Under the pieces are notes generated by a model that ran no database searches, had not been told where the DNA came from, and worked only from the letters and a program-made list of their open reading frames with translations. The position numbers were made by a program, and so were the translations under genes. From Morinoia aosen (Eukaryota > Arthropoda > Malacostraca > Amphipoda > Talitridae): 64,000 bases of DNA. The stretch spans positions 26,583,009-26,647,008 of the forward strand of contig CM059578.1 in assembly GCA_030386875.1 (NCBI GenBank), in the 5' to 3' direction. This document shows, one piece after another, positions 1-64,000 of this stretch (the stretch's first letter is position 1; each line of letters opens with the position of its first letter).

Positions 1-244
1 CCGTATCGAAAAGGTGGATTTTAGTTTTCCAGGTCTGTAATTTTTGTTTACAGTCTTGATGAAGGAAAAGTTACATCGGCTGATTAATTCTTTGTTGAAA
101 ACTAAATATTCGGTGCAGGCATTGAAGAGATGATATAGGTTATCAAAATTCAAAGCGTGTAGTTGTAGGAATTTATAAGTCACATCTTTTCAAGTTTGAA
201 TATCAGGGTACGAGTCCCGTCAAAAATGACGGCATTCAATATTG

Positions 245-1740
245 GTCGATATATCTAGTAAATCATTCAATTTAAAACAATTTATTTACAACATGCAATA
301 CAGCAGTAGATTATCACATCGTCATACATGAGTATAGCTAAATGTGGGCCAGAATAAGTACCGTGACTTCTAGGGCATCCTTTCATCAACGCTATTCTAA
401 TTACCACAATTTTGTTTACCTTTTAATTCCCTTAACCTAGTTGCGTACTAGACTGATCAATGAATTGGTTCACTTTAGATTCGATGCTTAATTTTACAAT
501 AATGGTTTAAATGGGCTAGACGTGAACAGTATACTCTAGAAAAGACTTGAGAACAGACTTAAGATTTGTGTCATTATTTAGGGCAAATTACCCTATCAGG
601 ATGAGTCATGTAACAGATAGAAAAAGGGATTCACTTGAAGCGATACGAGAACTTCTTTCACGGATCTCAGTATGGTTCTCATTCCAACTTTTAGTTCCGC
701 TGAAGAGGATACTGTGTTGCGACCGAACTTTTGAATCATTAGGGAAGTTTGAAGTTACTTCTATTTCGAATTACATATATGGTCATGATGGCTATTATGA
801 GCAGTTAATAATTGTTTGAGGTCTTGTCGCCATCATTAGTCAATGTTTTATACAGTACATGAAATTACAGAAGAAGAACTTGTAGAGATCCAAAGTTTTG
901 AGAATTTTAGAACTCTTGAATGAATCATTTGTGTCAGCATTTTATTCTAACTTTCCTATCGCTCCAATAGCTCTTTTTTGCAGCGTAAAGAGCAAATTGG
1001 TTTAATTATATCGGTTCCGTCCTATGATTCTATTCCGTATTACAAAAATGATGAAATTAACGTTCGGTTAATTATTTGCAAAGCTTCTTCAGGTAATGCA
1101 TTTTAAATTTTATTTATGATTTCAACGGATTTTCATAATTTTGTACTGATTGCGATATGGTCTTCGCAGATCAGATTTTTATCTATTGTAATGCCAGGAA
1201 CTTACTTGAGTTAGCTTATTCAATTTTACCTTCACCTATTTTACTGCGTGGAAGAGATACATTTCTCTTGTATGCGAATATAATGCATTTTGTCTTATCG
1301 ATATTGAGGTTTATTTTATTGACTTAGAGCAACATTGAAGCCTTTTGCAATTCGTTGTTTATACTCTCTGCAATTAGATTAGGAATGACCGTAGAAAGCG
1401 TGCTGTCACCATGAAAAGTATGAATTTGAAAAATGATGTGGATTTAACCATATCATTGATGAAGATTGAAAATAAGCCCGATGGCAGGCCCTTGTGGAAC
1501 GCCATGGCTAATTGCCAGCAGTTCCGATTGTGCGTCGTCAATGCCAACATATTGCCTCCGATTTGTTACGTATGATCTGAACCAATCACGAGCAATTCCT
1601 CTAATGCTACAAGAGTGTCGAGATGAAAAATGTATTTGTCGACGCAATCAAATGCTTTTCGATAGTCAAGAAACACAGAGACATCAAGCTTTCTTTCCTT
1701 CATCTATATTGGTATGATGTTGAAAATTTATTTTTAATAA
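245..1740 (-). mobile_element. Jockey-like LINE fragment, copy A
   Basis: Decayed non-LTR retrotransposon read on the minus strand. The low-coordinate end (about 255-400) is the element's 3' end: it shares the same text blocks (for example around the GGGCATCC motif near 373) with copies at 10.1 and 28.1 kb. Minus-strand peptide pieces match reverse transcriptase of the Jockey/CR1-like type, best seen at 1647-1453. Frames are broken throughout, so it is a dead 5'-truncated copy. The plus-strand open frame at 547-819 is only its antisense. Confidence 0.75.
1453..1647 (-). pseudogene. Reverse transcriptase fragment of LINE copy A
   Basis: The 64-codon minus-strand frame contains ARDWFRSYVTNRRQYV followed by SHGVPQGPAIGLIF, the LINE RT block usually written HGVPQGS-LGPLLF. 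It lines up with the better preserved stretch at 29206-29619 (HDWFRSYLANQKQ, SHGVLQGSVLGPLLF). The catalytic FADD box is not in this frame, which ends just past the PQG motif. Remnant only. Confidence 0.75.
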
Positions 1741-1791
1741 ATCGTCACGAGACATCATAGGATTCATAGCGCTTACGCTGTGAATGTCACC

Positions 1792-2228
1792 GTCAGGCCG
1801 CAGCGGAGACCGTATGGAAACGGTTTTCTGGAAACTACCGAAATTTCTTGAGAATTTCTTGAGTGCGACTTAAGTAGACTTCAGTCCACCACTTGTAACT
1901 TTAGAAGGAATGCACCTATTGACTTCATATTACTCTCAAACGAAAAAAAAAACTTTTTTACGAAAACATTATAGACACACCCCAAAAAGTTTTCTTTTAT
2001 GTACAGAAATTCTTCGATAAACCTGTCCGACTCGCGCGCCGTCGAAAGACTCGAGTCCACTACTCGTAACTTTTGAAAGAATGCACTTATTGACTTCAAA
2101 TTACTTTCAAACAAAAGAGCGAAACATTTTGTTTATAAATATCATAAACACATAACAAAAAGTTCTCTGAAAAGTATAGAAATTCTTCAATAAAAATTTC
2201 CGACTCGCGCGCCGTCGCGAGCGCGAAA
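1792..2228. repeat. Left arm of a foldback element
   Basis: Reverse complement of 3233-3668 with scattered mismatches. The outer edge carries a shared block around GGAAACGGTTTT. The arm itself contains a degenerate direct repeat of about 190 bp (copies beginning near 1888 and 2058, each with CTATTGACTTC- or TTATTGACTTC-like text and ending in a TCCGACTCGCGCGCCGTCG block). Long arms with internal repeats and no transposase are typical of foldback-type DNA elements. Confidence 0.8.
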
Positions 2229-2232
2229 GGGT

Positions 2233-3228
2233 TGTAAGGCCAGGTGTAGCTGCTTCTGCCGTCGAGTCCCTTTTTTTTTTTAGGAGTCTGAACTTTTTGT
2301 TGAATAAATTTTCATTGTGATATATTAAGATTACTGAACAGTTGCATGACTAGAAATTAGATTTTAGGGGTAACTGAGGTAAGGCCACTACAAGTACCCT
2401 CCCCCTAGAGAGAAAAGAGTTCGAACGATACAATTTGTAAATTAAAATGATGCTGCAGAGCGTTGGTGTTAATCGAGGAGACGTTGGTGAAGCCAAGCTG
2501 AAGCCGAGCGATGAAGTACGATGCTGTAGAGCGTTGAAACCGAGCGTAGAGGCCGTGCTTAGAAACTGTGCGTAGAGGCCATGCAATAAGGCAGAGCGAT
2601 GAGGCTGTGCTGTAGATGTTTTGGCGGCTCGGTTGTGCATTTTCGCGCTTGGTTGAATGTTCTTGCGGTGCTTGAAACACCTAGCGGAAAATGCGACGAA
2701 GATTGGTTGAAGAGCAACGATGGGTGCTGACGGGATCACCAGTTCTTAGGAGTAGGCACTGTAGAAGCATCGGCCCGATGGTGAAACCGCTGGAGAGCTG
2801 CTGGGTCACCAGTTGTCAGGGGCAGGCAATTTGGAAGCTTAGGCCCGATGGTGAACCCGCTGAAGAGCTGCTGCGGCCACTAGATGTAGGGGGAAGCGAT
2901 GTTGAAGCCTGGGCCCGTTGGTGAAGTAGTTGGAGGGCTGCTGCGGTCATCAGTTTTTGGAGCTGCTGGGTTCATCAGTTGTAGGATGGCAATCTTCTGG
3001 AGTCACCACTTGTAAGACCATGATGTTTCGGCCGTTGGGTGTCACTCTGGGGTCACCAATTGTAAGGCCAGGTGTAGCTGCTTCTGCCTTCGAGTCCCGT
3101 TTTTTTTTCTTTTTTTTCAGCAGTTGGAGCTTTTCCTAAATAAATTTACATTGTCATATATTAAGATTACTGAACAGTTGCATGACTAGAAATGAGATTT
3201 TAGGGGTAACTGAGGTAAGGCCACTACA
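2233..3228. mobile_element. Small LTR element (TRIM-like) nested in the foldback
   Basis: Direct repeats at 2233-2392 and 3061-3228 start TGTAAGGCCAGG and end AAGGCCACTACA, the TG...CA form of LTRs. Both are flanked by GGGT (2229-2232 and 3229-3232), a 4-bp target duplication. The 668-bp interior has no gag or pol, only degenerate repeats of about 70 bp around CCCGATGGTGAA and GGGTCACCAGTT. I see no clear primer-binding site or polypurine tract. It sits between the two foldback arms, so it inserted into the foldback spacer. The domain-less interior marks it as non-autonomous. Confidence 0.75.
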
Positions 3229-3232
3229 GGGT

Positions 3233-3668
3233 CAACTTTAAGGCTTTGGACGGAGCGCCAGTCGGACTTTTTTATCGAAGTTTTTCTGTACTTTTCTGAC
3301 AACTTTTTGAAATGTGTTTAAATAGTTTTATACAAAATGTTTCGCTCTTTTGTTTGAAAGTAATTAGAAGTCAATAGGTGCATTCCTTCAAAAGTTACGA
3401 GTGGTGGACTTGGTCTTTCGACGGTGCGCGAGTCGGACAGGTTTACCGAAGAAATTCTGTACATTTAAGAAAACTTTTTGGGGTGCGTCTATAATTTTTT
3501 AGTAGAAAAAGTTTTGTTCTTTCGTTTGAGAGTAATTTGAAGTCAATAGGTGAATTCCTTCAAAAGTTACGAGTGTTGGACTGAAGTCTAAAGTCGCACT
3601 CTAGAAATTTCTGTAGTTTCCATAAAACCGTTTCCGTACCGTCTCCGCTGGGGCCTGCCGGTGTGACT
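3233..3668. repeat. Right arm of the foldback element
   Basis: Inverted partner of 1792-2228. It carries the same internal duplicated module and the same outer edge (AAACCGTTTCCGTACCGTCTC near 3626). Confidence 0.8.
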
Positions 3669-4059
3669 GTCCACGTTTGGAGGAGTGCAAGCCTCCAAAT
3701 AGTCATAGAGGAAAGCGGATATATCAAGAGATGGGGAAGTGCGTCAGCAAATGAGAGTAACACAGTTTTATTTTTATTCATACTTAGTTATGTTCTCTTC
3801 TGTCACGCTGTGAGTTGCCAAAATAATTGATGCGTTGAGTCAATTTATTTCAACCAACCTACATTGATGATTCACATGCTTGAACAACATTTATAGAATG
3901 GTCAATGGCGACATTTGTGATGGGGTGTATACAATGGTGTATATATCCACGGGGTTACACAAAAAAGCGGGAACTTGTTAACAACCCAATAAAACCAGGA
4001 GTGAGTGAAGAAAATATTTCATTCAGAGTAATTGGAACCTTAAAACATGCCATTTTAGG
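3669..4059. other. No feature recognised
   Basis: AT-rich sequence with only short open frames. I see no repeat, RNA or protein signature. Confidence 0.5.
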
Positions 4060-4665
4060 AACAGTGATGAAATTTTAATTTTTTTAAATTACATTTCGTA
4101 GATGGCGTTCTCCTATACCAATGTATTCTTGGAATCTGCTGTTGAAGTTCCTCACTGACCGCTGCAACATCTCAGCTGGGATACTGTGAATTTATGTGGG
4201 ATTCTCTATTTCTAACTCATCCAGAGTTTTAAGACGAGTCGAGTACACTTTACTGCTGCGGCAGCCCTACAAGAATAAATCACAAACGGACAAATCCAAC
4301 GATCGACGGGCTAGGGAACGTTACCGAATTTTGAGATCACACGGTCACCGAACAATTCTCGCACAGACCCAGTTCGGTCCCCGTGTGATCTCAATATAAT
4401 CGGTAACGTTCCCAGGCCTCCTTGATCGCCAGATTTGTCCGCTTGTGATTGATTCTTGTAGGGTTATCTCATGTACACGACTTGATCAAGAACTCTAGAT
4501 GAGTTAGAAATAGAGAATTCCACATGAAATTCATAGTAGCCTAGCTGAGATGCTGCAGTGGTCAACGAGGCAGCTCAACAGCAGATTCCAAGAATACATT
4601 CGTGCAGGAGGACGTCTTCTACACTACGTAATTTAAAAAAGTGAAAATTCCATCAATGTTTCTTG
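4060..4665. repeat. Foldback element, about 280-bp arms
   Basis: 4064-4340 is the imperfect reverse complement of 4390-4665. Matching pairs include GAGATCACACGG (4331) with CCGTGTGATCTC (4380), GGGAACGTTACCGA (4314) with its complement near 4400, and GATTCTCTATTTCTAACTCATC (4199-4220) with GATGAGTTAGAAATAGAGAATT (4498-4519). The central loop is about 40 bases. No transposase frame is present, so it is a foldback MITE of unknown superfamily. Confidence 0.75.
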
Positions 4666-6900
4666 AATAGTTTGTTTTTAGATCTCAATTATTGCTATGA
4701 GTGAAATACTTTTCTTCCATCACTTTTGGTTCTATTGGATTGTTCAAAAGTTTCCGTTTTTTTTGTCAATCGTTATTTGCATAAGCAAATGCAACCAAAA
4801 ATCGATTAAGTATTGTTTATTTTACTCAGTTTATAAAAATGTTTTCTTTTACAGGCAGACTCAGAAGAATTGAAGCTAAATATTGATCACAAGAACTGGA
4901 ACTGCTGCTGAAATTTATCAAATACTTAGCGAACATGATTCAAATGACGTGCTGGGAATGAATCTTTCTCTCAGCGTATAACAATTTTTGTTGAATGGAT
5001 TTCATGATTTATAGGACATCTTCACATCAATAAAATACTACATGTGCTACAGAAATCTTGTGAAGTAGTTCCGTCGTAACCCTTATCACCTGTCTGAATC
5101 TCTTTCTCGTCGATTACGATTTCCTGTATCACTTTTTTACTGCTCGGTGTTCTATGTAATTACTTAAATTTCTATGAAACTGTGGATCTCATGTTAGAGT
5201 TGAACAACGAAAATTCCAAATCGTTCTTACCCAAATTATAATTAGTCTCCCACCGTAACCTGTCGAAAGCTGCAGTGACGTGTAGGGTAAAAAAATGATA
5301 TGACCTCGTTTTCTACCCATTCTTGCATCGGTGTCATAGTAGTATGTTAGCTTCTATGCTCTTACAGAATCAAATTTTCACGTCGCTGTTGTCTCCCAAC
5401 ACTGCACAGTGCTAATTGTTTCGCATAGTCCATCAGGCAACCGGGATGGTTACTATACAGAGGTTACTCATCTCTATAAGAGTTGTAACTTGTAAGCTTT
5501 GCAGCGTGACAAATTAGACTGCGTGACGTCTGATTTAGCACCTTTCCTCTAAGTTGGACGTTCATTAACTGTAGAACTGCGTTCATTTTTCCGATGTGAC
5601 ATCATTTGTTCCTTGTTTTATCCCCTTTAGTCGCAATATAAATGGAAGTGAACTCGCAAACTTACCATAAGTTATCATGATAGCGTCTGTTTTGGTATAC
5701 GAATTTGGAAATCTTCTTAAAAAATATTTCAGAATGTTACCATCATTCTAGCGGAATACTTCTATCAGTAATATTTAGCATAAAATTGCTGGATTTTTAG
5801 TTCTAATAAACTCATTTTAACTTTCTGTACACAAGCGAATGTTATGGTAACATGTTTATAGCTAGTTTTGATATGTGTCCGTGTTCATTACTCAAAAGTA
5901 TTGAAGTCACTGAATTTGTCACTTGAGCTTCTGTTTCTAAAATGCAGTGTTCTACATCGATTTTCTTTCAAACGGAATCTTTTTGGCTTTGCAATTATTA
6001 TGCTAATGTGTTAGTTTAAGTTAATGCTCAGGTGCAAATGACGGCTGTGAGACCTTTGGTTTCCAAAGTGGATTTGGTTCTCTAGTCATCATAATTCTTA
6101 TCTCGGTTTATTTTTCTACCCATAGAGTTGTTTTCTCTCGAGTATACGAGCTATTACCAACTCTTTGAAATGGAATAAAGGTTTTAGGTGATTGGGTTAA
6201 TAAGTTTTTGACCTCTACAATCGCATCACGATGAGTATCAGAGTATCGATCTTGTGGATTAAAAGTCGTGATTGGAAGTTTCGTTTTGCCTCTTGGTAGC
6301 TCGTATACTTTCCTAGCCAATGGTGACACGTCTTTTTTTTGCGTTAACTTTAGCTGTAAGTACCACTGCCAAATTAGTTTGATGTCAATAGTAAAAATGT
6401 CTCATCATATGACCATATTTTTATAACGAGCGATTTTTCGAACCAAATTTTGTTTCCCCTGATGAGTAGTTTATTGAAAATATACAGTCTGCAATATATA
6501 TTGTTTCAATGTCAATGCCTGGCATAAGTTGTATTCAGGTGTCGGAGAACAATAGCGCAGTAAGCGAAAGTGATCTCGTTTTTTATTTTACCATGTAGTG
6601 AACAAGTTCGGGCTTTAAAAGGATGTAATTTGTGTGCATGTTCTTGGTAATACTTTCCCACTGGAACCTGCCGAGGACTAAAATAACGTGATTAGATTGA
6701 AGATAGGGCTGACTTGCGTGTTTACCCTTAAAATTGGCCAGATGCTGCATGGATGTGTTGAATTTCTTGAATTTTCATCTTTCTCGATAAGTCAAGAGTT
6801 AGATGGAACCCAGAACTCCTGCAGCTTGAACGTACACCCAGTCTCTGTAGTTGAGCGGATAACTATCTTATGGCAACGGAAAAAAAACATTTATCTTAAG
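4666..6900. other. No gene recognised
   Basis: AT-rich stretch. The longest frame (minus strand 6329-6108, 73 codons, rich in K, T and R) resembles no family I know and has no convincing splice sites. Weak similarity between text near 5240 (CTCCCACCGTAACCTG) and 6656 (TCCCACTGGAACCTGC) suggests two diverged copies of an unknown repeat. Confidence 0.4.
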
Positions 6901-6904
6901 GCCG

Positions 6905-7190
6905 CCGTCACACGGAGACCAAATGGCGACGTTTCATCAAAATTGTCTACTGTCAGCGGGACCACTCGGTCTATCCAGCGCCACGAAACCGTCAGATTTC
7001 AGCCTTAGCTTGGGACCAGCTTAGTCCAATTTCAGCCTTAGTTTGTGACCAGTTTAGTCATCCCACGATTTCAGAACCTGAAATCAAGGTAGCGTATGAC
7101 TAAGCTGGTCACACTGTAAGGCTGAAGTTTAACGATTTCGTGGCGTCTGACAGACCGATTGGTACCGCTGACTGTTAAAATTGGTGTGCT
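6905..7190. repeat. Small foldback element
   Basis: The left arm around 6945-7060 (CTGTCAGCGGGACCACTCGG, then CGCCACGAAACCGTCAGATT) pairs with a right arm around 7080-7178, whose complement reads CAGTCAGCGGTACCAATCGG then CGCCACGAAATCGTTAAAC. GACCAGCTTAGTC ends the left copy and is found inverted near 7097. No coding content. Confidence 0.7.
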
Positions 7191-7391
7191 GCATGCATAT
7201 TCTTCAACAGAAGCAACCTGCAGTATAAATATAATCGTTAAGCTAGGAGAGTCAATCAAATTTCAAGTTACGATTTCTATGATTTACTAGACCATCCATC
7301 GAAGTGATGTTATGTAATCGTATATATTGGTTGGTGGCCTTAACTGAAAGTTTCATTACGCCTCACAAAAAACACTCCAAAAATAAACTCA

Positions 7392-8385
7392 GAGTTGAAC
7401 GTGATGGGAAAAGTTGGATTTAATTCGGAGCATCGACAATCGAAAGCCAATCGGTGTTCATCGAAAGTTCAAGGCTTAACATCCACTAGTTGTTACTCAC
7501 TATTTAGTAAAATTGACACATGAGCAGACCAATGACACCAAATGATACAATTCACCTGAAAATATGCGAGTGACGTGTGCATGTGAATTGGTACTTGTCA
7601 AATAAAATTCGAGTTGCAAACTTCGAGTCTTTGACATTATTTAAATATTTAATGCTAAATATTGCGCATTTCATTATCATATACATGTCATAAGCTAGTC
7701 ATCATCAATATGCCATAAGTAAAGACTAGATATCTTTATGATCTCAACATAACTTTAGGTTCCATCAAAGACAAGTCAATATCAATCAATATATATTTAA
7801 TGCTATTTCAATATATATTTTAAATATTTAATGCTAAATATTGCGCATTTCATTATCATATACATGTCATAAGCTAGTCATCATCAATATGCCATAAGTA
7901 AAGACTAGATATCTTTATGATCTCAACATAACTTTAGGTTCCATCAAAGACAAGTCAATATCAATCAATATATATATATATTGATTGATATTGACTTGTC
8001 TTTGATGGAACCTAAAGTTATGTTGAGATCATAAAGATATCTAGTCTTTACTTATGGCATATTGATGATGACTAGCTTATGACATGTATATGATAATGAA
8101 ATGCGCAATATTTAGCATTAAATATTTAAATAATGTCAAAGACTCGAAGTTTGCAACTCGAATTTTATTTGACAAGTACCAATTCACCTGCACACGTCAC
8201 TCGCATATTTTCAGGTGAATTGTATCATTTGGTGTCATTGGTCTGCTCATGTGTCAATTTTACTAAATAGTGAGTAACAACTAGTGGATGTTAAGCCTTG
8301 AACTTTCGATGAACACCGATTGGCTTTCGATTGTCGATGCTCCGAATTAAATCCAACTTTTCCCATCACGTTCAACTCTGATTTT
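7392..8385. repeat. Near-perfect large palindrome
   Basis: The right arm, about 7976-8385, is the reverse complement of 7392-7800 with one mismatch seen (GTGTGCATGTG at 7577 against GTGTGCAGGTG). Between the arms, 7819-7975 is a direct repeat of 7645-7795, the inner part of the left arm, so the symmetry axis lies in the TATATA run near 7976. No protein is encoded. The high arm identity implies either recent formation or arm-to-arm conversion. Confidence 0.9.
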
Positions 8386-8389
8386 ATTT

Positions 8390-8421
<32 letters not shown>

Positions 8422-8444
8422 TTATATTTTATATAATTATAATT

Positions 8445-8484
<40 letters not shown>

Positions 8485-8485
8485 G
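8386..8485. repeat. AT dinucleotide tract
   Basis: Long runs of TA and near-TA sequence directly beside the palindrome. The apparent frame of Y, I and K through it is a low-complexity shadow. Confidence 0.9.
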
Positions 8486-8719
8486 GAGTTAAATATTGGT
8501 AGATACATGTGGACATGATCGATATTAATTTTTTTGCATAAAATTTAAACTAAGTGATTTCCAGCTCAGAATTTTAAGCATTGTAATTCATTGTTGAGGT
8601 AATTAATTAATTTGAACTTTTTCTTTTAAAAATCTGGCTAAACGGACGCTGTCATAGGGACTTCTAACATGTATGATGGCAACGGGACTTAAAAATCAAG
8701 AGGCCCCCGATGATTTGTC

Positions 8720-8870
8720 GGGCGATCAGGATTGCGGAGTTGGAGAAATAAATTTGTGATTCCGACTCCACTTTCAATAACTATGCGACTCCAACTCCGA
8801 CTCCACCTATCCACAATTTTGCGACTCAAACTCCGTAAATAAACTCCACTTATTCACAATTTTTAAGAAG
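8720..8870. repeat. Degenerate GACTCC repeats
   Basis: Repeated text of the form CGACTCCACTT and ACTCCAACTCCGACTCC in one cluster. A decayed low-complexity or minisatellite tract with no coding content. Confidence 0.6.
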
Positions 8871-9282
8871 AATATTTTATTTCTTAATGTATACCTGTAT
8901 GCATGTTTTCATATTATTTATTTATAAATTACACTTCAATCAGGAATGGAATGTAAATTATCAAGGTTAATTATAAATTCATGTGCATGAAAGACACGTG
9001 TCCTCTAAGTAGGCAAGGTAGGCAGTGCCTACCCTGAGAAACATAGATTAGCATCAAAATTTTTTTTCTATGACTAAGTATCCATCAAATCCAACGAAAT
9101 TGTAATAGTTAATCTAATATTTATACTCGTAATACCAAAAACTTTGATATTGTTGTCGATAACGTAGGCACAATTTGCATTGCCTTTTATTTTCTGCATC
9201 TACACCACGAGAGTAACAATGCAGTATACAGGTGCCACATCATTGCTCAACACTATGTTAAATTACAGTTATAATTAAGGAA
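8871..9282. other. No gene recognised
   Basis: AT-rich. The only item of note is the short palindrome GTAGGCAGTGCCTAC near 9019, possibly the end of a decayed DNA element. Confidence 0.4.
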
Positions 9283-9650
9283 ACTCGTTCCCCTCAGGGG
9301 GATACAACTATTGTATCTATGGGAATTAGCGCTCCCAGGGAAACCATGTGAGGGCCCGAGTTAAAGGTTAGGTAGGCTTCCTCTTTGTTGTAATAAAATA
9401 GGTTTTTGTTTTGTTAAGGACCATCTTTTTTCGGTTCACTGCTGTCCTGTTTTTCAGCACCTACTACTTTCTTCTTCAACTTTTTCTTGCTTCATGAACT
9501 TCTTTCCTAGCTTACTGTTTCTGTGCACCTTGTGCATAGATTCCGCGTTCCCTCAACTCCATACTAAATGGTGCCTTCCGCTTTCCTCTCTTGGAACATC
9601 TTTGTCGTGGTTAAGGGAGGCTAAAACTTTCTTATATAATAATAAAGTTG
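9283..9650 (+). mobile_element. SINE-like repeat 'GC-box' family, copy 1
   Basis: First of at least eleven copies of a roughly 350-bp family in this window. It starts at a GGGGGATACAA block, has GAATTAGCGCTCCCAGGG, then CGGTTCACTGCTGTCCTGTT and ATTCCGCGTTCCCTCAACTC, and ends GTTAAGGGAGGCTAAAAC followed by a short AT-rich (here ATAATAATA) tail. Fixed order, fixed orientation inside each copy and a simple-repeat 3' tail fit a SINE-like retroposon. I see no tRNA head. Family names here are mine. Confidence 0.75.
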
Positions 9651-9685
9651 TAAAAAAGTACGTTAACCTTTTTTTTCTGTCTTGA

Positions 9686-10099
9686 ATGCAACATTAAATC
9701 GCTTCAGGTTTACCTTCAAAACTAGTTGAAAACTTTTTAAGCGGTTTTAATGCCTCATCTTCTAAATTGTACCAGAATGCAAAATACTGTGAGGGTTCAC
9801 AATGACTCAGCAGTGGTGAACATTCCAATTGCAATTCTGGCAAATTGTTCCTAGATTGCTCGACCTAATGAGACAAATAGTTCTTGCTTTAGCTAATAAT
9901 ACATCAGTGGAAATGAAACTCGGTTTTCTGATGAGTTGTATTGTTTTTTGAATTTAAATAATTATTGAAATTCCGTTTGTGGATGAGCAGAATTGCTTAT
10001 TTTTTAAACTAATAATTTTAGAGACTCGTATAAACTCGTTTTGTAGATAAGCAGAACTATTTATTTCAACTAGAAACAATTAAAAATCGGTTTATCGGT
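9686..10099. other. No gene recognised
   Basis: AT-rich. Three loosely similar blocks (AATTATTGAAATTCCGTTTG-like, each followed by a GATGAGCAGAAT- or GATAAGCAGAAC-like block, near 9958, 10040 and 10105) suggest a decayed tandem repeat of about 70 bp. Confidence 0.4.
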
Positions 10100-11760
10100 T
10101 TATGGATAAACAGCATTATTTATGTAAACAAATATTTTAAACATATCAAGCAATTATTTTATTATATATTGATTGTTCGTGGAGGCTATTGCAATGGACA
10201 CATTTGAAAATCGCTACTTGTGGGCCCGAATAAGCGCAGCGACTTCTTGGGCATATCATCAACGCTATTACAAGGTGTACAATTAATTGTACTTAACTCT
10301 TAACTGCCCAACATGCCATACATGGCTCACCCACTAATAATGCTAAACACAATTTATTTCTTGTCAAATTTATGCCCAAATCTAACTTTTAAAGCTTTCT
10401 GCCGGACGGCAGTTCCGTCCCCATTTTGTTGTTCGTAATGGATAACCTTATTGCAGTGTCAGTTTAATAACAGTGGTTGTAATACTAGGAAAATGTGTAA
10501 AAAATATTTGGCCAGTTAGGGTTAACCAATCACGCTCACCTAGTCGGACTTTTTTTTCAATAAATGAGTTCGCTCAGAATTCATTTTTTTATTTTATTAA
10601 AAATAGTTTAAATGAGCCAAATGTGAACTGTATATTCTATAAAATACTTCATATCCATTTCATTTAGTACGATAAATTATCCTATCCACTTGAATCATAT
10701 AGGAGGATATACTTAATTCGATTATGAATTGAAAATAGCTAGCAAAATATTAATTCTAGATTTTCTCTGTCAGCTCTGCTGGAACATTTTTCGTTGATTT
10801 TAGTAGAGATCAAACTCCACGTCTTGGTTCTAATGAAAAATAAACTGTGTTGAGACCGTGCTTTCGAATGGTAAGGAAGCAGGAATTTTCGTTTAGGCTA
10901 CTGGCCCATTTGAACATGGTGAAATGGTTTCTGGTTGTATATGGAAGGCGTTATGAGGTGACTCGTAGTATAGTTCGTGGAAATTTTGGTTGTGCTCAGA
11001 AGTGAAATAATTTGATTTATGACATTACACATGTAGCGCTCTTATGTGTTCAAGAGCTTGAGAATTTATAGTTTTTTGAATGAATCATACCAGTGGGCAA
11101 TGTATTCAAACTTTCTCAGCTTCGCAATAGTTCTTTATAGTTGTTTTAAAAACAAATGGGTTTAATTTAACTGGTTCATGCTATGTTCCTATCTATTCTG
11201 TGTTACAAATACGGTCAAGGTTCGTTTAAGTATTTTTTAATCATCTTCGGGTTATCTAATAATAGTGTAAAACTTCCGTTTACGTAATAGCTTTTACGCT
11301 ATTGAATATTAGTACGAATTTTGATTGTTTTGTATTGTGCAATATGCTCTAAGGTTTGATATATATATCCATGACTATACGAGGCGATACAGTGTTGAGC
11401 TTAAAGGAGTTACAGTCTTCAATCTGTGTATCACTATTCGTGATGTATGGAAGGGAAGTATTACGCTTGTAAGAGAATAGAATGCATTTTGTCTTATCGA
11501 TGTTGAAGGATATTTTATTCGCCATCAACACGTTAAAACTTCTTGTTCATTATTTAAATGCTCTGCAATTGAAATAGGTTTTTTGTCAGGAAGAGTCGTA
11601 GGAAGAGTGTTATGTGCATAAGAATAAACTTGACAAACAAGGTATATTTAATGATATAGTTGACTAATTTAAAAATAGGAGTGACGCTATGATAGATAGA
11701 CTCTTATGGTAATCAATGGCTGAGTATATTTTGACATTGACGACCAAAATTCAATTCAGC
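10100..11760 (-). mobile_element. Jockey-like LINE fragment, copy B
   Basis: Homologous to copies A and C on the minus strand: the 3'-end block GTGGGCCCGAATAAG lies near 10219. The minus-strand frame 11531-11349 encodes MANKISFNIDKTKCILFS, the conserved stretch that follows the FADD motif in LINE reverse transcriptases (W..NKL.LN..KT..I.F). Stops and frameshifts are frequent, so the copy is dead. Confidence 0.65.
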
Positions 11761-11793
11761 GATATTTCGTTTTGACATTCTGTGTCTCGACAG

Positions 11794-12239
11794 CAGGTGC
11801 CCTCCGGAGAGGAAACTATTATCAATTGAATGATGGCTTCAAAAGCGTTCGAGTGTGCGATTTGCTGCGAAGACTACGACGCTGCAGATCGCAAGCCCAT
11901 CAGCATTCCGTGTGGTCACACCTTTTGCCGCCCGTGCCTTACGAACATTGTGACAACGAGTGGTATTCCCTGCCCTAATTGCAGGCAGCTCTTCGAGCAG
12001 CCTGTGGATGAACTGCCTGTCATTTTTGCTCTTATTCCTCTGTCCCAAAAGCCTGCACCAGAAACGCATTCTTTACACATGGCTGCCCGTTGCCTGGAAC
12101 ACAACTGTAACTTAGATCATTTCTGCGCTGACTGTAGTAATATCTTATGCAGAAAATGCTCTAGGCTGTCCCACCAACAACACAAGAGTCGAATTCATGC
12201 TTTCGTCTCAACGGTCCTGACGTTTCTGGTACGTTTTGT
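11794..12239 (+). CDS. TRIM-type RING and B-box exon (5' coding exon)
   Basis: Translation starts at the ATG at 11830, which has an in-frame TGA just upstream. Residues about 8-52 form a C3HC4 RING finger: FECAICCEDY, then IPCGHTFCRPCL and CPNCR, with all eight zinc ligands. Residues about 91-125 form a B-box: CLEHNCNLDHFCADC, then CRKCSRLSHQQHKS. RING then B-box is the N-terminal half of TRIM proteins, which act as E3 ubiquitin ligases; a coiled coil and a C-terminal domain normally follow. A splice acceptor (TGTGTCTCGACAG) ends at 11793 and a strong donor GTAAGT lies at 12240. If that donor is not used, the frame stops at 12241. No downstream exon is visible, and PLE and LINE remnants crowd both sides, so a truncated or dead locus is possible. 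The reading frame itself is intact. Confidence 0.85.
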
Positions 12240-12469
12240 GTAAGTTCTTTGCTTGTAATATGTTAAAATATTTCATTCTCTTTTAACTTTTTGCCATGTA
12301 TATGATACTTTTTTAATTGAATAAACGGCCATTTTCTGTTTATTTTGTATTTTTGGTAAAATTTGGGACGCTTGCAGCAAGAATAATTATTTTCGTACTA
12401 TCGCGTAAAATTTAGCAGCTAAAACAGTTCATTGATCTCAGTTGCAACGTAGGGATCGGGCCTGTTTCT

Positions 12470-12705
12470 TGAAAGATTTGCGTTCTATGATGATTGTCCC
12501 TTGGATTTCAAGCCCACGTTTTATCGTCTATACACTGACGACACTTTAGTATTGTTTAGAGATCCTAGCCATGTTCCTTTATTTCTCGACTACTAGAATT
12601 CTAGACATCATTCCATAAAATTTACTGTCGAAACCGAAAATCATGATCGTAATACCTTTATAGATGCTAATGTTGCAAGAACCGGTACGGCTATCACCAC
12701 CTCTG
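12470..12705 (+). pseudogene. Penelope-like reverse transcriptase fragment
   Basis: The plus-strand peptide includes DFKPTFYRLYTDDTLVLF, the YRRYVDD-type catalytic box of Penelope-like elements. Then SIKFTVETENHD and ANVARTGTAITTSV follow, matching the family's I.FT.E.E....PFLD region. One in-frame TAG near 12594 and the loss of everything after the TTSV motif show it is a remnant. Its orientation is opposite to the endonuclease portion just downstream. Confidence 0.75.
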
Positions 12706-14510
12706 TGGCTTAAATTGGTTCTTGGTTTCTCAGTTTTAATAGTTCTCTTATCCTATCCTTTCATTCACCGTTCGTGAATGGCGTATTCTAGTCAAAGTTT
12801 CCTCTTCAAGTAATATCGTTAAATTGCGCAACACGTTTCGTCTTTGTGCGGACAGCTTCAGGCTCGACTTGATGTTTAGGACGAGTTCGCAGCTACACGA
12901 AACGACTGTTAATACTGTGACTGCTCTTAACGCAGTGACCAGTACAGCTTGGGTTCAGACGAGGAAGGATACTGTACAGTCATTGAAGTACATCTTGGCA
13001 AATGGCGAGGCGGGTAAAGGAAGGTTGGTGAAATCGGGGCGTACAGTTGGGGCAAAAACTATGTGTGGAGTTTTAGGGTGAGCACAGTTCCAGTATTTTG
13101 GTTATTCATAAACGGGTTTTTATTTTGGATGAGAATTGCTTCGACTGTTTGTAGTGTGTTTTGATTGAATTCTTTGTTAATGATTTTTGTGTTGGTGACA
13201 AGGTTTTTGCGGGTGAGTTTTATTTTATGTGTATTGTTTGTGTCTATTTTTGGACCGCCGGAGGCTAAGTGCATTGTTCAACTTCTGGAGAGGGAAGTGG
13301 TTGTCATGCCAATGTACGTACGTTTATGAGGTTCGCATCCTCATGGGTGCAAGTGAATTCGTACACGACATTAGTCTGTTTCAACTAGGGGGTGGTGGGT
13401 TGTGATTTTTCTTGGAGATTGGGCTGGTGATCTCAGAACACTTGTATAGAACAATAACTTGTAATATTTTCATTTGAGTTATGCAACTTGTGTGTATTTT
13501 CACGATTTGTTTCAAAATCCTTTCGTCTGTTTTATATGCCGTGGAGTACTGGATTTGATCATACACTTTGTGGACCTTTTGTTGTTTAGTGTTTTCTTCA
13601 CGTTTAGATAAGTAGATTTTGAGGATGTTATTTTGTGCGTTGTATAATTTTTGGAAGTAACGGAAGTGTTGTTGCGAGTTCATGATGACAAATCCAGCCC
13701 AACTGCGAATCCATTGAATTGATTTCAATAAAAAATGAGCTGGTTTTATTTCAGTAATAATGCAGAAACACACAAACTAAACATAATACAGAAAAACTCA
13801 TACAGGGCAGCAGGAACAGTAGCAATTTAGAGAGATTTTGTTCGTTGTATGACAAAAAGATCGCGACATCTACTCAAGCTGCCGGAAAATGCAGCGTATT
13901 CTTCACTATGTGACCGACGAGGTTGTGGGGGTGGGCGGGCCGCAGTCGATCAATCCCAACAATGAAGTTATTACGCAATATATATGGAGGATATAGTGTG
14001 CAATAATTTTTACATGCTAAGGTATTAAATAGAAAGGAGTAGATATTCTACCCAGGATTTTTTATTGTAACGATTTTCCCGCTATTATTTCAAAAACGCT
14101 TCATTATACTTCGTAGGCACTTCAACGACATTTTGAATCAAATTCAACTGTCCATGCATTGATCTAATGTTTTCAGTTGCTCTGCGTAGTTTTGTATACC
14201 GACTAAGTCAGAAAACTTTACTTTAAATTACATGTTTTAAGCAAATTAGTAGCTACTTTCTTAACAGACAAACAGTGGGTTCAAAGAAAGGCAATGACGC
14301 TGTACAAAAATATGAAGTTTACTCAACTTAATAATCCCCCTTCATGAATTACCTGAATAAATCTTTATTATTCAATTTACATCCTAGAATTAAGTTCAAA
14401 GAGAAGGAATAATTATTATTCGTACATGACAATAAAACTTTCACTTCAGACAGGCAGGAGAGACGTCTGCTCTTACGCACACGGCACCGCAGGGGGTAGA
14501 CGAGCTTAAT
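12674..14510 (-). mobile_element. Penelope-like element unit, copy 1
   Basis: A 1.84-kb unit present again at 41253-43090 with only a few percent difference. On the minus strand it encodes the C-terminal part of a Penelope-like element: VIVLYKCSEITSPISKK, then (after a frameshift) NVVYEFTCTHED, the entry to the GIY-YIG endonuclease. It continues into the frame at 13274-13059. Both copies end at the same GAGCTTAAT, which probably marks one end of the mobile unit. The portion 13780-14510 has no recognised protein. Confidence 0.75.
13059..13773 (-). pseudogene. Penelope GIY-YIG endonuclease remnant, copy 1
   Basis: Minus-strand frames 13773-13381 and 13274-13059 belong to one protein split by at least one frameshift and a stop. 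In the first, ILQVIVLYKCSEI and SPISKKNHNPPPPS precede the NVVYEFTC motif. The second begins MHLASGGPK, continues KIKLTRKNLVTNTKII and ends TLQTVEAILIQNKNP, which resembles the C-terminal helix of these endonucleases (I.ES..I....P..N). In a live element this nuclease nicks the target. The central YIG residues fall in the frameshifted gap, so the domain is not functional as it stands. Confidence 0.75.
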
Positions 14511-16480
14511 AAGCCACATCTTAATTCCTCTTACTGCTTACTAAAGCCTCCAATATTCGTGCCTGTATCACCACTGACTTTAAAAATAATTTATACAAAT
14601 GGAAATTGCCCTGGCACACGTGTTAAATATACGCAGCGCCAAAATAACACCATCTCATTAGACTGAATTAACCATTCTCTATTCAAAATTTTTCCTGTCT
14701 CAAAAAATTCCTCGAGTAACGCTTTTCTTCATACGATGGAAAATTATGAAAATCTGCCTCTGTAATGAGAACAAATGTGCCGCAACTCAAACCAATCTCT
14801 CTAGTAGGGGATTATTGTGATTGTCGTTTGCTACGTTGATGTACGTACGTCGCTCCTAAATCGTCTCATTTCTGTATTTGCATGAATTATGAGGCACCAG
14901 ATAATTTAATCCGGTGCGCAAATCCAGCAAGAACCCCCGGCAATTTGGAGCGCAAATTGCTCCCGGCGACGTGCGTTGTGTTGGTAAATCCAGCGTCCGA
15001 GTTACGTTAATTTTCTATTATTAGAGGAGCCTTTTTATGCCAGCCACCTAGCGGGCACTCTAAAAACTCCAACAGAGTTTTAAGGATAAAGGATGAGTAG
15101 CTCCAACAGAGCTATTTATCCTTATTGAGCGCCAGCAAATTGAAAGCAGTAAATTGTGAAAGAAGTAAATTGGAACTTCTTTCAAAGGTCGCGTGGGAAC
15201 GAAGTTCCGTAGAGTATGAGGTTCGGACGAAATGAGTTGTTTCATGGGTCGATTAAGGTGAATCTTTGAAACGATTGATGATTGAATAAATAAATAAATA
15301 AGAGATAAACGAATAAATAAAAGAAAAAGTGGAGTGGAAGATTGCCTTTGGTAAAAATAGATAAATCTGTATATGAAATTCAAAAATAAATTGAAACTGG
15401 GGATAGAGAAATGACAGATTCGTCTAAGTATCCGCGCTTGTTGAAAATCAAATGAATAGGGCAAATACTGGAGTGAAAATCAGTGAATGAATGATATTGC
15501 ACAAGAGCAATTAGTTTTACGAATCAAAAAGTCACAAAAACCTTATACAAGTATTAATAAATAATAACTTCATTAAGATTTTCGAACAGATCAATGTGTG
15601 AGAGAATGTCACCTGAGTTATCTGAGGTAATTTTTAATTTCTGTGATCGAAAAATTTTGAAGACGCAACGGGTAATGCTGACAGCTTTTCAATAAACAAA
15701 ATAAGGCTCAGAAAATCTCCTTGGAGATGTGATTGCAGATCCGAATGAGTTGAAGTGTGATTAGAAAAACTTATTAATCATTCATCCAAAAAATAAGTAC
15801 TAGTAAATTAGCCAAGAATAATAAGATCTCATACCAACCGAAAGTGCCTGCTTGGATGGAAATTGCCCTCTATATACTGTGAACTGAACTAATAGTGGTG
15901 AAGACTTCTACTAAAAAATGTAAAACTTAGATTGCGTATATCCATGTCATCCTAATATCAGTAGTTATGTCTTATTATAGTTCTTCACGCGATAAAATAG
16001 GAATGAAATTGTTAATCATTGAAAACGTCGTATTTTATGCCGACCGACAGTTCAATTTAATATTATATAGAATGACGGTATTTCAGTCAAATTATTAACA
16101 ATTTTCTCTTCATTTCATCAATTTAAAAACAAGAATAATTCAGCAAAATTGAAAACAAATTATCTAAGTTCAGTCAGGTTTTAGAAAACTTGAAAATACC
16201 TAACGGAGAAAGTTATGCCTATGTAGGTTTTAATATGAAATTCACCTTCGAACCTAAGCTATACATATTTAAAAAATGTGAAATGTGAAAATTAACAAGT
16301 AGCTTTTACGATATAGTAATTATTTTATTTTGGATACATCTCAAACTATTTTTTCCATTTTGGGAGCAATTAATGTATTTTAATTGAGGTTAACTTTAAG
16401 TCTCGTCTCTCAGACCAATGTTGTGCAGCTATTCAAAATTCTAAATCGACAAGTATTTACGTATTAATGAATCCTTCTCA
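14511..16480. other. No gene recognised
   Basis: AT-rich. The minus-strand frame at 15464-15060 (134 codons) is rich in S, F, L and I and resembles no family I know. A slightly GC-richer patch at 14890-15060 has no coding signature I can defend. Confidence 0.4.
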
Positions 16481-16489
16481 AGGGAACAC

Positions 16490-17290
16490 ACTACAGAATC
16501 CTACAGAAAAATACCAGTGGTATTTCCCAACCCTAAAGACAAATACTAGTGGAAATACCAGTGGAATTTCCCACAAAGAAAACAGTTTAGGTTTTATGAA
16601 ATAAAATTAGGAAAGATTTCAGGAGGTAATACTATCCTAATATGGTTGACAAATACCAGTGGTATTTTGGGGTGACTCGCTGGTTTTATGAACAAAAATA
16701 CCTCTAATATATATAGCAGTATAATAGAAGAATTTTTTTGTGCGAATAGTTGAAGCAATCTCTGGAAAGAACGCTACAGGTATTCTTTGGAAAAGATACC
16801 ACTATTGTTCCGCTGAGGAAATATGTATAGTTAGGATCGAGAGGAAATACTATGTAAAATACCACTATAATTCTTTAGAGAATGTTGAATTCTCTATAAA
16901 TAGCACCCTCGGTATTCTCTTATGAGGAAAAACTAGCGTTCTCTGGAAAGACAGCCACTAGTTCTCATAGGAGAGAAAGCCAGTTGCATTCTTCATAAAT
17001 ATAACAACTCACCGCGACTACTTCGGGGAAGAATGTTGCATTCTCAAGAAAAAATACTTCTAGCGCTTTTCTAAGCAAAAGGATTTCAAAATTCTGAGGA
17101 AGTTACTGCAGCTTTTGGAAATAATGGGAGCATACTCATATTTCTAGGGAGATGAAATCCAGTTTACCGCAAGATGCTCTAGCGCATATTTGAGGAAAAC
17201 TATTTCAAAATTCTCATAAAAAGGAGTTGCTAGAAATCAGAAAAGAAAGTTACTAGAACTCAGAAAAGAAAGTTACTGGCACCTTATTGA
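16490..17290. repeat. Degenerate repeats built on AATACCAGTGGTATTT
   Basis: The near-palindrome AATACCAGTGGTATTT occurs at about 16508 and 16650, with related forms (AATACTAGTGGAAATACC, then CAGTGGAATTTCC) near 16541-16572. Further on, decayed units with TTCTCT-GGAAAG-A-CGCTA and GGTATTCT text continue to 17290. A degenerate satellite-like array. Confidence 0.55.
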
Positions 17291-17632
17291 AATAATGGGA
17301 GCAGTATTCTGCACCGAACATAACGCACAGCTGAATGGCTTGCGGTGTTCAGAAGCCCCTCGGAAGGGGCCGGACAGTTTATCACATTTTATTATTTGCC
17401 AGAGTCGGAAATTCGCTCGCCGCTCGCAGCTCGAGTGAACATTTCAGGCGATATTAGGATGTTTAGCGGTTTGCTGTTTCGGCAATGGGGCCGTCGGGTG
17501 CACGTGTTTGTTCTTTTAATTAAATTCTTCAATATTTACAGAAGCATATATTCAAAAATGAGCGTGGTGATTTATAACCAAATTGTACGGGGGAGTCTGA
17601 AAACTTAGATAAATATTCGTTTGAATGAAAAT

Positions 17633-17990
17633 TGTATTTCAAAGTTGGGGATGTGGGGAAAAGGAAGCCATTGTGTTTCCAAGTTGGGGAGGTGGTGAAA
17701 AGGAAGCCATAGTGTTTCCAAGTTGGGGAGGTGGTGAAAAGGAAGCATTGTGTTTCCAAGTTGGGGAGGTGGTGAAAAGAAAGTCATTGTATTTCCAAGT
17801 TGGGGAGGTGGTGAAAAGGAAGTCATTTTATTTCAAAGTTGGGAGGTGGTGAAAAGGAAGCCATTGTATTTTAAAGTTGGAGAGGTGGTGAAAAGGAAGC
17901 CATTGTATTTCAAAGTCGGGGAGGTGGTGAAAAGCAAGTCATTGTATATCAAAGTTGGGGGAGGTGTGAAAAGCAAGTCAATTTATGCAA
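17633..17990 (+). repeat. 39-bp minisatellite, about nine copies
   Basis: Unit of 39 bases containing AAGTTGGGGAGGTGGTGAAA and AGGAAGCCATTGT, repeated about nine times with a few one- to two-base indels near the 3' side. A unit divisible by three keeps frames open on both strands, which explains the repetitive open frames here. I do not call them genes. Confidence 0.9.
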
Positions 17991-18518
17991 GCACAACGAA
18001 GTTTCGCGGAAAAGGAAAGCAAAATTTGGGGTTTGGTTTAGAATGCGAATAATATGCATAGCTAATTGACTTGTGGCCGTTCTATTTCTTCATTGTGTGG
18101 CATACTTGTGATGGTATTGGTCTTAGTTTAACTCTACGGATATTGCAACAAATATTTAAATTACTCTTATTCACATATACAGCACAATCACTTCAGGAAA
18201 AATGTATTAATTTTTTGCATATGCACTCCTTTTGCTGCAAAACATCAACCTGCCTAGTTATATTCAAATCGCTGTAATTTTAATGTTATTTTAACATTCT
18301 TCAGTTCCCAGTGAAACTTAAATATCAACAGAAACTCCGTTTTTCCCTAAGAAAAAGTAAACGTCTTTTTTTCTTCAGTTTTCAAAACAGATTCCCTGAA
18401 AGAATTCAAACTTTAGGTTCATACCTATTTTTTTGATTGAAATTGCAGGCCAAAATTAAGCTGAATTAGTCATGTTAAACAGAAATTAGACAATTCCTGT
18501 TAACAAATGCATGTAACA
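17991..18518. other. No gene recognised
   Basis: AT-rich sequence without coding, RNA or repeat signatures. Confidence 0.5.
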
Positions 18519-18715
18519 AAGCCTGTCCTGATTATAAAACCAAGGCAGAGACGCCCTGCTACAGGTCTTCCTTTTGACAAATTCATTTAATTATACATGT
18601 CCTGATGATAAAACAAGGGCAGAGACTCTCTGCTGCAGGTCTTCTTTTTGACAAATGAATTTAACAAAGCCTGCCCTGATTATAAAACAAATGCAGAGAC
18701 GCTCTGCTGCAGATC
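18519..18715 (+). repeat. Three direct repeats of about 75-80 bp
   Basis: Units begin near 18519, 18597 and 18672, each with CCTGATNATAAAACAA and GCAGAGACGC-CTGCTGCAG text followed by a TTTTGACAAAT block. Confidence 0.8.
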
Positions 18716-18869
18716 AGAGTGATGGAACTTGTTCTGATAATTGTTGGTCACCAATACAAGCATTCGAAATTAGGAAGAGGTCAGTGGTGCAGGGAGATAG
18801 CAAACTTGTGCTCGGATCAAACTTGGGAACTATCCTGTACAAAATTCTGGTGAGGAAAGTGAATGGTCC

Positions 18870-19240
18870 AGATCATCCACTTTTCTGGATGGCGAGTGAG
18901 CCGCACGAAAGATGAAGTATAGCCTTGGCTGGGCCTTAGACAGCAGTTCGCCATTATACTCTGCCGCCACCACCACTAATCTTTGCCCGAGCTCTCCTGC
19001 ACCTCTAGGAGGCCTACGTTGCACTCTCAACTTCACCGCCACGGCCATTGGAGTTCCAGCCTCGAGAGGTGGGAAGGAGTGGTTCCCATACCTGGGGGCT
19101 CGACGTCACTCTTCGCGGCTTTCGCTTGTGATGCTGGGGCGCCGTGTTGTGACACGAGGTGAGGCTCAGCCTGACGTTTCACTCGCCCCTTGCTCACTTC
19201 TAGTAATAAGTGGATGATCCCATAGGACCGAACCGTTTTG
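18870..19240. other. GC-richer island of unknown nature
   Basis: Base composition rises clearly against the AT-rich surroundings, and open frames run on both strands (plus 18912-19217; minus 19048-18830). Neither protein shows a domain I recognise and no splice-phase evidence supports an exon. It may be part of an unidentified repeat or a decayed gene. Confidence 0.35.
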
Positions 19241-19284
19241 TCTAAACTTTCCCACCAGGGTTTTTGTGCCGTAGGTTATTTTCT

Positions 19285-19460
19285 AGCAATTTATTCTCAT
19301 GCTCATTCTAATTCTAGCAATTTATTCTCATGCTCATTCTCATTCTAGCAATTTATTCTCATGCTCATTCTCATTCTAGCAATTCATTCTCATGCTCATT
19401 CTCATTCTAGCAATTAATTCTCATGCTCATTCTCATTCTAGCAACTAATTCTACCATTAA
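19285..19460 (+). repeat. Minisatellite, unit about 31 bp
   Basis: About five copies of ATTCTCATGCTCATTCTCAT plus TCTAGCAATTT. Confidence 0.9.
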
Positions 19461-20369
19461 TTCTAACTTCTCTTGTCCTGTGTGCAGGTGCCTGTGTGAG
19501 GTCCAAGCACGGACGAAGAGAGCGGAATCTGTTGTTACTTTTCAATAAAGAAAATATTGCGAATTTGGAAAGGGAAAACTTTCCTTTATTTGAACATTTG
19601 TTTCCTTCTGCCTATAAACCGTAGGTGGAAAGTAAGAGTTTAACTTAATTCTCAAACAAATCCTTCAGATTTTTGTATATATCCGATATATAAATCTACG
19701 TAAATTCTAACCCATGTTTCAATTACTTTGCCCATGTTTCTACAGTGAATGTTGTGTCATAATACATAGGGTAGTCCTAAAGTTAGTGCACAGTATGTGC
19801 AATAGGTTAATGCATAAGTTATTTTATAATAATTGTGCTCACTATTACTACGTTATTTGTGCTATGTTATTGACAATTTCAAAACTACGATAATTCCAAT
19901 TTGGGCAGGATGTTAGTCGAAGTTTAAGAGGCTAACTTCAAAGCAATATAAATTGTGTTGCAAAACAGTTTGAACACCTGCGTTGATAAAATTTTCAGGC
20001 TTCTTTGAAACTGTTTACAAGAAAATTCAATTGCCAATGTAATGTTTGGCAATGTAAAAATCTAATGTGTTGTAATGCATCTCATGTCTCAACTTTTTTT
20101 AGAAATAAACTTTTTTTCTCTAAGTAAATATGATTGTATGTAAACGCAGTCTCAAAACAAAAGTTATCATTTACTGTCCAGCTACGTTTGGACCATCCTG
20201 TATATAAATTAAGGGTTGCGAATGTTCCCCAAACGATCTGATTATAAATTGTAAACGATATTAATTCAGTGAAAAAACGAAAGACACGAGCCCTATTCGA
20301 AAGGCTTGCTCCCGGATGATAATAATGTTAAGGGATGTTTTTTAATCCAATCAAGTCTGATACACATCA
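19461..20369. other. No gene recognised
   Basis: AT-rich with no long frames and no repeat that I can delimit. Confidence 0.5.
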
Positions 20370-20597
20370 TCTTGTACATTGATTTTTCAAACGCCTTCTA
20401 ACTAACACCAGGACGCAAAGCCGGTTACTCCCGGTCAAGCTGGAACCCATTTCCGACAACTGGGCAGAGTGGGGAATTGTGCCTGAGTTCTCCTTTTTCA
20501 AAACGAGGAGAAAAATCAGTGGGTACTACCGGGATTCGAACTCCCGACACCTTCCCGTGAAGGGCGCGCTCTCAACCACTCGGCCCCGGTGACCACG
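20370..20597 (-). mobile_element. tRNA-headed SINE
   Basis: On the minus strand the head reads GGCCGAGTGGTTGAGAGCGC (A box, Ser/Leu-tRNA style) and later GAGTTCGAATCCCGG (B box), spaced as in a tRNA. A tRNA-unrelated body follows (AAAAGGAGAACTCAGGC, then CAGCTTGACCGGGAGTAACC). The D-arm-to-T-arm segment looks like a tRNA, but there is no acceptor-stem pairing and the body is attached, so it is a SINE and not a tRNA gene. Confidence 0.75.
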
Positions 20598-20909
20598 TGG
20601 TCGTTCATGCTCGTGCTCAGACTAGCGTTCAGGGCACATGTAAGAACATCCCAACACAAAAGTAGAGCGAATTGATGTCAAGGCTAGAATTAAAGTCTGT
20701 GTTCCGGCCACTTTTATCGAATTTACTCATTTGGGTCACGGCGTCGACTCCTGAGTGACAGTCTCGCGCAAGAAATTCTCGAAACTTTTGAAGTTCGATT
20801 TCAAAATTGGACTCCTCAACTCTGAAGGAAATTTATGTACGTAAATGCAAGGTTCAATCATGGTAATAACTTTCTGCTGAAACACAGCACTTGATCTTCA
20901 GAAATAAAA

Positions 20910-21110
20910 TCTATACTATAATAAGAGCCGTGTCCGTCGGTCGCTCTGTCTGTCCGAAGCCAGCTGAAAGGGCGTGATGAGCGTATCTGTGATACAGGCC
21001 GTGTGCACTCGGCCTCATCAACTTTCGAGAGATTTAATTTTTCTATTTTACGGCTTTTCTTTCGTTTTGCCTTCTTTCTAATTTGTAAAACTGGGGGTGG
21101 ACTAGTTTAA
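20910..21110 (+). mobile_element. Possible Helitron 5' end
   Basis: TCTATACTATAATAAGAG starts at 20910 after an A and runs into a GTCCGTCGGTCGCTCTGTC block. Many arthropod Helitron 5' ends begin TCTATACTA...AAGAG after an A. No Rep/helicase frame and no clear hairpin-CTRR 3' end were found, so the call is tentative. Confidence 0.4.
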
Positions 21111-21334
21111 GATAATCTGAGCATGGCGATGGAACGACATACGCCTCACTTTCCTGTCGGAATACAGGAAAATATTCACAATAAATAAAAGCTGTTCAGT
21201 TCTGCTGCTTTAGAGGCTTGATCTATATTAGCCCGTCGGACCACATTTGTAGAGAAACATAGGATGCATTTGTCTGAGCAAAATTTACTGTCTTACGGTC
21301 TCGATACCATTTAAGAGTTAAGCCTTAATCCCAT

Positions 21335-21690
21335 AATGCAGTGCAGTTCACTAAGAATTAGTGCAGTGTCCTGATAATTAGTGTACTGATGATCAGTGCA
21401 GTGTACTGATAATTAATCAGTACAAAGTCCTGATAATTAGTGCAGTGTAATGATAAATAATGCAGTGTACAGATAATTAGTGTACTGCTAATTAGTGCAG
21501 TGTACTTATAATTAATGCAGTGTACGGGTAATTAATGCTGTGTACTGAAAATTAATTAGTGCAGAGTTCTGATAATTAGCTCAGTGCACTGATAATTAAT
21601 GCAGTGTACTGAAAATAAGTGCACTGATGAACAGTGCAGTGTGCTGATTAGTGCAGTGTTCTGATTAGTGCAGTGTACTGATAATTCACG
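21335..21690 (+). repeat. Degenerate 20-bp minisatellite
   Basis: About fifteen variants of GTGCAGTGTACTGATAATTA in tandem or near-tandem order. Confidence 0.85.
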
Positions 21691-22149
21691 CTTGAATGTG
21701 CTTGCAGCCATAATGAAGCGAGCTCCAAAGTTTCTACCTCAAAGTAGAATTTAAGTAGTGATATCTCTAAAAGTGCTATTTTAAAACGAAATGCTGGGAT
21801 GCGCTATTTCTGGAAGTGTTATTTCAAAATGACATACTAAGGGGAGCTATCTCCAGAAATGTCATCTAAAATATGAGAAAAATGTTAGTTTCACACAGCT
21901 GTGAGCGTCTCCTTATAACTCTTGAATTGAGTACCCTTCTCTATAAACCTGAAAAATTTGGCTTGAATTCAAATAAATGAGAGCCTTTTATTTCTCTCTA
22001 TTACATGCCGTTTCCGTAAAATACAAATAAATATCCGTAGGCTCAATTGTTCATCTTTTTAGCTGTGGTAAGGTCTAGCTGTAGGTTCTCAGACATGAGT
22101 TTTTAGAGATATTAAGAAAATTTGAAATAGTAGGCAAGCATTGCAAATA

Positions 22150-22485
22150 TGATTGCTCTTTATCATCCTTTTAAAATGGGCCAATAAAATCTATCCAAAT
22201 ATAATTGCTATATATCAAATACAATTCTTATTTGTAGTATTTTGTTCTAGGAAATTTATTGGAGCAAACATTTTTTCTATTTTAGAGCGTTATAAACAGA
22301 GTTATTCAAATTTATTAGTTGTTCGTAGTCTTTCGTTCGAGAAAATTATTAGTAGAAGCAAGTTTGCCATTTTAGAGCATTAGAAACCAAGAGCTATTCA
22401 AGTACAACTCCTATTCATGGTGTTTTGTTCGAGAAAAATGATTAGTGGAAGCATGTTTGCCATTTTAGAGCGTTAGAAACCAACA
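22150..22485 (+). repeat. Three degenerate repeats of about 110 bp
   Basis: Each unit holds GTTCGAGAAAAT-ATTAGTGGAAGCA and TTTGCCATTTTAGAGC-TTAGAAACC. Copies end near 22295, 22385 and 22480. Confidence 0.7.
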
Positions 22486-22834
22486 AGGAAGAATCCCTTA
22501 GCTCTAACTGGAACTACGGAACAAGACACCCGATATTTTCAAACAAAAGCCGCAATCATGTTCATTCCTCTTCCATTTGCTGGGATTCGTTGGCTGCAGC
22601 TCGCATCCAAATGCCTGCTGGAGTGGCCTATTTGGCGCAGATTGAAAGGCAGATCTGGCAACTGGAGGCTTGTTTGCGAAGATACAGAAGTCACTAGGAA
22701 GTTTGATCATGCACAGGCTTGTGGCAATTTTTGCGGATCAACGCTGTCCTGAGAAGCATCGGCTCGAGAGTGAAGAGGATTTTTGAAACCATCGTTGTCT
22801 TTCAGACCAGACAACGTTGGCGACTTTCTGACTC

Positions 22835-22950
22835 CAACTGGAACGATTTTATTCCCAACAGTTTTTAACTTGAACGGTTTTATCCACAACGGTTTTCAAC
22901 TGGAACGGTTTTCTACAACGGGTTTAAACTGGATCGGTTTTATCCACTGC
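22835..22950 (+). repeat. Short tandem repeats with AACTGGAACGGTTTT
   Basis: Four loose copies of AACTGGAACGGTTTTATCCA-like text within about 115 bases. Confidence 0.7.
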
Positions 22951-23463
22951 ATAAAGTGGACGAAAAATAATAAAAAAATTTGTAACGTGATCTCTAATGG
23001 TCTTTTATGGAGGGAAAAAAATGTTTAAAAACTAGGGTTTTTCAAGAATTTGCAAATTTTGAAACTATTAGACGATTGTAATACTTTTCTAATGACACGA
23101 AAAAATGTTCATTGTCCGACTAAGTTCGAAGCTTCTGTTTAAATTTCGAGGTAAAATCTTTTAAATTTTTACCTTCAACAATCCATGCAAATTAATTAAT
23201 TCATCCACTGAGAACACCTCTCCGGATCTGGCGTCAGCGTTGTGCAGCTTCTAATTAAAAAGCTGTTCATGTCTCTTCGAAACCGTGTCCATGAATCGAC
23301 TACAATACTCAGCAATACACTTCCGTGGTAATATTTCTCTCGCACATCTTTCTGACATCTGTTTCAGATTTGAACAGCGTCAGTTAAACTTCATAACTCA
23401 GAGTAATCATTACCAGCAGTAAGTGTAATGCACGTTTCATCTTCGAATCGTACGATATTTTAA

Positions 23464-23686
23464 CACTTTGACTGCGACATGAGCCACCGGTGGTACACGG
23501 GGAGAATTTTCAAAATACCGCTGATCGCCCAGTAGGCAAAAACTTAATTTTCACAAATACTTAATGGAAACTAAACGAAGGCCTGATCCAGTCAATGTTT
23601 CCTATTTTAAACATTATTTACGACGATTGACTTTAAATTTGAGTTGAATAATAAATTCAGTTTTACTTGCCGTAGTGAAAGTGTTG
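23464..23686 (-). mobile_element. piggyBac-type MITE, copy 1
   Basis: Begins TTAA then CACTTTGACTGCG and ends GTAGTGAAAGTGTT, a decayed inverted end. The interior is the reverse complement of the copy at 26284-26508, including the ACCACCGGT block and the CCTTCATTTAG block. Confidence 0.7.
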
Positions 23687-24050
23687 GGCACGAGAGATAT
23701 TGGGCTCCAGAGAGTTCAAAACGGCGGTCGATGTTGATTTTATCGCTCGGGCAATGAACAAAACTAAAGCCGTGCTGCAGATTGTGTGCAACTTGTGCCT
23801 TCAGTTACCGTAGTCGTAGGATCAAAAAAGAATTGAGCGAAACATCAAACACGAATTTTAAAAATCCAACAGCATAACTAAATTAAATTGAATGAAACAT
23901 GAGTTGGAAAATTTCACTAATTCGCCGTAGAATAAATGCATTTATAATGTAAATCTTTTTTATTCATCAACGATAGACAAAAGTATACTATGCAAACTTA
24001 CGCAGTCAATTTGTAAAATTGGCGACGTCTATGTATTATGTGCTTGTATA
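23687..24050. other. No gene recognised
   Basis: No coding or repeat signature seen. Confidence 0.5.
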
Positions 24051-24140
24051 TCTGAATACATAGGAAGTATGTGAAATCAAGCAGGTCTGTCCTGTACATC
24101 TGAATACATTGGAAGTGCGTGAAATCAAGCAGGTCTGTCC
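24051..24140 (+). repeat. Two direct repeats of 44 bp
   Basis: TCTGAATACATNGGAAGT and GTGAAATCAAGCAGGTCTGT occur twice in a row. Confidence 0.85.
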
Positions 24141-24784
24141 AGGGCTTGTAAATATGAATAATACATTGGGCAGCGCATCTGAGCAGAGCAATACCATTGA
24201 AAATACGATGACTTGTCGGACGGCACCGAGAAAGAGCAGCCTTTTCCATTTGTCAGGGAGAACAGAGCTCACCAATATACGGGGCCAATATAAAGCTTCC
24301 GAATTCAGGGCACGATACAGGAGTAAGGCATCAGCTCTGCGTATTCATTTATTGTCGGCTGATGTTTGTCAGATAAGACGATATTTATCATCTCTGCCGT
24401 GTGTTTAAGTCCTTGTACTGATAAATTCTGTGTCTAAAGTCTTTTAATTGGTGTGCTGATGAAATGCTCAAATGAAATTCAATTTTATTTTGGGATTTTT
24501 CTTTATTCAAAAACAAAAATTTCTCAGGCTCAAATTTTACAACACTCGGTATTGAAAAACAATACATATCAGGTAGATTGTCTGAAGATTCATCAAAGTC
24601 CCAATCATTCTCTAACTTGTATTTAAAGAAAAACTTTCTATGGTAATATTTAATTTTGAATAAACCACTTCTTTTCAATTAATCTCTCGTGAAAATTCAA
24701 TTTTTAATTTTCTCATTGCCAAACAGATACATATGTGTTATGGCAACTAGCGTATTACTTGCCTTGCAATGATATAAAATTCAC

Positions 24785-25000
24785 ATGCTATGTAATGAGA
24801 TTCAATGATATCCAAGTGATATTCAATGATATCCAAGTGATATTTAGTGATATTCATTGATATCTAAGTGACATTCAGTGATATTCGTTGACATCTAAGA
24901 GACATTCAGTGATATTCGTTGATATCTAAGTGACATTCAGTGATATTCGTTGGTATCTAAGTTACATTCGGTGATATTGATTGATATTTTCCCTTGCCTT
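24785..25000 (+). repeat. About six tandem repeats of 31 bp
   Basis: Units of the form GATATTCGTTGATATCTAAG followed by TGACATTCAGT, with early copies more diverged. Confidence 0.85.
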
Positions 25001-25685
25001 GCAGTAATACGAAGTTCGTATGCCCTTTAATGATATTCAGTTATATTTAAACATCTTCAAAAAATTAAAATTGTGAAAAAAAAATATAATAATCAAGCCT
25101 CAGTGAATCTCGAAGCGATATCTTCGTAATATTGAAATGATTCAAGCCATAAAGCAGTAAAAATTTATGATAACGTAAATACAATTATTCTGCTCGTATA
25201 TTCACTTGATGGAGTTAACTTCTTTAATTGAGGCATGTGCCTCCCTCAAACTTTCCTAGTACCTGGGAATGACTAAAATTGGTCACTAGTAGTAAAATTA
25301 TTCCAGTGTAAAAACAAACCAATTCCCCGTAACTGAAAACCAATTTATTTCAGTTCACCAGCGTTCCAGCCACGAATTGATTCAATCTGCATGTACCTTT
25401 CGAATTACATTGAAATATTCTCCAACTGCACGCGCAGTATATTCCAGTCCTGCGGTGAGTCTTGCGAGAATTTATTCGGTTTCGCAGACCCGATGACTCC
25501 AGTCGTCGGTTTCAATGGATGCAGGTCGCATCCCGGCTATTAATTCGATTTGCTGACGAGGCTCGGACGCCTAACGTGGTTACCATTGATTCTTACAGAT
25601 ACCTTCATGTGTGGTGGTGATGCTCTGGCCGTGACGACGGTGGTGGTGTTGATCACCGAGCGAAGGATGCTGTTTCTAGAGAATG
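25001..25685. other. No gene recognised
   Basis: AT-rich left part and a somewhat GC-richer 25440-25690. The frame at 25550-25810 overlaps the next repeat array and is not convincing. Confidence 0.4.
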
Positions 25686-26090
25686 GTGGTCGTGTTTCCC
25701 CGTTGTGGTGCAGGTTACTTTTCGTGTTCCATAAGACAAAAATAAATTTAAAAATAGTTTATTCACTATTAAAGTCATACACAAATCATGGTCGTGTTTA
25801 CCCGTTGTGACGCAGGTTTCTATCCAAGTTCCATAAGACGAAGAAATGGAAAAATAGTTTATTGACAATTAAAATCATACACAAATCATAGTCGTGTTTA
25901 CTCGTTGTGGCGCAGGTTTCTATTCGTGTTCCAATACGACAAAGATATGGAAAAATAGTTTATTGACAATTGAAATCATACAAAAACCATGTTCGTGTTT
26001 ACCCGTTGTGGCGCAGGTTTCTATTCATGTTCCTTGAGACGAAAAAAGGAAATATATAATTTATTTCCAATAAATATGATGCAAAAACCA
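25686..26090 (+). repeat. Four tandem repeats of about 100 bp
   Basis: Units start near 25686, 25790, 25889 and 25987, each with GTCGTGTTTACCCGTTGTGG, CGCAGGTTTCTATTC, GTTCCATAAGACGA and AATAGTTTATTGACAATTAA text. Frames across it on either strand are by-products of the repeats. Confidence 0.85.
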
Positions 26091-26283
26091 TGATTGGTTT
26101 TTAAAATGTTTCAACTTTAAGATCTTTAGTTGGTAACCACACTTAGGTATCGTAACACCCATGTCCATAATCGTTCATCATCTATGTTTCATAACTCAAC
26201 TCATGATGTTTTGGACAGCAAGACTATAGGCTCACTCGGTTAATGTAGCGAAATATGTACGAAACAATCTTAGGTGTGTTTAA

Positions 26284-26508
26284 CACTTTGACTACGGCAG
26301 AAAAAACTAAGTTCAATGTTCAACTCAAATTGAAAGTCAATTGTAGTAAGCAATGTTGAAAATAGCAAACATTAACAGGATCGTGCCTTCATTTAGTTTA
26401 GTTTTGATTAAGTATTTATAGAAACTGAGTTTGAGACTACTGGTCGGTCAGTACCATTATGGAAATTCCTTCCGTGTACCACCGGTAGCTCACGTCACAG
26501 TCAAAGTG
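26284..26508 (+). mobile_element. piggyBac-type MITE, best preserved copy
   Basis: Flanked by TTAA on both sides (26280-26283 and 26509-26512). Ends are CACTTTGACTACG on the left and its near complement CACAGTCAAAGTG on the right. At 225 bp with no coding capacity it fits a piggyBac-superfamily MITE, whose target site is TTAA. Confidence 0.8.
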
Positions 26509-26512
26509 TTAA

Positions 26513-28084
26513 TGGAAACAATTACAAATACGCATTTTCCACGCACGAATAAAGCATGAAAATTTCCAGTGTTAGTTTTACGAGAACTCTAGCCAGTGTT
26601 TTAGATTCAGTGTTAAGTGCTTTGCAGTAGCGTAACCAGGGGTACTACAAAGTGTAGGGAAAGAAAAGGAAGTAGAACATTTCTCGAGGTTAACAAAGTA
26701 ATGAATACGATATTACCCCTTCAAATATTTATACCCATAGTGAGAGTGGCATGGCAGGGGTCACGAATTAAAGAGTATATGAGTGCAATGAATAAAAGAA
26801 ACAATGAAGCAATGAATAAGATATTGAAGACAGGCAGGTAGAGATAGCTTCACTCGTTCCTACATGGGTAGAATTTTTATGTTCTGCTCACAGAAAATTA
26901 GATTAATTAAGTCAGATTTATTAATGAAATTATATTATTTATTTATTAATTAAGTTAGATAAGTTTTAAAATAAGATTGTTCTATTTATCTTTCTCCCAG
27001 CAGAAAAGAAGAAAAAAAAGATTTTATTTGCCATATGAGCTTTAAGTCTATAACAAAACTTGTGAAACTTTTGCCGCCGTTAACACTTGATGGACAAAGT
27101 TAACTAGGATTTCAATGAAGCGCTGAAGCTGTAATTGAAATTTCTTTAAGAAGTTTGGGGTCATCAATGTGCGCGTCAGTTCTTATGAAAAAATATTTGT
27201 AGCTTAAGTCGTATGAACCAAGCTCATAATATGAGAAAACTGCTTAAGTTACAGCGGATTTTGAAGTTTCGACGGTAATAAGCCTTTAAAAAAATCAGTA
27301 CTGGATAAATTCTCAATGAATAAGCTCGAGGATAAATTTCATGAATGTTAAAGATTTACCACAACGAGGTTGTTCGCTAATGCCTTTTTGAAAGTTCGGA
27401 TCTCCTTTTACGAGTTGAACACACGCCAATCAAGGACTATTTGATAGCAGAAACAATCATTTGAGTAACTCGACTTCTAAGAGTCATCAAATAATTTTTT
27501 CCCCACTTTTCTGCCCGAAAGTTTATCGAAACACAAAAAATAATAATTTTAATGTTACGTATCTATGTTACGAGATAAACGATGTATATATGTTCATGAT
27601 TTAATGCATAACTCTCTACCATTTCTGTGCAAATTACGTTGTAAAACAAAAAATGGTAATTCAACTTTGTATTTATCCTTTGCTTCATTTTTTTCGCCGA
27701 CTCTCACAATAAACTTTAATGCGAGCAGTTGATTAAGCTGGTCAAGTGCAGCGAGTATCGGTCTATTTTCGAGGAATACACCTCGTGCTCAAGAAACTTT
27801 GGACACTTGAGCCAAGGATGACACTAAAGAAACTCGGTGAGGGTTTGCAGTGTAAAACTTTGCCACTTCAGCTGCATTCATTTGACCAACTACCAGTTCT
27901 TCTGACGCTTCCGTGCTTTTCATGGCGAAAGAATATTTTTCGTGTGCTTGATACCGAAAATGCTTTCAAAAGTTCTCTAGTTTGCGCTAAAAATGTGCTG
28001 TAGAACCATGCGCATAATGGAAATAAATAAGAAGCAGAATTTACCAAAATATAACTTGAAAATGCTGTGTACTTTACAATTTAA
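26513..28084. other. No gene recognised
   Basis: AT-rich. Short frames at 26617-26841 and 27746-28003 have no recognisable domain or splice support. Confidence 0.45.
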
Positions 28085-28570
28085 ACAATATAAACAATTT
28101 TAAACAATTTATTTACCACAGGTGATACAGAGATAAAATTTTTCTTAAGTCTAGTACAATGGTCAAATTTGAGTACAGCTAGGCCTACCTGTGGGCCCGA
28201 AAAAGTTCAGTGACTTCTAGGGCATCCTACCATCAACGTTAGTCTAAGGAGTACAATAATGTTTAACCTAATTCACTTAAACTAGAGACGCATTAGACTG
28301 ATCAATGAGATAATTAACTCGGAATTAGATGCTTCATTTTACAATATAGTTCATATGGACTAGATTTAACAGTATATTCGACAAACGATTCAAGAACAGA
28401 CTGAAGATCGGCGAAATTAACCATGGCAAATTACATTATAAGGACCAGTTATGTAGGGGACAAGGATCTGTGATCTTACACGACTAGTAATCTGATAGAA
28501 AGTGAGACTCAAGATTTCTTTTGAATACCTTATAAGAATTACTTTCACGGATATCCGCAGGTATTGAGTT

Positions 28571-28954
28571 TCAAGTTTTAGTTCCAACGAAGAGGATACT
28601 GTGTTGTGACCGAGTCTTTGAGTAATAAGGAAGCATGAATTTACTTCTATTTCCGGTTAAATGGTCGTGATGACCAGTTTGCGCAGTTAATAATTGTTTT
28701 AGGCTATTGTCGCCATCATTTGTTAGTGTTTTGTAAATGAAATTGCAAATGGAGATTTTGCAGAGGTCCGAAAGCTTAAGTATTCGTAAATTTTTGAATG
28801 AATCATTTGTGTGAGCATTATATTCTAGATTCTTTACCGCTCTGATGGCTCTTTTTTGCAGGGTAAAAATTTTGGTGGTTTTATTTTTATCAGTTCCGTG
28901 CCATGCTTCTATTCCGTATTGCAAGTATGGTGAGATGAGCGTTCGGTAGAGCAT
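28571..28954 (-). pseudogene. LINE reverse transcriptase, C-terminal part
   Basis: Begins MLYRTLISPYLQYGIEAWHG, then KIFTLQKRAIRAVKNL. These are the conserved Y...I.P.L.YGI..WG and LQKRAIR motifs in the thumb and connection region of Jockey/CR1-type polymerases. The frame is open but cut off from the catalytic part by frameshifts. Confidence 0.85.
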
Positions 28955-29205
28955 TTGTAAAGCTGTTTCAGGCAGGAAATTTCTAATTTTATTTAGGATT
29001 CCGATAGATTTTGATAATTTAGAGCTAATATGAGCGATGTCCTCTTTGAAGGTTAGATGTTTGTCTATTATGATGCCCAGGAATTTACTTGAGTCGGTTT
29101 CTTCGATTTCACCTTCGCCAGTTTTAATGCGTGGGAGAGATATTTTTCTAGTATGAGAATGTAATATATTTTGTTTTATCGATATTAAGGCTTATTTTAT
29201 TAGTT

Positions 29206-29619
29206 TTAAGAAACCTTACGAAGTTCATTATTTATACGCTCCGCCATCCTAGCGGGATTTTGGTTTGGAAGGACCGCAGAAAGGATACTGTCATCGGCAA
29301 AAAGTATGAATTTGAAGAATGATGTAGAGTTAATGATATCATTGATAAAAATTAGAAATAGGAGAGGCCCAAGGACAGATCCTTGTAGAACTCCATGGCT
29401 AATTGTCTGTGGGTCTGATTTTGCGTCGTCAATGACAACGTTTTGTTTCTGATTTGCTAAGTATGATCTGAACCAATCATGGGCAGCCCCTCGAATGCCA
29501 TAACAGTAAGGTTTCGAGAGTAATACATTATGGTCCACACAATCGAATGCTTTTCGAAAGGCAAGAAATACGGAGAAAACAAGCTTTCCTTCATCTATAT
29601 TTGAATAAAGGTTATGCAA
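29206..29619 (-). pseudogene. LINE reverse transcriptase, catalytic part
   Basis: Contains FLAFRKAFDCVDHNVLLSK (first catalytic Asp region, usually F.D..KAFD.V.H..LL), then SHGVLQGSVLGPLLFLIFIN (primer-grip side of the palm) and FILFADDSIL (FADD catalytic pair). FADDS and HGVLQGS replace the usual FADDT and HGVPQGS. The frame opens within the finger domain and closes after ERINNELRKVS, so it is a fragment. Confidence 0.9.
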
Positions 29620-29700
29620 ATGATTTAATACAGCTTGTGTCGTAGATTTTTTAGAACGAAAACCGTATTGTTTGTCGTAGAGGAAAGATTTTTGTTCAAA

Positions 29701-29815
29701 ATACGAATATACTTATAATATAAATATAATATAAATATATGTAAATATAATATACATACAATATAAATATAATATAAATATAAATGTAATATACGAATAT
29801 ACTATACTACTACCG
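29701..29815. repeat. AT-rich ATAATATAAATAT tandem tract
   Basis: Low-complexity repeats of AATATAAATATAAT at the inner boundary of LINE copy C. The minus-strand frame here is a shadow of the tract. Confidence 0.8.
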
Positions 29816-30117
29816 GCAAATAATGTGTAAATAATCGGCATATGAATGTTTATTGAAAAATAATAAGCTGTCGTACGTGACTGAGCTTTAAAACTCTTCA
29901 TTTAACGATTTCATTTTTCTTAATACTTTCGATCTATATTTATTTTACAGCGTAAAGAGATTAAAGTAACTCTAGTGTTAGAGGCATCTTCTGGTCAGTC
30001 GACTAATGCTCGAGGCGTCACTTTCTGATTACGTGCAAATGTACACGCGCATATACTTTTACAAATCCATAAAAATCAGCTAAAGGAATTATTTTTTTGT
30101 TAATTTAACAACAAACG

Positions 30118-30342
30118 CTTAAGTGCAATTGATTAAACTGAAGTTAGTTAAGTATTCAACTCAAATTGAAAGTTAATTGTAGTAAGCAATTTTGAAAATG
30201 GCAAACATAAACTGGATCATGCCTTCATTTAGCTTCCATTAAGTATTTTTCAACAATGAGTTTGTGACCGTTGGTCGGTCAGCAGCATTATGAAAATCCC
30301 GTCCGTGGCCACCGGTGGCGCACGTTGAGGTCAGAGTGTTAA
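30118..30342 (+). mobile_element. piggyBac-type MITE, copy 3
   Basis: Interior matches the copy at 26284-26508 (TTCAACTCAAATTGAAAGTT, CCTTCATTTAG, GGTCGGTCAGCAGCATTATG, CCACCGGTGG). The right end reads TCAGAGTGTTAA; the left end is eroded. Confidence 0.65.
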
Positions 30343-32749
30343 AGCCCTTGCTTCGTTACACGCCCACCTTTTTAGTACTCTCATAGGAAAATCGCCGCAA
30401 CATATCATGTTTCTTGAACAAAATCAGGTGAAATTAGAAAAAAACTATCATAGTGAGCAAAACAGTCCGCCCCTCCCTTCAGAAGATGATATTTCGTAGT
30501 TTGTATGTACGGTGGGCAGTTATTATTATACCAGGGTAGAGGAAGCAAGGTAAAGTAATTTCTGTGGGGAAAAACACCTCCTTTTGTTTGGCAAGCCAAT
30601 AGAACGGCTTCATTTCAAGTACACTGGATAACGTCACCGTTGCGACAGGTCGTTAGGCCAATAGTGCTGCCTTATTTGGAGCTAGCAGAGTTGCTAGACG
30701 CATTCTGAGCGCTGCTATTGGTCCATTGCGATGACGTCACCATTGTGACACGGTCGACGAAATAAAGACTGGTTTGACGCTACCTTATTTCTTTTACCGT
30801 GTGTCATAACAGCACAGCCGATTTCTTCCTTCCGCATGGCAACGCAGCTCATTAAAATCCAGGGATGTTTGCGAACTTAATGATTTGAGAAATCTGGCTC
30901 AGAAATACCCTGGAGACTGCCTGCTTAATTTCCAAGGCAGCAATCGTGTAGGCATTCAGAAAACTATTTCTAGTACACAATATACTACAAAAAAATTTTT
31001 TACTCCAGACCCAACGAAGTTTATAAATTGCTAAGAATATTTGTTTTTTCGTCGTTTTAGGGTAAAAAATGTGGATTTTTTCGCCTTTTCAGGGTTCATA
31101 TTTTTGAATTGCAGATTTTCGCTTTCACAGCTAAAATTTCCCCGCCAGCGATGGTAGTTGTGGGCACTTCACGATACTTTAATATCGCTCTCGATCTGCC
31201 CCCTTTGGTCAAATATTCCATTATTTCTGAGTGGAGGGAAGTCGCTGAAATAAGTCCCTCCTGATACGATAATTTGCAATTTTATTTGCTCGTCGGTGAA
31301 CAAAACAAAATTGAAAAGTCAGATTTGCATTATGTAAATCGGGGCGCTTGTTCTCGTTGGGCAAGCGTTGGGAAATGAAAAAGAGTTGATCGATCGAGTT
31401 CAAGGAGAACGAATTGGATTTATTTAGAAATATAGATTTAATCTGCTCATTATGCGACAAAAGAAATGAACTTAGTTCAATTTGAAGTACGATTCTTCAA
31501 TAATTTGAAACAGAAATTTGACCATAACAGTCCGGAAAAAGGTTTTGGTTCTCAGAAGTCATGTTTTCTAATAAAACTATTATTTTTGGGAAGGAAATCA
31601 TTCACTTTGTATGCTGTGTCTATGGTAGGTAGAGTAATGAAATTAAGACAACTTTATTGATAGATTAGCATCAAATTCCTATGCAAGTTAAAAACCCAGC
31701 CCCTTGAGAGAGCTAGGAACCGGTTTGTCTGGAACTCCCAGCTCAACCAGCAGCGTTCAGTTGATTAAAACTTGTCTCATAAATAGCGCTTCGCCTCCAA
31801 AAATTCCTGCATTATGAAGAGTGGAAATTTCGCAGGTATTTCTCCAGGATCATGTAGTCGTGATCTCTTAAATTAACAGCAAGTCTGCTAGCAGCCTTCC
31901 CATACAAGAAGAGCAAATTTCCTCGACTGCTTTTGAAGTCAGAAGCTCTGAAATAAGAAGCTTTGGCCGTCAGGGCTTGCATTAACACAAGACTTAGAGT
32001 GGCTCTCCTCACTAACTTGCACAAGATTTGCCTTGTCGAGCAACGCACTTTTATGGCTTCATTAAACTTTTTTCAAGGTAAAATGATCAGCTTGACGTCA
32101 GTTAAGACCTTCAACTTTCGCTCTGGAAATATCAAGTAACATCTATTCATTTTGATCTCTCATTTTTGGACTTAGTCGCCGATTTAACTCTGCCTGCGAT
32201 TTAGCTATTATTGCTGCTCATTTTAGTCTATCTTTTTTCAACATTGTGTGCGATTTGGGTATTTTTCCCGAAATCTTCGTGAAATTTTTAAAAGAAATCT
32301 TCATGATCTTGAAACTCGTCAAAATTTTTAGAGTAAAATTTTCGGCGTGTGTTGGTTTTGTTCGGTAATTCTTAATCATTTCGTTGCAGGTGGTCGATGA
32401 AAACAAATCGTTTTATATGAATTTGAAAGCAAGTAGACTCACTATGTTAACCGTTAAGTAATGATTTTCAAGGCTTGAACTCAGGAAAAAGTTAACAAGA
32501 TGATGAGTTTATCAAGTTTAAACATTTACTAAGTTTTTTATAAACAGTTCACGAAGATTACACAAAATTCCAACAAACGTGACAAACTTCTACCTCAGGT
32601 GGCACAACCTCATCAACCGGGATCCGTGCCTTCATTTTACATCAGTGAAAGCCAAGTACAGGGACATAAATAGAACATTTTTCTACTCACATATTTTGCA
32701 GAGAGTAAAAGTAAAGTGCCTTCTTTTTACGTAAGTGATTACGTTAGTA
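30343..32749. other. No gene recognised
   Basis: Mostly AT-rich, with small frames at 30405-30599, 31221-31460 and 31812-32048 that match no family I know. Around 30620-30770 a pair of similar blocks (AACGTCACCGTTGCGACA and GACGTCACCATTGTGACA) hints at a decayed repeat. Confidence 0.4.
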
Positions 32750-32880
32750 ATTTAAACAATTTAAATCAATTTTGAAAAATTTTTAAAACAATTCATTTAC
32801 CACGAGTGAGACAGAAGTAGATTGTTTCTTAAGTCTAGTACCATGGTCATATTTGAGTATAGCCGAATAGGTTCAAGATA
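32750..32880 (-). mobile_element. 3'-end remnant of the LINE family
   Basis: Matches 28085-28190: the ATTTACCAC, then TCTTAAGTCTAGTAC and TTTGAGTATAGC blocks occur in the same order. Confidence 0.7.
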
Positions 32881-32994
32881 AGTTCTGATTATGAGATGCT
32901 TCAACGTTTCAGTTCAATGTTTGTAAGGGTGTGGGAATATTTATTTCGAAAATAACTCAGAAGAGAAATTCTGATATTCGTTATTAATCCAAGC

Positions 32995-34485
32995 ATGCCA
33001 GACTTAGGGCCATATTGATTGCTCCAGTAAGGTCCAAGTACCAAAAAAGTTTTGATTTTCCTGCCATTATCTATAATTTCTAGAGTAGTCCGCGAGGCCC
33101 CTTTTCTCTCCGATGGGTATTTTTCATGTTATTGCTGGAAAAGAACCCTTAGGTGATGGACTATTCGGTCCTAAAACTTTATGACGCTACGGACAATAGA
33201 TCCCCCCCAGGGGGGGGGGGGAGGGGACCAAAATTTCAATCATCTACCCCATTTCAACCCTATATAAAAAGAGAACAAATGGGAAATGAAAAAAAAGCCC
33301 ATTTGAGTTTGTTAGAAATGTTTCAAGGATTCTAAAACTGTCTTTTTTTTTGTTCGAGCATAAAAACTGAATGAGGAGCTACATCCTGAAATATCAACAC
33401 TAGTGAAAAAGCACAAAAATAGTGAATTTTTGAGCCCATTTCAACCCAATATAAAAAAAGAACAAAAAAATAAATGGAAAATTTGCGAACATACTTTTGT
33501 TAGATATGTTCCAAGGATTCTGAAACTGTCTTTTTTTTTTGTTCTAGCACAAAAACTCAATGAGTTCTATTTTTTGAAAAATCAATACCAGTTGACTAAA
33601 AAACCAAAATGTCAATTTTTTTCAAAAAATAAGGTCTGAATCAAAAGAATGTATAGAAGAAGTTGTGTTTCTTTTCAAAAGTTACATACTATAGTCAAAT
33701 TTCATAAGAATCACACTGAAAACAAAAAATTTTGTAATTTTTATAATATAAAACAAAATTTTAATTTTTTTTTTAAATTCACTGTGTGAATATGATGTTA
33801 TGCATGGAGATTATCGAAATAAAAATATAAACAGCATTCAATTACATAAATTTTCCATTATATCACACTAAAGGAAAATATTTTGTTTTTGGCTTATACT
33901 GTAAAGTCACTTATTTTCGAAATTCAAAAGAATAGAAGTCATTGAGTTTTTATGTGCTAGGAAGAAAAAAAAGACAGTTTTGGAATCCTTGGAACATTTC
34001 TAACAACGTTATATTCCCACTTTTTCCATTTTTCCATTTTCTTTTTTTTATAATAGTTCAAATCCAAAAATTTAGTTTTTTTTTGATGTATTGGAAAATT
34101 TTTGCATATAAAAAAAAGGAGGAAAAAATGCGAAATCCCCAGATATATCTTTGTTAGAAATGTTTCAAGGATTCCAAAACTGTCTTTGAATTTGTTCTAG
34201 CATAAAAACTCAATGACTTCTATTCTTTTGAAATATGTATAACAAAAATGACCCAAAAAACCTATTTTTTAAATTTTTCGGAAAACTAAGGCCTAAATCA
34301 AAAAATTTCATGAGTTCAAATATGTTTGTCTTGCGGAACTACATATCCTCACCAAGTTTCAGACCAACCGGATTAAAAAAAAATTTTCGCCGGAGGACCC
34401 ACTTAACTGTCGCGGGCCTGATTAATCACACTGACGGGCCGGATTTGGCCCGCGGGCCGGAGTTTGGAGGCCCGTGCCTCAGAGT
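32995..34485. mobile_element. Non-autonomous hAT-type element, long form
   Basis: The two edges (32999-33095 and 34405-34485) match the two halves of the 244-bp hAT MITE at 57925-58168 in reverse orientation: TTAGGGCCATATTGAT and CCATTATCTATAATTTCTAG on the left, GGCCCGCGGGCC and AGTTTGGAGGCCC on the right. The 1.3-kb middle has no transposase. It holds four copies, one inverted, of a module with TTGTTAGAAATGTTTCAAGG and CATAAAAACTCAATGA. Confidence 0.65.
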
Positions 34486-34489
34486 ATCA

Positions 34490-36027
34490 TAATTCTACTA
34501 GCCATTAAAAAATCTAAATACAAAGGAAAAATAGACCTAACTTGCACTATTCTTCAAGGAATAACATGAATTACTTTGACTTTTCATCCTCAGCAGAAGT
34601 TTGAGAGGTAGAAGTAGCTAGAGAGCTAGTTTCTTGATTTCCGTTTGATAAAAGGTGCTCGATTTGATATTAGGTTGCATTCTTGAGGCCACTTTGAAGT
34701 CCTTACAACATAAGAAATGTTGTTGAGATGTGCTCGGATTTGCACTTTCTCATTTAGCTTTCAAGTTTGTAATCTAATGTTGGGCTTTGTTTTGGCTGCT
34801 ATCACCATAGAAAACATTCTTCCAACAATAGCATTGCTAGCGGGAGTCACCATGCAATGAGCGCATAACCTGAGAGTTCTTTAACCAAGCCAAAACTGCA
34901 CGGTGTCTTTAGGAATCTCAACACCGTCAAAATGCCCTCCTGCTTCCAGTCTATGATACTAATTTTTCGGTACTGCGGCTCACTAATGTTGATACAATCC
35001 TGAGCTAAATACAGCCTGTGCAAATTCCCAAATTTTCCTTTGATTACTTGATTTGATATTCGCAAAGGATTTTATAATATTCAGCAAGATCTAGCTGATC
35101 CTCTTGGAGACTAGCTGATCCTGTTGCTCTGCGTTCAACTGTCAAGTTTCAGTTTTACGCCTTGTACGGCACAAAAACCGAAAAATTACTATAAAAAGCC
35201 AGAAAAAGTCAAATTTAAGAAAAAGGCCAAACTTATAATCACGAAGCCAAACCCTTGCAAAAAAAGCCAGATTTGTAATATTTGGCCTTAAAAAGGCCAA
35301 TATGGGAACCCTGCTGCTACTTCAAAACTTCCGAGAGTTCGAGTGCTTCGCCCAGCTCATAGGGCAAGTCTTTAGGGTAAATCAACTCAGAGACTTCATG
35401 TTTGAATGTTCGTTACAAATTTTTGAATGAATACATTATTTTAGACAAAAAAAAAATTATACATATCACTTGTTCTTGGAAGGCTGTATGAGTGTAATAC
35501 AAAATACTTTTTTGTTATTCCATTTTAATTCAAACTAGCAAGGATAGGGTAGTTTGTAGATTGGTCGTCGACTGGCCTTCGACTGATAATCGACTCTTTA
35601 CAAATCACTTGTTAACTTCTATTCCAGACATGTTTATTTATTATATGTCTTCTCAGTATGTTTAGTTGATGATTAAGTTTTTGTTTTACATTGAGTAAAA
35701 ATAATAACCGATTTTTAGTTTTCGTTCTAAGTGTTGAGGTATGTGGCGAATTTGTAATCATTTTGCTATTCAAAATGCAAGAGTGTAAGAGTGTCTCCAA
35801 TTTTCTCATCTCCTTTTTCTCTCATCGAAACGAATATTCATTTGTGCGATGTCTCTAGGACGTAATAATTAGAATGACATTAATATTTTATGTATTATTT
35901 CCATCTTACGAACACTCATATGTCTTGAGAAGAGACTTCAGCTTACGCACGACTGCCTCGGGAATAGAAAAAAGTTCTATAAAAATTAAAAGATCAACGT
36001 TACTTGAAACTTAGACTTGTATTGCTT
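34490..36027. other. No gene recognised
   Basis: AT-rich, with small unsupported frames at 34847-35065 and 35612-35809 (both minus). No repeat family recognised. Confidence 0.45.
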
Positions 36028-36415
36028 TATTATTATTATTATTATTGTTTTTCGAATTATCATATAAGAAAGTTTTAGCCTCCCTTAACCACGACAAAGA
36101 TGTTCTAAGAGAGGAAGGAGGGAGGCGCTATTCATTATGGAGTTTAGGGAACGCGGAATCTATGCACAAGGTGCACAGAAACAGGAAGCTAAGAAAGAAG
36201 TTCATGAAACGAGATAAAATTGAAGAAGAAAGTAGTAAGTGCTGAAAAACAGGACAGCAGTGAACCGAAAAAAGATGGTCCGTAACAAAACAAAAACCTA
36301 TTCTATTTTAACAAAAAGGAAGAATACCTAACCTTTAGCTCGGGCGCTCACAAAGTCCCCCTGGGAGCGCTAATTCTCATAGATACAACAGTTTTATACC
36401 CCTGAGGGGAACTTG
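36028..36415 (-). mobile_element. SINE-like repeat, copy 2
   Basis: Reverse-orientation copy of the family at 9283. It opens with the (ATT)n tail, then TTTTAGCCTCCCTTAACCAC, and closes at CCCCTGAGGGGAA. Confidence 0.75.
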
Positions 36416-37221
36416 TATTGCTTTACTTTTTCAAACAATAATCAATTTGATTACTTCTTAGAATTAAAGTGTTTCTTATTACCACATGTAATTCTTAGCA
36501 AAGTAATTAGCAAAGTTTTATGCTGTATTTCGTTCACTTAGCTACAGCGTGTACTGTCAGGAAACTTGTTATTAGAAACTATCATAATGAAATGCGCTTC
36601 CTCTTAGCATTGTTTGAAATCTTTGTGCTTCTTGAAATGATTAGCATTGTCAACATCACGATATCTTCACCATTAAAAAGAAAACGACTAAGAATAAAAT
36701 TTAGAAATGCGATTAATCTTAGGTATAATTCTTAGGTATATGATTCACGATTTATAAATTCCATTTTATGTTACTTCTTCTTTTATAAATTTCCGAATGA
36801 TGATTAAAATCATTAGAATGTATTTAGAACTAAAAAATAATTATACCGATTTCACTCGTGAATATCATTTTTCAATGTAAAATCTTGCATAGATATGAAT
36901 AAATATTCATGTCCTCTCAGTAAGTAGCACTTCTCTTCTGAGAGAGATAGACTGCTGGGACTGTAGTAATGCGTTTGACTTGTCTGGTATTGAAGAATGA
37001 AATAAAAACATGCGTATAACAATGGCATTGTTAAAAATACACAAATGAACACAAGTAAACGCACCAATGCATTTATTCTGCAGGACAGTAAAGTCTTCAG
37101 TTTCAAAGTTGTGAATATTTCTGGAAAAGCATGAAATTGAATAAAGTATGTGAAATATAATTTCAAGCTTGATGCATTGTACGCCACAATGTCAGAGCAT
37201 ACGTTTCATTGCGATAGATCA
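36416..37221. other. No gene recognised
   Basis: AT-rich. The minus-strand frame 37187-36852 (111 codons, many F, L, Y and S) looks like chance AT-rich coding. Confidence 0.45.
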
Positions 37222-37985
37222 ATGATATTTGGATGGCTGTAAACAACGGATGGCCGCCCTGAAATAGTACGGCGCCATTAACCAACTTAGAAGTTTGCGC
37301 CCTCAAATTATAACTGGCCAGCTCAGCATATTACGTCCGAGCTCGACCGTTCGTGGTTAAGAGCGCGGAGATAGAGTTATAAGGCCGAACCGGCCGACTC
37401 GCCTTTAATTCATACTTGATCGACTGTCTCGTCTATAATTCACCGGCGACACGTCCTTGATTTTCAATTGGGATGGCCTCAACATCCCGATAAACATTCA
37501 AAAAACATGTTTTTAGCATGATGATGCACTACTAAATCAGCGTTTATCTAATGCAATAATTGCGAAGAACACATTCACAAGGAAAACTCACATCAGCAAT
37601 CGCGATTGCAAAAACGATAGCTTCCAGTAAGTACATCACTCGATGACTCACAGTCGTAAACTAAGTCTAACAGATCGCGACGCGTACCGGCAGGCTGCAG
37701 CAGACAACCGGCAGCATACATTTGTACGGCTGTGAACCACTGATGGCCGCTCTCAAATGTTACGGCCATTCCCCAACTGAACATTTTGCGCCTTCAAACC
37801 GTCCATGGCCAACCATGAATTTCACGTCCGATTTCGACCGCGGGTAGTTGAGAGCGCATTGAAGGAGTGTTAATGCAGAGTAGGCCGACCAGCTTATATA
37901 TCGCACATAATCGACCGTCACGTCCTACCCCCACCGGTGATCCGTCCATGATTTTCAATTGGGACGTATCGAGTTTTCATAAATG
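37222..37985 (+). repeat. Two diverged direct repeats of about 270 bp
   Basis: 37222-37500 and 37727-37985 align along their length: GGCTGTAAACAACGGATGGC with GGCTGTGAACCACTGATGGC, TTTTGCGCC, TTGAGAGCGC, then ATTTTCAATTGGGA. They are separated by about 225 bases. Nature unknown. The text alternates Cs and Gs in a way unlike the surroundings. Confidence 0.7.
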
Positions 37986-38169
37986 CTTACTCAAAGTTTA
38001 CCGCTGACACGTTTCATTCAATGTTGGTCATTTCTCAAACTGAACAATTGAATGAACATTGAATCGAGTTGAACAATGTACTTCAATTTAATCCGTCGCA
38101 GTCAAAGTGTCGACTCATTGTGTACGTCGCGTGCATGCTGAACTAAACGTGTGTTACAGAAGTGTGAAC

Positions 38170-38400
38170 TTAACACGTCAACTGCGCCGGGTTAAACTGA
38201 AGTTCAGTATTCAATTCGAATTAAAAGTAATTTTATAGAAAAATTTATAAAATAAAAATATTAAATAGATCGTGCCTTCATTTAGCATTCATTTAGTATA
38301 AATGGAAGTTGAGTAACACTATTTTAAAGTTGAGTTTGTGGCAGCCTGATCGGTCAGCAGCATTTTGAAAATTCTCTGAGTGACCACTGGTGGGTTTATT
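38170..38400 (+). mobile_element. piggyBac-type MITE, copy 4
   Basis: Starts TTAACACGTCAACTGCG and has the CCTTCATTTAGCATTCATTT and GATCGGTCAGCAGCATT blocks of the family. The right end is eroded. A further isolated end, CGCAGTCAAAGTGT, lies at about 38098. Confidence 0.65.
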
Positions 38401-38424
38401 CGCAGGCAACGTATAAAAGAGAAA

Positions 38425-38694
38425 TAGAATAGGTTTTGTTACGGACCATCTTTTTTCGGTTCACTGCTGTCCTGTTTTTCTGCACCTACTACTTTCTTCT
38501 TCAACTTTTTCCTTTTTTCATGAACTTCTTTCCTAGCTTACTGTTTCTGTGCACCTTGTGCATAGATTCCGCGTTCCCTCAACTCCATACTAAATGGTGC
38601 CTTCCTCTTTCCTCTCTTGGAACATCTTTGTCGTGGTTAAGGGAGGCTAAAACTTTCTTATATAATAATAATAATAATAATAATAATATGACAT
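38425..38694 (+). mobile_element. SINE-like repeat, copy 3 (5' truncated)
   Basis: From GGACCATCTTTTTTCGGTTC to GGGAGGCTAAAAC, then an (ATA)n tail. Nearly identical to copy 1 at 9415-9640. Confidence 0.8.
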
Positions 38695-38770
38695 AAGTTA
38701 TTTCTATGACGAGTTTTGATTTCTCCTTCTATGTGTAATTGAATCACAATAATTGATCGACTATAAATTA

Positions 38771-39095
38771 GTTTTAGCCTCCCTTTACCACAACAAAGAT
38801 GTTCATGGAGAGGTAGGATGAAGCCACCATTTATTATGGAGTTAAGGGAACAAGGAATCTATGCACAAAGGGTGTTCCCGCGAAGGATCCCGTGCGCATA
38901 AAAACAGTAAGTTGAGAAAGTAGTTTATGAAAGAAAATAAAAGTTGAAAAAGATAGTCAAAGGTGCTGAAAACCAGGACAGCAGAGAACCGAAGAAATAT
39001 GGCCTTTGACATAACAAAGATATTTTATTTCAACAAAAAAAAGACCTACCTACTCTAAGCTCGGCCCCTTACACATTTTCCCCCTGGGTATTGAA
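38771..39095 (-). mobile_element. SINE-like repeat, copy 4
   Basis: Reverse-orientation, more diverged copy beginning TTTTAGCCTCCCTTTACCAC and ending at CCCCCTGGG. Confidence 0.7.
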
Positions 39096-39393
39096 TCACA
39101 AAATGACTCATCTACCTGTTCCCTGAAGGATAGTAATATTTATAATCCGTCATTGATCGCTTTTGCGTTCGGATCAGGTTGTGAAATCAAGGCCTTGGAG
39201 TAATTACTTTCCAGTGCTGGGACATTTAATCGGTACCAAGGTCTCTAATAAAAATATTTATAATCCGCCGTAGGGATTTTTTTGGGACAAGGTTGGGAAA
39301 TTAGTGATGGGCTGCAATTTCTTCCCAATACTGAAACAATTGATCGGTCCAAGGTCCCATACTAACAATAAAAAAACCCCTTTTTCCCTCGAG

Positions 39394-39540
39394 AAGCTTG
39401 CTGCCTCGGAGGAAAAAATTGCGATGCGCTCCACCCTCTGCCGTTCAGAGGACGCCTGCCTCTCTCTACGCCAAGAAAACCGCGTCCTGGCCGGGGACCT
39501 GCAAAGAGAGAGTGAGCTCCGTAAAAAGTACTATAATCAG
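39394..39540 (+). CDS. Kinesin neck coiled-coil exon
   Basis: A 49-codon exon between an acceptor (CCCCTTTTTCCCTCGAG ending 39393) and a donor (CAG|GTGGGT). It encodes KLAASEEKIAMRSTL, then LSLRQENRVLAGDLQRESE and ends LRKKYYNQ. The last segment resembles the kinesin-14 neck just before the motor (LRKKY.N....LKG.IRV). It ends in phase 0 and the next exon also starts in phase 0, so they splice in frame, but that next exon already lies deep in the motor (see findings). The plus-strand frame also runs upstream of the acceptor to 39304 without kinesin similarity. Confidence 0.65.
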
Positions 39541-39617
39541 GTGGGTTGGACGGTCTTGGTGTGTTGGTTGTTAACCAACCTCACTAACCGCAACATTTAA
39601 TTTGATGCTCATTTCAG

Positions 39618-39772
39618 CTCACGCTGGTGGACCTCGCCGGCAGTGAGCGCATTCAGAAGAGCGGCGCTGCTGGAGGAACACTAAAGGAGGCGACTTCTAT
39701 TAATACTAGCCTCTCTGCGTTCGGGGACGTCGTTGATGCATTGTCCTCCCAGGCTGCCTTCGTGCCTTACAG
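39618..39772 (+). CDS. Kinesin motor exon: switch II
   Basis: A 155-nt exon, acceptor ATTTCAG ending 39617 and donor AG|GTACTG. It encodes [20 protein letters not shown], with the kinesin switch II motif DLAGSE, followed by [20 protein letters not shown] and ending in [16 protein letters not shown] is loop 12/alpha-4 region, part of the microtubule-binding face. The sequence looks closest to C-terminal-motor (kinesin-14-type) kinesins, but I can judge this only by eye. It ends in phase 2, joining AG to the G of the next exon to make Arg. Confidence 0.93.
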
Positions 39773-40164
39773 GTACTGCATTTTTAGTTCGGGCTTACTT
39801 TACACGATACACACCTTGCAGATATCTTATTACTGTGGCCTTCTGATACTAGTTATTATATTTTATCAAGGTTATCGCATTGATCTTGTTTTTGTTCTCT
39901 GTTTTTATGACATACGCCTACCGTACTTTTATTTCTCTTTCTCTCTTTCAGACGTCTATAATACAGTAAAGGCATATTTTCCTCATCCTTCTACTAACAG
40001 ATTTTTATGCCCTCACAGGTTATGCAAGTTAACTTTCACGAGACACTTCTCCCGCATTAGATCTCATACTGCCATCACGGTGTAGACCAAGAGCCTCAGG
40101 ATATTGTTTCTACCGTACTGATCTATCTTGGTCATAGCATTGTTCTGGGAGACCTGCCAAGTCA

Positions 40165-40515
40165 ATTGCCTACGAAATCCCCTCAGGGGACATCGGAAAA
40201 CCAATAGGTATTAAATAGTTTCGCTTATCTATTCTAGGATGTTTGGGGACGGGCTCTTTTAGGGGAAACTTTTAGGTTATCTCCGGGACTTCTGTGATTC
40301 GTTCCCACTTGGCTTAGTCCACTTTCATGCCTTCTTTGCTGTCTCGTCTTTGTGATTTCATCCTTTCATTTCCGACTTGTTGTTTCTATGCGCCGGGCAA
40401 CCTGTGTGGGAATACACCTTGCGCACAGATGCCACGATTTTTAGTTTGTACTAGATGATCAGTTTACTTTGCTCTCTTGAGATCGCCTTTGTTGTGGCTA
40501 GGAAATCATAAGCTA
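40165..40515 (+). mobile_element. SINE-like repeat, copy 5
   Basis: Diverged copy inside the kinesin intron. It opens near CCCCTCAGGGGACATC and ends near CTTTGTTGTGGCTAGG. Order of blocks as in copy 1. Confidence 0.6.
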
Positions 40516-40882
40516 ACTAATACAATAGTAATCATCGTACGAATAAATGAAGTAGTTTTTAAAAGACAGAGCAAGACTGCTGAACTCTTTCTTCCTGCTC
40601 TGGGTTACGTGATTGGTGCTGCGTAAACAATAGTAAAACTACAAACATTCGAATTATGCTCAGTTCAATGCAGCATAACGTGTCGCTTATTCAGTGCACC
40701 TACATAGAATAACCTTCTTTTGCATCCGAAGGAAAAGGTAAACGCAAATCGTCGCAATCTCCCTCACTACTTACGAGTGGAGAGGGTACTGGGCCACACA
40801 TGCAAATTTTTACCTTGCATGCTTGTTCACTAGGTTCAATAATTTACTGCAGCATATTAAAACCTGGTACTAATTTCCACAG

Positions 40883-40999
40883 GAACAGCAAGCTGACAAG
40901 GCTGCTGCAAGACAGCCTGGGAGGGAATGCTAAAACCCTTATATTCATCAACGTGTCCCCAGCTAAGGAAAATGTTGACGAGTCGCTAACAACACTCAC
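40883..40999 (+). CDS. Kinesin motor exon: alpha-5 region
   Basis: A 117-nt exon, acceptor TTTCCACAG ending 40882 and donor AC|GTGAGT. It encodes [20 protein letters not shown], the most conserved kinesin signature after switch II, then [19 protein letters not shown]. The next residues in any kinesin would be a Y/F-A-R-V block closing the motor. No exon for that is visible before the Penelope-like insertion at 41253 or in the repeats beyond. The 1.1-kb intron before this exon holds one SINE-like copy. Confidence 0.93.
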
Positions 41000-41104
41000 G
41001 TGAGTCTCTTTCTTGTTCTGCATAAAATTCTGCCCAATATCTGTAAAAGTTACATTAACTTGAACGATTTTCGAGATAGGAAACTTATGAAAATGATAGT
41101 CCAC

Positions 41105-41165
41105 CGAACCTCTCCGCGCCTGCCGCGTCACCGATGGGTCACTTCGGTGGCCTCGCGGAGAGGTG
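41105..41165 (+). other. Long hairpin next to the kinesin donor
   Basis: CCTCTCCGCG (41109) pairs with CGCGGAGAGG (41154). An inner pair CACCGA/TCGGTG stacks inside. Role unknown. Confidence 0.6.
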
Positions 41166-41239
41166 GTAACGTCGCTCTTGACTTTGGCTATTGAATGTCT
41201 CCCTCATTGTTTACTCTCTATCATCTCTGCTGGAGGACT

Positions 41240-41273
41240 GATAGCCTTACCGGCAAGAACCGGTAAGGCTATC
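41240..41273 (+). other. Perfect 14-bp hairpin at the edge of Penelope copy 2
   Basis: GATAGCCTTACCGG, loop CAAGAA, CCGGTAAGGCTATC. The right arm belongs to the Penelope-like unit; the left arm is absent at copy 1. Confidence 0.8.
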
Positions 41274-43090
41274 ACCACCTCTGTGGCTTAAATAGGTTCT
41301 TGGTTTCTCTTAGTTTTAATAGTTCTCTTATCCTATCCTTTCATTCGCCGTTCGTGAATGGCGTATTCTAGTCAAAGTTTTCTCTTTAAGTAATATCGTT
41401 AAATTGCGCAACACGTTTCGTCTTTGTGCGGACAGCTTCAGGCTCGACTTGATGTTTAGGACGAGTTCGCAGCTACACGAAACGACTGTTAATACTGTGA
41501 CTGCTTTTAATGCAGTGACCAGTATAGCTTGGGTTCAGACGAGGAAGGATACTGTACAGTCATTGAAGTACATCTTGGCAAATGGCGAGGCGGGTAAAGG
41601 AAGGTTGGTGAAATCGGGGCGTACAGTTGGGGCAAAAACTATGTGTGGAGTTTTAGGGTGAGCACAGTTCCAGTATTTTGGTTATTCATAAACGGGTTTT
41701 TGTTTTGGATGAGAATTGCTTCGACTGTTTGTAGTGTGTTTTGATTGGATTTTTTGTTAATGATTTTTGTGTTGGTGACAAGGTTTTTGCGGGTGAGTTT
41801 TATTTTATGTGTATTGTTTGTGTCTATTTTTGGACCGCCGGAGGCTAAGTGCATTGTTGAACTTCTGGAGAGGGAAGTGGTTGTCATGCCAATGTACGTA
41901 CGTTTATGAGGTTCGCATCCTCATGGGTGCAAGTGAATTCGTACACGACATTAGTCTGTTTCAACTAGGGGGTGGTGGGTTGTGATTTTTCTTGGAGATT
42001 GGGCTGGTGATCTCAGAACACTTGTATAGAACAATAACTTGTAATATTTTCATTTGAGTTATGCAACTTGTGTGTATTTTCACGATTTGTTTCAATATTC
42101 TTTCGTCTGTTTTATATGCCGTGGAGTACTGGATTTGATCATACACTTTGTGGACCTTTTGTTGTTAAGTGTTTTCTTCACGTTTAGATAAGTAGATTTT
42201 GAGGATGTTATTTTGTGCGTTGTATAATTTGTGGAAGCAACGGAAGTATTGTTGCGAGTTCATGATGACAAATCCAGCCCAACTGCGAATCCATTGAATT
42301 GATTTCAATAAAAAATGAGCTGGTTTTATTTCAGTAATAATGCAGAAACACACAAACTAAACATAATACAGAAAAACTCATACAGGGCAGCAGGAACAGT
42401 AGCAATTTAGAGAGATTTTGTTCGTTGTATGACAAAAAGATCGCGACATCTACTCAAGCTGCCGGAAAATGCAGCGTATTCTTCACTATGTGACCGACGA
42501 GGTTGTGGGGGTGGGCGGGCCGCAGTCGATCAATCCCAACAATGAAGTTATTACGCAATATATATGGAGGATATAGTGTGCAATAATTTTTACATGCTAA
42601 GGTATTAAATAGAAAGGAGTAGATATTCTACTCAGGATTTTTTATTGTAACGATTTTCCCGCTATTATTTCAAAAACGCTTCATTATACTTCGTAGGCAC
42701 TTCAATGACATTTTGGATCAAATTCAACTGTCCATGCATTGATCTAATGTTTTCAGTTGCTCTGCGTAGTTTTGTATACCGACTAAGTCAGAAAACTTTA
42801 CTTTAAATTACATGTATTAAGCAAATTAGTAGCTACTTTCTTAACAGACAAACAGTGGGTTCAAAGAAAGGCAATGACGCTGTACAAAAATATGAAGTTT
42901 ACTCAACTTAATAATCCCCCTTCATGAATTACCTGAATAAATCTTTATTATTCAATTTACATCCTAGAATTAAGTTCAAAGAGAAGGAATAATTATTATT
43001 CGTACATGACAATAAAACTTTCACTTCAGACAGGCAGGAGAGACGTCTGCTCTTACGCACACGGCACCGCAGGGGGTAGACGAGCTTAAT
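41253..43090 (-). mobile_element. Penelope-like element unit, copy 2
   Basis: Nearly identical to 12674-14510 over its whole length and ends at the same GAGCTTAAT. It carries the same broken GIY-YIG endonuclease region on the minus strand (frames 42353-42165, 42146-41961 and 41887-41639), plus one further frameshift near 42166 that splits the first frame. Sequence beyond 43090 differs from that beyond 14510, which sets the unit boundary. Confidence 0.8.
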
Positions 43091-44720
43091 GTTGGTGCAT
43101 TTTGTTAGATGCATTTAAACATCATCAATACAGTAGTTTTGCAGCTGGAGATGTGCTTTAGCATAACAGCCATATGATCAAAATTAAAGTTTCACTACGG
43201 TGGCCCAAAAATATGGCATTAGCCGTCTTGGTCTGCTTCATAATCTGTACATAACGCGTTCTGAACGTGGTAAGTTCGCTACTCAAATAATTTGGTTAAG
43301 CAGATCAGCAAATATGAGAATGAAGTAGTAAACATTACACCGGCTGCATAATATTCATTTTGAGTACAATATCACATGCATCGCTTAAGTGTAATTCCCG
43401 CAAGATCATATCAAGCAAGCTAAAAAAAACATCTAAATTTTTTTAACCAATATCTACATTCCAAACTTTACAGCAAGGTTTGAGCAAAAAACCTCTAGAT
43501 CTAGCTATTGAATATCTAGAGTGTCAGGATGCCTTCACACCAAACGATTTGATGAGAGAAAGCAAGCGAGCTTGAATTGATTAACATGGATTCCTATGGA
43601 AGTGCATACACTGCAAGCAAGCAAGAGAGCGAGCGAGAAAGACTGAAGATTGGCTGAAGCGAGACACAGAGTCGAAAATTGTTTCACGCTTGAGAGTTGC
43701 AGCTAGAAGCTGGCTGCCTGGTAGTGCGCGGTGAGATGTCGATAAGGTTGGCGTACTGCTCAATTTCTCCAGCATACACTGAACTTCTGATATTCGAAGT
43801 TAATGCTATACTTAGCATTTTGAACTTAAAAAATCCAAAGCACAGTGACAGATTACATGTTTCAAAGCAATGGGATGAAGTAGGAATGAAATCAACGTTA
43901 CAAACACATGCTTGAACTGCTCGTTTCTGTTATAGACATCTTTCCATGACATTTAGGAGCAAACTGTGTGTTATTTTGTGTGTGATAGATCCTGCTGACA
44001 TCTTTCTCTCTCGCTTGCTTTCTCGCTTTCAGTCTTTTGGTGTGTAAGCATCCTCAGCCCTGGTTGCCATAACTTGGCCTACGTATTTTGTTAAAAGTAC
44101 CAGATTTAGCCGTACGAAAGTCGCAGATTCCAAGGAAAAAATCCCAAGTTTTTACTTTCCTACATAAGGCTAATAAATGGGTTATTAATTCTGAATAAAA
44201 TTAGCTCACTAAATTCAAATGTGGTTTTTCATGATAGGACATAAAAAGTACCATATATTCGTAGCAGCGCTCTCCAGCATGCAAGAAGTAACAGATCTGC
44301 GTGTACACATAAATAAAATTTAAAGTATTTCCAAGTGTATACACTACGACTTCCAGAGCTCAGAATGAAATATTGACGCAATATATTGACGCGTCCAAAT
44401 GGACGTTTCAATATATTGACGAACCATCAATAAAAATCAAAATGATTTGATTCCGTCAATACATTGAGTCAATTAATTGACGGTCGTCAATCAAGCCCAC
44501 ACACGATCAATATCATTGTCAATGTTCAGCATTGACAATTATATTGACAATTAAATCTACCGTCTATGGGCTCAAACTCATTTTATTGCGTCAATACATT
44601 GAGTCAATTAATTGACGGTCGTCAATCAAGCCTACAGACGATCAATATAATGGTCAATACTCATCATTGTCAATAATATTGACAATAAAATTGATCGTCT
44701 ATGGGCCGCTTAAGAATTAA
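43091..44720. repeat. Left arm of a 6.7-kb inverted repeat
   Basis: Reverse complement of 48190-49815 at roughly 90% by eye. From the outside in it carries an antisense hAT transposase scrap (43091-43260), a small TIR element (about 43527-44057) and a Harbinger-type subterminal repeat block (44380-44715) closing with GGGCCGCT then TAA. The arms share all of these in mirror order. Confidence 0.85.
43527..44057. mobile_element. Small TIR element inside the left arm
   Basis: Ends are CAGGATGCCTTCACACCAAA and, inverted, TTTGGTGTGTAAGCATCCTC. Next to them lie AAGCAAGCGAG-type purine-rich blocks in opposite orientation. Its mirror copy is at about 48850-49382. No transposase. Confidence 0.55.
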
Positions 44721-47700
44721 GGGGCGCTGTCAATCAAAGAGACCAAGATTGACTGAAAAGGTTGAAAAAATTAAGATCTCTTGACTTACGTGCTGGCATT
44801 GATGATAAAAATTGTGAATAAACCTGAAAATGTATTTGAGATAAACATTAATATCATATTTATCACTTATGGTAATACGTGGGGAATTTTATCCCGATCT
44901 GGGGAAATTTCAGGGGTCAGTCTGGGGATTTTGGAAAAAGTTGACTGGCAGCCCTGCTCTCTAGTTATGAAGGGAGGTTGACGTTGGCACAACAACAGTT
45001 AAACCGTCGCAATTTTCCCGAGGTGCGTAAGATTTTTCAAGTGAAAAAATATGACCAATTTGTAAGGGTCGTACAGAAAATGCGTTTTCATTGCAAAAGC
45101 AATGACTGTTTTTACGCAAAAAAAGCCATTCAGGAGCGCCGTTCGTATAACTTCAAACTTAAATAACTGGAAAACTAAGCATTTCCGGGCACATTGCCAT
45201 TCATGTAAAACGTCTTAAAATTTACTATATTACCTATCTGTAGCTACGAAATTATGAAAATCGTTGACAACATTAAACTCAATATTGACCCTTCCCCCAT
45301 GTCGTTGAGTCCATTTTGGGGTCTTCCCCTTCTTTTTGGCGCGCTTGCACACACTCGAGCATTCGACGGTCGGTTACAACCTTTGTTTATAATTTTCACT
45401 ATAAGAACTGTGGCTACCCCTCACGACCCAAACTCTTTACGTTTGTAATAGGGCGTTAGCTTCCGTTATTCATTTAATTTGGCGCGATCGCTGCGAAAAG
45501 CAACTTCAAAGTTGAATACTCAATTACTTCCCGCTCCAAACACGTATACAGTTGCGGTAAGTAATTTATTCCTATAACTCGTTCAATAATTATTTCCGAC
45601 GGAAACCGCATAGAAGAAAAGTTGTTCATTTACACATAATTAACTATGTTTAGGCACCCAAAAGTTACAAATCAATTATGGTCAACTCCTCAACATTTAC
45701 CGAAAACGTTTTACATGAATGACATTCTGCTCGCTGATGCGTTATTTTCGAATTATTCAACATTGAAGTTGGCTTTCGCGTGCCATAGGAAGAAAGCGCG
45801 CCAAGCAGACTTCAATTAATAACGGAAGCTAACCCCCTATTACAAACGTAAACAGGTTGGGTCGTGAGGGAGAGCCACAGGCATTTCACCTATAACTTCA
45901 AAGTTGTATAACTCGAAAATAACGCATCAGCGAGCAGAATGTCATTCATGTAAAAAGTTTTTAAATGAGTTCCTTTAGTGATTCTGTGAAACAGAATATT
46001 AAATTTCCGTGAACCACCTAAAGTAAGTATTGACCAAATATTGTTTTTCTACCGATTCTTGGAAACCAATTTTTTTGTTTCCGTGAGCGTGTTAAAATTA
46101 AAATCGACCCAGGTTTTAAACAACGAACTTGGTTCTTTTCAGTTGTCAATAGTTACCAGGTAGTATTTGAGGTTAGTTATTTCAACTTCTTATCTTTTTC
46201 ATTAATTTCATGTCTTTCCAGGTAAATTTATTTGGTAAATGTTGAGGATTATTCGGGAATCTAATATCCAGTTTTTGAATGCTAAACATAGTAAATTAGA
46301 TCGAAATAAACAAGTTTTCTACTATGCACTTTCCGTCGTAAATGATTATTTTACGAATTATACTTATTATAGCGGTAGGTTAGTTTCGTCTCTGATGACG
46401 AATACGCTCAAATAAACAGCTACTTATTGATTTTCGAATTTTTGATTCTTGAATCATGGTAATAACATCGAAATAAACTACTTTTCTTCCATACACTTTT
46501 TTCGTCAAATAAATATTTTACGAGTTGGCGCGGTAGGTTAGTTTCGTCTTTGATAACGAGAAAACCGGAAGCGATACGCCATTGCAGCGTTGCCATTCGT
46601 TGATCCAAATGAATTATTCCCGCTTCAAACACTCGAGTTGCGGTGACTAATTCACCGCTATAACTCGTAAAATACTTACTTACGACGGAAAGTGTATAAA
46701 AGAAAACTTACTTATTTCGATCTAATTAACTATGCTAAGGCACCTAAAAATCAAATATCGATTCCCGAATAATCCTCAACATTAACCATTTATTTTGCTG
46801 AGGATGAGCGAGTGCCCGAAACGTTCAATTTTATTGTTTCACTGGCAATATTTAATTAGAGTAAATGATTAGTAGTTTTTTGTTCTCTCCTCCTTACTAA
46901 AGATCAGGTAGGCTCCCGATAAGTGTTTTGCACGTAATCATGTAATGGGTATTCCGGGTCATTATGTATTTTAATGTGCTCACGGAAATTAAGAATTCTG
47001 TTCAAAAGAATCACTAAAGGTACACATTTAAAAATGTTTTACATGAATGACATTCTGCTCGCCGATGCGTAATTGTCGAGTGATCCAACTTTGAAGTTAC
47101 AGGAACGTCGTATATAAAAGTGAAGGAAGGAACACGTTTATGTGCTGTAATACGGTATTGACGTAACCATGGGTGAGGTTAGGTAATGTTATGTTAGTTG
47201 AATAAACTAACCTAAACTAGTTGAATAAACCAACTAACTAATAAACTAACTGAAAGTGCTAGCACTTTCCGTTGTCTGGGAGTATGTTAGAAATTTATGA
47301 TCCCGACTTTCTTAAATGCGATTACTAGGAAGAAATGTTACTTCTAGCCTGACCCAGTCGAAAGGGCAGTCTGGACCAAGCCGGGATCTTCTCGACATCC
47401 TTTTTTTCTGTTTACGTTGTTGCAGCTGCAATTCTTTGTTTCTGTTTTGTTTATTTTATCTCTTTGCATGTCAGAGCTTCTTTCCTTGCCCAGATTCAAT
47501 TGTTCCCATTAAACTTAGTGTTAAGATGTAGATTAGTACTTAAATGTTCAAGGGCTCCTTCCGAGGTGTCCCTAATAATTGTTCGTTGGTCTCTTTGACT
47601 GCTGCCAGTTGGCTTTAATGTTGGCTACGGCCTTTAAGATAAGTCTTGAAATCTTTGAGCTACTGCTCCTTAAGTTCTAAAATAAATTCTTACTTTAAAC

Positions 47701-48189
47701 ATTCCAAAACGAACCTTAAAATCTCTAACCTATTGGAATGCTTAAACCTTAATCTTAAATGCGAACCCTGGGTAAGGTTACTAACCCCATTTTTTCCTCT
47801 TTGACCCGGCATAATTGCCTCTTGATCGGGATTATTGTTCAAGGTAATGTCAAGTGAAATTTATGGTTATTTTGGCTTATTGAAATTATCTGAAATTATG
47901 AGTTAGTTTTCGTCATGTTCAATTAAGTATTTAAGAGAATATTCTGTTTTATGACAGAACTCCCGTTGATGACCTTCGCACTTATCGTTGCTGTGGAACC
48001 TTCAATGTTCTTCAATGTTCTTAATGAAGAAAAGCTAGCGACATCGTGTGTCTTTTAAGCGTAATCTACTCGACTCATCTCTGGCTTCGATCCAATTTAT
48101 GTCCTAAATTTCGTCAAACCGCTCCTAGACACGCTTGTGGAAGCGCCGACGATCTCTTACTTTGAATAAAGTTTTGGCAGCTCCCGTCT
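44721..48189. repeat. Core of the large inverted repeat, with smaller nested inverted repeats
   Basis: No gene recognised. Smaller inverted pairs are visible: 45410-45480 with 45815-45890 (share CGTTAGCTTCCGTTATT and its complement), 45710-45770 with 45895-45955 (ATGAATGACATTCTGCTCGC and its complement), and 46237-46362 with 46665-46795 (share AATGTTGAGGATTATTCGGG and its complement). A third copy of the ATGACATTCTGCTCG block is at 47044. These look like one or more foldback elements placed between the arms. The frame at 47316-47531 has no domain. Confidence 0.6.
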
Positions 48190-49815
48190 CTGTAAAGCGG
48201 CCCATAGACGATCAATTTTATTGTCAATATAATTGACAATGATGAATATTGACAATTATATTGATCGTCTGTGGGCTTCATTGACGACCGTCAATTAATT
48301 GACTCAATGTATTGACGCAATAAAATCGGTTTGAGCCCGTGGACGATACATTTCATTGTCAATATAATTGTCAATGATGAACATTGACAATGATATTGAT
48401 CGTGTGTGGGCTTGATTGACGACCGTCAATTAATTGACTCAATGTATTGACGAAATCAAATCATTTTGATTTTTTATTGATGGTCCGTCAATATATTGAA
48501 ACGTCCATTTGGACGCGTCAATATATTGCGTCAATATTTCATTCTGAGCTCCGGAAGTCGTAGTGTATACACCTGGAAATACTTCGAATTTTATTTATGT
48601 GTACTCGCAGATCTGTTACTTCTTGCATGCTGGAGTGCGCTGCTACGAATATGTGGTACTTTTTATGTCTTATTATGAAAAATATCATTTGAATTTAGTG
48701 AACTAATTTTATTTATAATTATTAACCTATTTATTAGCATTATGTAGAAAAGTAAAAACTTGGGACTTTTTCCTTGGAATCTGCAACTTTCGTACAGCTA
48801 AATCTGGTACTTTTAACAAAATACGTAGGGCAAGTTATGGCAACCAGGGCTGAGGGTGCTTACAAACCAAAAGACTGAAAGCGAAAAAGCAAGCGAGAGA
48901 GAAAGATGTCAGCAGGATCTATCACACACAAAATAACACACAGTTTGCTCCTAAATGTCATAGAGAGAAGTCTATACCAGAAACGAGCAGTACAAGCATG
49001 TGTTTGTAACGTTGATTTCATTCCTACTTCATCCCATTGCTTTGAAACTGTAATCTGTCCCTGTGCTTTGGATTTTTTGAGTTCGAAATGCGAAGTACAG
49101 CATTAACTTCGAGTATCAGAAGTTCAGTGTATGCTGGAGGAATTGAGCAGTACGCCAACCTTATCGACATCTCACCGCGCACTACCAGGCAGCCAGCTTC
49201 TAGCTGCAACTTTCAAGCGTGAAATAATCTTCGAGTCGGTTTCTCGCCTCAATCTTCAGTCTTTCGCGCTCGCTCTCTTGCTTGCTTGCAGTGTATGCAC
49301 TACCATAGGAATCCATGTTAATCAATTCAAGCTCGCTTGCTTTCTCTCATCAAATCGTTGGTTGTGCAGGCATCCTGACACTTTAGATATTTAATAGCTA
49401 GGTCTATATGTTTTCGCTTAAACCTTGCTGTAAAGTTTGGATTGTAGATATTAGCTAAAAAAATCTAGATAGTTTTTTTAGCTTGCTTGATATTATCTTG
49501 CGGGAATTACACCTAAGCGATGCATATGATATATTACTCAAAATTAATATTATGCATTCGCTGTAATGTTTACTACTTCATTCTCATAATATTTGCTGAT
49601 TTACTTAACCAAATTATTTGAATAGCGAACTTACCACGTTCAGGCCGCGTTATGTTCAGATTATGAAGCAGACCAAGACGGCTACTACCATGTTTTTGGG
49701 CCACCATAGTGCAACTTTTAACTGTGATCATATGGTTGTTATGCTAAAGCACATCTCATACGGCAAACCTATTGATGATGTTTAAATGCCTCCAACAAAA
49801 TGCACAAACATCAAA
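48190..49815. repeat. Right arm of the 6.7-kb inverted repeat
   Basis: Mirror of 43091-44720. It begins TAA AGCGGCCCATAGACGATCAA, a Harbinger-like end with its TAA target site, and ends inside an hAT transposase frame that continues past the arm to 50065. Confidence 0.85.
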
Positions 49816-50065
49816 AATGTATTGTATCCTCATTTCGAAAAACTGACCAATGATAATGGCAACAATAAGTTCAGTTTATTATTGGACGAAAGTAATGATA
49901 TTTAAATCATGAAACTACTTGGGGTATCAGTTATATGTATACTACAGCGATATATCTGAAAAGGGAAATCAATTTAGGAATTGCAGAATTAGTAAAATGT
50001 GATGCAGATAGAATTGTGACAGCATTAAAACAATTGTTGATGAGTAAGTATTTGAGCATTGATAA
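49640..50065 (+). pseudogene. hAT-type transposase fragment
   Basis: Plus-strand peptide MKQTKTATTMFLGHHSATF and DHMVVMLKHI, then TKCTNIKNVLYPHFEKLT, NNKFSLLLDESNDI and (after a frameshift) INLGIAELVKCDADRIVTAL. This is the region around the first catalytic Asp (SLLLDESTD) of the ZBED/hAT-like transposases common in animals. One in-frame TAA near 49783, another TAA near 49902 and a frameshift make it dead. It breaks off where Harbinger sequence begins. Confidence 0.8.
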
Positions 50066-50073
50066 TTGCATTG

Positions 50074-50490
50074 CTAAAGGGAGTGACAAACGCCAGTCGC
50101 CAGATATCTCAGCGTGAGCAACAGCCGTTGGCTAGGTGATATCGGTTCTAGCATGTTTGTTGATTCTTTCTGTATATATGGAGTGAAGAGATGGAAAAGT
50201 TCATCAAACGATTTAGTGTCCATTCGAAGATAGCTCTTGAAATCTTCTGGCTTATTTACACGTAATTCTTTCAGCAATGCGTCGATTCCGAATATTCTGC
50301 CACGTTTCCTGAGCCAGTTTTTGGCCCATGTCTTGCATTTACACGGAGATTTTCTTGAAGTTGAAATTGCCAACGCGAGCGCTACAATGGTAATTACTTC
50401 GTCGTTTATCACGTACGGCATCCGCAGAGCAAATGACAGGTTTTCATCAATTACATTGATGCAAAGGTTGACGCCGCCAGTGGGCAACAA
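50074..50490 (-). pseudogene. PIF/Harbinger transposase, N-terminal part
   Basis: The minus-strand frame includes CKTWAKNWLRKRGRIFGIDA, LLKELRVNKPEDFKSYLRMD and ISPSQRLLLTLRYLATG. These are the N-terminal helical region of HARBI1-like transposases (W.R.W...R...G....LL.EL, F..Y.RM....F..L, and the ..RL..TLR.LATG block). It stops right after LATG, before any catalytic Asp, where hAT sequence takes over. It lies against Harbinger-type subterminal repeats at 50490-50770, consistent with a 3'-truncated element. Confidence 0.85.
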
Positions 50491-50771
50491 AAAATCTCAT
50501 CAATATATTGAGTCAATGATATTGACAATTAAATTGATCGTCTATGGGCTCAAACTGATTTTATTGCGTCAATACATTGAGTCAATTAATTGACGGTCGT
50601 CAATCAAGCCCACAGACGATCAATATAATTGTCAATATTCATTATTGTCAATTATATTGACAATAAAATTGATCGTCTGTGGGCCGCTTTAGTGGGCAAA
50701 AAAAAATCTCGTCAATATATTGAGTCAATGATATTGACAATTAAATTGATCGTCTATGGGCCGCTTTAGAT
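50491..50771. repeat. Harbinger subterminal repeats and ends
   Basis: Repeated ATTGACAATTAAATTGATCG and GTCAATTAATTGACGGTCGT blocks, with two ends reading ATCGTCTGTGGGCCGCTTTA (near 50695) and ATCGTCTATGGGCCGCTTTA (near 50770). GGGCCGCT plus TTA fits an AGCGGCCC inverted end with a TTA/TAA target, as in the arms of the large inverted repeat. Confidence 0.7.
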
Positions 50772-52736
50772 CCGGTAGGTCAGAATTTTGATCCCATTGC
50801 TAGTGTAGTGGAAAATAGCGAGGTTGATGGCTATTTGGAGAATTTGTTCAGCGTGGAGTCTATTGGGCTGAAGGAAGATTCTTCAGACTTTGACGAGCTT
50901 CAGGTAGCCAAATTTGCAGAGTCTGTTGAACAAAGAGGAGACGAATATTATGTCGAGCTTCCTTGGTACTCGGAAAAACTGTCTAAAGTTTATTGTGGTT
51001 TTGTAATAGCAAAATCTGTGTTAGATAGAGTTGTTACAGACCTGAGGTCGAGGAATCTCTTCGAAATTTACGGGGGAGTATTTAAACAACAACTTGATGA
51101 TGGAATTATCGAAGAAATTGATTTGAAACAGTTGAATAAAACTGACCATTCATGGATACCGCACCGGCCAGTTGTTAAGTGTGATACTCAATCTACAACT
51201 AAAGTGCGGCCAGTGTTGAATTGCTCTTGTAAGACTAAAAATTCATTTTCTGTTAATCAGTGTGCTTATCCTGGTATAAACTTATTGCAGACAATTTTCT
51301 TTCTATTGATGAATATTAGATACAACTTGTATCTTTTAATATCCGACATCCGGCAGGCTTTCCTGAGAATTAAATTGAAGTCAGTGTTCGATAGAAACAG
51401 GTTTTCTATTTTGTGGTACGATGACTTTGGAGAATTAAAAGCATACAGATATAAGTCAATAGTGTTTGGATTCGTTTCTCCACCATTCATTTTAAACTAC
51501 ATAATTAAGTTGCACGTGTCAAAGTACCCTAAAGATCTTTGTTCAAAATTTTTGTTGAATTATTTTTACGTTGATAATTTATTCATTACGGGCAATAGCC
51601 TGGAGGTGCTTCGTGGGTTGTACGAGCAAGCCTGCTCTCGCATGAACTAGGGAAATTTTGAATTGCGTTCATGGGTATCAAACTCTGATTTCCTTAATTC
51701 TTTGTACAGCAAGGACAGCCGTGGAGCTCAGCATGAAGCAGGTTGTGAAAATCTTTTGGGTTATTTGTATTTGCCGAATTCAGACTCAATGAAGCTCGGT
51801 AAAGTGGAGTTCTCAAGCGGGAAACCGTGTAAACGATCAGTCTTATCCTCCCTTGCTAAAATAATCGATCCTCTGGGCCTTTATTTTCCGGTGCTTGCTG
51901 GTCTCAAGATTTTACTGAGGGATCTGTGGATTCGTAAGCTCGGGTGGGATGAGGACCTGCCAGAGACTCTAGCGGCGCAGTGGAATAGGCTTAGGAAGGA
52001 TTCGTTGTCTCTCACTTCAGTATATTTTGAGCGAAAAGTTGCAGACGAAGGCGATAACGTACAATTGATAATCTTTACAAATGCTTCGAAGGATATGTAC
52101 GGTTTTTGTGTTTATTTGAAGTCTGAAAACTCTCCTGAAGGTAAACCTAATCTTATCTTTGCTAAGGGGAAAAGTGCTCCCCTCAAATCGAAAACTATCC
52201 CTACATTAGAACTGTTGGCAGTTTTTTGGCTCTGAAATGTTTCTTTAGCGTCTATGAGTCTTTGTAAAGTTTTCAATTAAAAGAAATTTTCATTTGTGTA
52301 GACTCCCAGGTGGTCATCTCTTGGATCTTATCTGGGAACGTAAAAACGAAAAATGTGTTTGCGCGTAACCGTGTGAAAGATATAAAATCTTTGCTTTCAG
52401 AAATAGCTGTAAAAACTGGTGTGCAGATAAAGTTCAGGTACGTCTGTTCTAGCGTAAATCCTGCCGACATGGTATCTCGTGGGGTAGGGGCTGAGCGATG
52501 GATGCGTAATCTGGATTTTTGGAAACATGGGCCTGATTTTCTTCAAAGCACCCCAGTTAGTTGGCCACAAAGTTCTAATTCCTGTTTGTCTCGGGAGTCT
52601 GCAGAGTTGGTTTCAAATCCTTCTTTTTAAGAGGATAAGAAACCTGTGGTTCAAATTGATAGGTATTCTAAGTTGAGAACTCTGCTATTTGTAACTGCAT
52701 TCTTGTATCTATTTATTGATTGACTTTCCTCAATAA
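50772..52736 (+). pseudogene. BEL/Pao retrotransposon pol remnant (RT and RNase H)
   Basis: One long frame from 50772 to 52235 with a single TAG at 51648-51650. It carries HSWIPHRPVVKCDTQSTTKV, a RPV.NCS motif, LISDIRQAFLRI (first catalytic Asp), SPPFILNYIIKLH and NYFYVDNLFITG (the YVDD box, here YVDN). After the stop come LSSLAKIIDPLGLYFPVL and an RNase H start IFTNASKDMYGFCVYL, then TIPTLELLAVF. A shifted frame (52310-52630) contains YVCSSVNPADMVSRG, the BEL-type RNase H end, and VVQIDRYSKLRTLLFVTAFL lies near 52650. Gag, protease, integrase and LTRs are absent. The Asn in YVDN and the stop show it is inactive. It abuts Harbinger sequence at its left edge. Confidence 0.9.
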
Positions 52737-52890
52737 ATAATGATCTCATTAAAGACTTGTATCTAGGCACTTTTAGTTTTTGCAATTCTTATAACTGCTG
52801 TCATGATCATGCCACACTTGATATGTAAGCCATTCGAGTAGGCTTTCCCGACATTTATTTTGTTTCATACATTTCATACATTTGTTTCAG

Positions 52891-53074
52891 CTGAATCATG
52901 GAGCTAGCTGAAATCAAAAAACTTCCTTCAGCATCGTTTGCTAGCAAGTCGGCCGTGTATCGGGCTTTAGGTAAAATATTAAAAATTGCTCGCAGCAAAA
53001 AGGCGCAGGGCATCTTCGAGCGTCTTGAAAAAAAGGATCCAGAGTTCAAAGCAGAACTCCAGCGAGTTGTTATC
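52891..53074 (+). CDS. Unrecognised gene, exon with start codon
   Basis: First visible exon of a plus-strand gene that continues to the right edge. The acceptor TTTGTTTCAG ends at 52890 and the donor ATC|GTAAGTATG follows 53074. The ATG at 52898 is taken as the start because all three frames have a stop inside this exon near its 5' end (the ATG frame has TGA two codons before), so the exon opens with 5' UTR. It encodes 59 residues starting MELAEIKKLPSASFASKSAV, then a basic amphipathic helix (YRALGKILKIARSKKAQGI and FERLEKKDPEFKAELQRVVI). I know no family with this N-terminus. It ends in phase 0. A BEL/Pao remnant ends about 150 bp upstream. Confidence 0.75.
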
Positions 53075-53516
53075 GTAAGTATGATTGAATCAAACAGAAT
53101 CAAACAAAGTAAAAACTAACACAAATCACATTGCCACATAGCGCTAACTTGATATAAATTCGGTTATAACTGCCATTTTCTGGATGTTTTGCAAGCGAAT
53201 CTTTTACCAACTATCTATTTACGGTGTTTTCTTCTCTATGACCACAAAGCTGATGAGTATGCTTGCTTTGACTACGACGAATCTTTCTCGACAACGTATA
53301 GTGAAGCACTGCCAAGCTTGCCAGTGACGCGCTACTTCAGTCACGCGAACGTACGTGTGAACGCGAGTGTTTTGACCACACTAGGAAGTCTCATCCTCCC
53401 TTATAATTTACTTCGTACGAGTCAGTCTCTTACTTCCATCCCCACGATAGTGGATAAACAATCAATACAGAAAAAAAATTTAATTGAAAATCCTATGATG
53501 TAATTTCTCGTTACAG
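53075..53516 (+). other. Intron 1 of the unrecognised gene
   Basis: A 442-bp interval with GT...AG borders (GTAAGTATG, TTACAG). No repeat family seen. The frame at 53189-53503 inside it has no domain. Confidence 0.65.
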
Positions 53517-53580
53517 AAACCTCGCGTGGGCGCTGCAGGCAAGAAGTTGCCTCCTGGAAGCAGCCTTGGCGTCTGCGCTG
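53517..53580 (+). CDS. Same gene, second exon
   Basis: A 64-nt exon: acceptor CTCGTTACAG ending 53516, donor GCTG|GTGAGG. It encodes KPRVGAAGKKLPPGSSLGVC, a basic, Pro/Gly-rich linker. It starts in phase 0 as the previous exon requires and ends with one base (G) of the next codon. Confidence 0.75.
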
Positions 53581-53619
53581 GTGAGGAATTTTTTGTAGTT
53601 GTTACTAGTGATGTAGCTT

Positions 53620-54240
53620 ACTCAATTCATGGAACAAAAATCTAATGTTGTTGCAAATATTGAAGAAAAGCTTGCACGCTATTCCTGTTGTCATGCATCC
53701 ATTAACACATGTGATTATTTTTATAGATCTATGCAAGCATATCGTGTAAGATTGCGAAGTCGTTTCAAGGGTAAGAATGCACAGAAGCAAATACAATGCT
53801 GTGATAAAGAATGTTCTAGGCGCACGCCTTAAAGACAATTGGTTACTGACATAAGAGATAAAAAATGTAGTTTGTTGCTGGATAAGAAGAAAAATACATC
53901 CATCTATGAAATGTAACGTATTATTATATATTTTAGTAAGAGCAAAAAAAATTGTTTACACCTTCTTAAGTCTGGTTGCATTGTCTAGTGATGCTGATGG
54001 CATTGTTGAGGTATTGAAAAATGAGCTTGCAAAATAGGTACTTTCAATGCCAGTGTTATGGTAGGAGTGAACAAAGGTGTGTTTAAGAAGCTGGAAAAAG
54101 AACTTCCATCGTTGATTCTTGTTAGATGTGTCTGTCATTCACTGCAATTAGCAATATCCCACGCCTCACCTGAGGTTCTGCCTGGAAATTAGGAATTTCC
54201 AATTGCAAAAATACATAAATGGTTAGCCTACTTCTATAAC
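53620..54240 (+). pseudogene. hAT-type transposase remnant in intron 2
   Basis: Plus-strand pieces SCCHASINTCDYFYRSM, then (past a stop) LVTDIRDKKCSLLLDKK, DADGIVEVLKNELAK and NASVMVGVNKGVFKKLEKEL followed by LVRCVCHSLQLAIS. The last is the diagnostic DN..VM.G...G....L....P.L....C..H.L.L block of hAT transposases. Several stops and frameshifts. The right side ends where a Tc1/mariner-like end begins at 54241. It belongs to the same family as 49640-50065 but is a different copy. Confidence 0.85.
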
Positions 54241-54563
54241 TTTAACATAAGGTAGCGATCGTCGAAATGAACACCCTTTTATTTTATTAAGGTATGGTGT
54301 AAAATGCTTAGTTAAAGAGTTACAAGGACTTGAAGTTGGACAGTTATTAAAACTAATTCGCACTCTCTCTTGCGGAGACGAATCCAAGGCGGTAAACTGC
54401 GGCATATCAATGGCAAGGATACGAAATGAGAAGTTTAGCAAGTATGTGAAACATATATTATTATTAATTAACTTCAACTTTTTAATGTTGTGATAAGGAG
54501 AAAGCATTTTCGACAGTAGTTATTATGAGTACAACAAACGAAACCGTAAACTAGGTTACATTG

Positions 54564-55404
54564 TTACAAAAATTGTTCAAAATGCCGCCCATTTGTTTCG
54601 ATGCAGGCGTTCAAACGCCTCTCCAAAGATTGGCGGACGCGAGCAAAGATACCAGGAGTTTCACAAATTCTTTCCGAGGTTTCAACAATCCTACCCATCA
54701 GGTCCTCTTCGGATTGAATCGGTGTTTCATACAATAAACGTTTCATATGCCCCCAGAAAAAAGTAATCTAGGGGCGTAATATCAGGAAATCTTGGTGACC
54801 ACGCGAAGGGACCGCCACGGCCTATCCAGGGATTGGGATATCGGGCATCCAATAATTGCCTAACTGCAACCGCAAAGTGTGCATGAGCACCATCATGTTG
54901 AAAATACATTCCTCTGATGTCAGCGAAAGGTACATTTTCCAGTAGTTCTGGCAATACTTCATTAAGGAAAATGTAATACGTACGTCCATTTAGTCTCTCT
55001 GGTATGATGTATGGCCCAATCAGATGGTCACCAATAATTCCTGCCCAAACATTTACGGCGAATCTAACCTGATGTCGAAATTGTCATGTAACATGTGGAT
55101 TGTTGCCAGACCACATGTGCAGGTTATGGAGATAGAGTATTCCTTCTCAAGGAAATGACGCTTCGTCTGTGAATAAGACTCGTGATGGGAAACGAGGTTG
55201 TTGATCTGTTTTCTGTTGAAACCACCTCGCAAATTCAACACGACGTTCGAAATCTTCCCGTGCGTGCAATTTCTGCAAACGCTGAAAGTGAAATGGGTGT
55301 TGACCACTGTTAAGTAGTACTTGCCACGCAGTAGTTTTGCTTAAATGTAAAGCCCGTGCACAAGAACGAGTGCCTGAAGTAGGATTGTTTCGAAAATATT
55401 CTAA
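54564..55404 (-). pseudogene. Tc1/mariner-like transposase, catalytic part
   Basis: Read on the minus strand: EYFRNNPTSGTRSCARALHL and SKTTAWQVLL (second helix-turn-helix), PFHFQRLQKLHAREDFERRV, SRVLFTDEASF (first catalytic Asp), FRHQVRFAVNVWAGIIGDHL, GMYFQHDGAHAHF (second Asp) and WIGRGGPFAWSPRFPDITPL then DYFFL (third Asp). By my count 41 residues separate the second and third Asp. The end is LLYETPIQSEEDLMGRIVET. Damage: a frameshift just after TDEASF, a TGA in place of the usual Trp after NPHVT near 55090, and a frameshift after DYFFL near 54755. Inactive. Confidence 0.9.
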
Positions 55405-56478
55405 AGTCGCGTACTCACTTGTAGACATGTTGCGCGATTTTGGTCTCTGAGACCTGTCTAGCGCAGTCTACGTAGAGGCGTCTATAAACCAACCGTCATC
55501 CGCAAGTCGGTTGCAAGACCAAAAGTCTCAGGTCTATAGTCTCCCGATCGGAATGGGAGACAGCGTGCAACGGTAGACATGTTGCGCCACGTTTTGCTAG
55601 TATATACGACATTTGCAAAGATAGACGATACGCACAGGGTTGCCGGATTGGCCATTTCATGGCCAATTTACACAAAATTGACATTTTAAATGCATTAGCC
55701 ATGAGAAAATATACTTGGCAATTTTTTACCTATATCATACGACTATCGGTTGGTGACACAATATTGTCAATGTATCAAGTTAAATAGTATTGTGAGGTAT
55801 TATTTAACAATATCTATAAATTTTTAGGTGGCTATTTTTTACTTTTTCTCATAAAATGTGACTCCATCTTCCACCTCCAACCCATCACATTCCCCATTGT
55901 CTGACGATTCGCATGACAGTTATTCTGCAAATCAAAATACATCACCTGTTCCATTTCAGTAGCAATCAGAGTCAAGGGTTGAAGGTATCAATGATATGCA
56001 AGAATTTCTGTGGTGCATGAACACCTGTACCAATATGTAATTAGAACAATAATGCCTGAAACTTGTGAGTTTGTTCATGAAAGGCGATGTTAGAAAAGTC
56101 GTTAGTAGCATATTTTGATGAGAAAGTAAAGGACCTTAGTTCATCATACAACAGTATTGACGTAAGATTCATCCATTCGGACTTTCTTCGTTTTTGATTT
56201 TATTACTACGTACTAAGAGTATAATTAGCTCCATTTTTTGTGGTCGAACGCTATCTTGCTTGCTTTCTTGTGCAAGATTTACTATTGTACTGGAATAATA
56301 TGAACAAGGAAGCAGTACATGTCAATATAACTCATAGCTTTTCTTTGAAAAATTAACAGGTATAGACAGTAAAATATCTTGTACTCTTAATACCCAACGG
56401 TATGTAACCATTAAATCATTTGAGTTAGAGGCATCTATTTTAAGCCCTGAATAATATATTTTTAATAAGATACGTGAG

Positions 56479-57060
56479 TTATCGTGGGCCATAGGCTTTT
56501 TTTCTGTAAGATATTCCCCCAATCCACGAGTGCGGAGCGTATCCGAAAGGAGGTCCAAAACTTGAATAAATACTTCCGTTTAATGTAAATTCGTGTTTCA
56601 TATATACCTTTACATGTTTTAATGATGAGGTTATTACTTCGCAAACCTCTGGTACCATCTGCGATATTGCCTGCTTAGACATTCTCAACGTATACATGAG
56701 GCTCGTGAAAGAGTCTCCACTTGCTAAGAAACGCAGTGTGACTGCTAGTCGAAGAGAAGCTGGGATAGATTCTCTAAATTTTGTATTCATTTTCGTTATC
56801 AGTCCTTCAACCATCAGCAGCAAATCTTCAAAATCAGTAGGGGTTAGGCGTGTGAAATTTCGAAAACCCATGGCGTCTTCCAGTCTTAATTTATTTAATA
56901 ATGAAATTCCGAGACTAAGTCTTTCTGCAAACACTTTGTGATTCCACCAAGGTTTACGTGTTCTCGTTCTTTCACTAGCAATTAGCGCTAAGCAGGAACT
57001 TACTCCGCACAAAGCAATATCCTCCATGACGTACCGCCTGAGACTAAACGAGAAATTCAA
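56479..57060 (-). pseudogene. PIF/Harbinger transposase, N-terminal part
   Basis: 193-codon frame with RTRTRKPWWNHKVFAERLSL, LLNKLRLEDAMGFRNFTRLT, FEDLLLMVEGLITKMNT, then SIPASLRLAVTLRFLASGDS and SFTSLMYTLRMSKQAISQMV. This is the HARBI1-like N-terminal layout (W...L..R...G....LL..LR..D...F.NF.RM....F..LL, ..RL..TLRFLASG, then the helix-turn-helix). After residue about 150 it no longer resembles the family, and neither the catalytic Asp pair nor the final Glu can be found. Probably an internal deletion, leaving a non-autonomous element. Confidence 0.9.
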
Positions 57061-57093
57061 ATCGTAGTGCGGACGCTAGGCGAGGCAAAACCG

Positions 57094-57224
57094 GAGTCTA
57101 TAGACGGTCGATAGACATGTCTATAGACATGTCTATGGACGGTCTATAGAAGGTGTATAGACATGTCTATAGACGGTGTATAGACATGTCTATAGACGGT
57201 CTATAGACCATGTTTATAGACACG
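57094..57224. repeat. Subterminal palindromic array in the Harbinger element
   Basis: About ten occurrences of TCTATAGAC or TATAGACATGTCTATAGAC just inside the right inverted end. Subterminal repeats are commonly transposase binding sites; that role here is inference. Confidence 0.75.
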
Positions 57225-57257
57225 TCGCGCAACATGTCTACAAGTGAGTACGCGGCT

Positions 57258-57500
57258 TAAGACACCTTCCACCTTGTCGGGTTCTGCTACTCTCCTTTGG
57301 CATCTTCCTTCAGGTCGTGGTCGGTGAAATGATCCGTGTTCACGTGAACTCCGGTGTATGGCTGTGAATGTTTGACGCGATGGAACACGTCTGTTAGGAC
57401 GCCTTTCTGCGTAAATTCGAACAGCCTCCCTAGAATTTCCATTTGCTTCACCAAACACTAGGTGCATATCCGTCAATTCAGCATTGGATCCTCCCTCCAT
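57258..57500 (-). pseudogene. Tc1/mariner-like transposase, N-terminal part
   Basis: The minus-strand frame starts at 57500 (MEGGSNAELTDMHLVFGEAN) and continues SREAVRIYAERRPNRRVPSR, QTFTAIHRSSREHGSF, the DUF4817-type helix-turn-helix head found on one group of arthropod Tc1/mariner-like transposases. Its last genuine codon is the TTA at 57260-57258. The frame then enters the Harbinger end. The codon phase matches the other half at 55404. Confidence 0.9.
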
Positions 57501-57739
57501 TGCTGGTGATACATTTGCAGCCGAAGAAGTACTAACAGTAAACTAACTAATCTTTGTCGTTGATGTCGAGGAGCACTCAGAATATCGGATGAAAAGTAAC
57601 TTCACATATTTGTAACTTTTTAACTAAGCATTTAGACCATACCTTAATAGAATAAAAAGTGTTCATTTCGACGATCGCTACCCTATGTTAAAGTTTGGCA
57701 ACAAAAGTGTCGGCACCCTGTATATATACGCAAAATCAT

Positions 57740-58640
57740 TTCCTACTGTTATTTTGAACGTAGAAGCTTGATTTTGGCCTCATTCGACGCGGAAAGGCAG
57801 TGGCACCTCAAAAAAAACATTTTTTGGATATCGGATTTTCAATAATTATTAATTTCTTTGTCCAAACAATTTCTTTTTCAGAATTTTCAAAATTGTAGTT
57901 TTTTTCTTTTTATTCCACCTAGAGCAGCGGTCTCCAAACTATGGCCCGCGGGCCATATCCGGTCCACCAGTGTAATCAATCTGGCCCGTAACAATACTCA
58001 GTAGTAATTTAACTAGCGAATTTAGCAGCGTATGCTCACTCAGGGCACGTACTTGCCGACTACTCTAGAAATTATAGATAATGGCCGAAAAATTAAAACA
58101 GTTTTGGCCCTTGGAACTTAATGGAGTGATCAGTATGGCCCTAAGGCTGGAAAGGTTGGAGACCCCTGACCTAGAGGAACGAAAATGCATACAGATTTCT
58201 AAAATTGAATTTTGAACCGATGTGCTTCTTTAAAAGTTTTCGATTTTTGCAATAGAGAAAAGTTATTCTGCGAACATATAATATTTATTATCAAAAAATT
58301 TATTTGCGCAAAACACCACTTCTTCTACAATTTTCAACTTAGAAGCATGATTTTGGTCTCATTCGACGCCGTACGACAGCGTAGCGAAGCGGAATTCTAT
58401 TTGAATTCCAATAAGGTTTTACAGTGAACATCTGGGATTTTTTTTTAAATTTTTTACATATGGATCAATAAAAATATTTATTTTCAAAATTAAAAAATAC
58501 TTCTTCTTCGAAGTGCCACGGTCTTTCCGCGTCGAATGCGACCAAAATCAAGCTTCTAAGTTTATTGTTGTAGAAGGAGTAGGGTTTTGCACAAACATAT
58601 TTAGTTTATGCGTTCGCGCAATAACTTTTTATGTTGTGGA
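57740..58640. repeat. Diverged repeats around the hAT MITE
   Basis: The block with ATTTTGG-CTCATTCGACGC occurs near 57772 and 58350, and inverted near 58520 (CGTCGAATGCGACCAAAAT). The hAT MITE is inserted between the first two. An older, unidentified repeat forms the host. Confidence 0.6.
57925..58168. mobile_element. hAT-type MITE with intact target duplication
   Basis: 244 bp. Starts CAGCGGTCTCCAAACTATGG and ends AAGGTTGGAGACCCCTG, flanked by ACCTAGAG on both sides (57917-57924 and 58169-58176). The 8-bp duplication and CAG...CTG ends are hAT features. Contains GGCCCGCGGGCC near 57943. A longer relative is at 32995-34485. Confidence 0.9.
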
Positions 58641-58843
58641 ATAGAAATGTATGCCAGTGAAATATTAAAAAATTAGGTGAATTAGGTGAGAGTAGGAAGT
58701 CCTCTTACCAAGCAGGGCAAAAATATTTTCACATCGGCCAATCTCGTGATAACTGTGTGTGTGTTTGTGGCTTTGGGGCTGTGTGAGTGATTCTGTCTCA
58801 TGTTCAATTTTATGCTCAATATCAGCAATATTATTTTGTGTAG

Positions 58844-59459
58844 GAGGTGCTGGTACAGCTGGTGGTGCAGATGCTGATGCTCCTGGTGATGCTCCTGCTG
58901 CTGCTGCTCCTGCTGCTGCTGCTACTGCTGCTGCTGCTCCTGCTGCTGCTGGTGGTGGAGCTGCTGCTGGTGGTGGAGCTGCTGCTGGTGGTGGAGCTGC
59001 TGCTGGTGGTGGAGCTGCTGCTGGTGGTGGAGCTGCTGCTGGTGGTGGAGCTGCTGCTGGTGGTGGAGCTGCTGCTGGTGGTGGAGCTGCTGCTGGTGGT
59101 GGAGCTGCTGCTGGTGGTGGAGCTGCTGCTGGTGGTGGAGCTGCTGCTGGTGGTGGAGCTGCTGCTGGTGGTGGAGCTGCTGCTGGTGGTGGAGCTGCTG
59201 CTGGTGGTGGAGCTGATGCTGCTGCTGATGCTGATGCTCCTGCTGCGGCTGCTCCTGCTGCGGCTGCTCCTGCTGCGGCTGCTCCTGCTGCGGCTGCTCC
59301 TGCTGCGGCTGCTCCTGCTGCGGCTGCTCCTGCTGCGGCTGCTCCTGCTGCGGCTGCTCCTGCTGCGGCTGCTCCTGCTGCGGCTGCTCCTGCTGCGGCT
59401 GCTCCTGCTGCGGCTGCTCCTGCGCTTGGAGCCTGCGCGCACGAGCAGCAGCTGCGCGA
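58844..59459 (+). CDS. Same gene, Ala/Gly and Ala/Pro repeat exon
   Basis: A 616-nt exon: acceptor TTATTTTGTGTAG ending 58843, donor GCGCGA|GTGAGT. Entry phase (two bases completing a Gly codon with the G of the previous exon) fixes the frame as GGAGTAGGADADAPGDAPA..., then 15 blocks of Gly3 alternating with Ala3 (18-bp unit GGTGGTGGAGCTGCTGCT), a short ADAAADADAP bridge, about 12 blocks of AAAAP (15-bp unit GCTCCTGCTGCGGCT), and an end ALGACAHEQQLR. All six frames are open through the repeat, including poly-Leu and Gln/His frames, but only this one joins both neighbours in phase. The C-terminal HEQQLR starts the coiled coil of the next exons. Confidence 0.75.
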
Positions 59460-59663
59460 GTGAGTCTTCTTGTTACCTTTATTCTCATTGTCATGGGTTG
59501 TCAGCGGTGGAGGCAAGAACATTCAACATTAGTTACGATTAGTTACAAAGAATATAGATTTAAATGTGTAACATTCTTACGAATACTATATCATGTACAC
59601 ATTCAATAATGTCTTATGCACTAACTACTATTCTATTTACTTGTCGCTGTTTTTGTTCAACAG

Positions 59664-59733
59664 CCAGGAGCAATCGTTCGGGAAGCTCGCCGCCGATCTC
59701 GCCAGAGAAAAAGAAAAAAACCAGAATCTAGAG
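59664..59733 (+). CDS. Same gene, coiled-coil exon
   Basis: A 70-nt exon: acceptor TTGTTCAACAG ending 59663, donor GAG|GTAATT. The first base completes Asp with the GA left by the previous exon, giving DQEQSFGKLAADLAREKEKN then QNLE. Charged heptad-like sequence typical of a coiled coil. Ends in phase 0. Confidence 0.85.
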
Positions 59734-60027
59734 GTAATTAATTGGAAAGCACGGGTGAAGTGCTGCTTCGATTGTGTTTCCTTTTCTCAAGAAGCGCCTG
59801 CCTCATTTCTATATGTATACTGTCCTTTGTGGTGTAGATGTTGTGCAGTTGAGATATTCTAACCGTGAAATTCTAGTTGCTTTCCCAAGGGGATACATTG
59901 ATATGGTATCTTCGGGAACTAACGCGTATAATAGAGAAGATTTGAGGACCTGAGTTTATTGAGGACCTGAGTTTATTAGGCATTCCTATTTTTCAAGTTG
60001 GAGAGGTTTTTGTTTTCCCAGATATCC

Positions 60028-60365
60028 TTCAGGGGGATGCAAATTTTGTATCTATGGGAATTAGCGCTCCCAGGGGGAAAATGTGAGGGCTCGAACTGAG
60101 AGTTAGGTTGGCCTTCTTTTTGCTAAAATAAAATATTTTTTGTTAAGTTAAGGACCACTTTTTTCGGTTCATTGTTGTCCTGTTTTTCAGTACCTACTAT
60201 TTTCTTCTTCAATTTTGATCTAGTTTCAATAACTTCTATCTCAGTTTACTGTTTCTTTGCCCCATCTGCATGGATTCCTCATTCTCTAATCTCCATGCTG
60301 AATGGTGCCTTCCTCCTTCCTCTCTTCGATACGCTCTTTTTCGTAGCGGTTAGGGAGGCTTAAAC
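60028..60365 (+). mobile_element. SINE-like repeat, copy 6
   Basis: Full-length family member, from GGGGGATGCAAATTTTGTAT to GGTTAGGGAGGCTTAAAC. The duplicated counterpart is 62085-62384, whose 5' part is missing because the duplication junction falls inside this repeat. Confidence 0.8.
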
Positions 60366-60419
60366 TAAATCATCTTAATTTTTAAATTTTGCCAGACTAT
60401 CGTTTTTGATTCACCAAGG

Positions 60420-60648
60420 TTCAGTGTTGTAGCACTTCTGACTCGCTTTCTTTTTCCTATTTTCATAAGCTTGCTTCTCGACTCGCTAATTCTGCGCAAA
60501 GGGGATTTTGTGTGGGTACGTATCTTGTGCAATAATTCTGCGTTCTCCTTAACTTCATACTAAATGGTGCCTTTTTCCTTCCTCTCTTTGGATCGCATTT
60601 GTTGAGGATAGGGAGGCTTAAACTAACTAATAATCTAATCTAATCTGC
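60420..60648 (+). mobile_element. SINE-like repeat, diverged partial copy 7
   Basis: Contains TTGTGCAATAATTCTGCGTT, CATACTAAATGGTGCC and GGATAGGGAGGCTTAAAC, then a (TAATC)n tail. Counterpart at about 62440-62667. Confidence 0.7.
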
Positions 60649-61189
60649 AGTGAAATACGAACTCGGTGCCTTGCGGTATAATTAATTTGTTGAAAGTAAA
60701 ACGGGTGGATCTAAATAATCCTGCGTCTAAGGCAGCGAGGTTGACATTCAGAACCATATTCTTATTCCTACGTATAGACTAGTATTCCAATCAAGGCACT
60801 CGTAGAAAATGTCTTCTATCACGTAACGCAAATATTTCCATGCTAATATGATATTTCCAAGCTAATAATATTGCCATAAAACAGTCTACATGAGTCAGAA
60901 ACTTGAAAATGGTTATTCTACACCGGTTACCAAGAAATGTATAACCTAATTAGAGAGGTACGTGAAAGTGACCACCAAGATAGGGTTATCATAACATTCT
61001 CAAGAGCGCATTATGATTTGCATCACACAGGACTAACAAGAATGATTTGGAACGTGAATAATTGATGAACACATTAGTGTTCTATAAATATTTTTGAGTA
61101 CTTTTATTGTAGCTAGTGGCTGGAACTAACTTGTAATCTAATCTCATTTTGAGAAAAGTAATGACATGAATGCTTACAGTGCGCCTCCC

Positions 61190-61546
61190 CTCAGGGGATA
61201 CAATTACTGTATCAATGGGAATTAGCGCTCCCAGGGGGACAACGTGATGGCCCGAGCTGAGAGTTAGGTAGGGCTTCTTTTTGCTGAAATAAAATGTTTA
61301 TGTCAAGTTAAGGACCACCCTTTTTTCGGTTCACTGCTGTCCTGTTTTTCAGCACCTACTACTTAATTCTTTAGTTTTGATCCTGTTTCATAATCTTCTT
61401 TCACAATTTACTGTTTCTATGCCCTATCTGCGTAGATTCCGCGTTTCCTTAACTCCAAACTAGATGGAGCCTTCCTGCTTCCTCTCTTTAGATCGCATTT
61501 GTTGCTGCGGGTAGGGAGGCTAAAAATAACGACTAATATAATCTAA
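61190..61546 (+). mobile_element. SINE-like repeat, copy 8, abutting an exon
   Basis: From CCCCTCAGGGGATACAATTA to GGGTAGGGAGGCTAAAAATA with a TAATATAATCTAATC tail that runs into the splice acceptor at 61554. Counterpart at 63209-63565. Confidence 0.85.
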
Positions 61547-61554
61547 TCTTACAG

Positions 61555-61626
61555 CGCGCCCTGCAGGAGCTCAGGGCCCAGCTTGATGCTGCGCTGGCGC
61601 GTCTGGCCGAGCTTGAAGAGCCGGAG
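61555..61626 (+). CDS. Same gene, coiled-coil exon (first copy of duplication)
   Basis: A 72-nt, phase 0-0 exon: acceptor CTAATCTTACAG ending 61554, donor GAG|GTAATA. Encodes RALQELRAQLDAALARLAEL then EEPE, continuing the coiled coil without a break. The acceptor lies a few bases past the tail of a SINE-like copy. The exon is repeated without change at 63574-63645. Confidence 0.85.
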
Positions 61627-62039
61627 GTAATAAGTTTAAAGGGTTTTTTAGGATCTGGCCATGTGATGTTACGTGCAAAGATTTTGGTCGGTGCCATCTA
61701 CAATTTGAGGCGTTTCCTAGTTGATGAGGTGGTCTTCAAATAGAATGCACGACTGCAACGAGTTAAGCAAGTTGTATTATTCGACATTAATTCTTTTTAT
61801 ATCTGCACCTTAAAATGTCAAGATAGGCTTTATGCCCGCTGTTTTTTCATCATTATCATTTTTTTTTCTAGTGAAGCGAAGTATTTGCACAACATTGGGC
61901 GGAAACTTTTCTCGAGGCTCTCAAATGATGTGTTCATTAGTCGTGTTGGTGAAATATTGACAATACCGAAATTTAATACTTGACTGAGATCATTTTCTAT
62001 CTTTAAAACACCGGTTCCAAACTGTGGAATCGCGTTTAC

Positions 62040-62054
62040 ACACACACACACACC
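62040..62054 (+). repeat. CA microsatellite at the duplication junction
   Basis: ACACACACACACACACC lies about 30 bp upstream of the start of unit 2. Confidence 0.85.
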
Positions 62055-62085
62055 CCTGAGCTCGGTGTCGATCGTGCGCCGTGCC

Positions 62086-64000
62086 TCCCAGGAGGAAAAT
62101 GTGTGAGGGCCCAAGCTGAGTTAGGTTGGCCTTCTTTTTGCTAAAATAAAATGTTTTTTGTTAAGTTAAGGACCCCTTTTTTTCGGTTCATTGTTGTCCT
62201 GTTTTTCAGTACCTACTATTTTCTTCTTCAATTTTGATCTAGTTTCAATAACTTCTATCTCAGTTTACTGTTTCTTCGCCCCATCTGCATGGATTCCTCA
62301 TTCTCTAATCTCCATGCTGAATGGTGCCTTCCTCCTTCCTCTCTTCGATACGCTCTTTTTCGTAGCGGTTAGGGAGGCTTAAACTAAATCATCCTAATTT
62401 TTAAATTTTGCCAGACTATCGTTTTTGATTCACCAAGGTTCAGTGTTGTAGCACTTCTGACTCGCTTTCTTTTTCCTATTTTCATAAGCTTGCTTCTCGA
62501 CTCGCTAATTCTGCGCAAAGGGGATTTTGTGTGGGAACGTATCTTGTGCAATAATTCTGCTTTCTCCTTAACTTCATACTAAATGGTGCCTTTTTCCTTC
62601 CTCTCTTTGGATCGCATTTGTTGAGGATAGGGAGGCTTAAACTAACTAATAATCTAATCTAATCTGCAGTGAAATACGAACTCGGTGCCTTGCGGTATAA
62701 TTAATTTGTTGAAAGTAAAACGGGTGGATCTAAATAATCCTGCGTCTAAGGCAGCGAGGTTGACATTCAGAACCATATTCTTATTCCTACGTATAGACTA
62801 GTATTCCAATCAAGGCACTCGTAGAAAATGTCTTCTATCACGTAACGCAAATATTTCCATGCTAATATGATATTTCCAAGCTAATAATATTGCCATAAAA
62901 CAGTCTACATGAGTCAGAAACTTGAAAATGGTTATTCTACACCGGTTACCAAGAAATGTATAACCTAATTAGAGAGGTACGTGAAAGTGACCACCAAGAT
63001 AGGGTTATCATAACATTCTCAAGAGCGCATTATGATTTGCATCACACAGGACTAACAAGAATGATTTGGAACGTGAATAATTGATGAACACATTAGTGTT
63101 CTATAAATATTTTTGAGTACTTTTATTGTAGCTAGTGGCTGGAACTAACTTGTAATCTAATCTCATTTTGAGAAAAGTAATGACATGAATGCTTACAGTG
63201 CGCCTCCCCTCAGGGGATACAATTACTGTATCAATGGGAATTAGCGCTCCCAGGGGGACAACGTGATGGCCCGAGCTGAGAGTTAGGTAGGGCTTCTTTT
63301 TGCTGAAATAAAATGTTTATGTCAAGTTAAGGACCACCCTTTTTTCGGTTCACTGCTGTCCTGTTTTTCAGCACCTACTACTTAATTCTTTAGTTTTGAT
63401 CCTGTTTCATAATCTTCTTTCACAATTTACTGTTTCTATGCCCTATCTGCGTAGATTCCGCGTTTCCTTAACTCCAAACTAGATGGAGCCTTCCTGCTTC
63501 CTCTCTTTAGATCGCATTTGTTGCTGCGGGTAGGGAGGCTAAAAATAACGACTAATATAATCTAATCTTACAGCGCGCCCTGCAGGAGCTCAGGGCCCAG
63601 CTTGATGCTGCGCTGGCGCGTCTGGCCGAGCTTGAAGAGCCGGAGGTAATAAGTTTAAAGGGTTTTTTAGGCTCTGGCCATGTGATGTTACGTGCAAAGA
63701 TTTTGGTCGGTGCCATCTACAATTTGAGGCGTTTCCTAGTTGATGAGGTGGTCTTCAAATAGAATGCACGACTGCAACGAGTTAAGCAAGTTGTATTATT
63801 CGACATTAATTCTTTTTATATCTGCACCTTAAAATGTCAAGATAGGCTTTATGCCCGCTGTTTTTTCATCATTATCATTTTTTTTTCTAGTGAAGCGAAG
63901 TATTTGCACAACATTGGGCGGAAACTTTTCTCGAGGCTCTCAAATGATGTGTTCATTAGTCGTGTTGGTGAAATATTGACAATACCGAAATTTAATACTT
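62086..64000 (+). repeat. Tandem duplication, unit 2 (cut by window end)
   Basis: Begins at CTCCCAGGAGGAAAATGTG, corresponding to CTCCCAGGGGGAAAATGTG at 60067. Runs to the window edge, about 105 bp short of a full unit. Confidence 0.93.
63574..63645 (+). CDS. Same gene, duplicated coiled-coil exon (second copy)
   Basis: Base-for-base copy of 61555-61626 with the same acceptor and donor. Because the exon is 72 nt and in phase 0-0, including both copies would keep the frame and add 24 residues to the coiled coil. The gene continues beyond the window. Confidence 0.8.

What the first reader, a model, noticed from the sequence alone, without database searches (positions are those of the whole stretch)
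52891..63645. A spliced gene with an Ala/Gly then Ala/Pro repeat domain leading into a coiled coil
Six exon candidates join with matching phases at every boundary (0, then 1 base/2 bases, then 2 bases/1 base, then 0, then 0). The phase match singles out the Ala3-Gly3 and AAAAP frame among six open frames. The predicted product is a short basic helix, a basic Pro/Gly linker, about 190 residues of near-perfect low-complexity repeat and a coiled coil. I recognise no such protein. The two repeat units (18 and 15 bp, both multiples of three) could allow length variation without frameshift.
Basis: partly seen in the sequence, partly recalled or inferred. Interest (0 to 1): 0.78.

Follow-up and report, generated by a model that had tools for sequence, protein, structure and literature searches.

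The report
Orphan coiled-coil gene, retroposon-duplicated exon
An animal-type gene of unknown family, with a long alanine-rich spacer and a coiled-coil tail, appears to have been lengthened when a mobile element landed on one exon's splice site and neighbouring copies of that element later recombined to double the exon.

Summary
Borders and phases are exact. In exons 1, 2, 4 and 5 the chained frame scores best of six under a codon model trained on other ORFs of the window. None of 228 decoy exon frames reaches exon 2, 4 or 5. The heptad register runs on from exon 4 into exon 5. No relative of the N-terminal or coiled-coil part was found in a database that does hold eukaryotes.

Exon 6 is a 100% copy of exon 5, inside a 2,019-bp tandem duplication (1818/1823 identical) whose left edge lies inside a dispersed repeat, here called R: the mark of unequal crossing-over between R copies. 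And one R copy sits exactly on exon 5's splice acceptor, flanked by a 13-bp target-site duplication (12/13) that carries the acceptor and the first six exon bases. Each extra exon copy would add 24 residues in frame.

The gene runs off the window: its end, copy number and expression are unknown. The protein's function is inference only.

The parts
52891..53074 (+). Exon 1: ATG at 52898 (in-frame TGA at 52892-52894, acceptor-like TTTCAG ending at 52890), 59 codons; basic, predicted three short helices
53517..53580 (+). Exon 2: basic Pro/Gly linker (21 codons and one base)
58844..59459 (+). Exon 3: Ala/Gly then Ala/Pro low-complexity domain
58942..59215 (+). Perfect 18-bp minisatellite, 15.2 copies, encodes (AAAGGG)n
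59235..59423 (+). Perfect 15-bp minisatellite, 12.6 copies, encodes (AAAAP)n
59664..59733 (+). Exon 4: first part of the coiled coil
61555..61626 (+). Exon 5: 24-residue coiled-coil unit, symmetric phase 0-0, 71% GC
63574..63645 (+). Exon 6: identical tandem copy of exon 5
60159..61981 (+). Tandem duplication unit, copy 1 (exon 5, element R2, flanking intron); 1818 of 1823 positions identical to copy 2; period 2019 bp
62178..64000 (+). Tandem duplication unit, copy 2, still running at the window's end
62085..62177 (+). Left edge of copy 2: R-type sequence only 84/95 alike to 60067-60158, then 99.7% alike; probable crossover zone inside R
60026..60368 (+). Element R copy R1 in intron 4; the upstream partner of the proposed crossover
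61186..61547 (+). Element R copy R2, sense orientation, its tail abutting exon 5's splice acceptor
61173..61185 (+). Upstream copy of the 13-bp target-site duplication (one C to T difference from the downstream copy)
61548..61560 (+). Downstream copy of the target-site duplication: contains exon 5's acceptor and its first six bases
63205..63566 (+). Element R copy R4 = duplicate of R2, before exon 6; target-site duplication copies at 63192-63204 and 63567-63579
54238..57695 (.). Stretch of intron 2 bounded by 42-nt inverted repeats (93% complementary): mobile-element-like sequence that accounts for most of the intron's length

Best explanation
This is the 5' part of a real, lineage-restricted, spliced gene (probably of an animal) whose protein grows by in-frame repetition at three nested scales: an 18-bp Ala3Gly3 minisatellite, a 15-bp Ala4Pro minisatellite, and a 2,019-bp unit that carries a 72-nt phase-0 coiled-coil exon. 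History of the third level, inferred from sequence: (1) a retroposon-like element R inserted six bases into exon 5; the 13-bp target-site duplication recreated the splice acceptor on the far side of the element, so the exon could still be spliced, now with R's TAATC-rich tail just upstream of the AG; (2) unequal crossing-over between the R copy upstream (R1) and an R copy downstream duplicated the interval, giving exon 6. Protein function, inference only: a basic helical head, a long Ala/Gly-Ala/Pro spacer and an acidic coiled coil would make an intracellular dimeric tether in which repeat number sets spacer length and exon copies set stalk length. Shown here: anatomy, phases, coding bias of the frame, target-site duplication, duplication and its edge. 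Inferred: transcription, splicing, order of events, protein function.
For: Exact GT-AG borders and phases. Chained frame best of six in exons 1, 2, 4, 5; top 3.9 to 0.03% of open windows. 0 of 228 decoy frames reach exon 2, 4 or 5. GC islands at exons 2, 3 and 5 in AT-rich surroundings. Best heptad register of exon 4 continues into exon 5 as expected (1 in 7 by chance); joint score reached by 22 of 20000 within-exon shuffles. R is dispersed: further copies near 9289, 36410, 38433 and 39088. The 36410 copy has its own 17-bp target-site duplication (16/17), R2 a 13-bp one (12/13) abutting the element's 5' end. The duplication edge lies within R: 84/95 on one side, 1818/1823 on the other.
Against: No transcript data and no homologue, so translation is not proven. 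Exon 1's GC is unremarkable (15.9% of windows reach it) and exon 4's only mildly high (7.1%); exon 4 alone has no significant heptad pattern (2669 of 20000 shuffles reach it); some splice sites are moderate (acceptors of exons 1, 3 and 5 in the top 7.2, 6.5 and 8.1% of AGs). Of four independent R copies tested for target-site duplications, 2 (R2 and 36410) have one abutting the element, 2 (9289 and R1) do not; truncated R1b has none. Adding exon 6 breaks the heptad phase, since 24 is not a multiple of 7.
Confidence: 0.77

Rival explanations
1. The GC-rich repeat and its neighbours are not coding: the minisatellites are ordinary intergenic or intronic arrays, and the exon chain was picked out of many possible splice-like sites.
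For: The repeat units contain no stops in several frames, so openness of exon 3 alone means little; splice consensus matches are common and several here are moderate; no homologue.
Against: The chain through exon 3 lands in the best-scoring frame of each non-repeat exon tested; decoys with equal splice scores gave 0 of 228 frames as good; register continuity across intron 4.
Confidence: 0.12
2. It is a recently decayed relic of a gene: the frame is still open, but transcription or splicing has failed after mobile elements filled introns 2 and 4.
For: Intron 2 holds a 3.5-kb stretch bounded by inverted repeats, intron 4 several R pieces; use of the upstream copy of the acceptor would run into a stop after 26 codons.
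Against: No stop, frameshift or broken splice dinucleotide in any of the exons.
Confidence: 0.12
3. The exon 5/exon 6 duplication is an assembly artefact (two haplotypes placed in tandem).
For: 99.7% identity (1818/1823) is within the range of allelic difference, and the second copy runs to the window's end.
Against: The left edge is a junction inside R between sequences only 84/95 alike, with no similarity to copy 1 before 62085: expected for unequal exchange between dispersed repeats, not for two alleles laid side by side.
Confidence: 0.2
4. The coding strand is the other one: a minus-strand ORF of 285 residues (58665-59522) covers the repeat.
For: It is open through the repeat.
Against: Any triplet repeat without stop trinucleotides is open on several frames; the reverse frames of exons 1, 2, 4 and 5 score below the forward chain, the closest being exon 5 with 4.9 against 7.4 bits.
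Confidence: 0.03

Closest known systems
Canine merle allele: SINE at the intron 10/exon 11 border of PMEL17 (PMC7349775, abstract and passages seen)
   Same: Short retroposon inserted at a splice acceptor; a 15-bp target-site duplication contains the original acceptor; the element's tail lies just upstream of the acceptor that is used, where tail length tunes splicing.
   Different: Merle's SINE is in reverse orientation with a poly(A)/poly(T) tail and impairs splicing; R2 is in sense orientation with a TAATC-type tail, and was afterwards doubled together with its exon. Effect of tail length untested here.
SINE-mediated tandem exon duplication, e.g. pig VWF exons 17-18 (PMC5919753, passages seen)
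   Same: Intragenic tandem duplication with SINE-type repeats at the break points, explained by unequal homologous recombination.
   Different: The VWF duplication shifts the frame and causes disease; here the 72-nt exon is phase 0-0 and the copy keeps the frame open.
Introners, introns made by transposable elements with splice sites taken from target-site duplications (PMC9860276, passages seen)
   Same: A splice site recruited from a target-site duplication.
   Different: Introners create a new intron inside an exon; R2 landed at an existing intron/exon border and lengthens an existing intron.
Ala/Gly- and Ala/Pro-rich low-complexity proteins (silk-type, viral Gly-Ala repeats; recalled, no call)
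   Same: Amino-acid composition only.
   Different: No sequence relation tested or seen; no signal peptide is apparent by eye; coiled coil at the C-terminal side.

Membership tests
Spliced protein-coding gene | Open frame across GT-AG borders with matching phases | tested here: met
   357 codons, six exons, no stop
Spliced protein-coding gene | Coding-type codon use in the chained frame | tested here: met
   codon model from 1158 codons of other ORFs in the window, partly of mobile elements
Spliced protein-coding gene | Spliced transcripts or protein | not testable with these tools
   no RNA data
Any known protein family (Pfam) | Score above a family's curated cut-off | tested here: not met
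   full protein 11 weak families, none above cut-off; exons 1-2 no family at E<=10; coil 48 families at E<=10, none of the 25 shown above cut-off
Coiled coil | Continuous heptad pattern | tested here: met
   exons 4+5, 22 of 20000 shuffles reach the score; exon 4 alone is not significant (2669 of 20000); register breaks between exons 5 and 6
Non-LTR retroposon (SINE-like) for R | Dispersed copies with a simple-repeat tail and target-site duplications | tested here: met
   copies on both strands, TAA- or TAATC-type tails; border duplications in 2 of 4 independent copies tested
Non-LTR retroposon (SINE-like) for R | Pol III promoter boxes or RNA-derived head; a partner LINE | tested here: inconclusive
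   no Rfam match in the window at gathering scores; promoter boxes and partner LINE not examined
Exon duplication by unequal crossing-over between repeats | Tandem copies whose junction lies within a dispersed repeat | tested here: met
Merle-type acceptor insertion | Target-site duplication contains the splice acceptor | tested here: met
   61173-61185 and 61548-61560
Merle-type acceptor insertion | Tail length controls acceptor use | not testable with these tools
   needs alleles and RNA

The most novel reading that the evidence does not exclude
The locus is a self-lengthening coiled-coil gene caught in the act: an unstable retroposon tail forms the branch-point and pyrimidine region of a 24-residue cassette exon, and the same retroposon family provides the homology for repeated unequal exchange. 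The number of stalk exons (perhaps more than two beyond the window) and their inclusion then vary between individuals together with the two minisatellites, giving a protein whose spacer and stalk lengths are both heritable, fast-evolving variables.
Probability: 0.15. Interest if true: 0.7.

Novelty: new variant of a known kind. Interest (0 to 1): 0.48.

Why it matters
Each step is known separately: retroposon insertion at a splice acceptor, a target-site duplication rescuing the acceptor, repeat-mediated exon duplication, minisatellite growth in coding sequence. Here they lie in order in one gene without relatives, with marks fresh enough to read (99.7% identity between copies, 12/13 target-site duplication). 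If expressed, it is a test case for how a new repetitive protein lengthens without losing its frame, and for whether a retroposon tail can act as the control region of a cassette exon.

Tried and rejected
Homology: exons 1-2 part against 5.8 billion proteins (76 candidates, none E<=1; only proteins of about 196-625 aa can be candidates, so a much longer relative could be missed); coiled coil (the 7998 candidates sharing most words scored, none E<=0.01); PDB sequences (one hit, 2lvs_A, E 0.55, discarded); viral contigs (27 pattern matches, none confirmed) and bacterial/archaeal genome contigs (241 pattern matches, none confirmed); an R pattern in viral contigs (0). Fold of exon 1 alone, single sequence: pLDDT 73.7, pTM 0.46, helices 17-31, 34-46, 48-56; Foldseek against PDB: 9 matches E<=10, best 1.4, none E<=0.001; no fold assigned.

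Rejected: that open frames in the repeat prove coding; that exon 6 is independent evidence; that the reverse-strand ORF is the gene; that the tandem copy is two alleles side by side. Naming the organism: not achieved. A Pao-type peptidase ORF suggests an animal (distribution recalled); the kinesin search gave no near-identical protein among the 120 listed.

Paper searches (two searches found nothing) gave no report of the combination seen here; the library holds only open-licence papers, so this is weak evidence of absence.

Full report
Observation. All internal borders are GT-AG, phases agree and 357 codons stay open. An in-frame TGA stands just before the ATG and an acceptor-like TTTCAG ends at 52890, so the exon may begin at 52891 by cis- or trans-splicing; that acceptor is only in the top 7.2% of AGs.

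Chance. Phase agreement alone is weak evidence, since splice-like sites abound. I therefore trained a codon model on 1158 codons from other ORFs of the window (RING/B-box ORF, kinesin pieces, two retroelements). In the four exons tested (1, 2, 4, 5) the chained frame scores best of six, in the top 3.9%, 0.10%, 1.9% and 0.03% of open windows of equal length. I then took all 76 decoy exons of 50-100 nt elsewhere in the window, both strands, with splice scores about as good as the weakest here (generic splice frequencies recalled): 55 of their 228 frames are open and 0 reach exon 2, 4 or 5. Exons 2, 3 and 5 are GC islands (reached by 0.31%, 0% and 0% of equal windows); exons 1 and 4 are not remarkable (15.9% and 7.1%).

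Coiled coil. Exon 4 with its split codon and exon 5 each give 24 residues. Their separately best heptad registers are in phase across the intron (1 in 7 by chance); positions a read F L N L L L, positions d read L E L L A L. 22 of 20000 within-exon shuffles reach the joint score; exon 4 alone is not significant (2669 of 20000), exon 5 alone is (45 of 20000). Twenty-four is not a multiple of seven, so exon 6 restarts the register after a Pro-containing break.

Exon 6 is a copy. 60159-61981 and 62178-64000 agree at 1818 of 1823 positions, with the exon itself identical. The second copy is still running at the window's end, so more units may follow.

How it was copied. Intron 4 contains several copies of a dispersed repeat R, which also occurs near 9289 (+), 36410 (-), 38433 (+) and 39088 (-). 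The left edge of copy 2 lies inside R: 62085-62177 is only 84/95 alike to 60067-60158, and from there on the copies agree at 99.7%. A chimaeric R at the junction is what unequal crossing-over between two non-identical R copies leaves behind; side-by-side alleles would not give it.

R on the splice site. Copy R2 begins at 61186 with TCCCCTCAGGGG, like the copies at 9289 and 36410, and its TAATC-type tail runs to 61547. The 13 bp before it (61173-61185) and after it (61548-61560) match at 12 of 13; the downstream copy is the splice acceptor plus the first six bases of exon 5. Among 200000 random 13-mer pairs from the window 5 matched as well; that figure does not correct for the positions scanned. 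R at 36410 has a 17-bp duplication (16/17), R at 9289 and R1 have none abutting the element, and truncated R1b none. Reading: R inserted six bases into the exon and the target-site duplication re-created the acceptor on the exon side. The single difference is a C to T in a CpG of the upstream, now intronic copy. By the recalled splice matrix the downstream copy scores 1.3 and the upstream one -2.4; use of the upstream one would meet a stop after 26 codons.

Relatives. None found for exons 1-2 or the coil, and no Pfam family above its cut-off. The database is suitable in principle: three kinesin exon pieces of the same window found 3579 proteins at E<=1e-10, the listed ones including Trichoplax, fish, brown algae and other eukaryotes. 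Exon 1 alone is predicted as three short helices at moderate confidence, without a convincing match in PDB. Exons 1-2 are basic (pI 10.25), the coil acidic (pI 4.53).

How it may work. Inference: basic head, long flexible or helix-prone Ala/Gly-Ala/Pro spacer, acidic dimerising coil; an intracellular tether, with spacer and stalk lengths set by repeat and exon number. I give this functional reading about 0.3 by itself; gene reality about 0.8; the R insertion with target-site duplication about 0.9; the unequal exchange about 0.8.

Known parallels. The canine merle SINE sits at a splice acceptor with a 15-bp target-site duplication holding the original acceptor, and its tail length tunes splicing (PMC7349775, abstract and passages). 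Pig VWF shows a SINE-flanked tandem exon duplication attributed to unequal recombination (PMC5919753, passages). Introners take splice sites from target-site duplications (PMC9860276, passages). Two of these steps in one gene, followed by an in-frame exon doubling, were not found in my paper searches, which cover open-licence papers only.

Limits. No transcripts, no second individual or species, organism unnamed, own-genome search unanswered (8 calls), gene cut by the window's end.

Noticed in passing
39387-41000: Kinesin-type exons (best PDB sequence matches are KCBP-type motors): coiled-coil exon, then mid-motor exon 39618-39773 after a short intron, then 40883-41000; the N-terminal part of the motor does not fit between the first two, so the gene is truncated, rearranged or misassembled.
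   Followed up: partly
11830-12243: RING finger plus B-box ORF (TRIM-like).
   Followed up: no
12675-14510 and 41253-43090: 1.84-kb direct repeat, 98.7% identical, 28 kb apart.
   Followed up: no
43086-44711 and 48195-49814: 1.6-kb inverted repeat, 92% identical; its outer ends hold 135-bp tandem repeats that recur at 50550-50684.
   Followed up: no
7380-8390: Near-perfect self-complementary block of about 1 kb (90.9%), inner part 7819-8130 100%.
   Followed up: no
28571-29712 (-) and 50745-52235 (+): Reverse-transcriptase ORF fragments of a LINE-like element, and an RT plus Pao-type peptidase ORF pair that ends shortly before exon 1.
   Followed up: partly
57096-57221: Tandem array of the palindromic motif GTCTATAGAC within intron 2, inside the inverted-repeat-bounded stretch.
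   Followed up: no
60631-60651: A truncated R copy (R1b) in intron 4 also ends in CTAATCTAATCTGCAG, an acceptor-like end, but the next codon in phase 0 would be a stop.
   Followed up: partly
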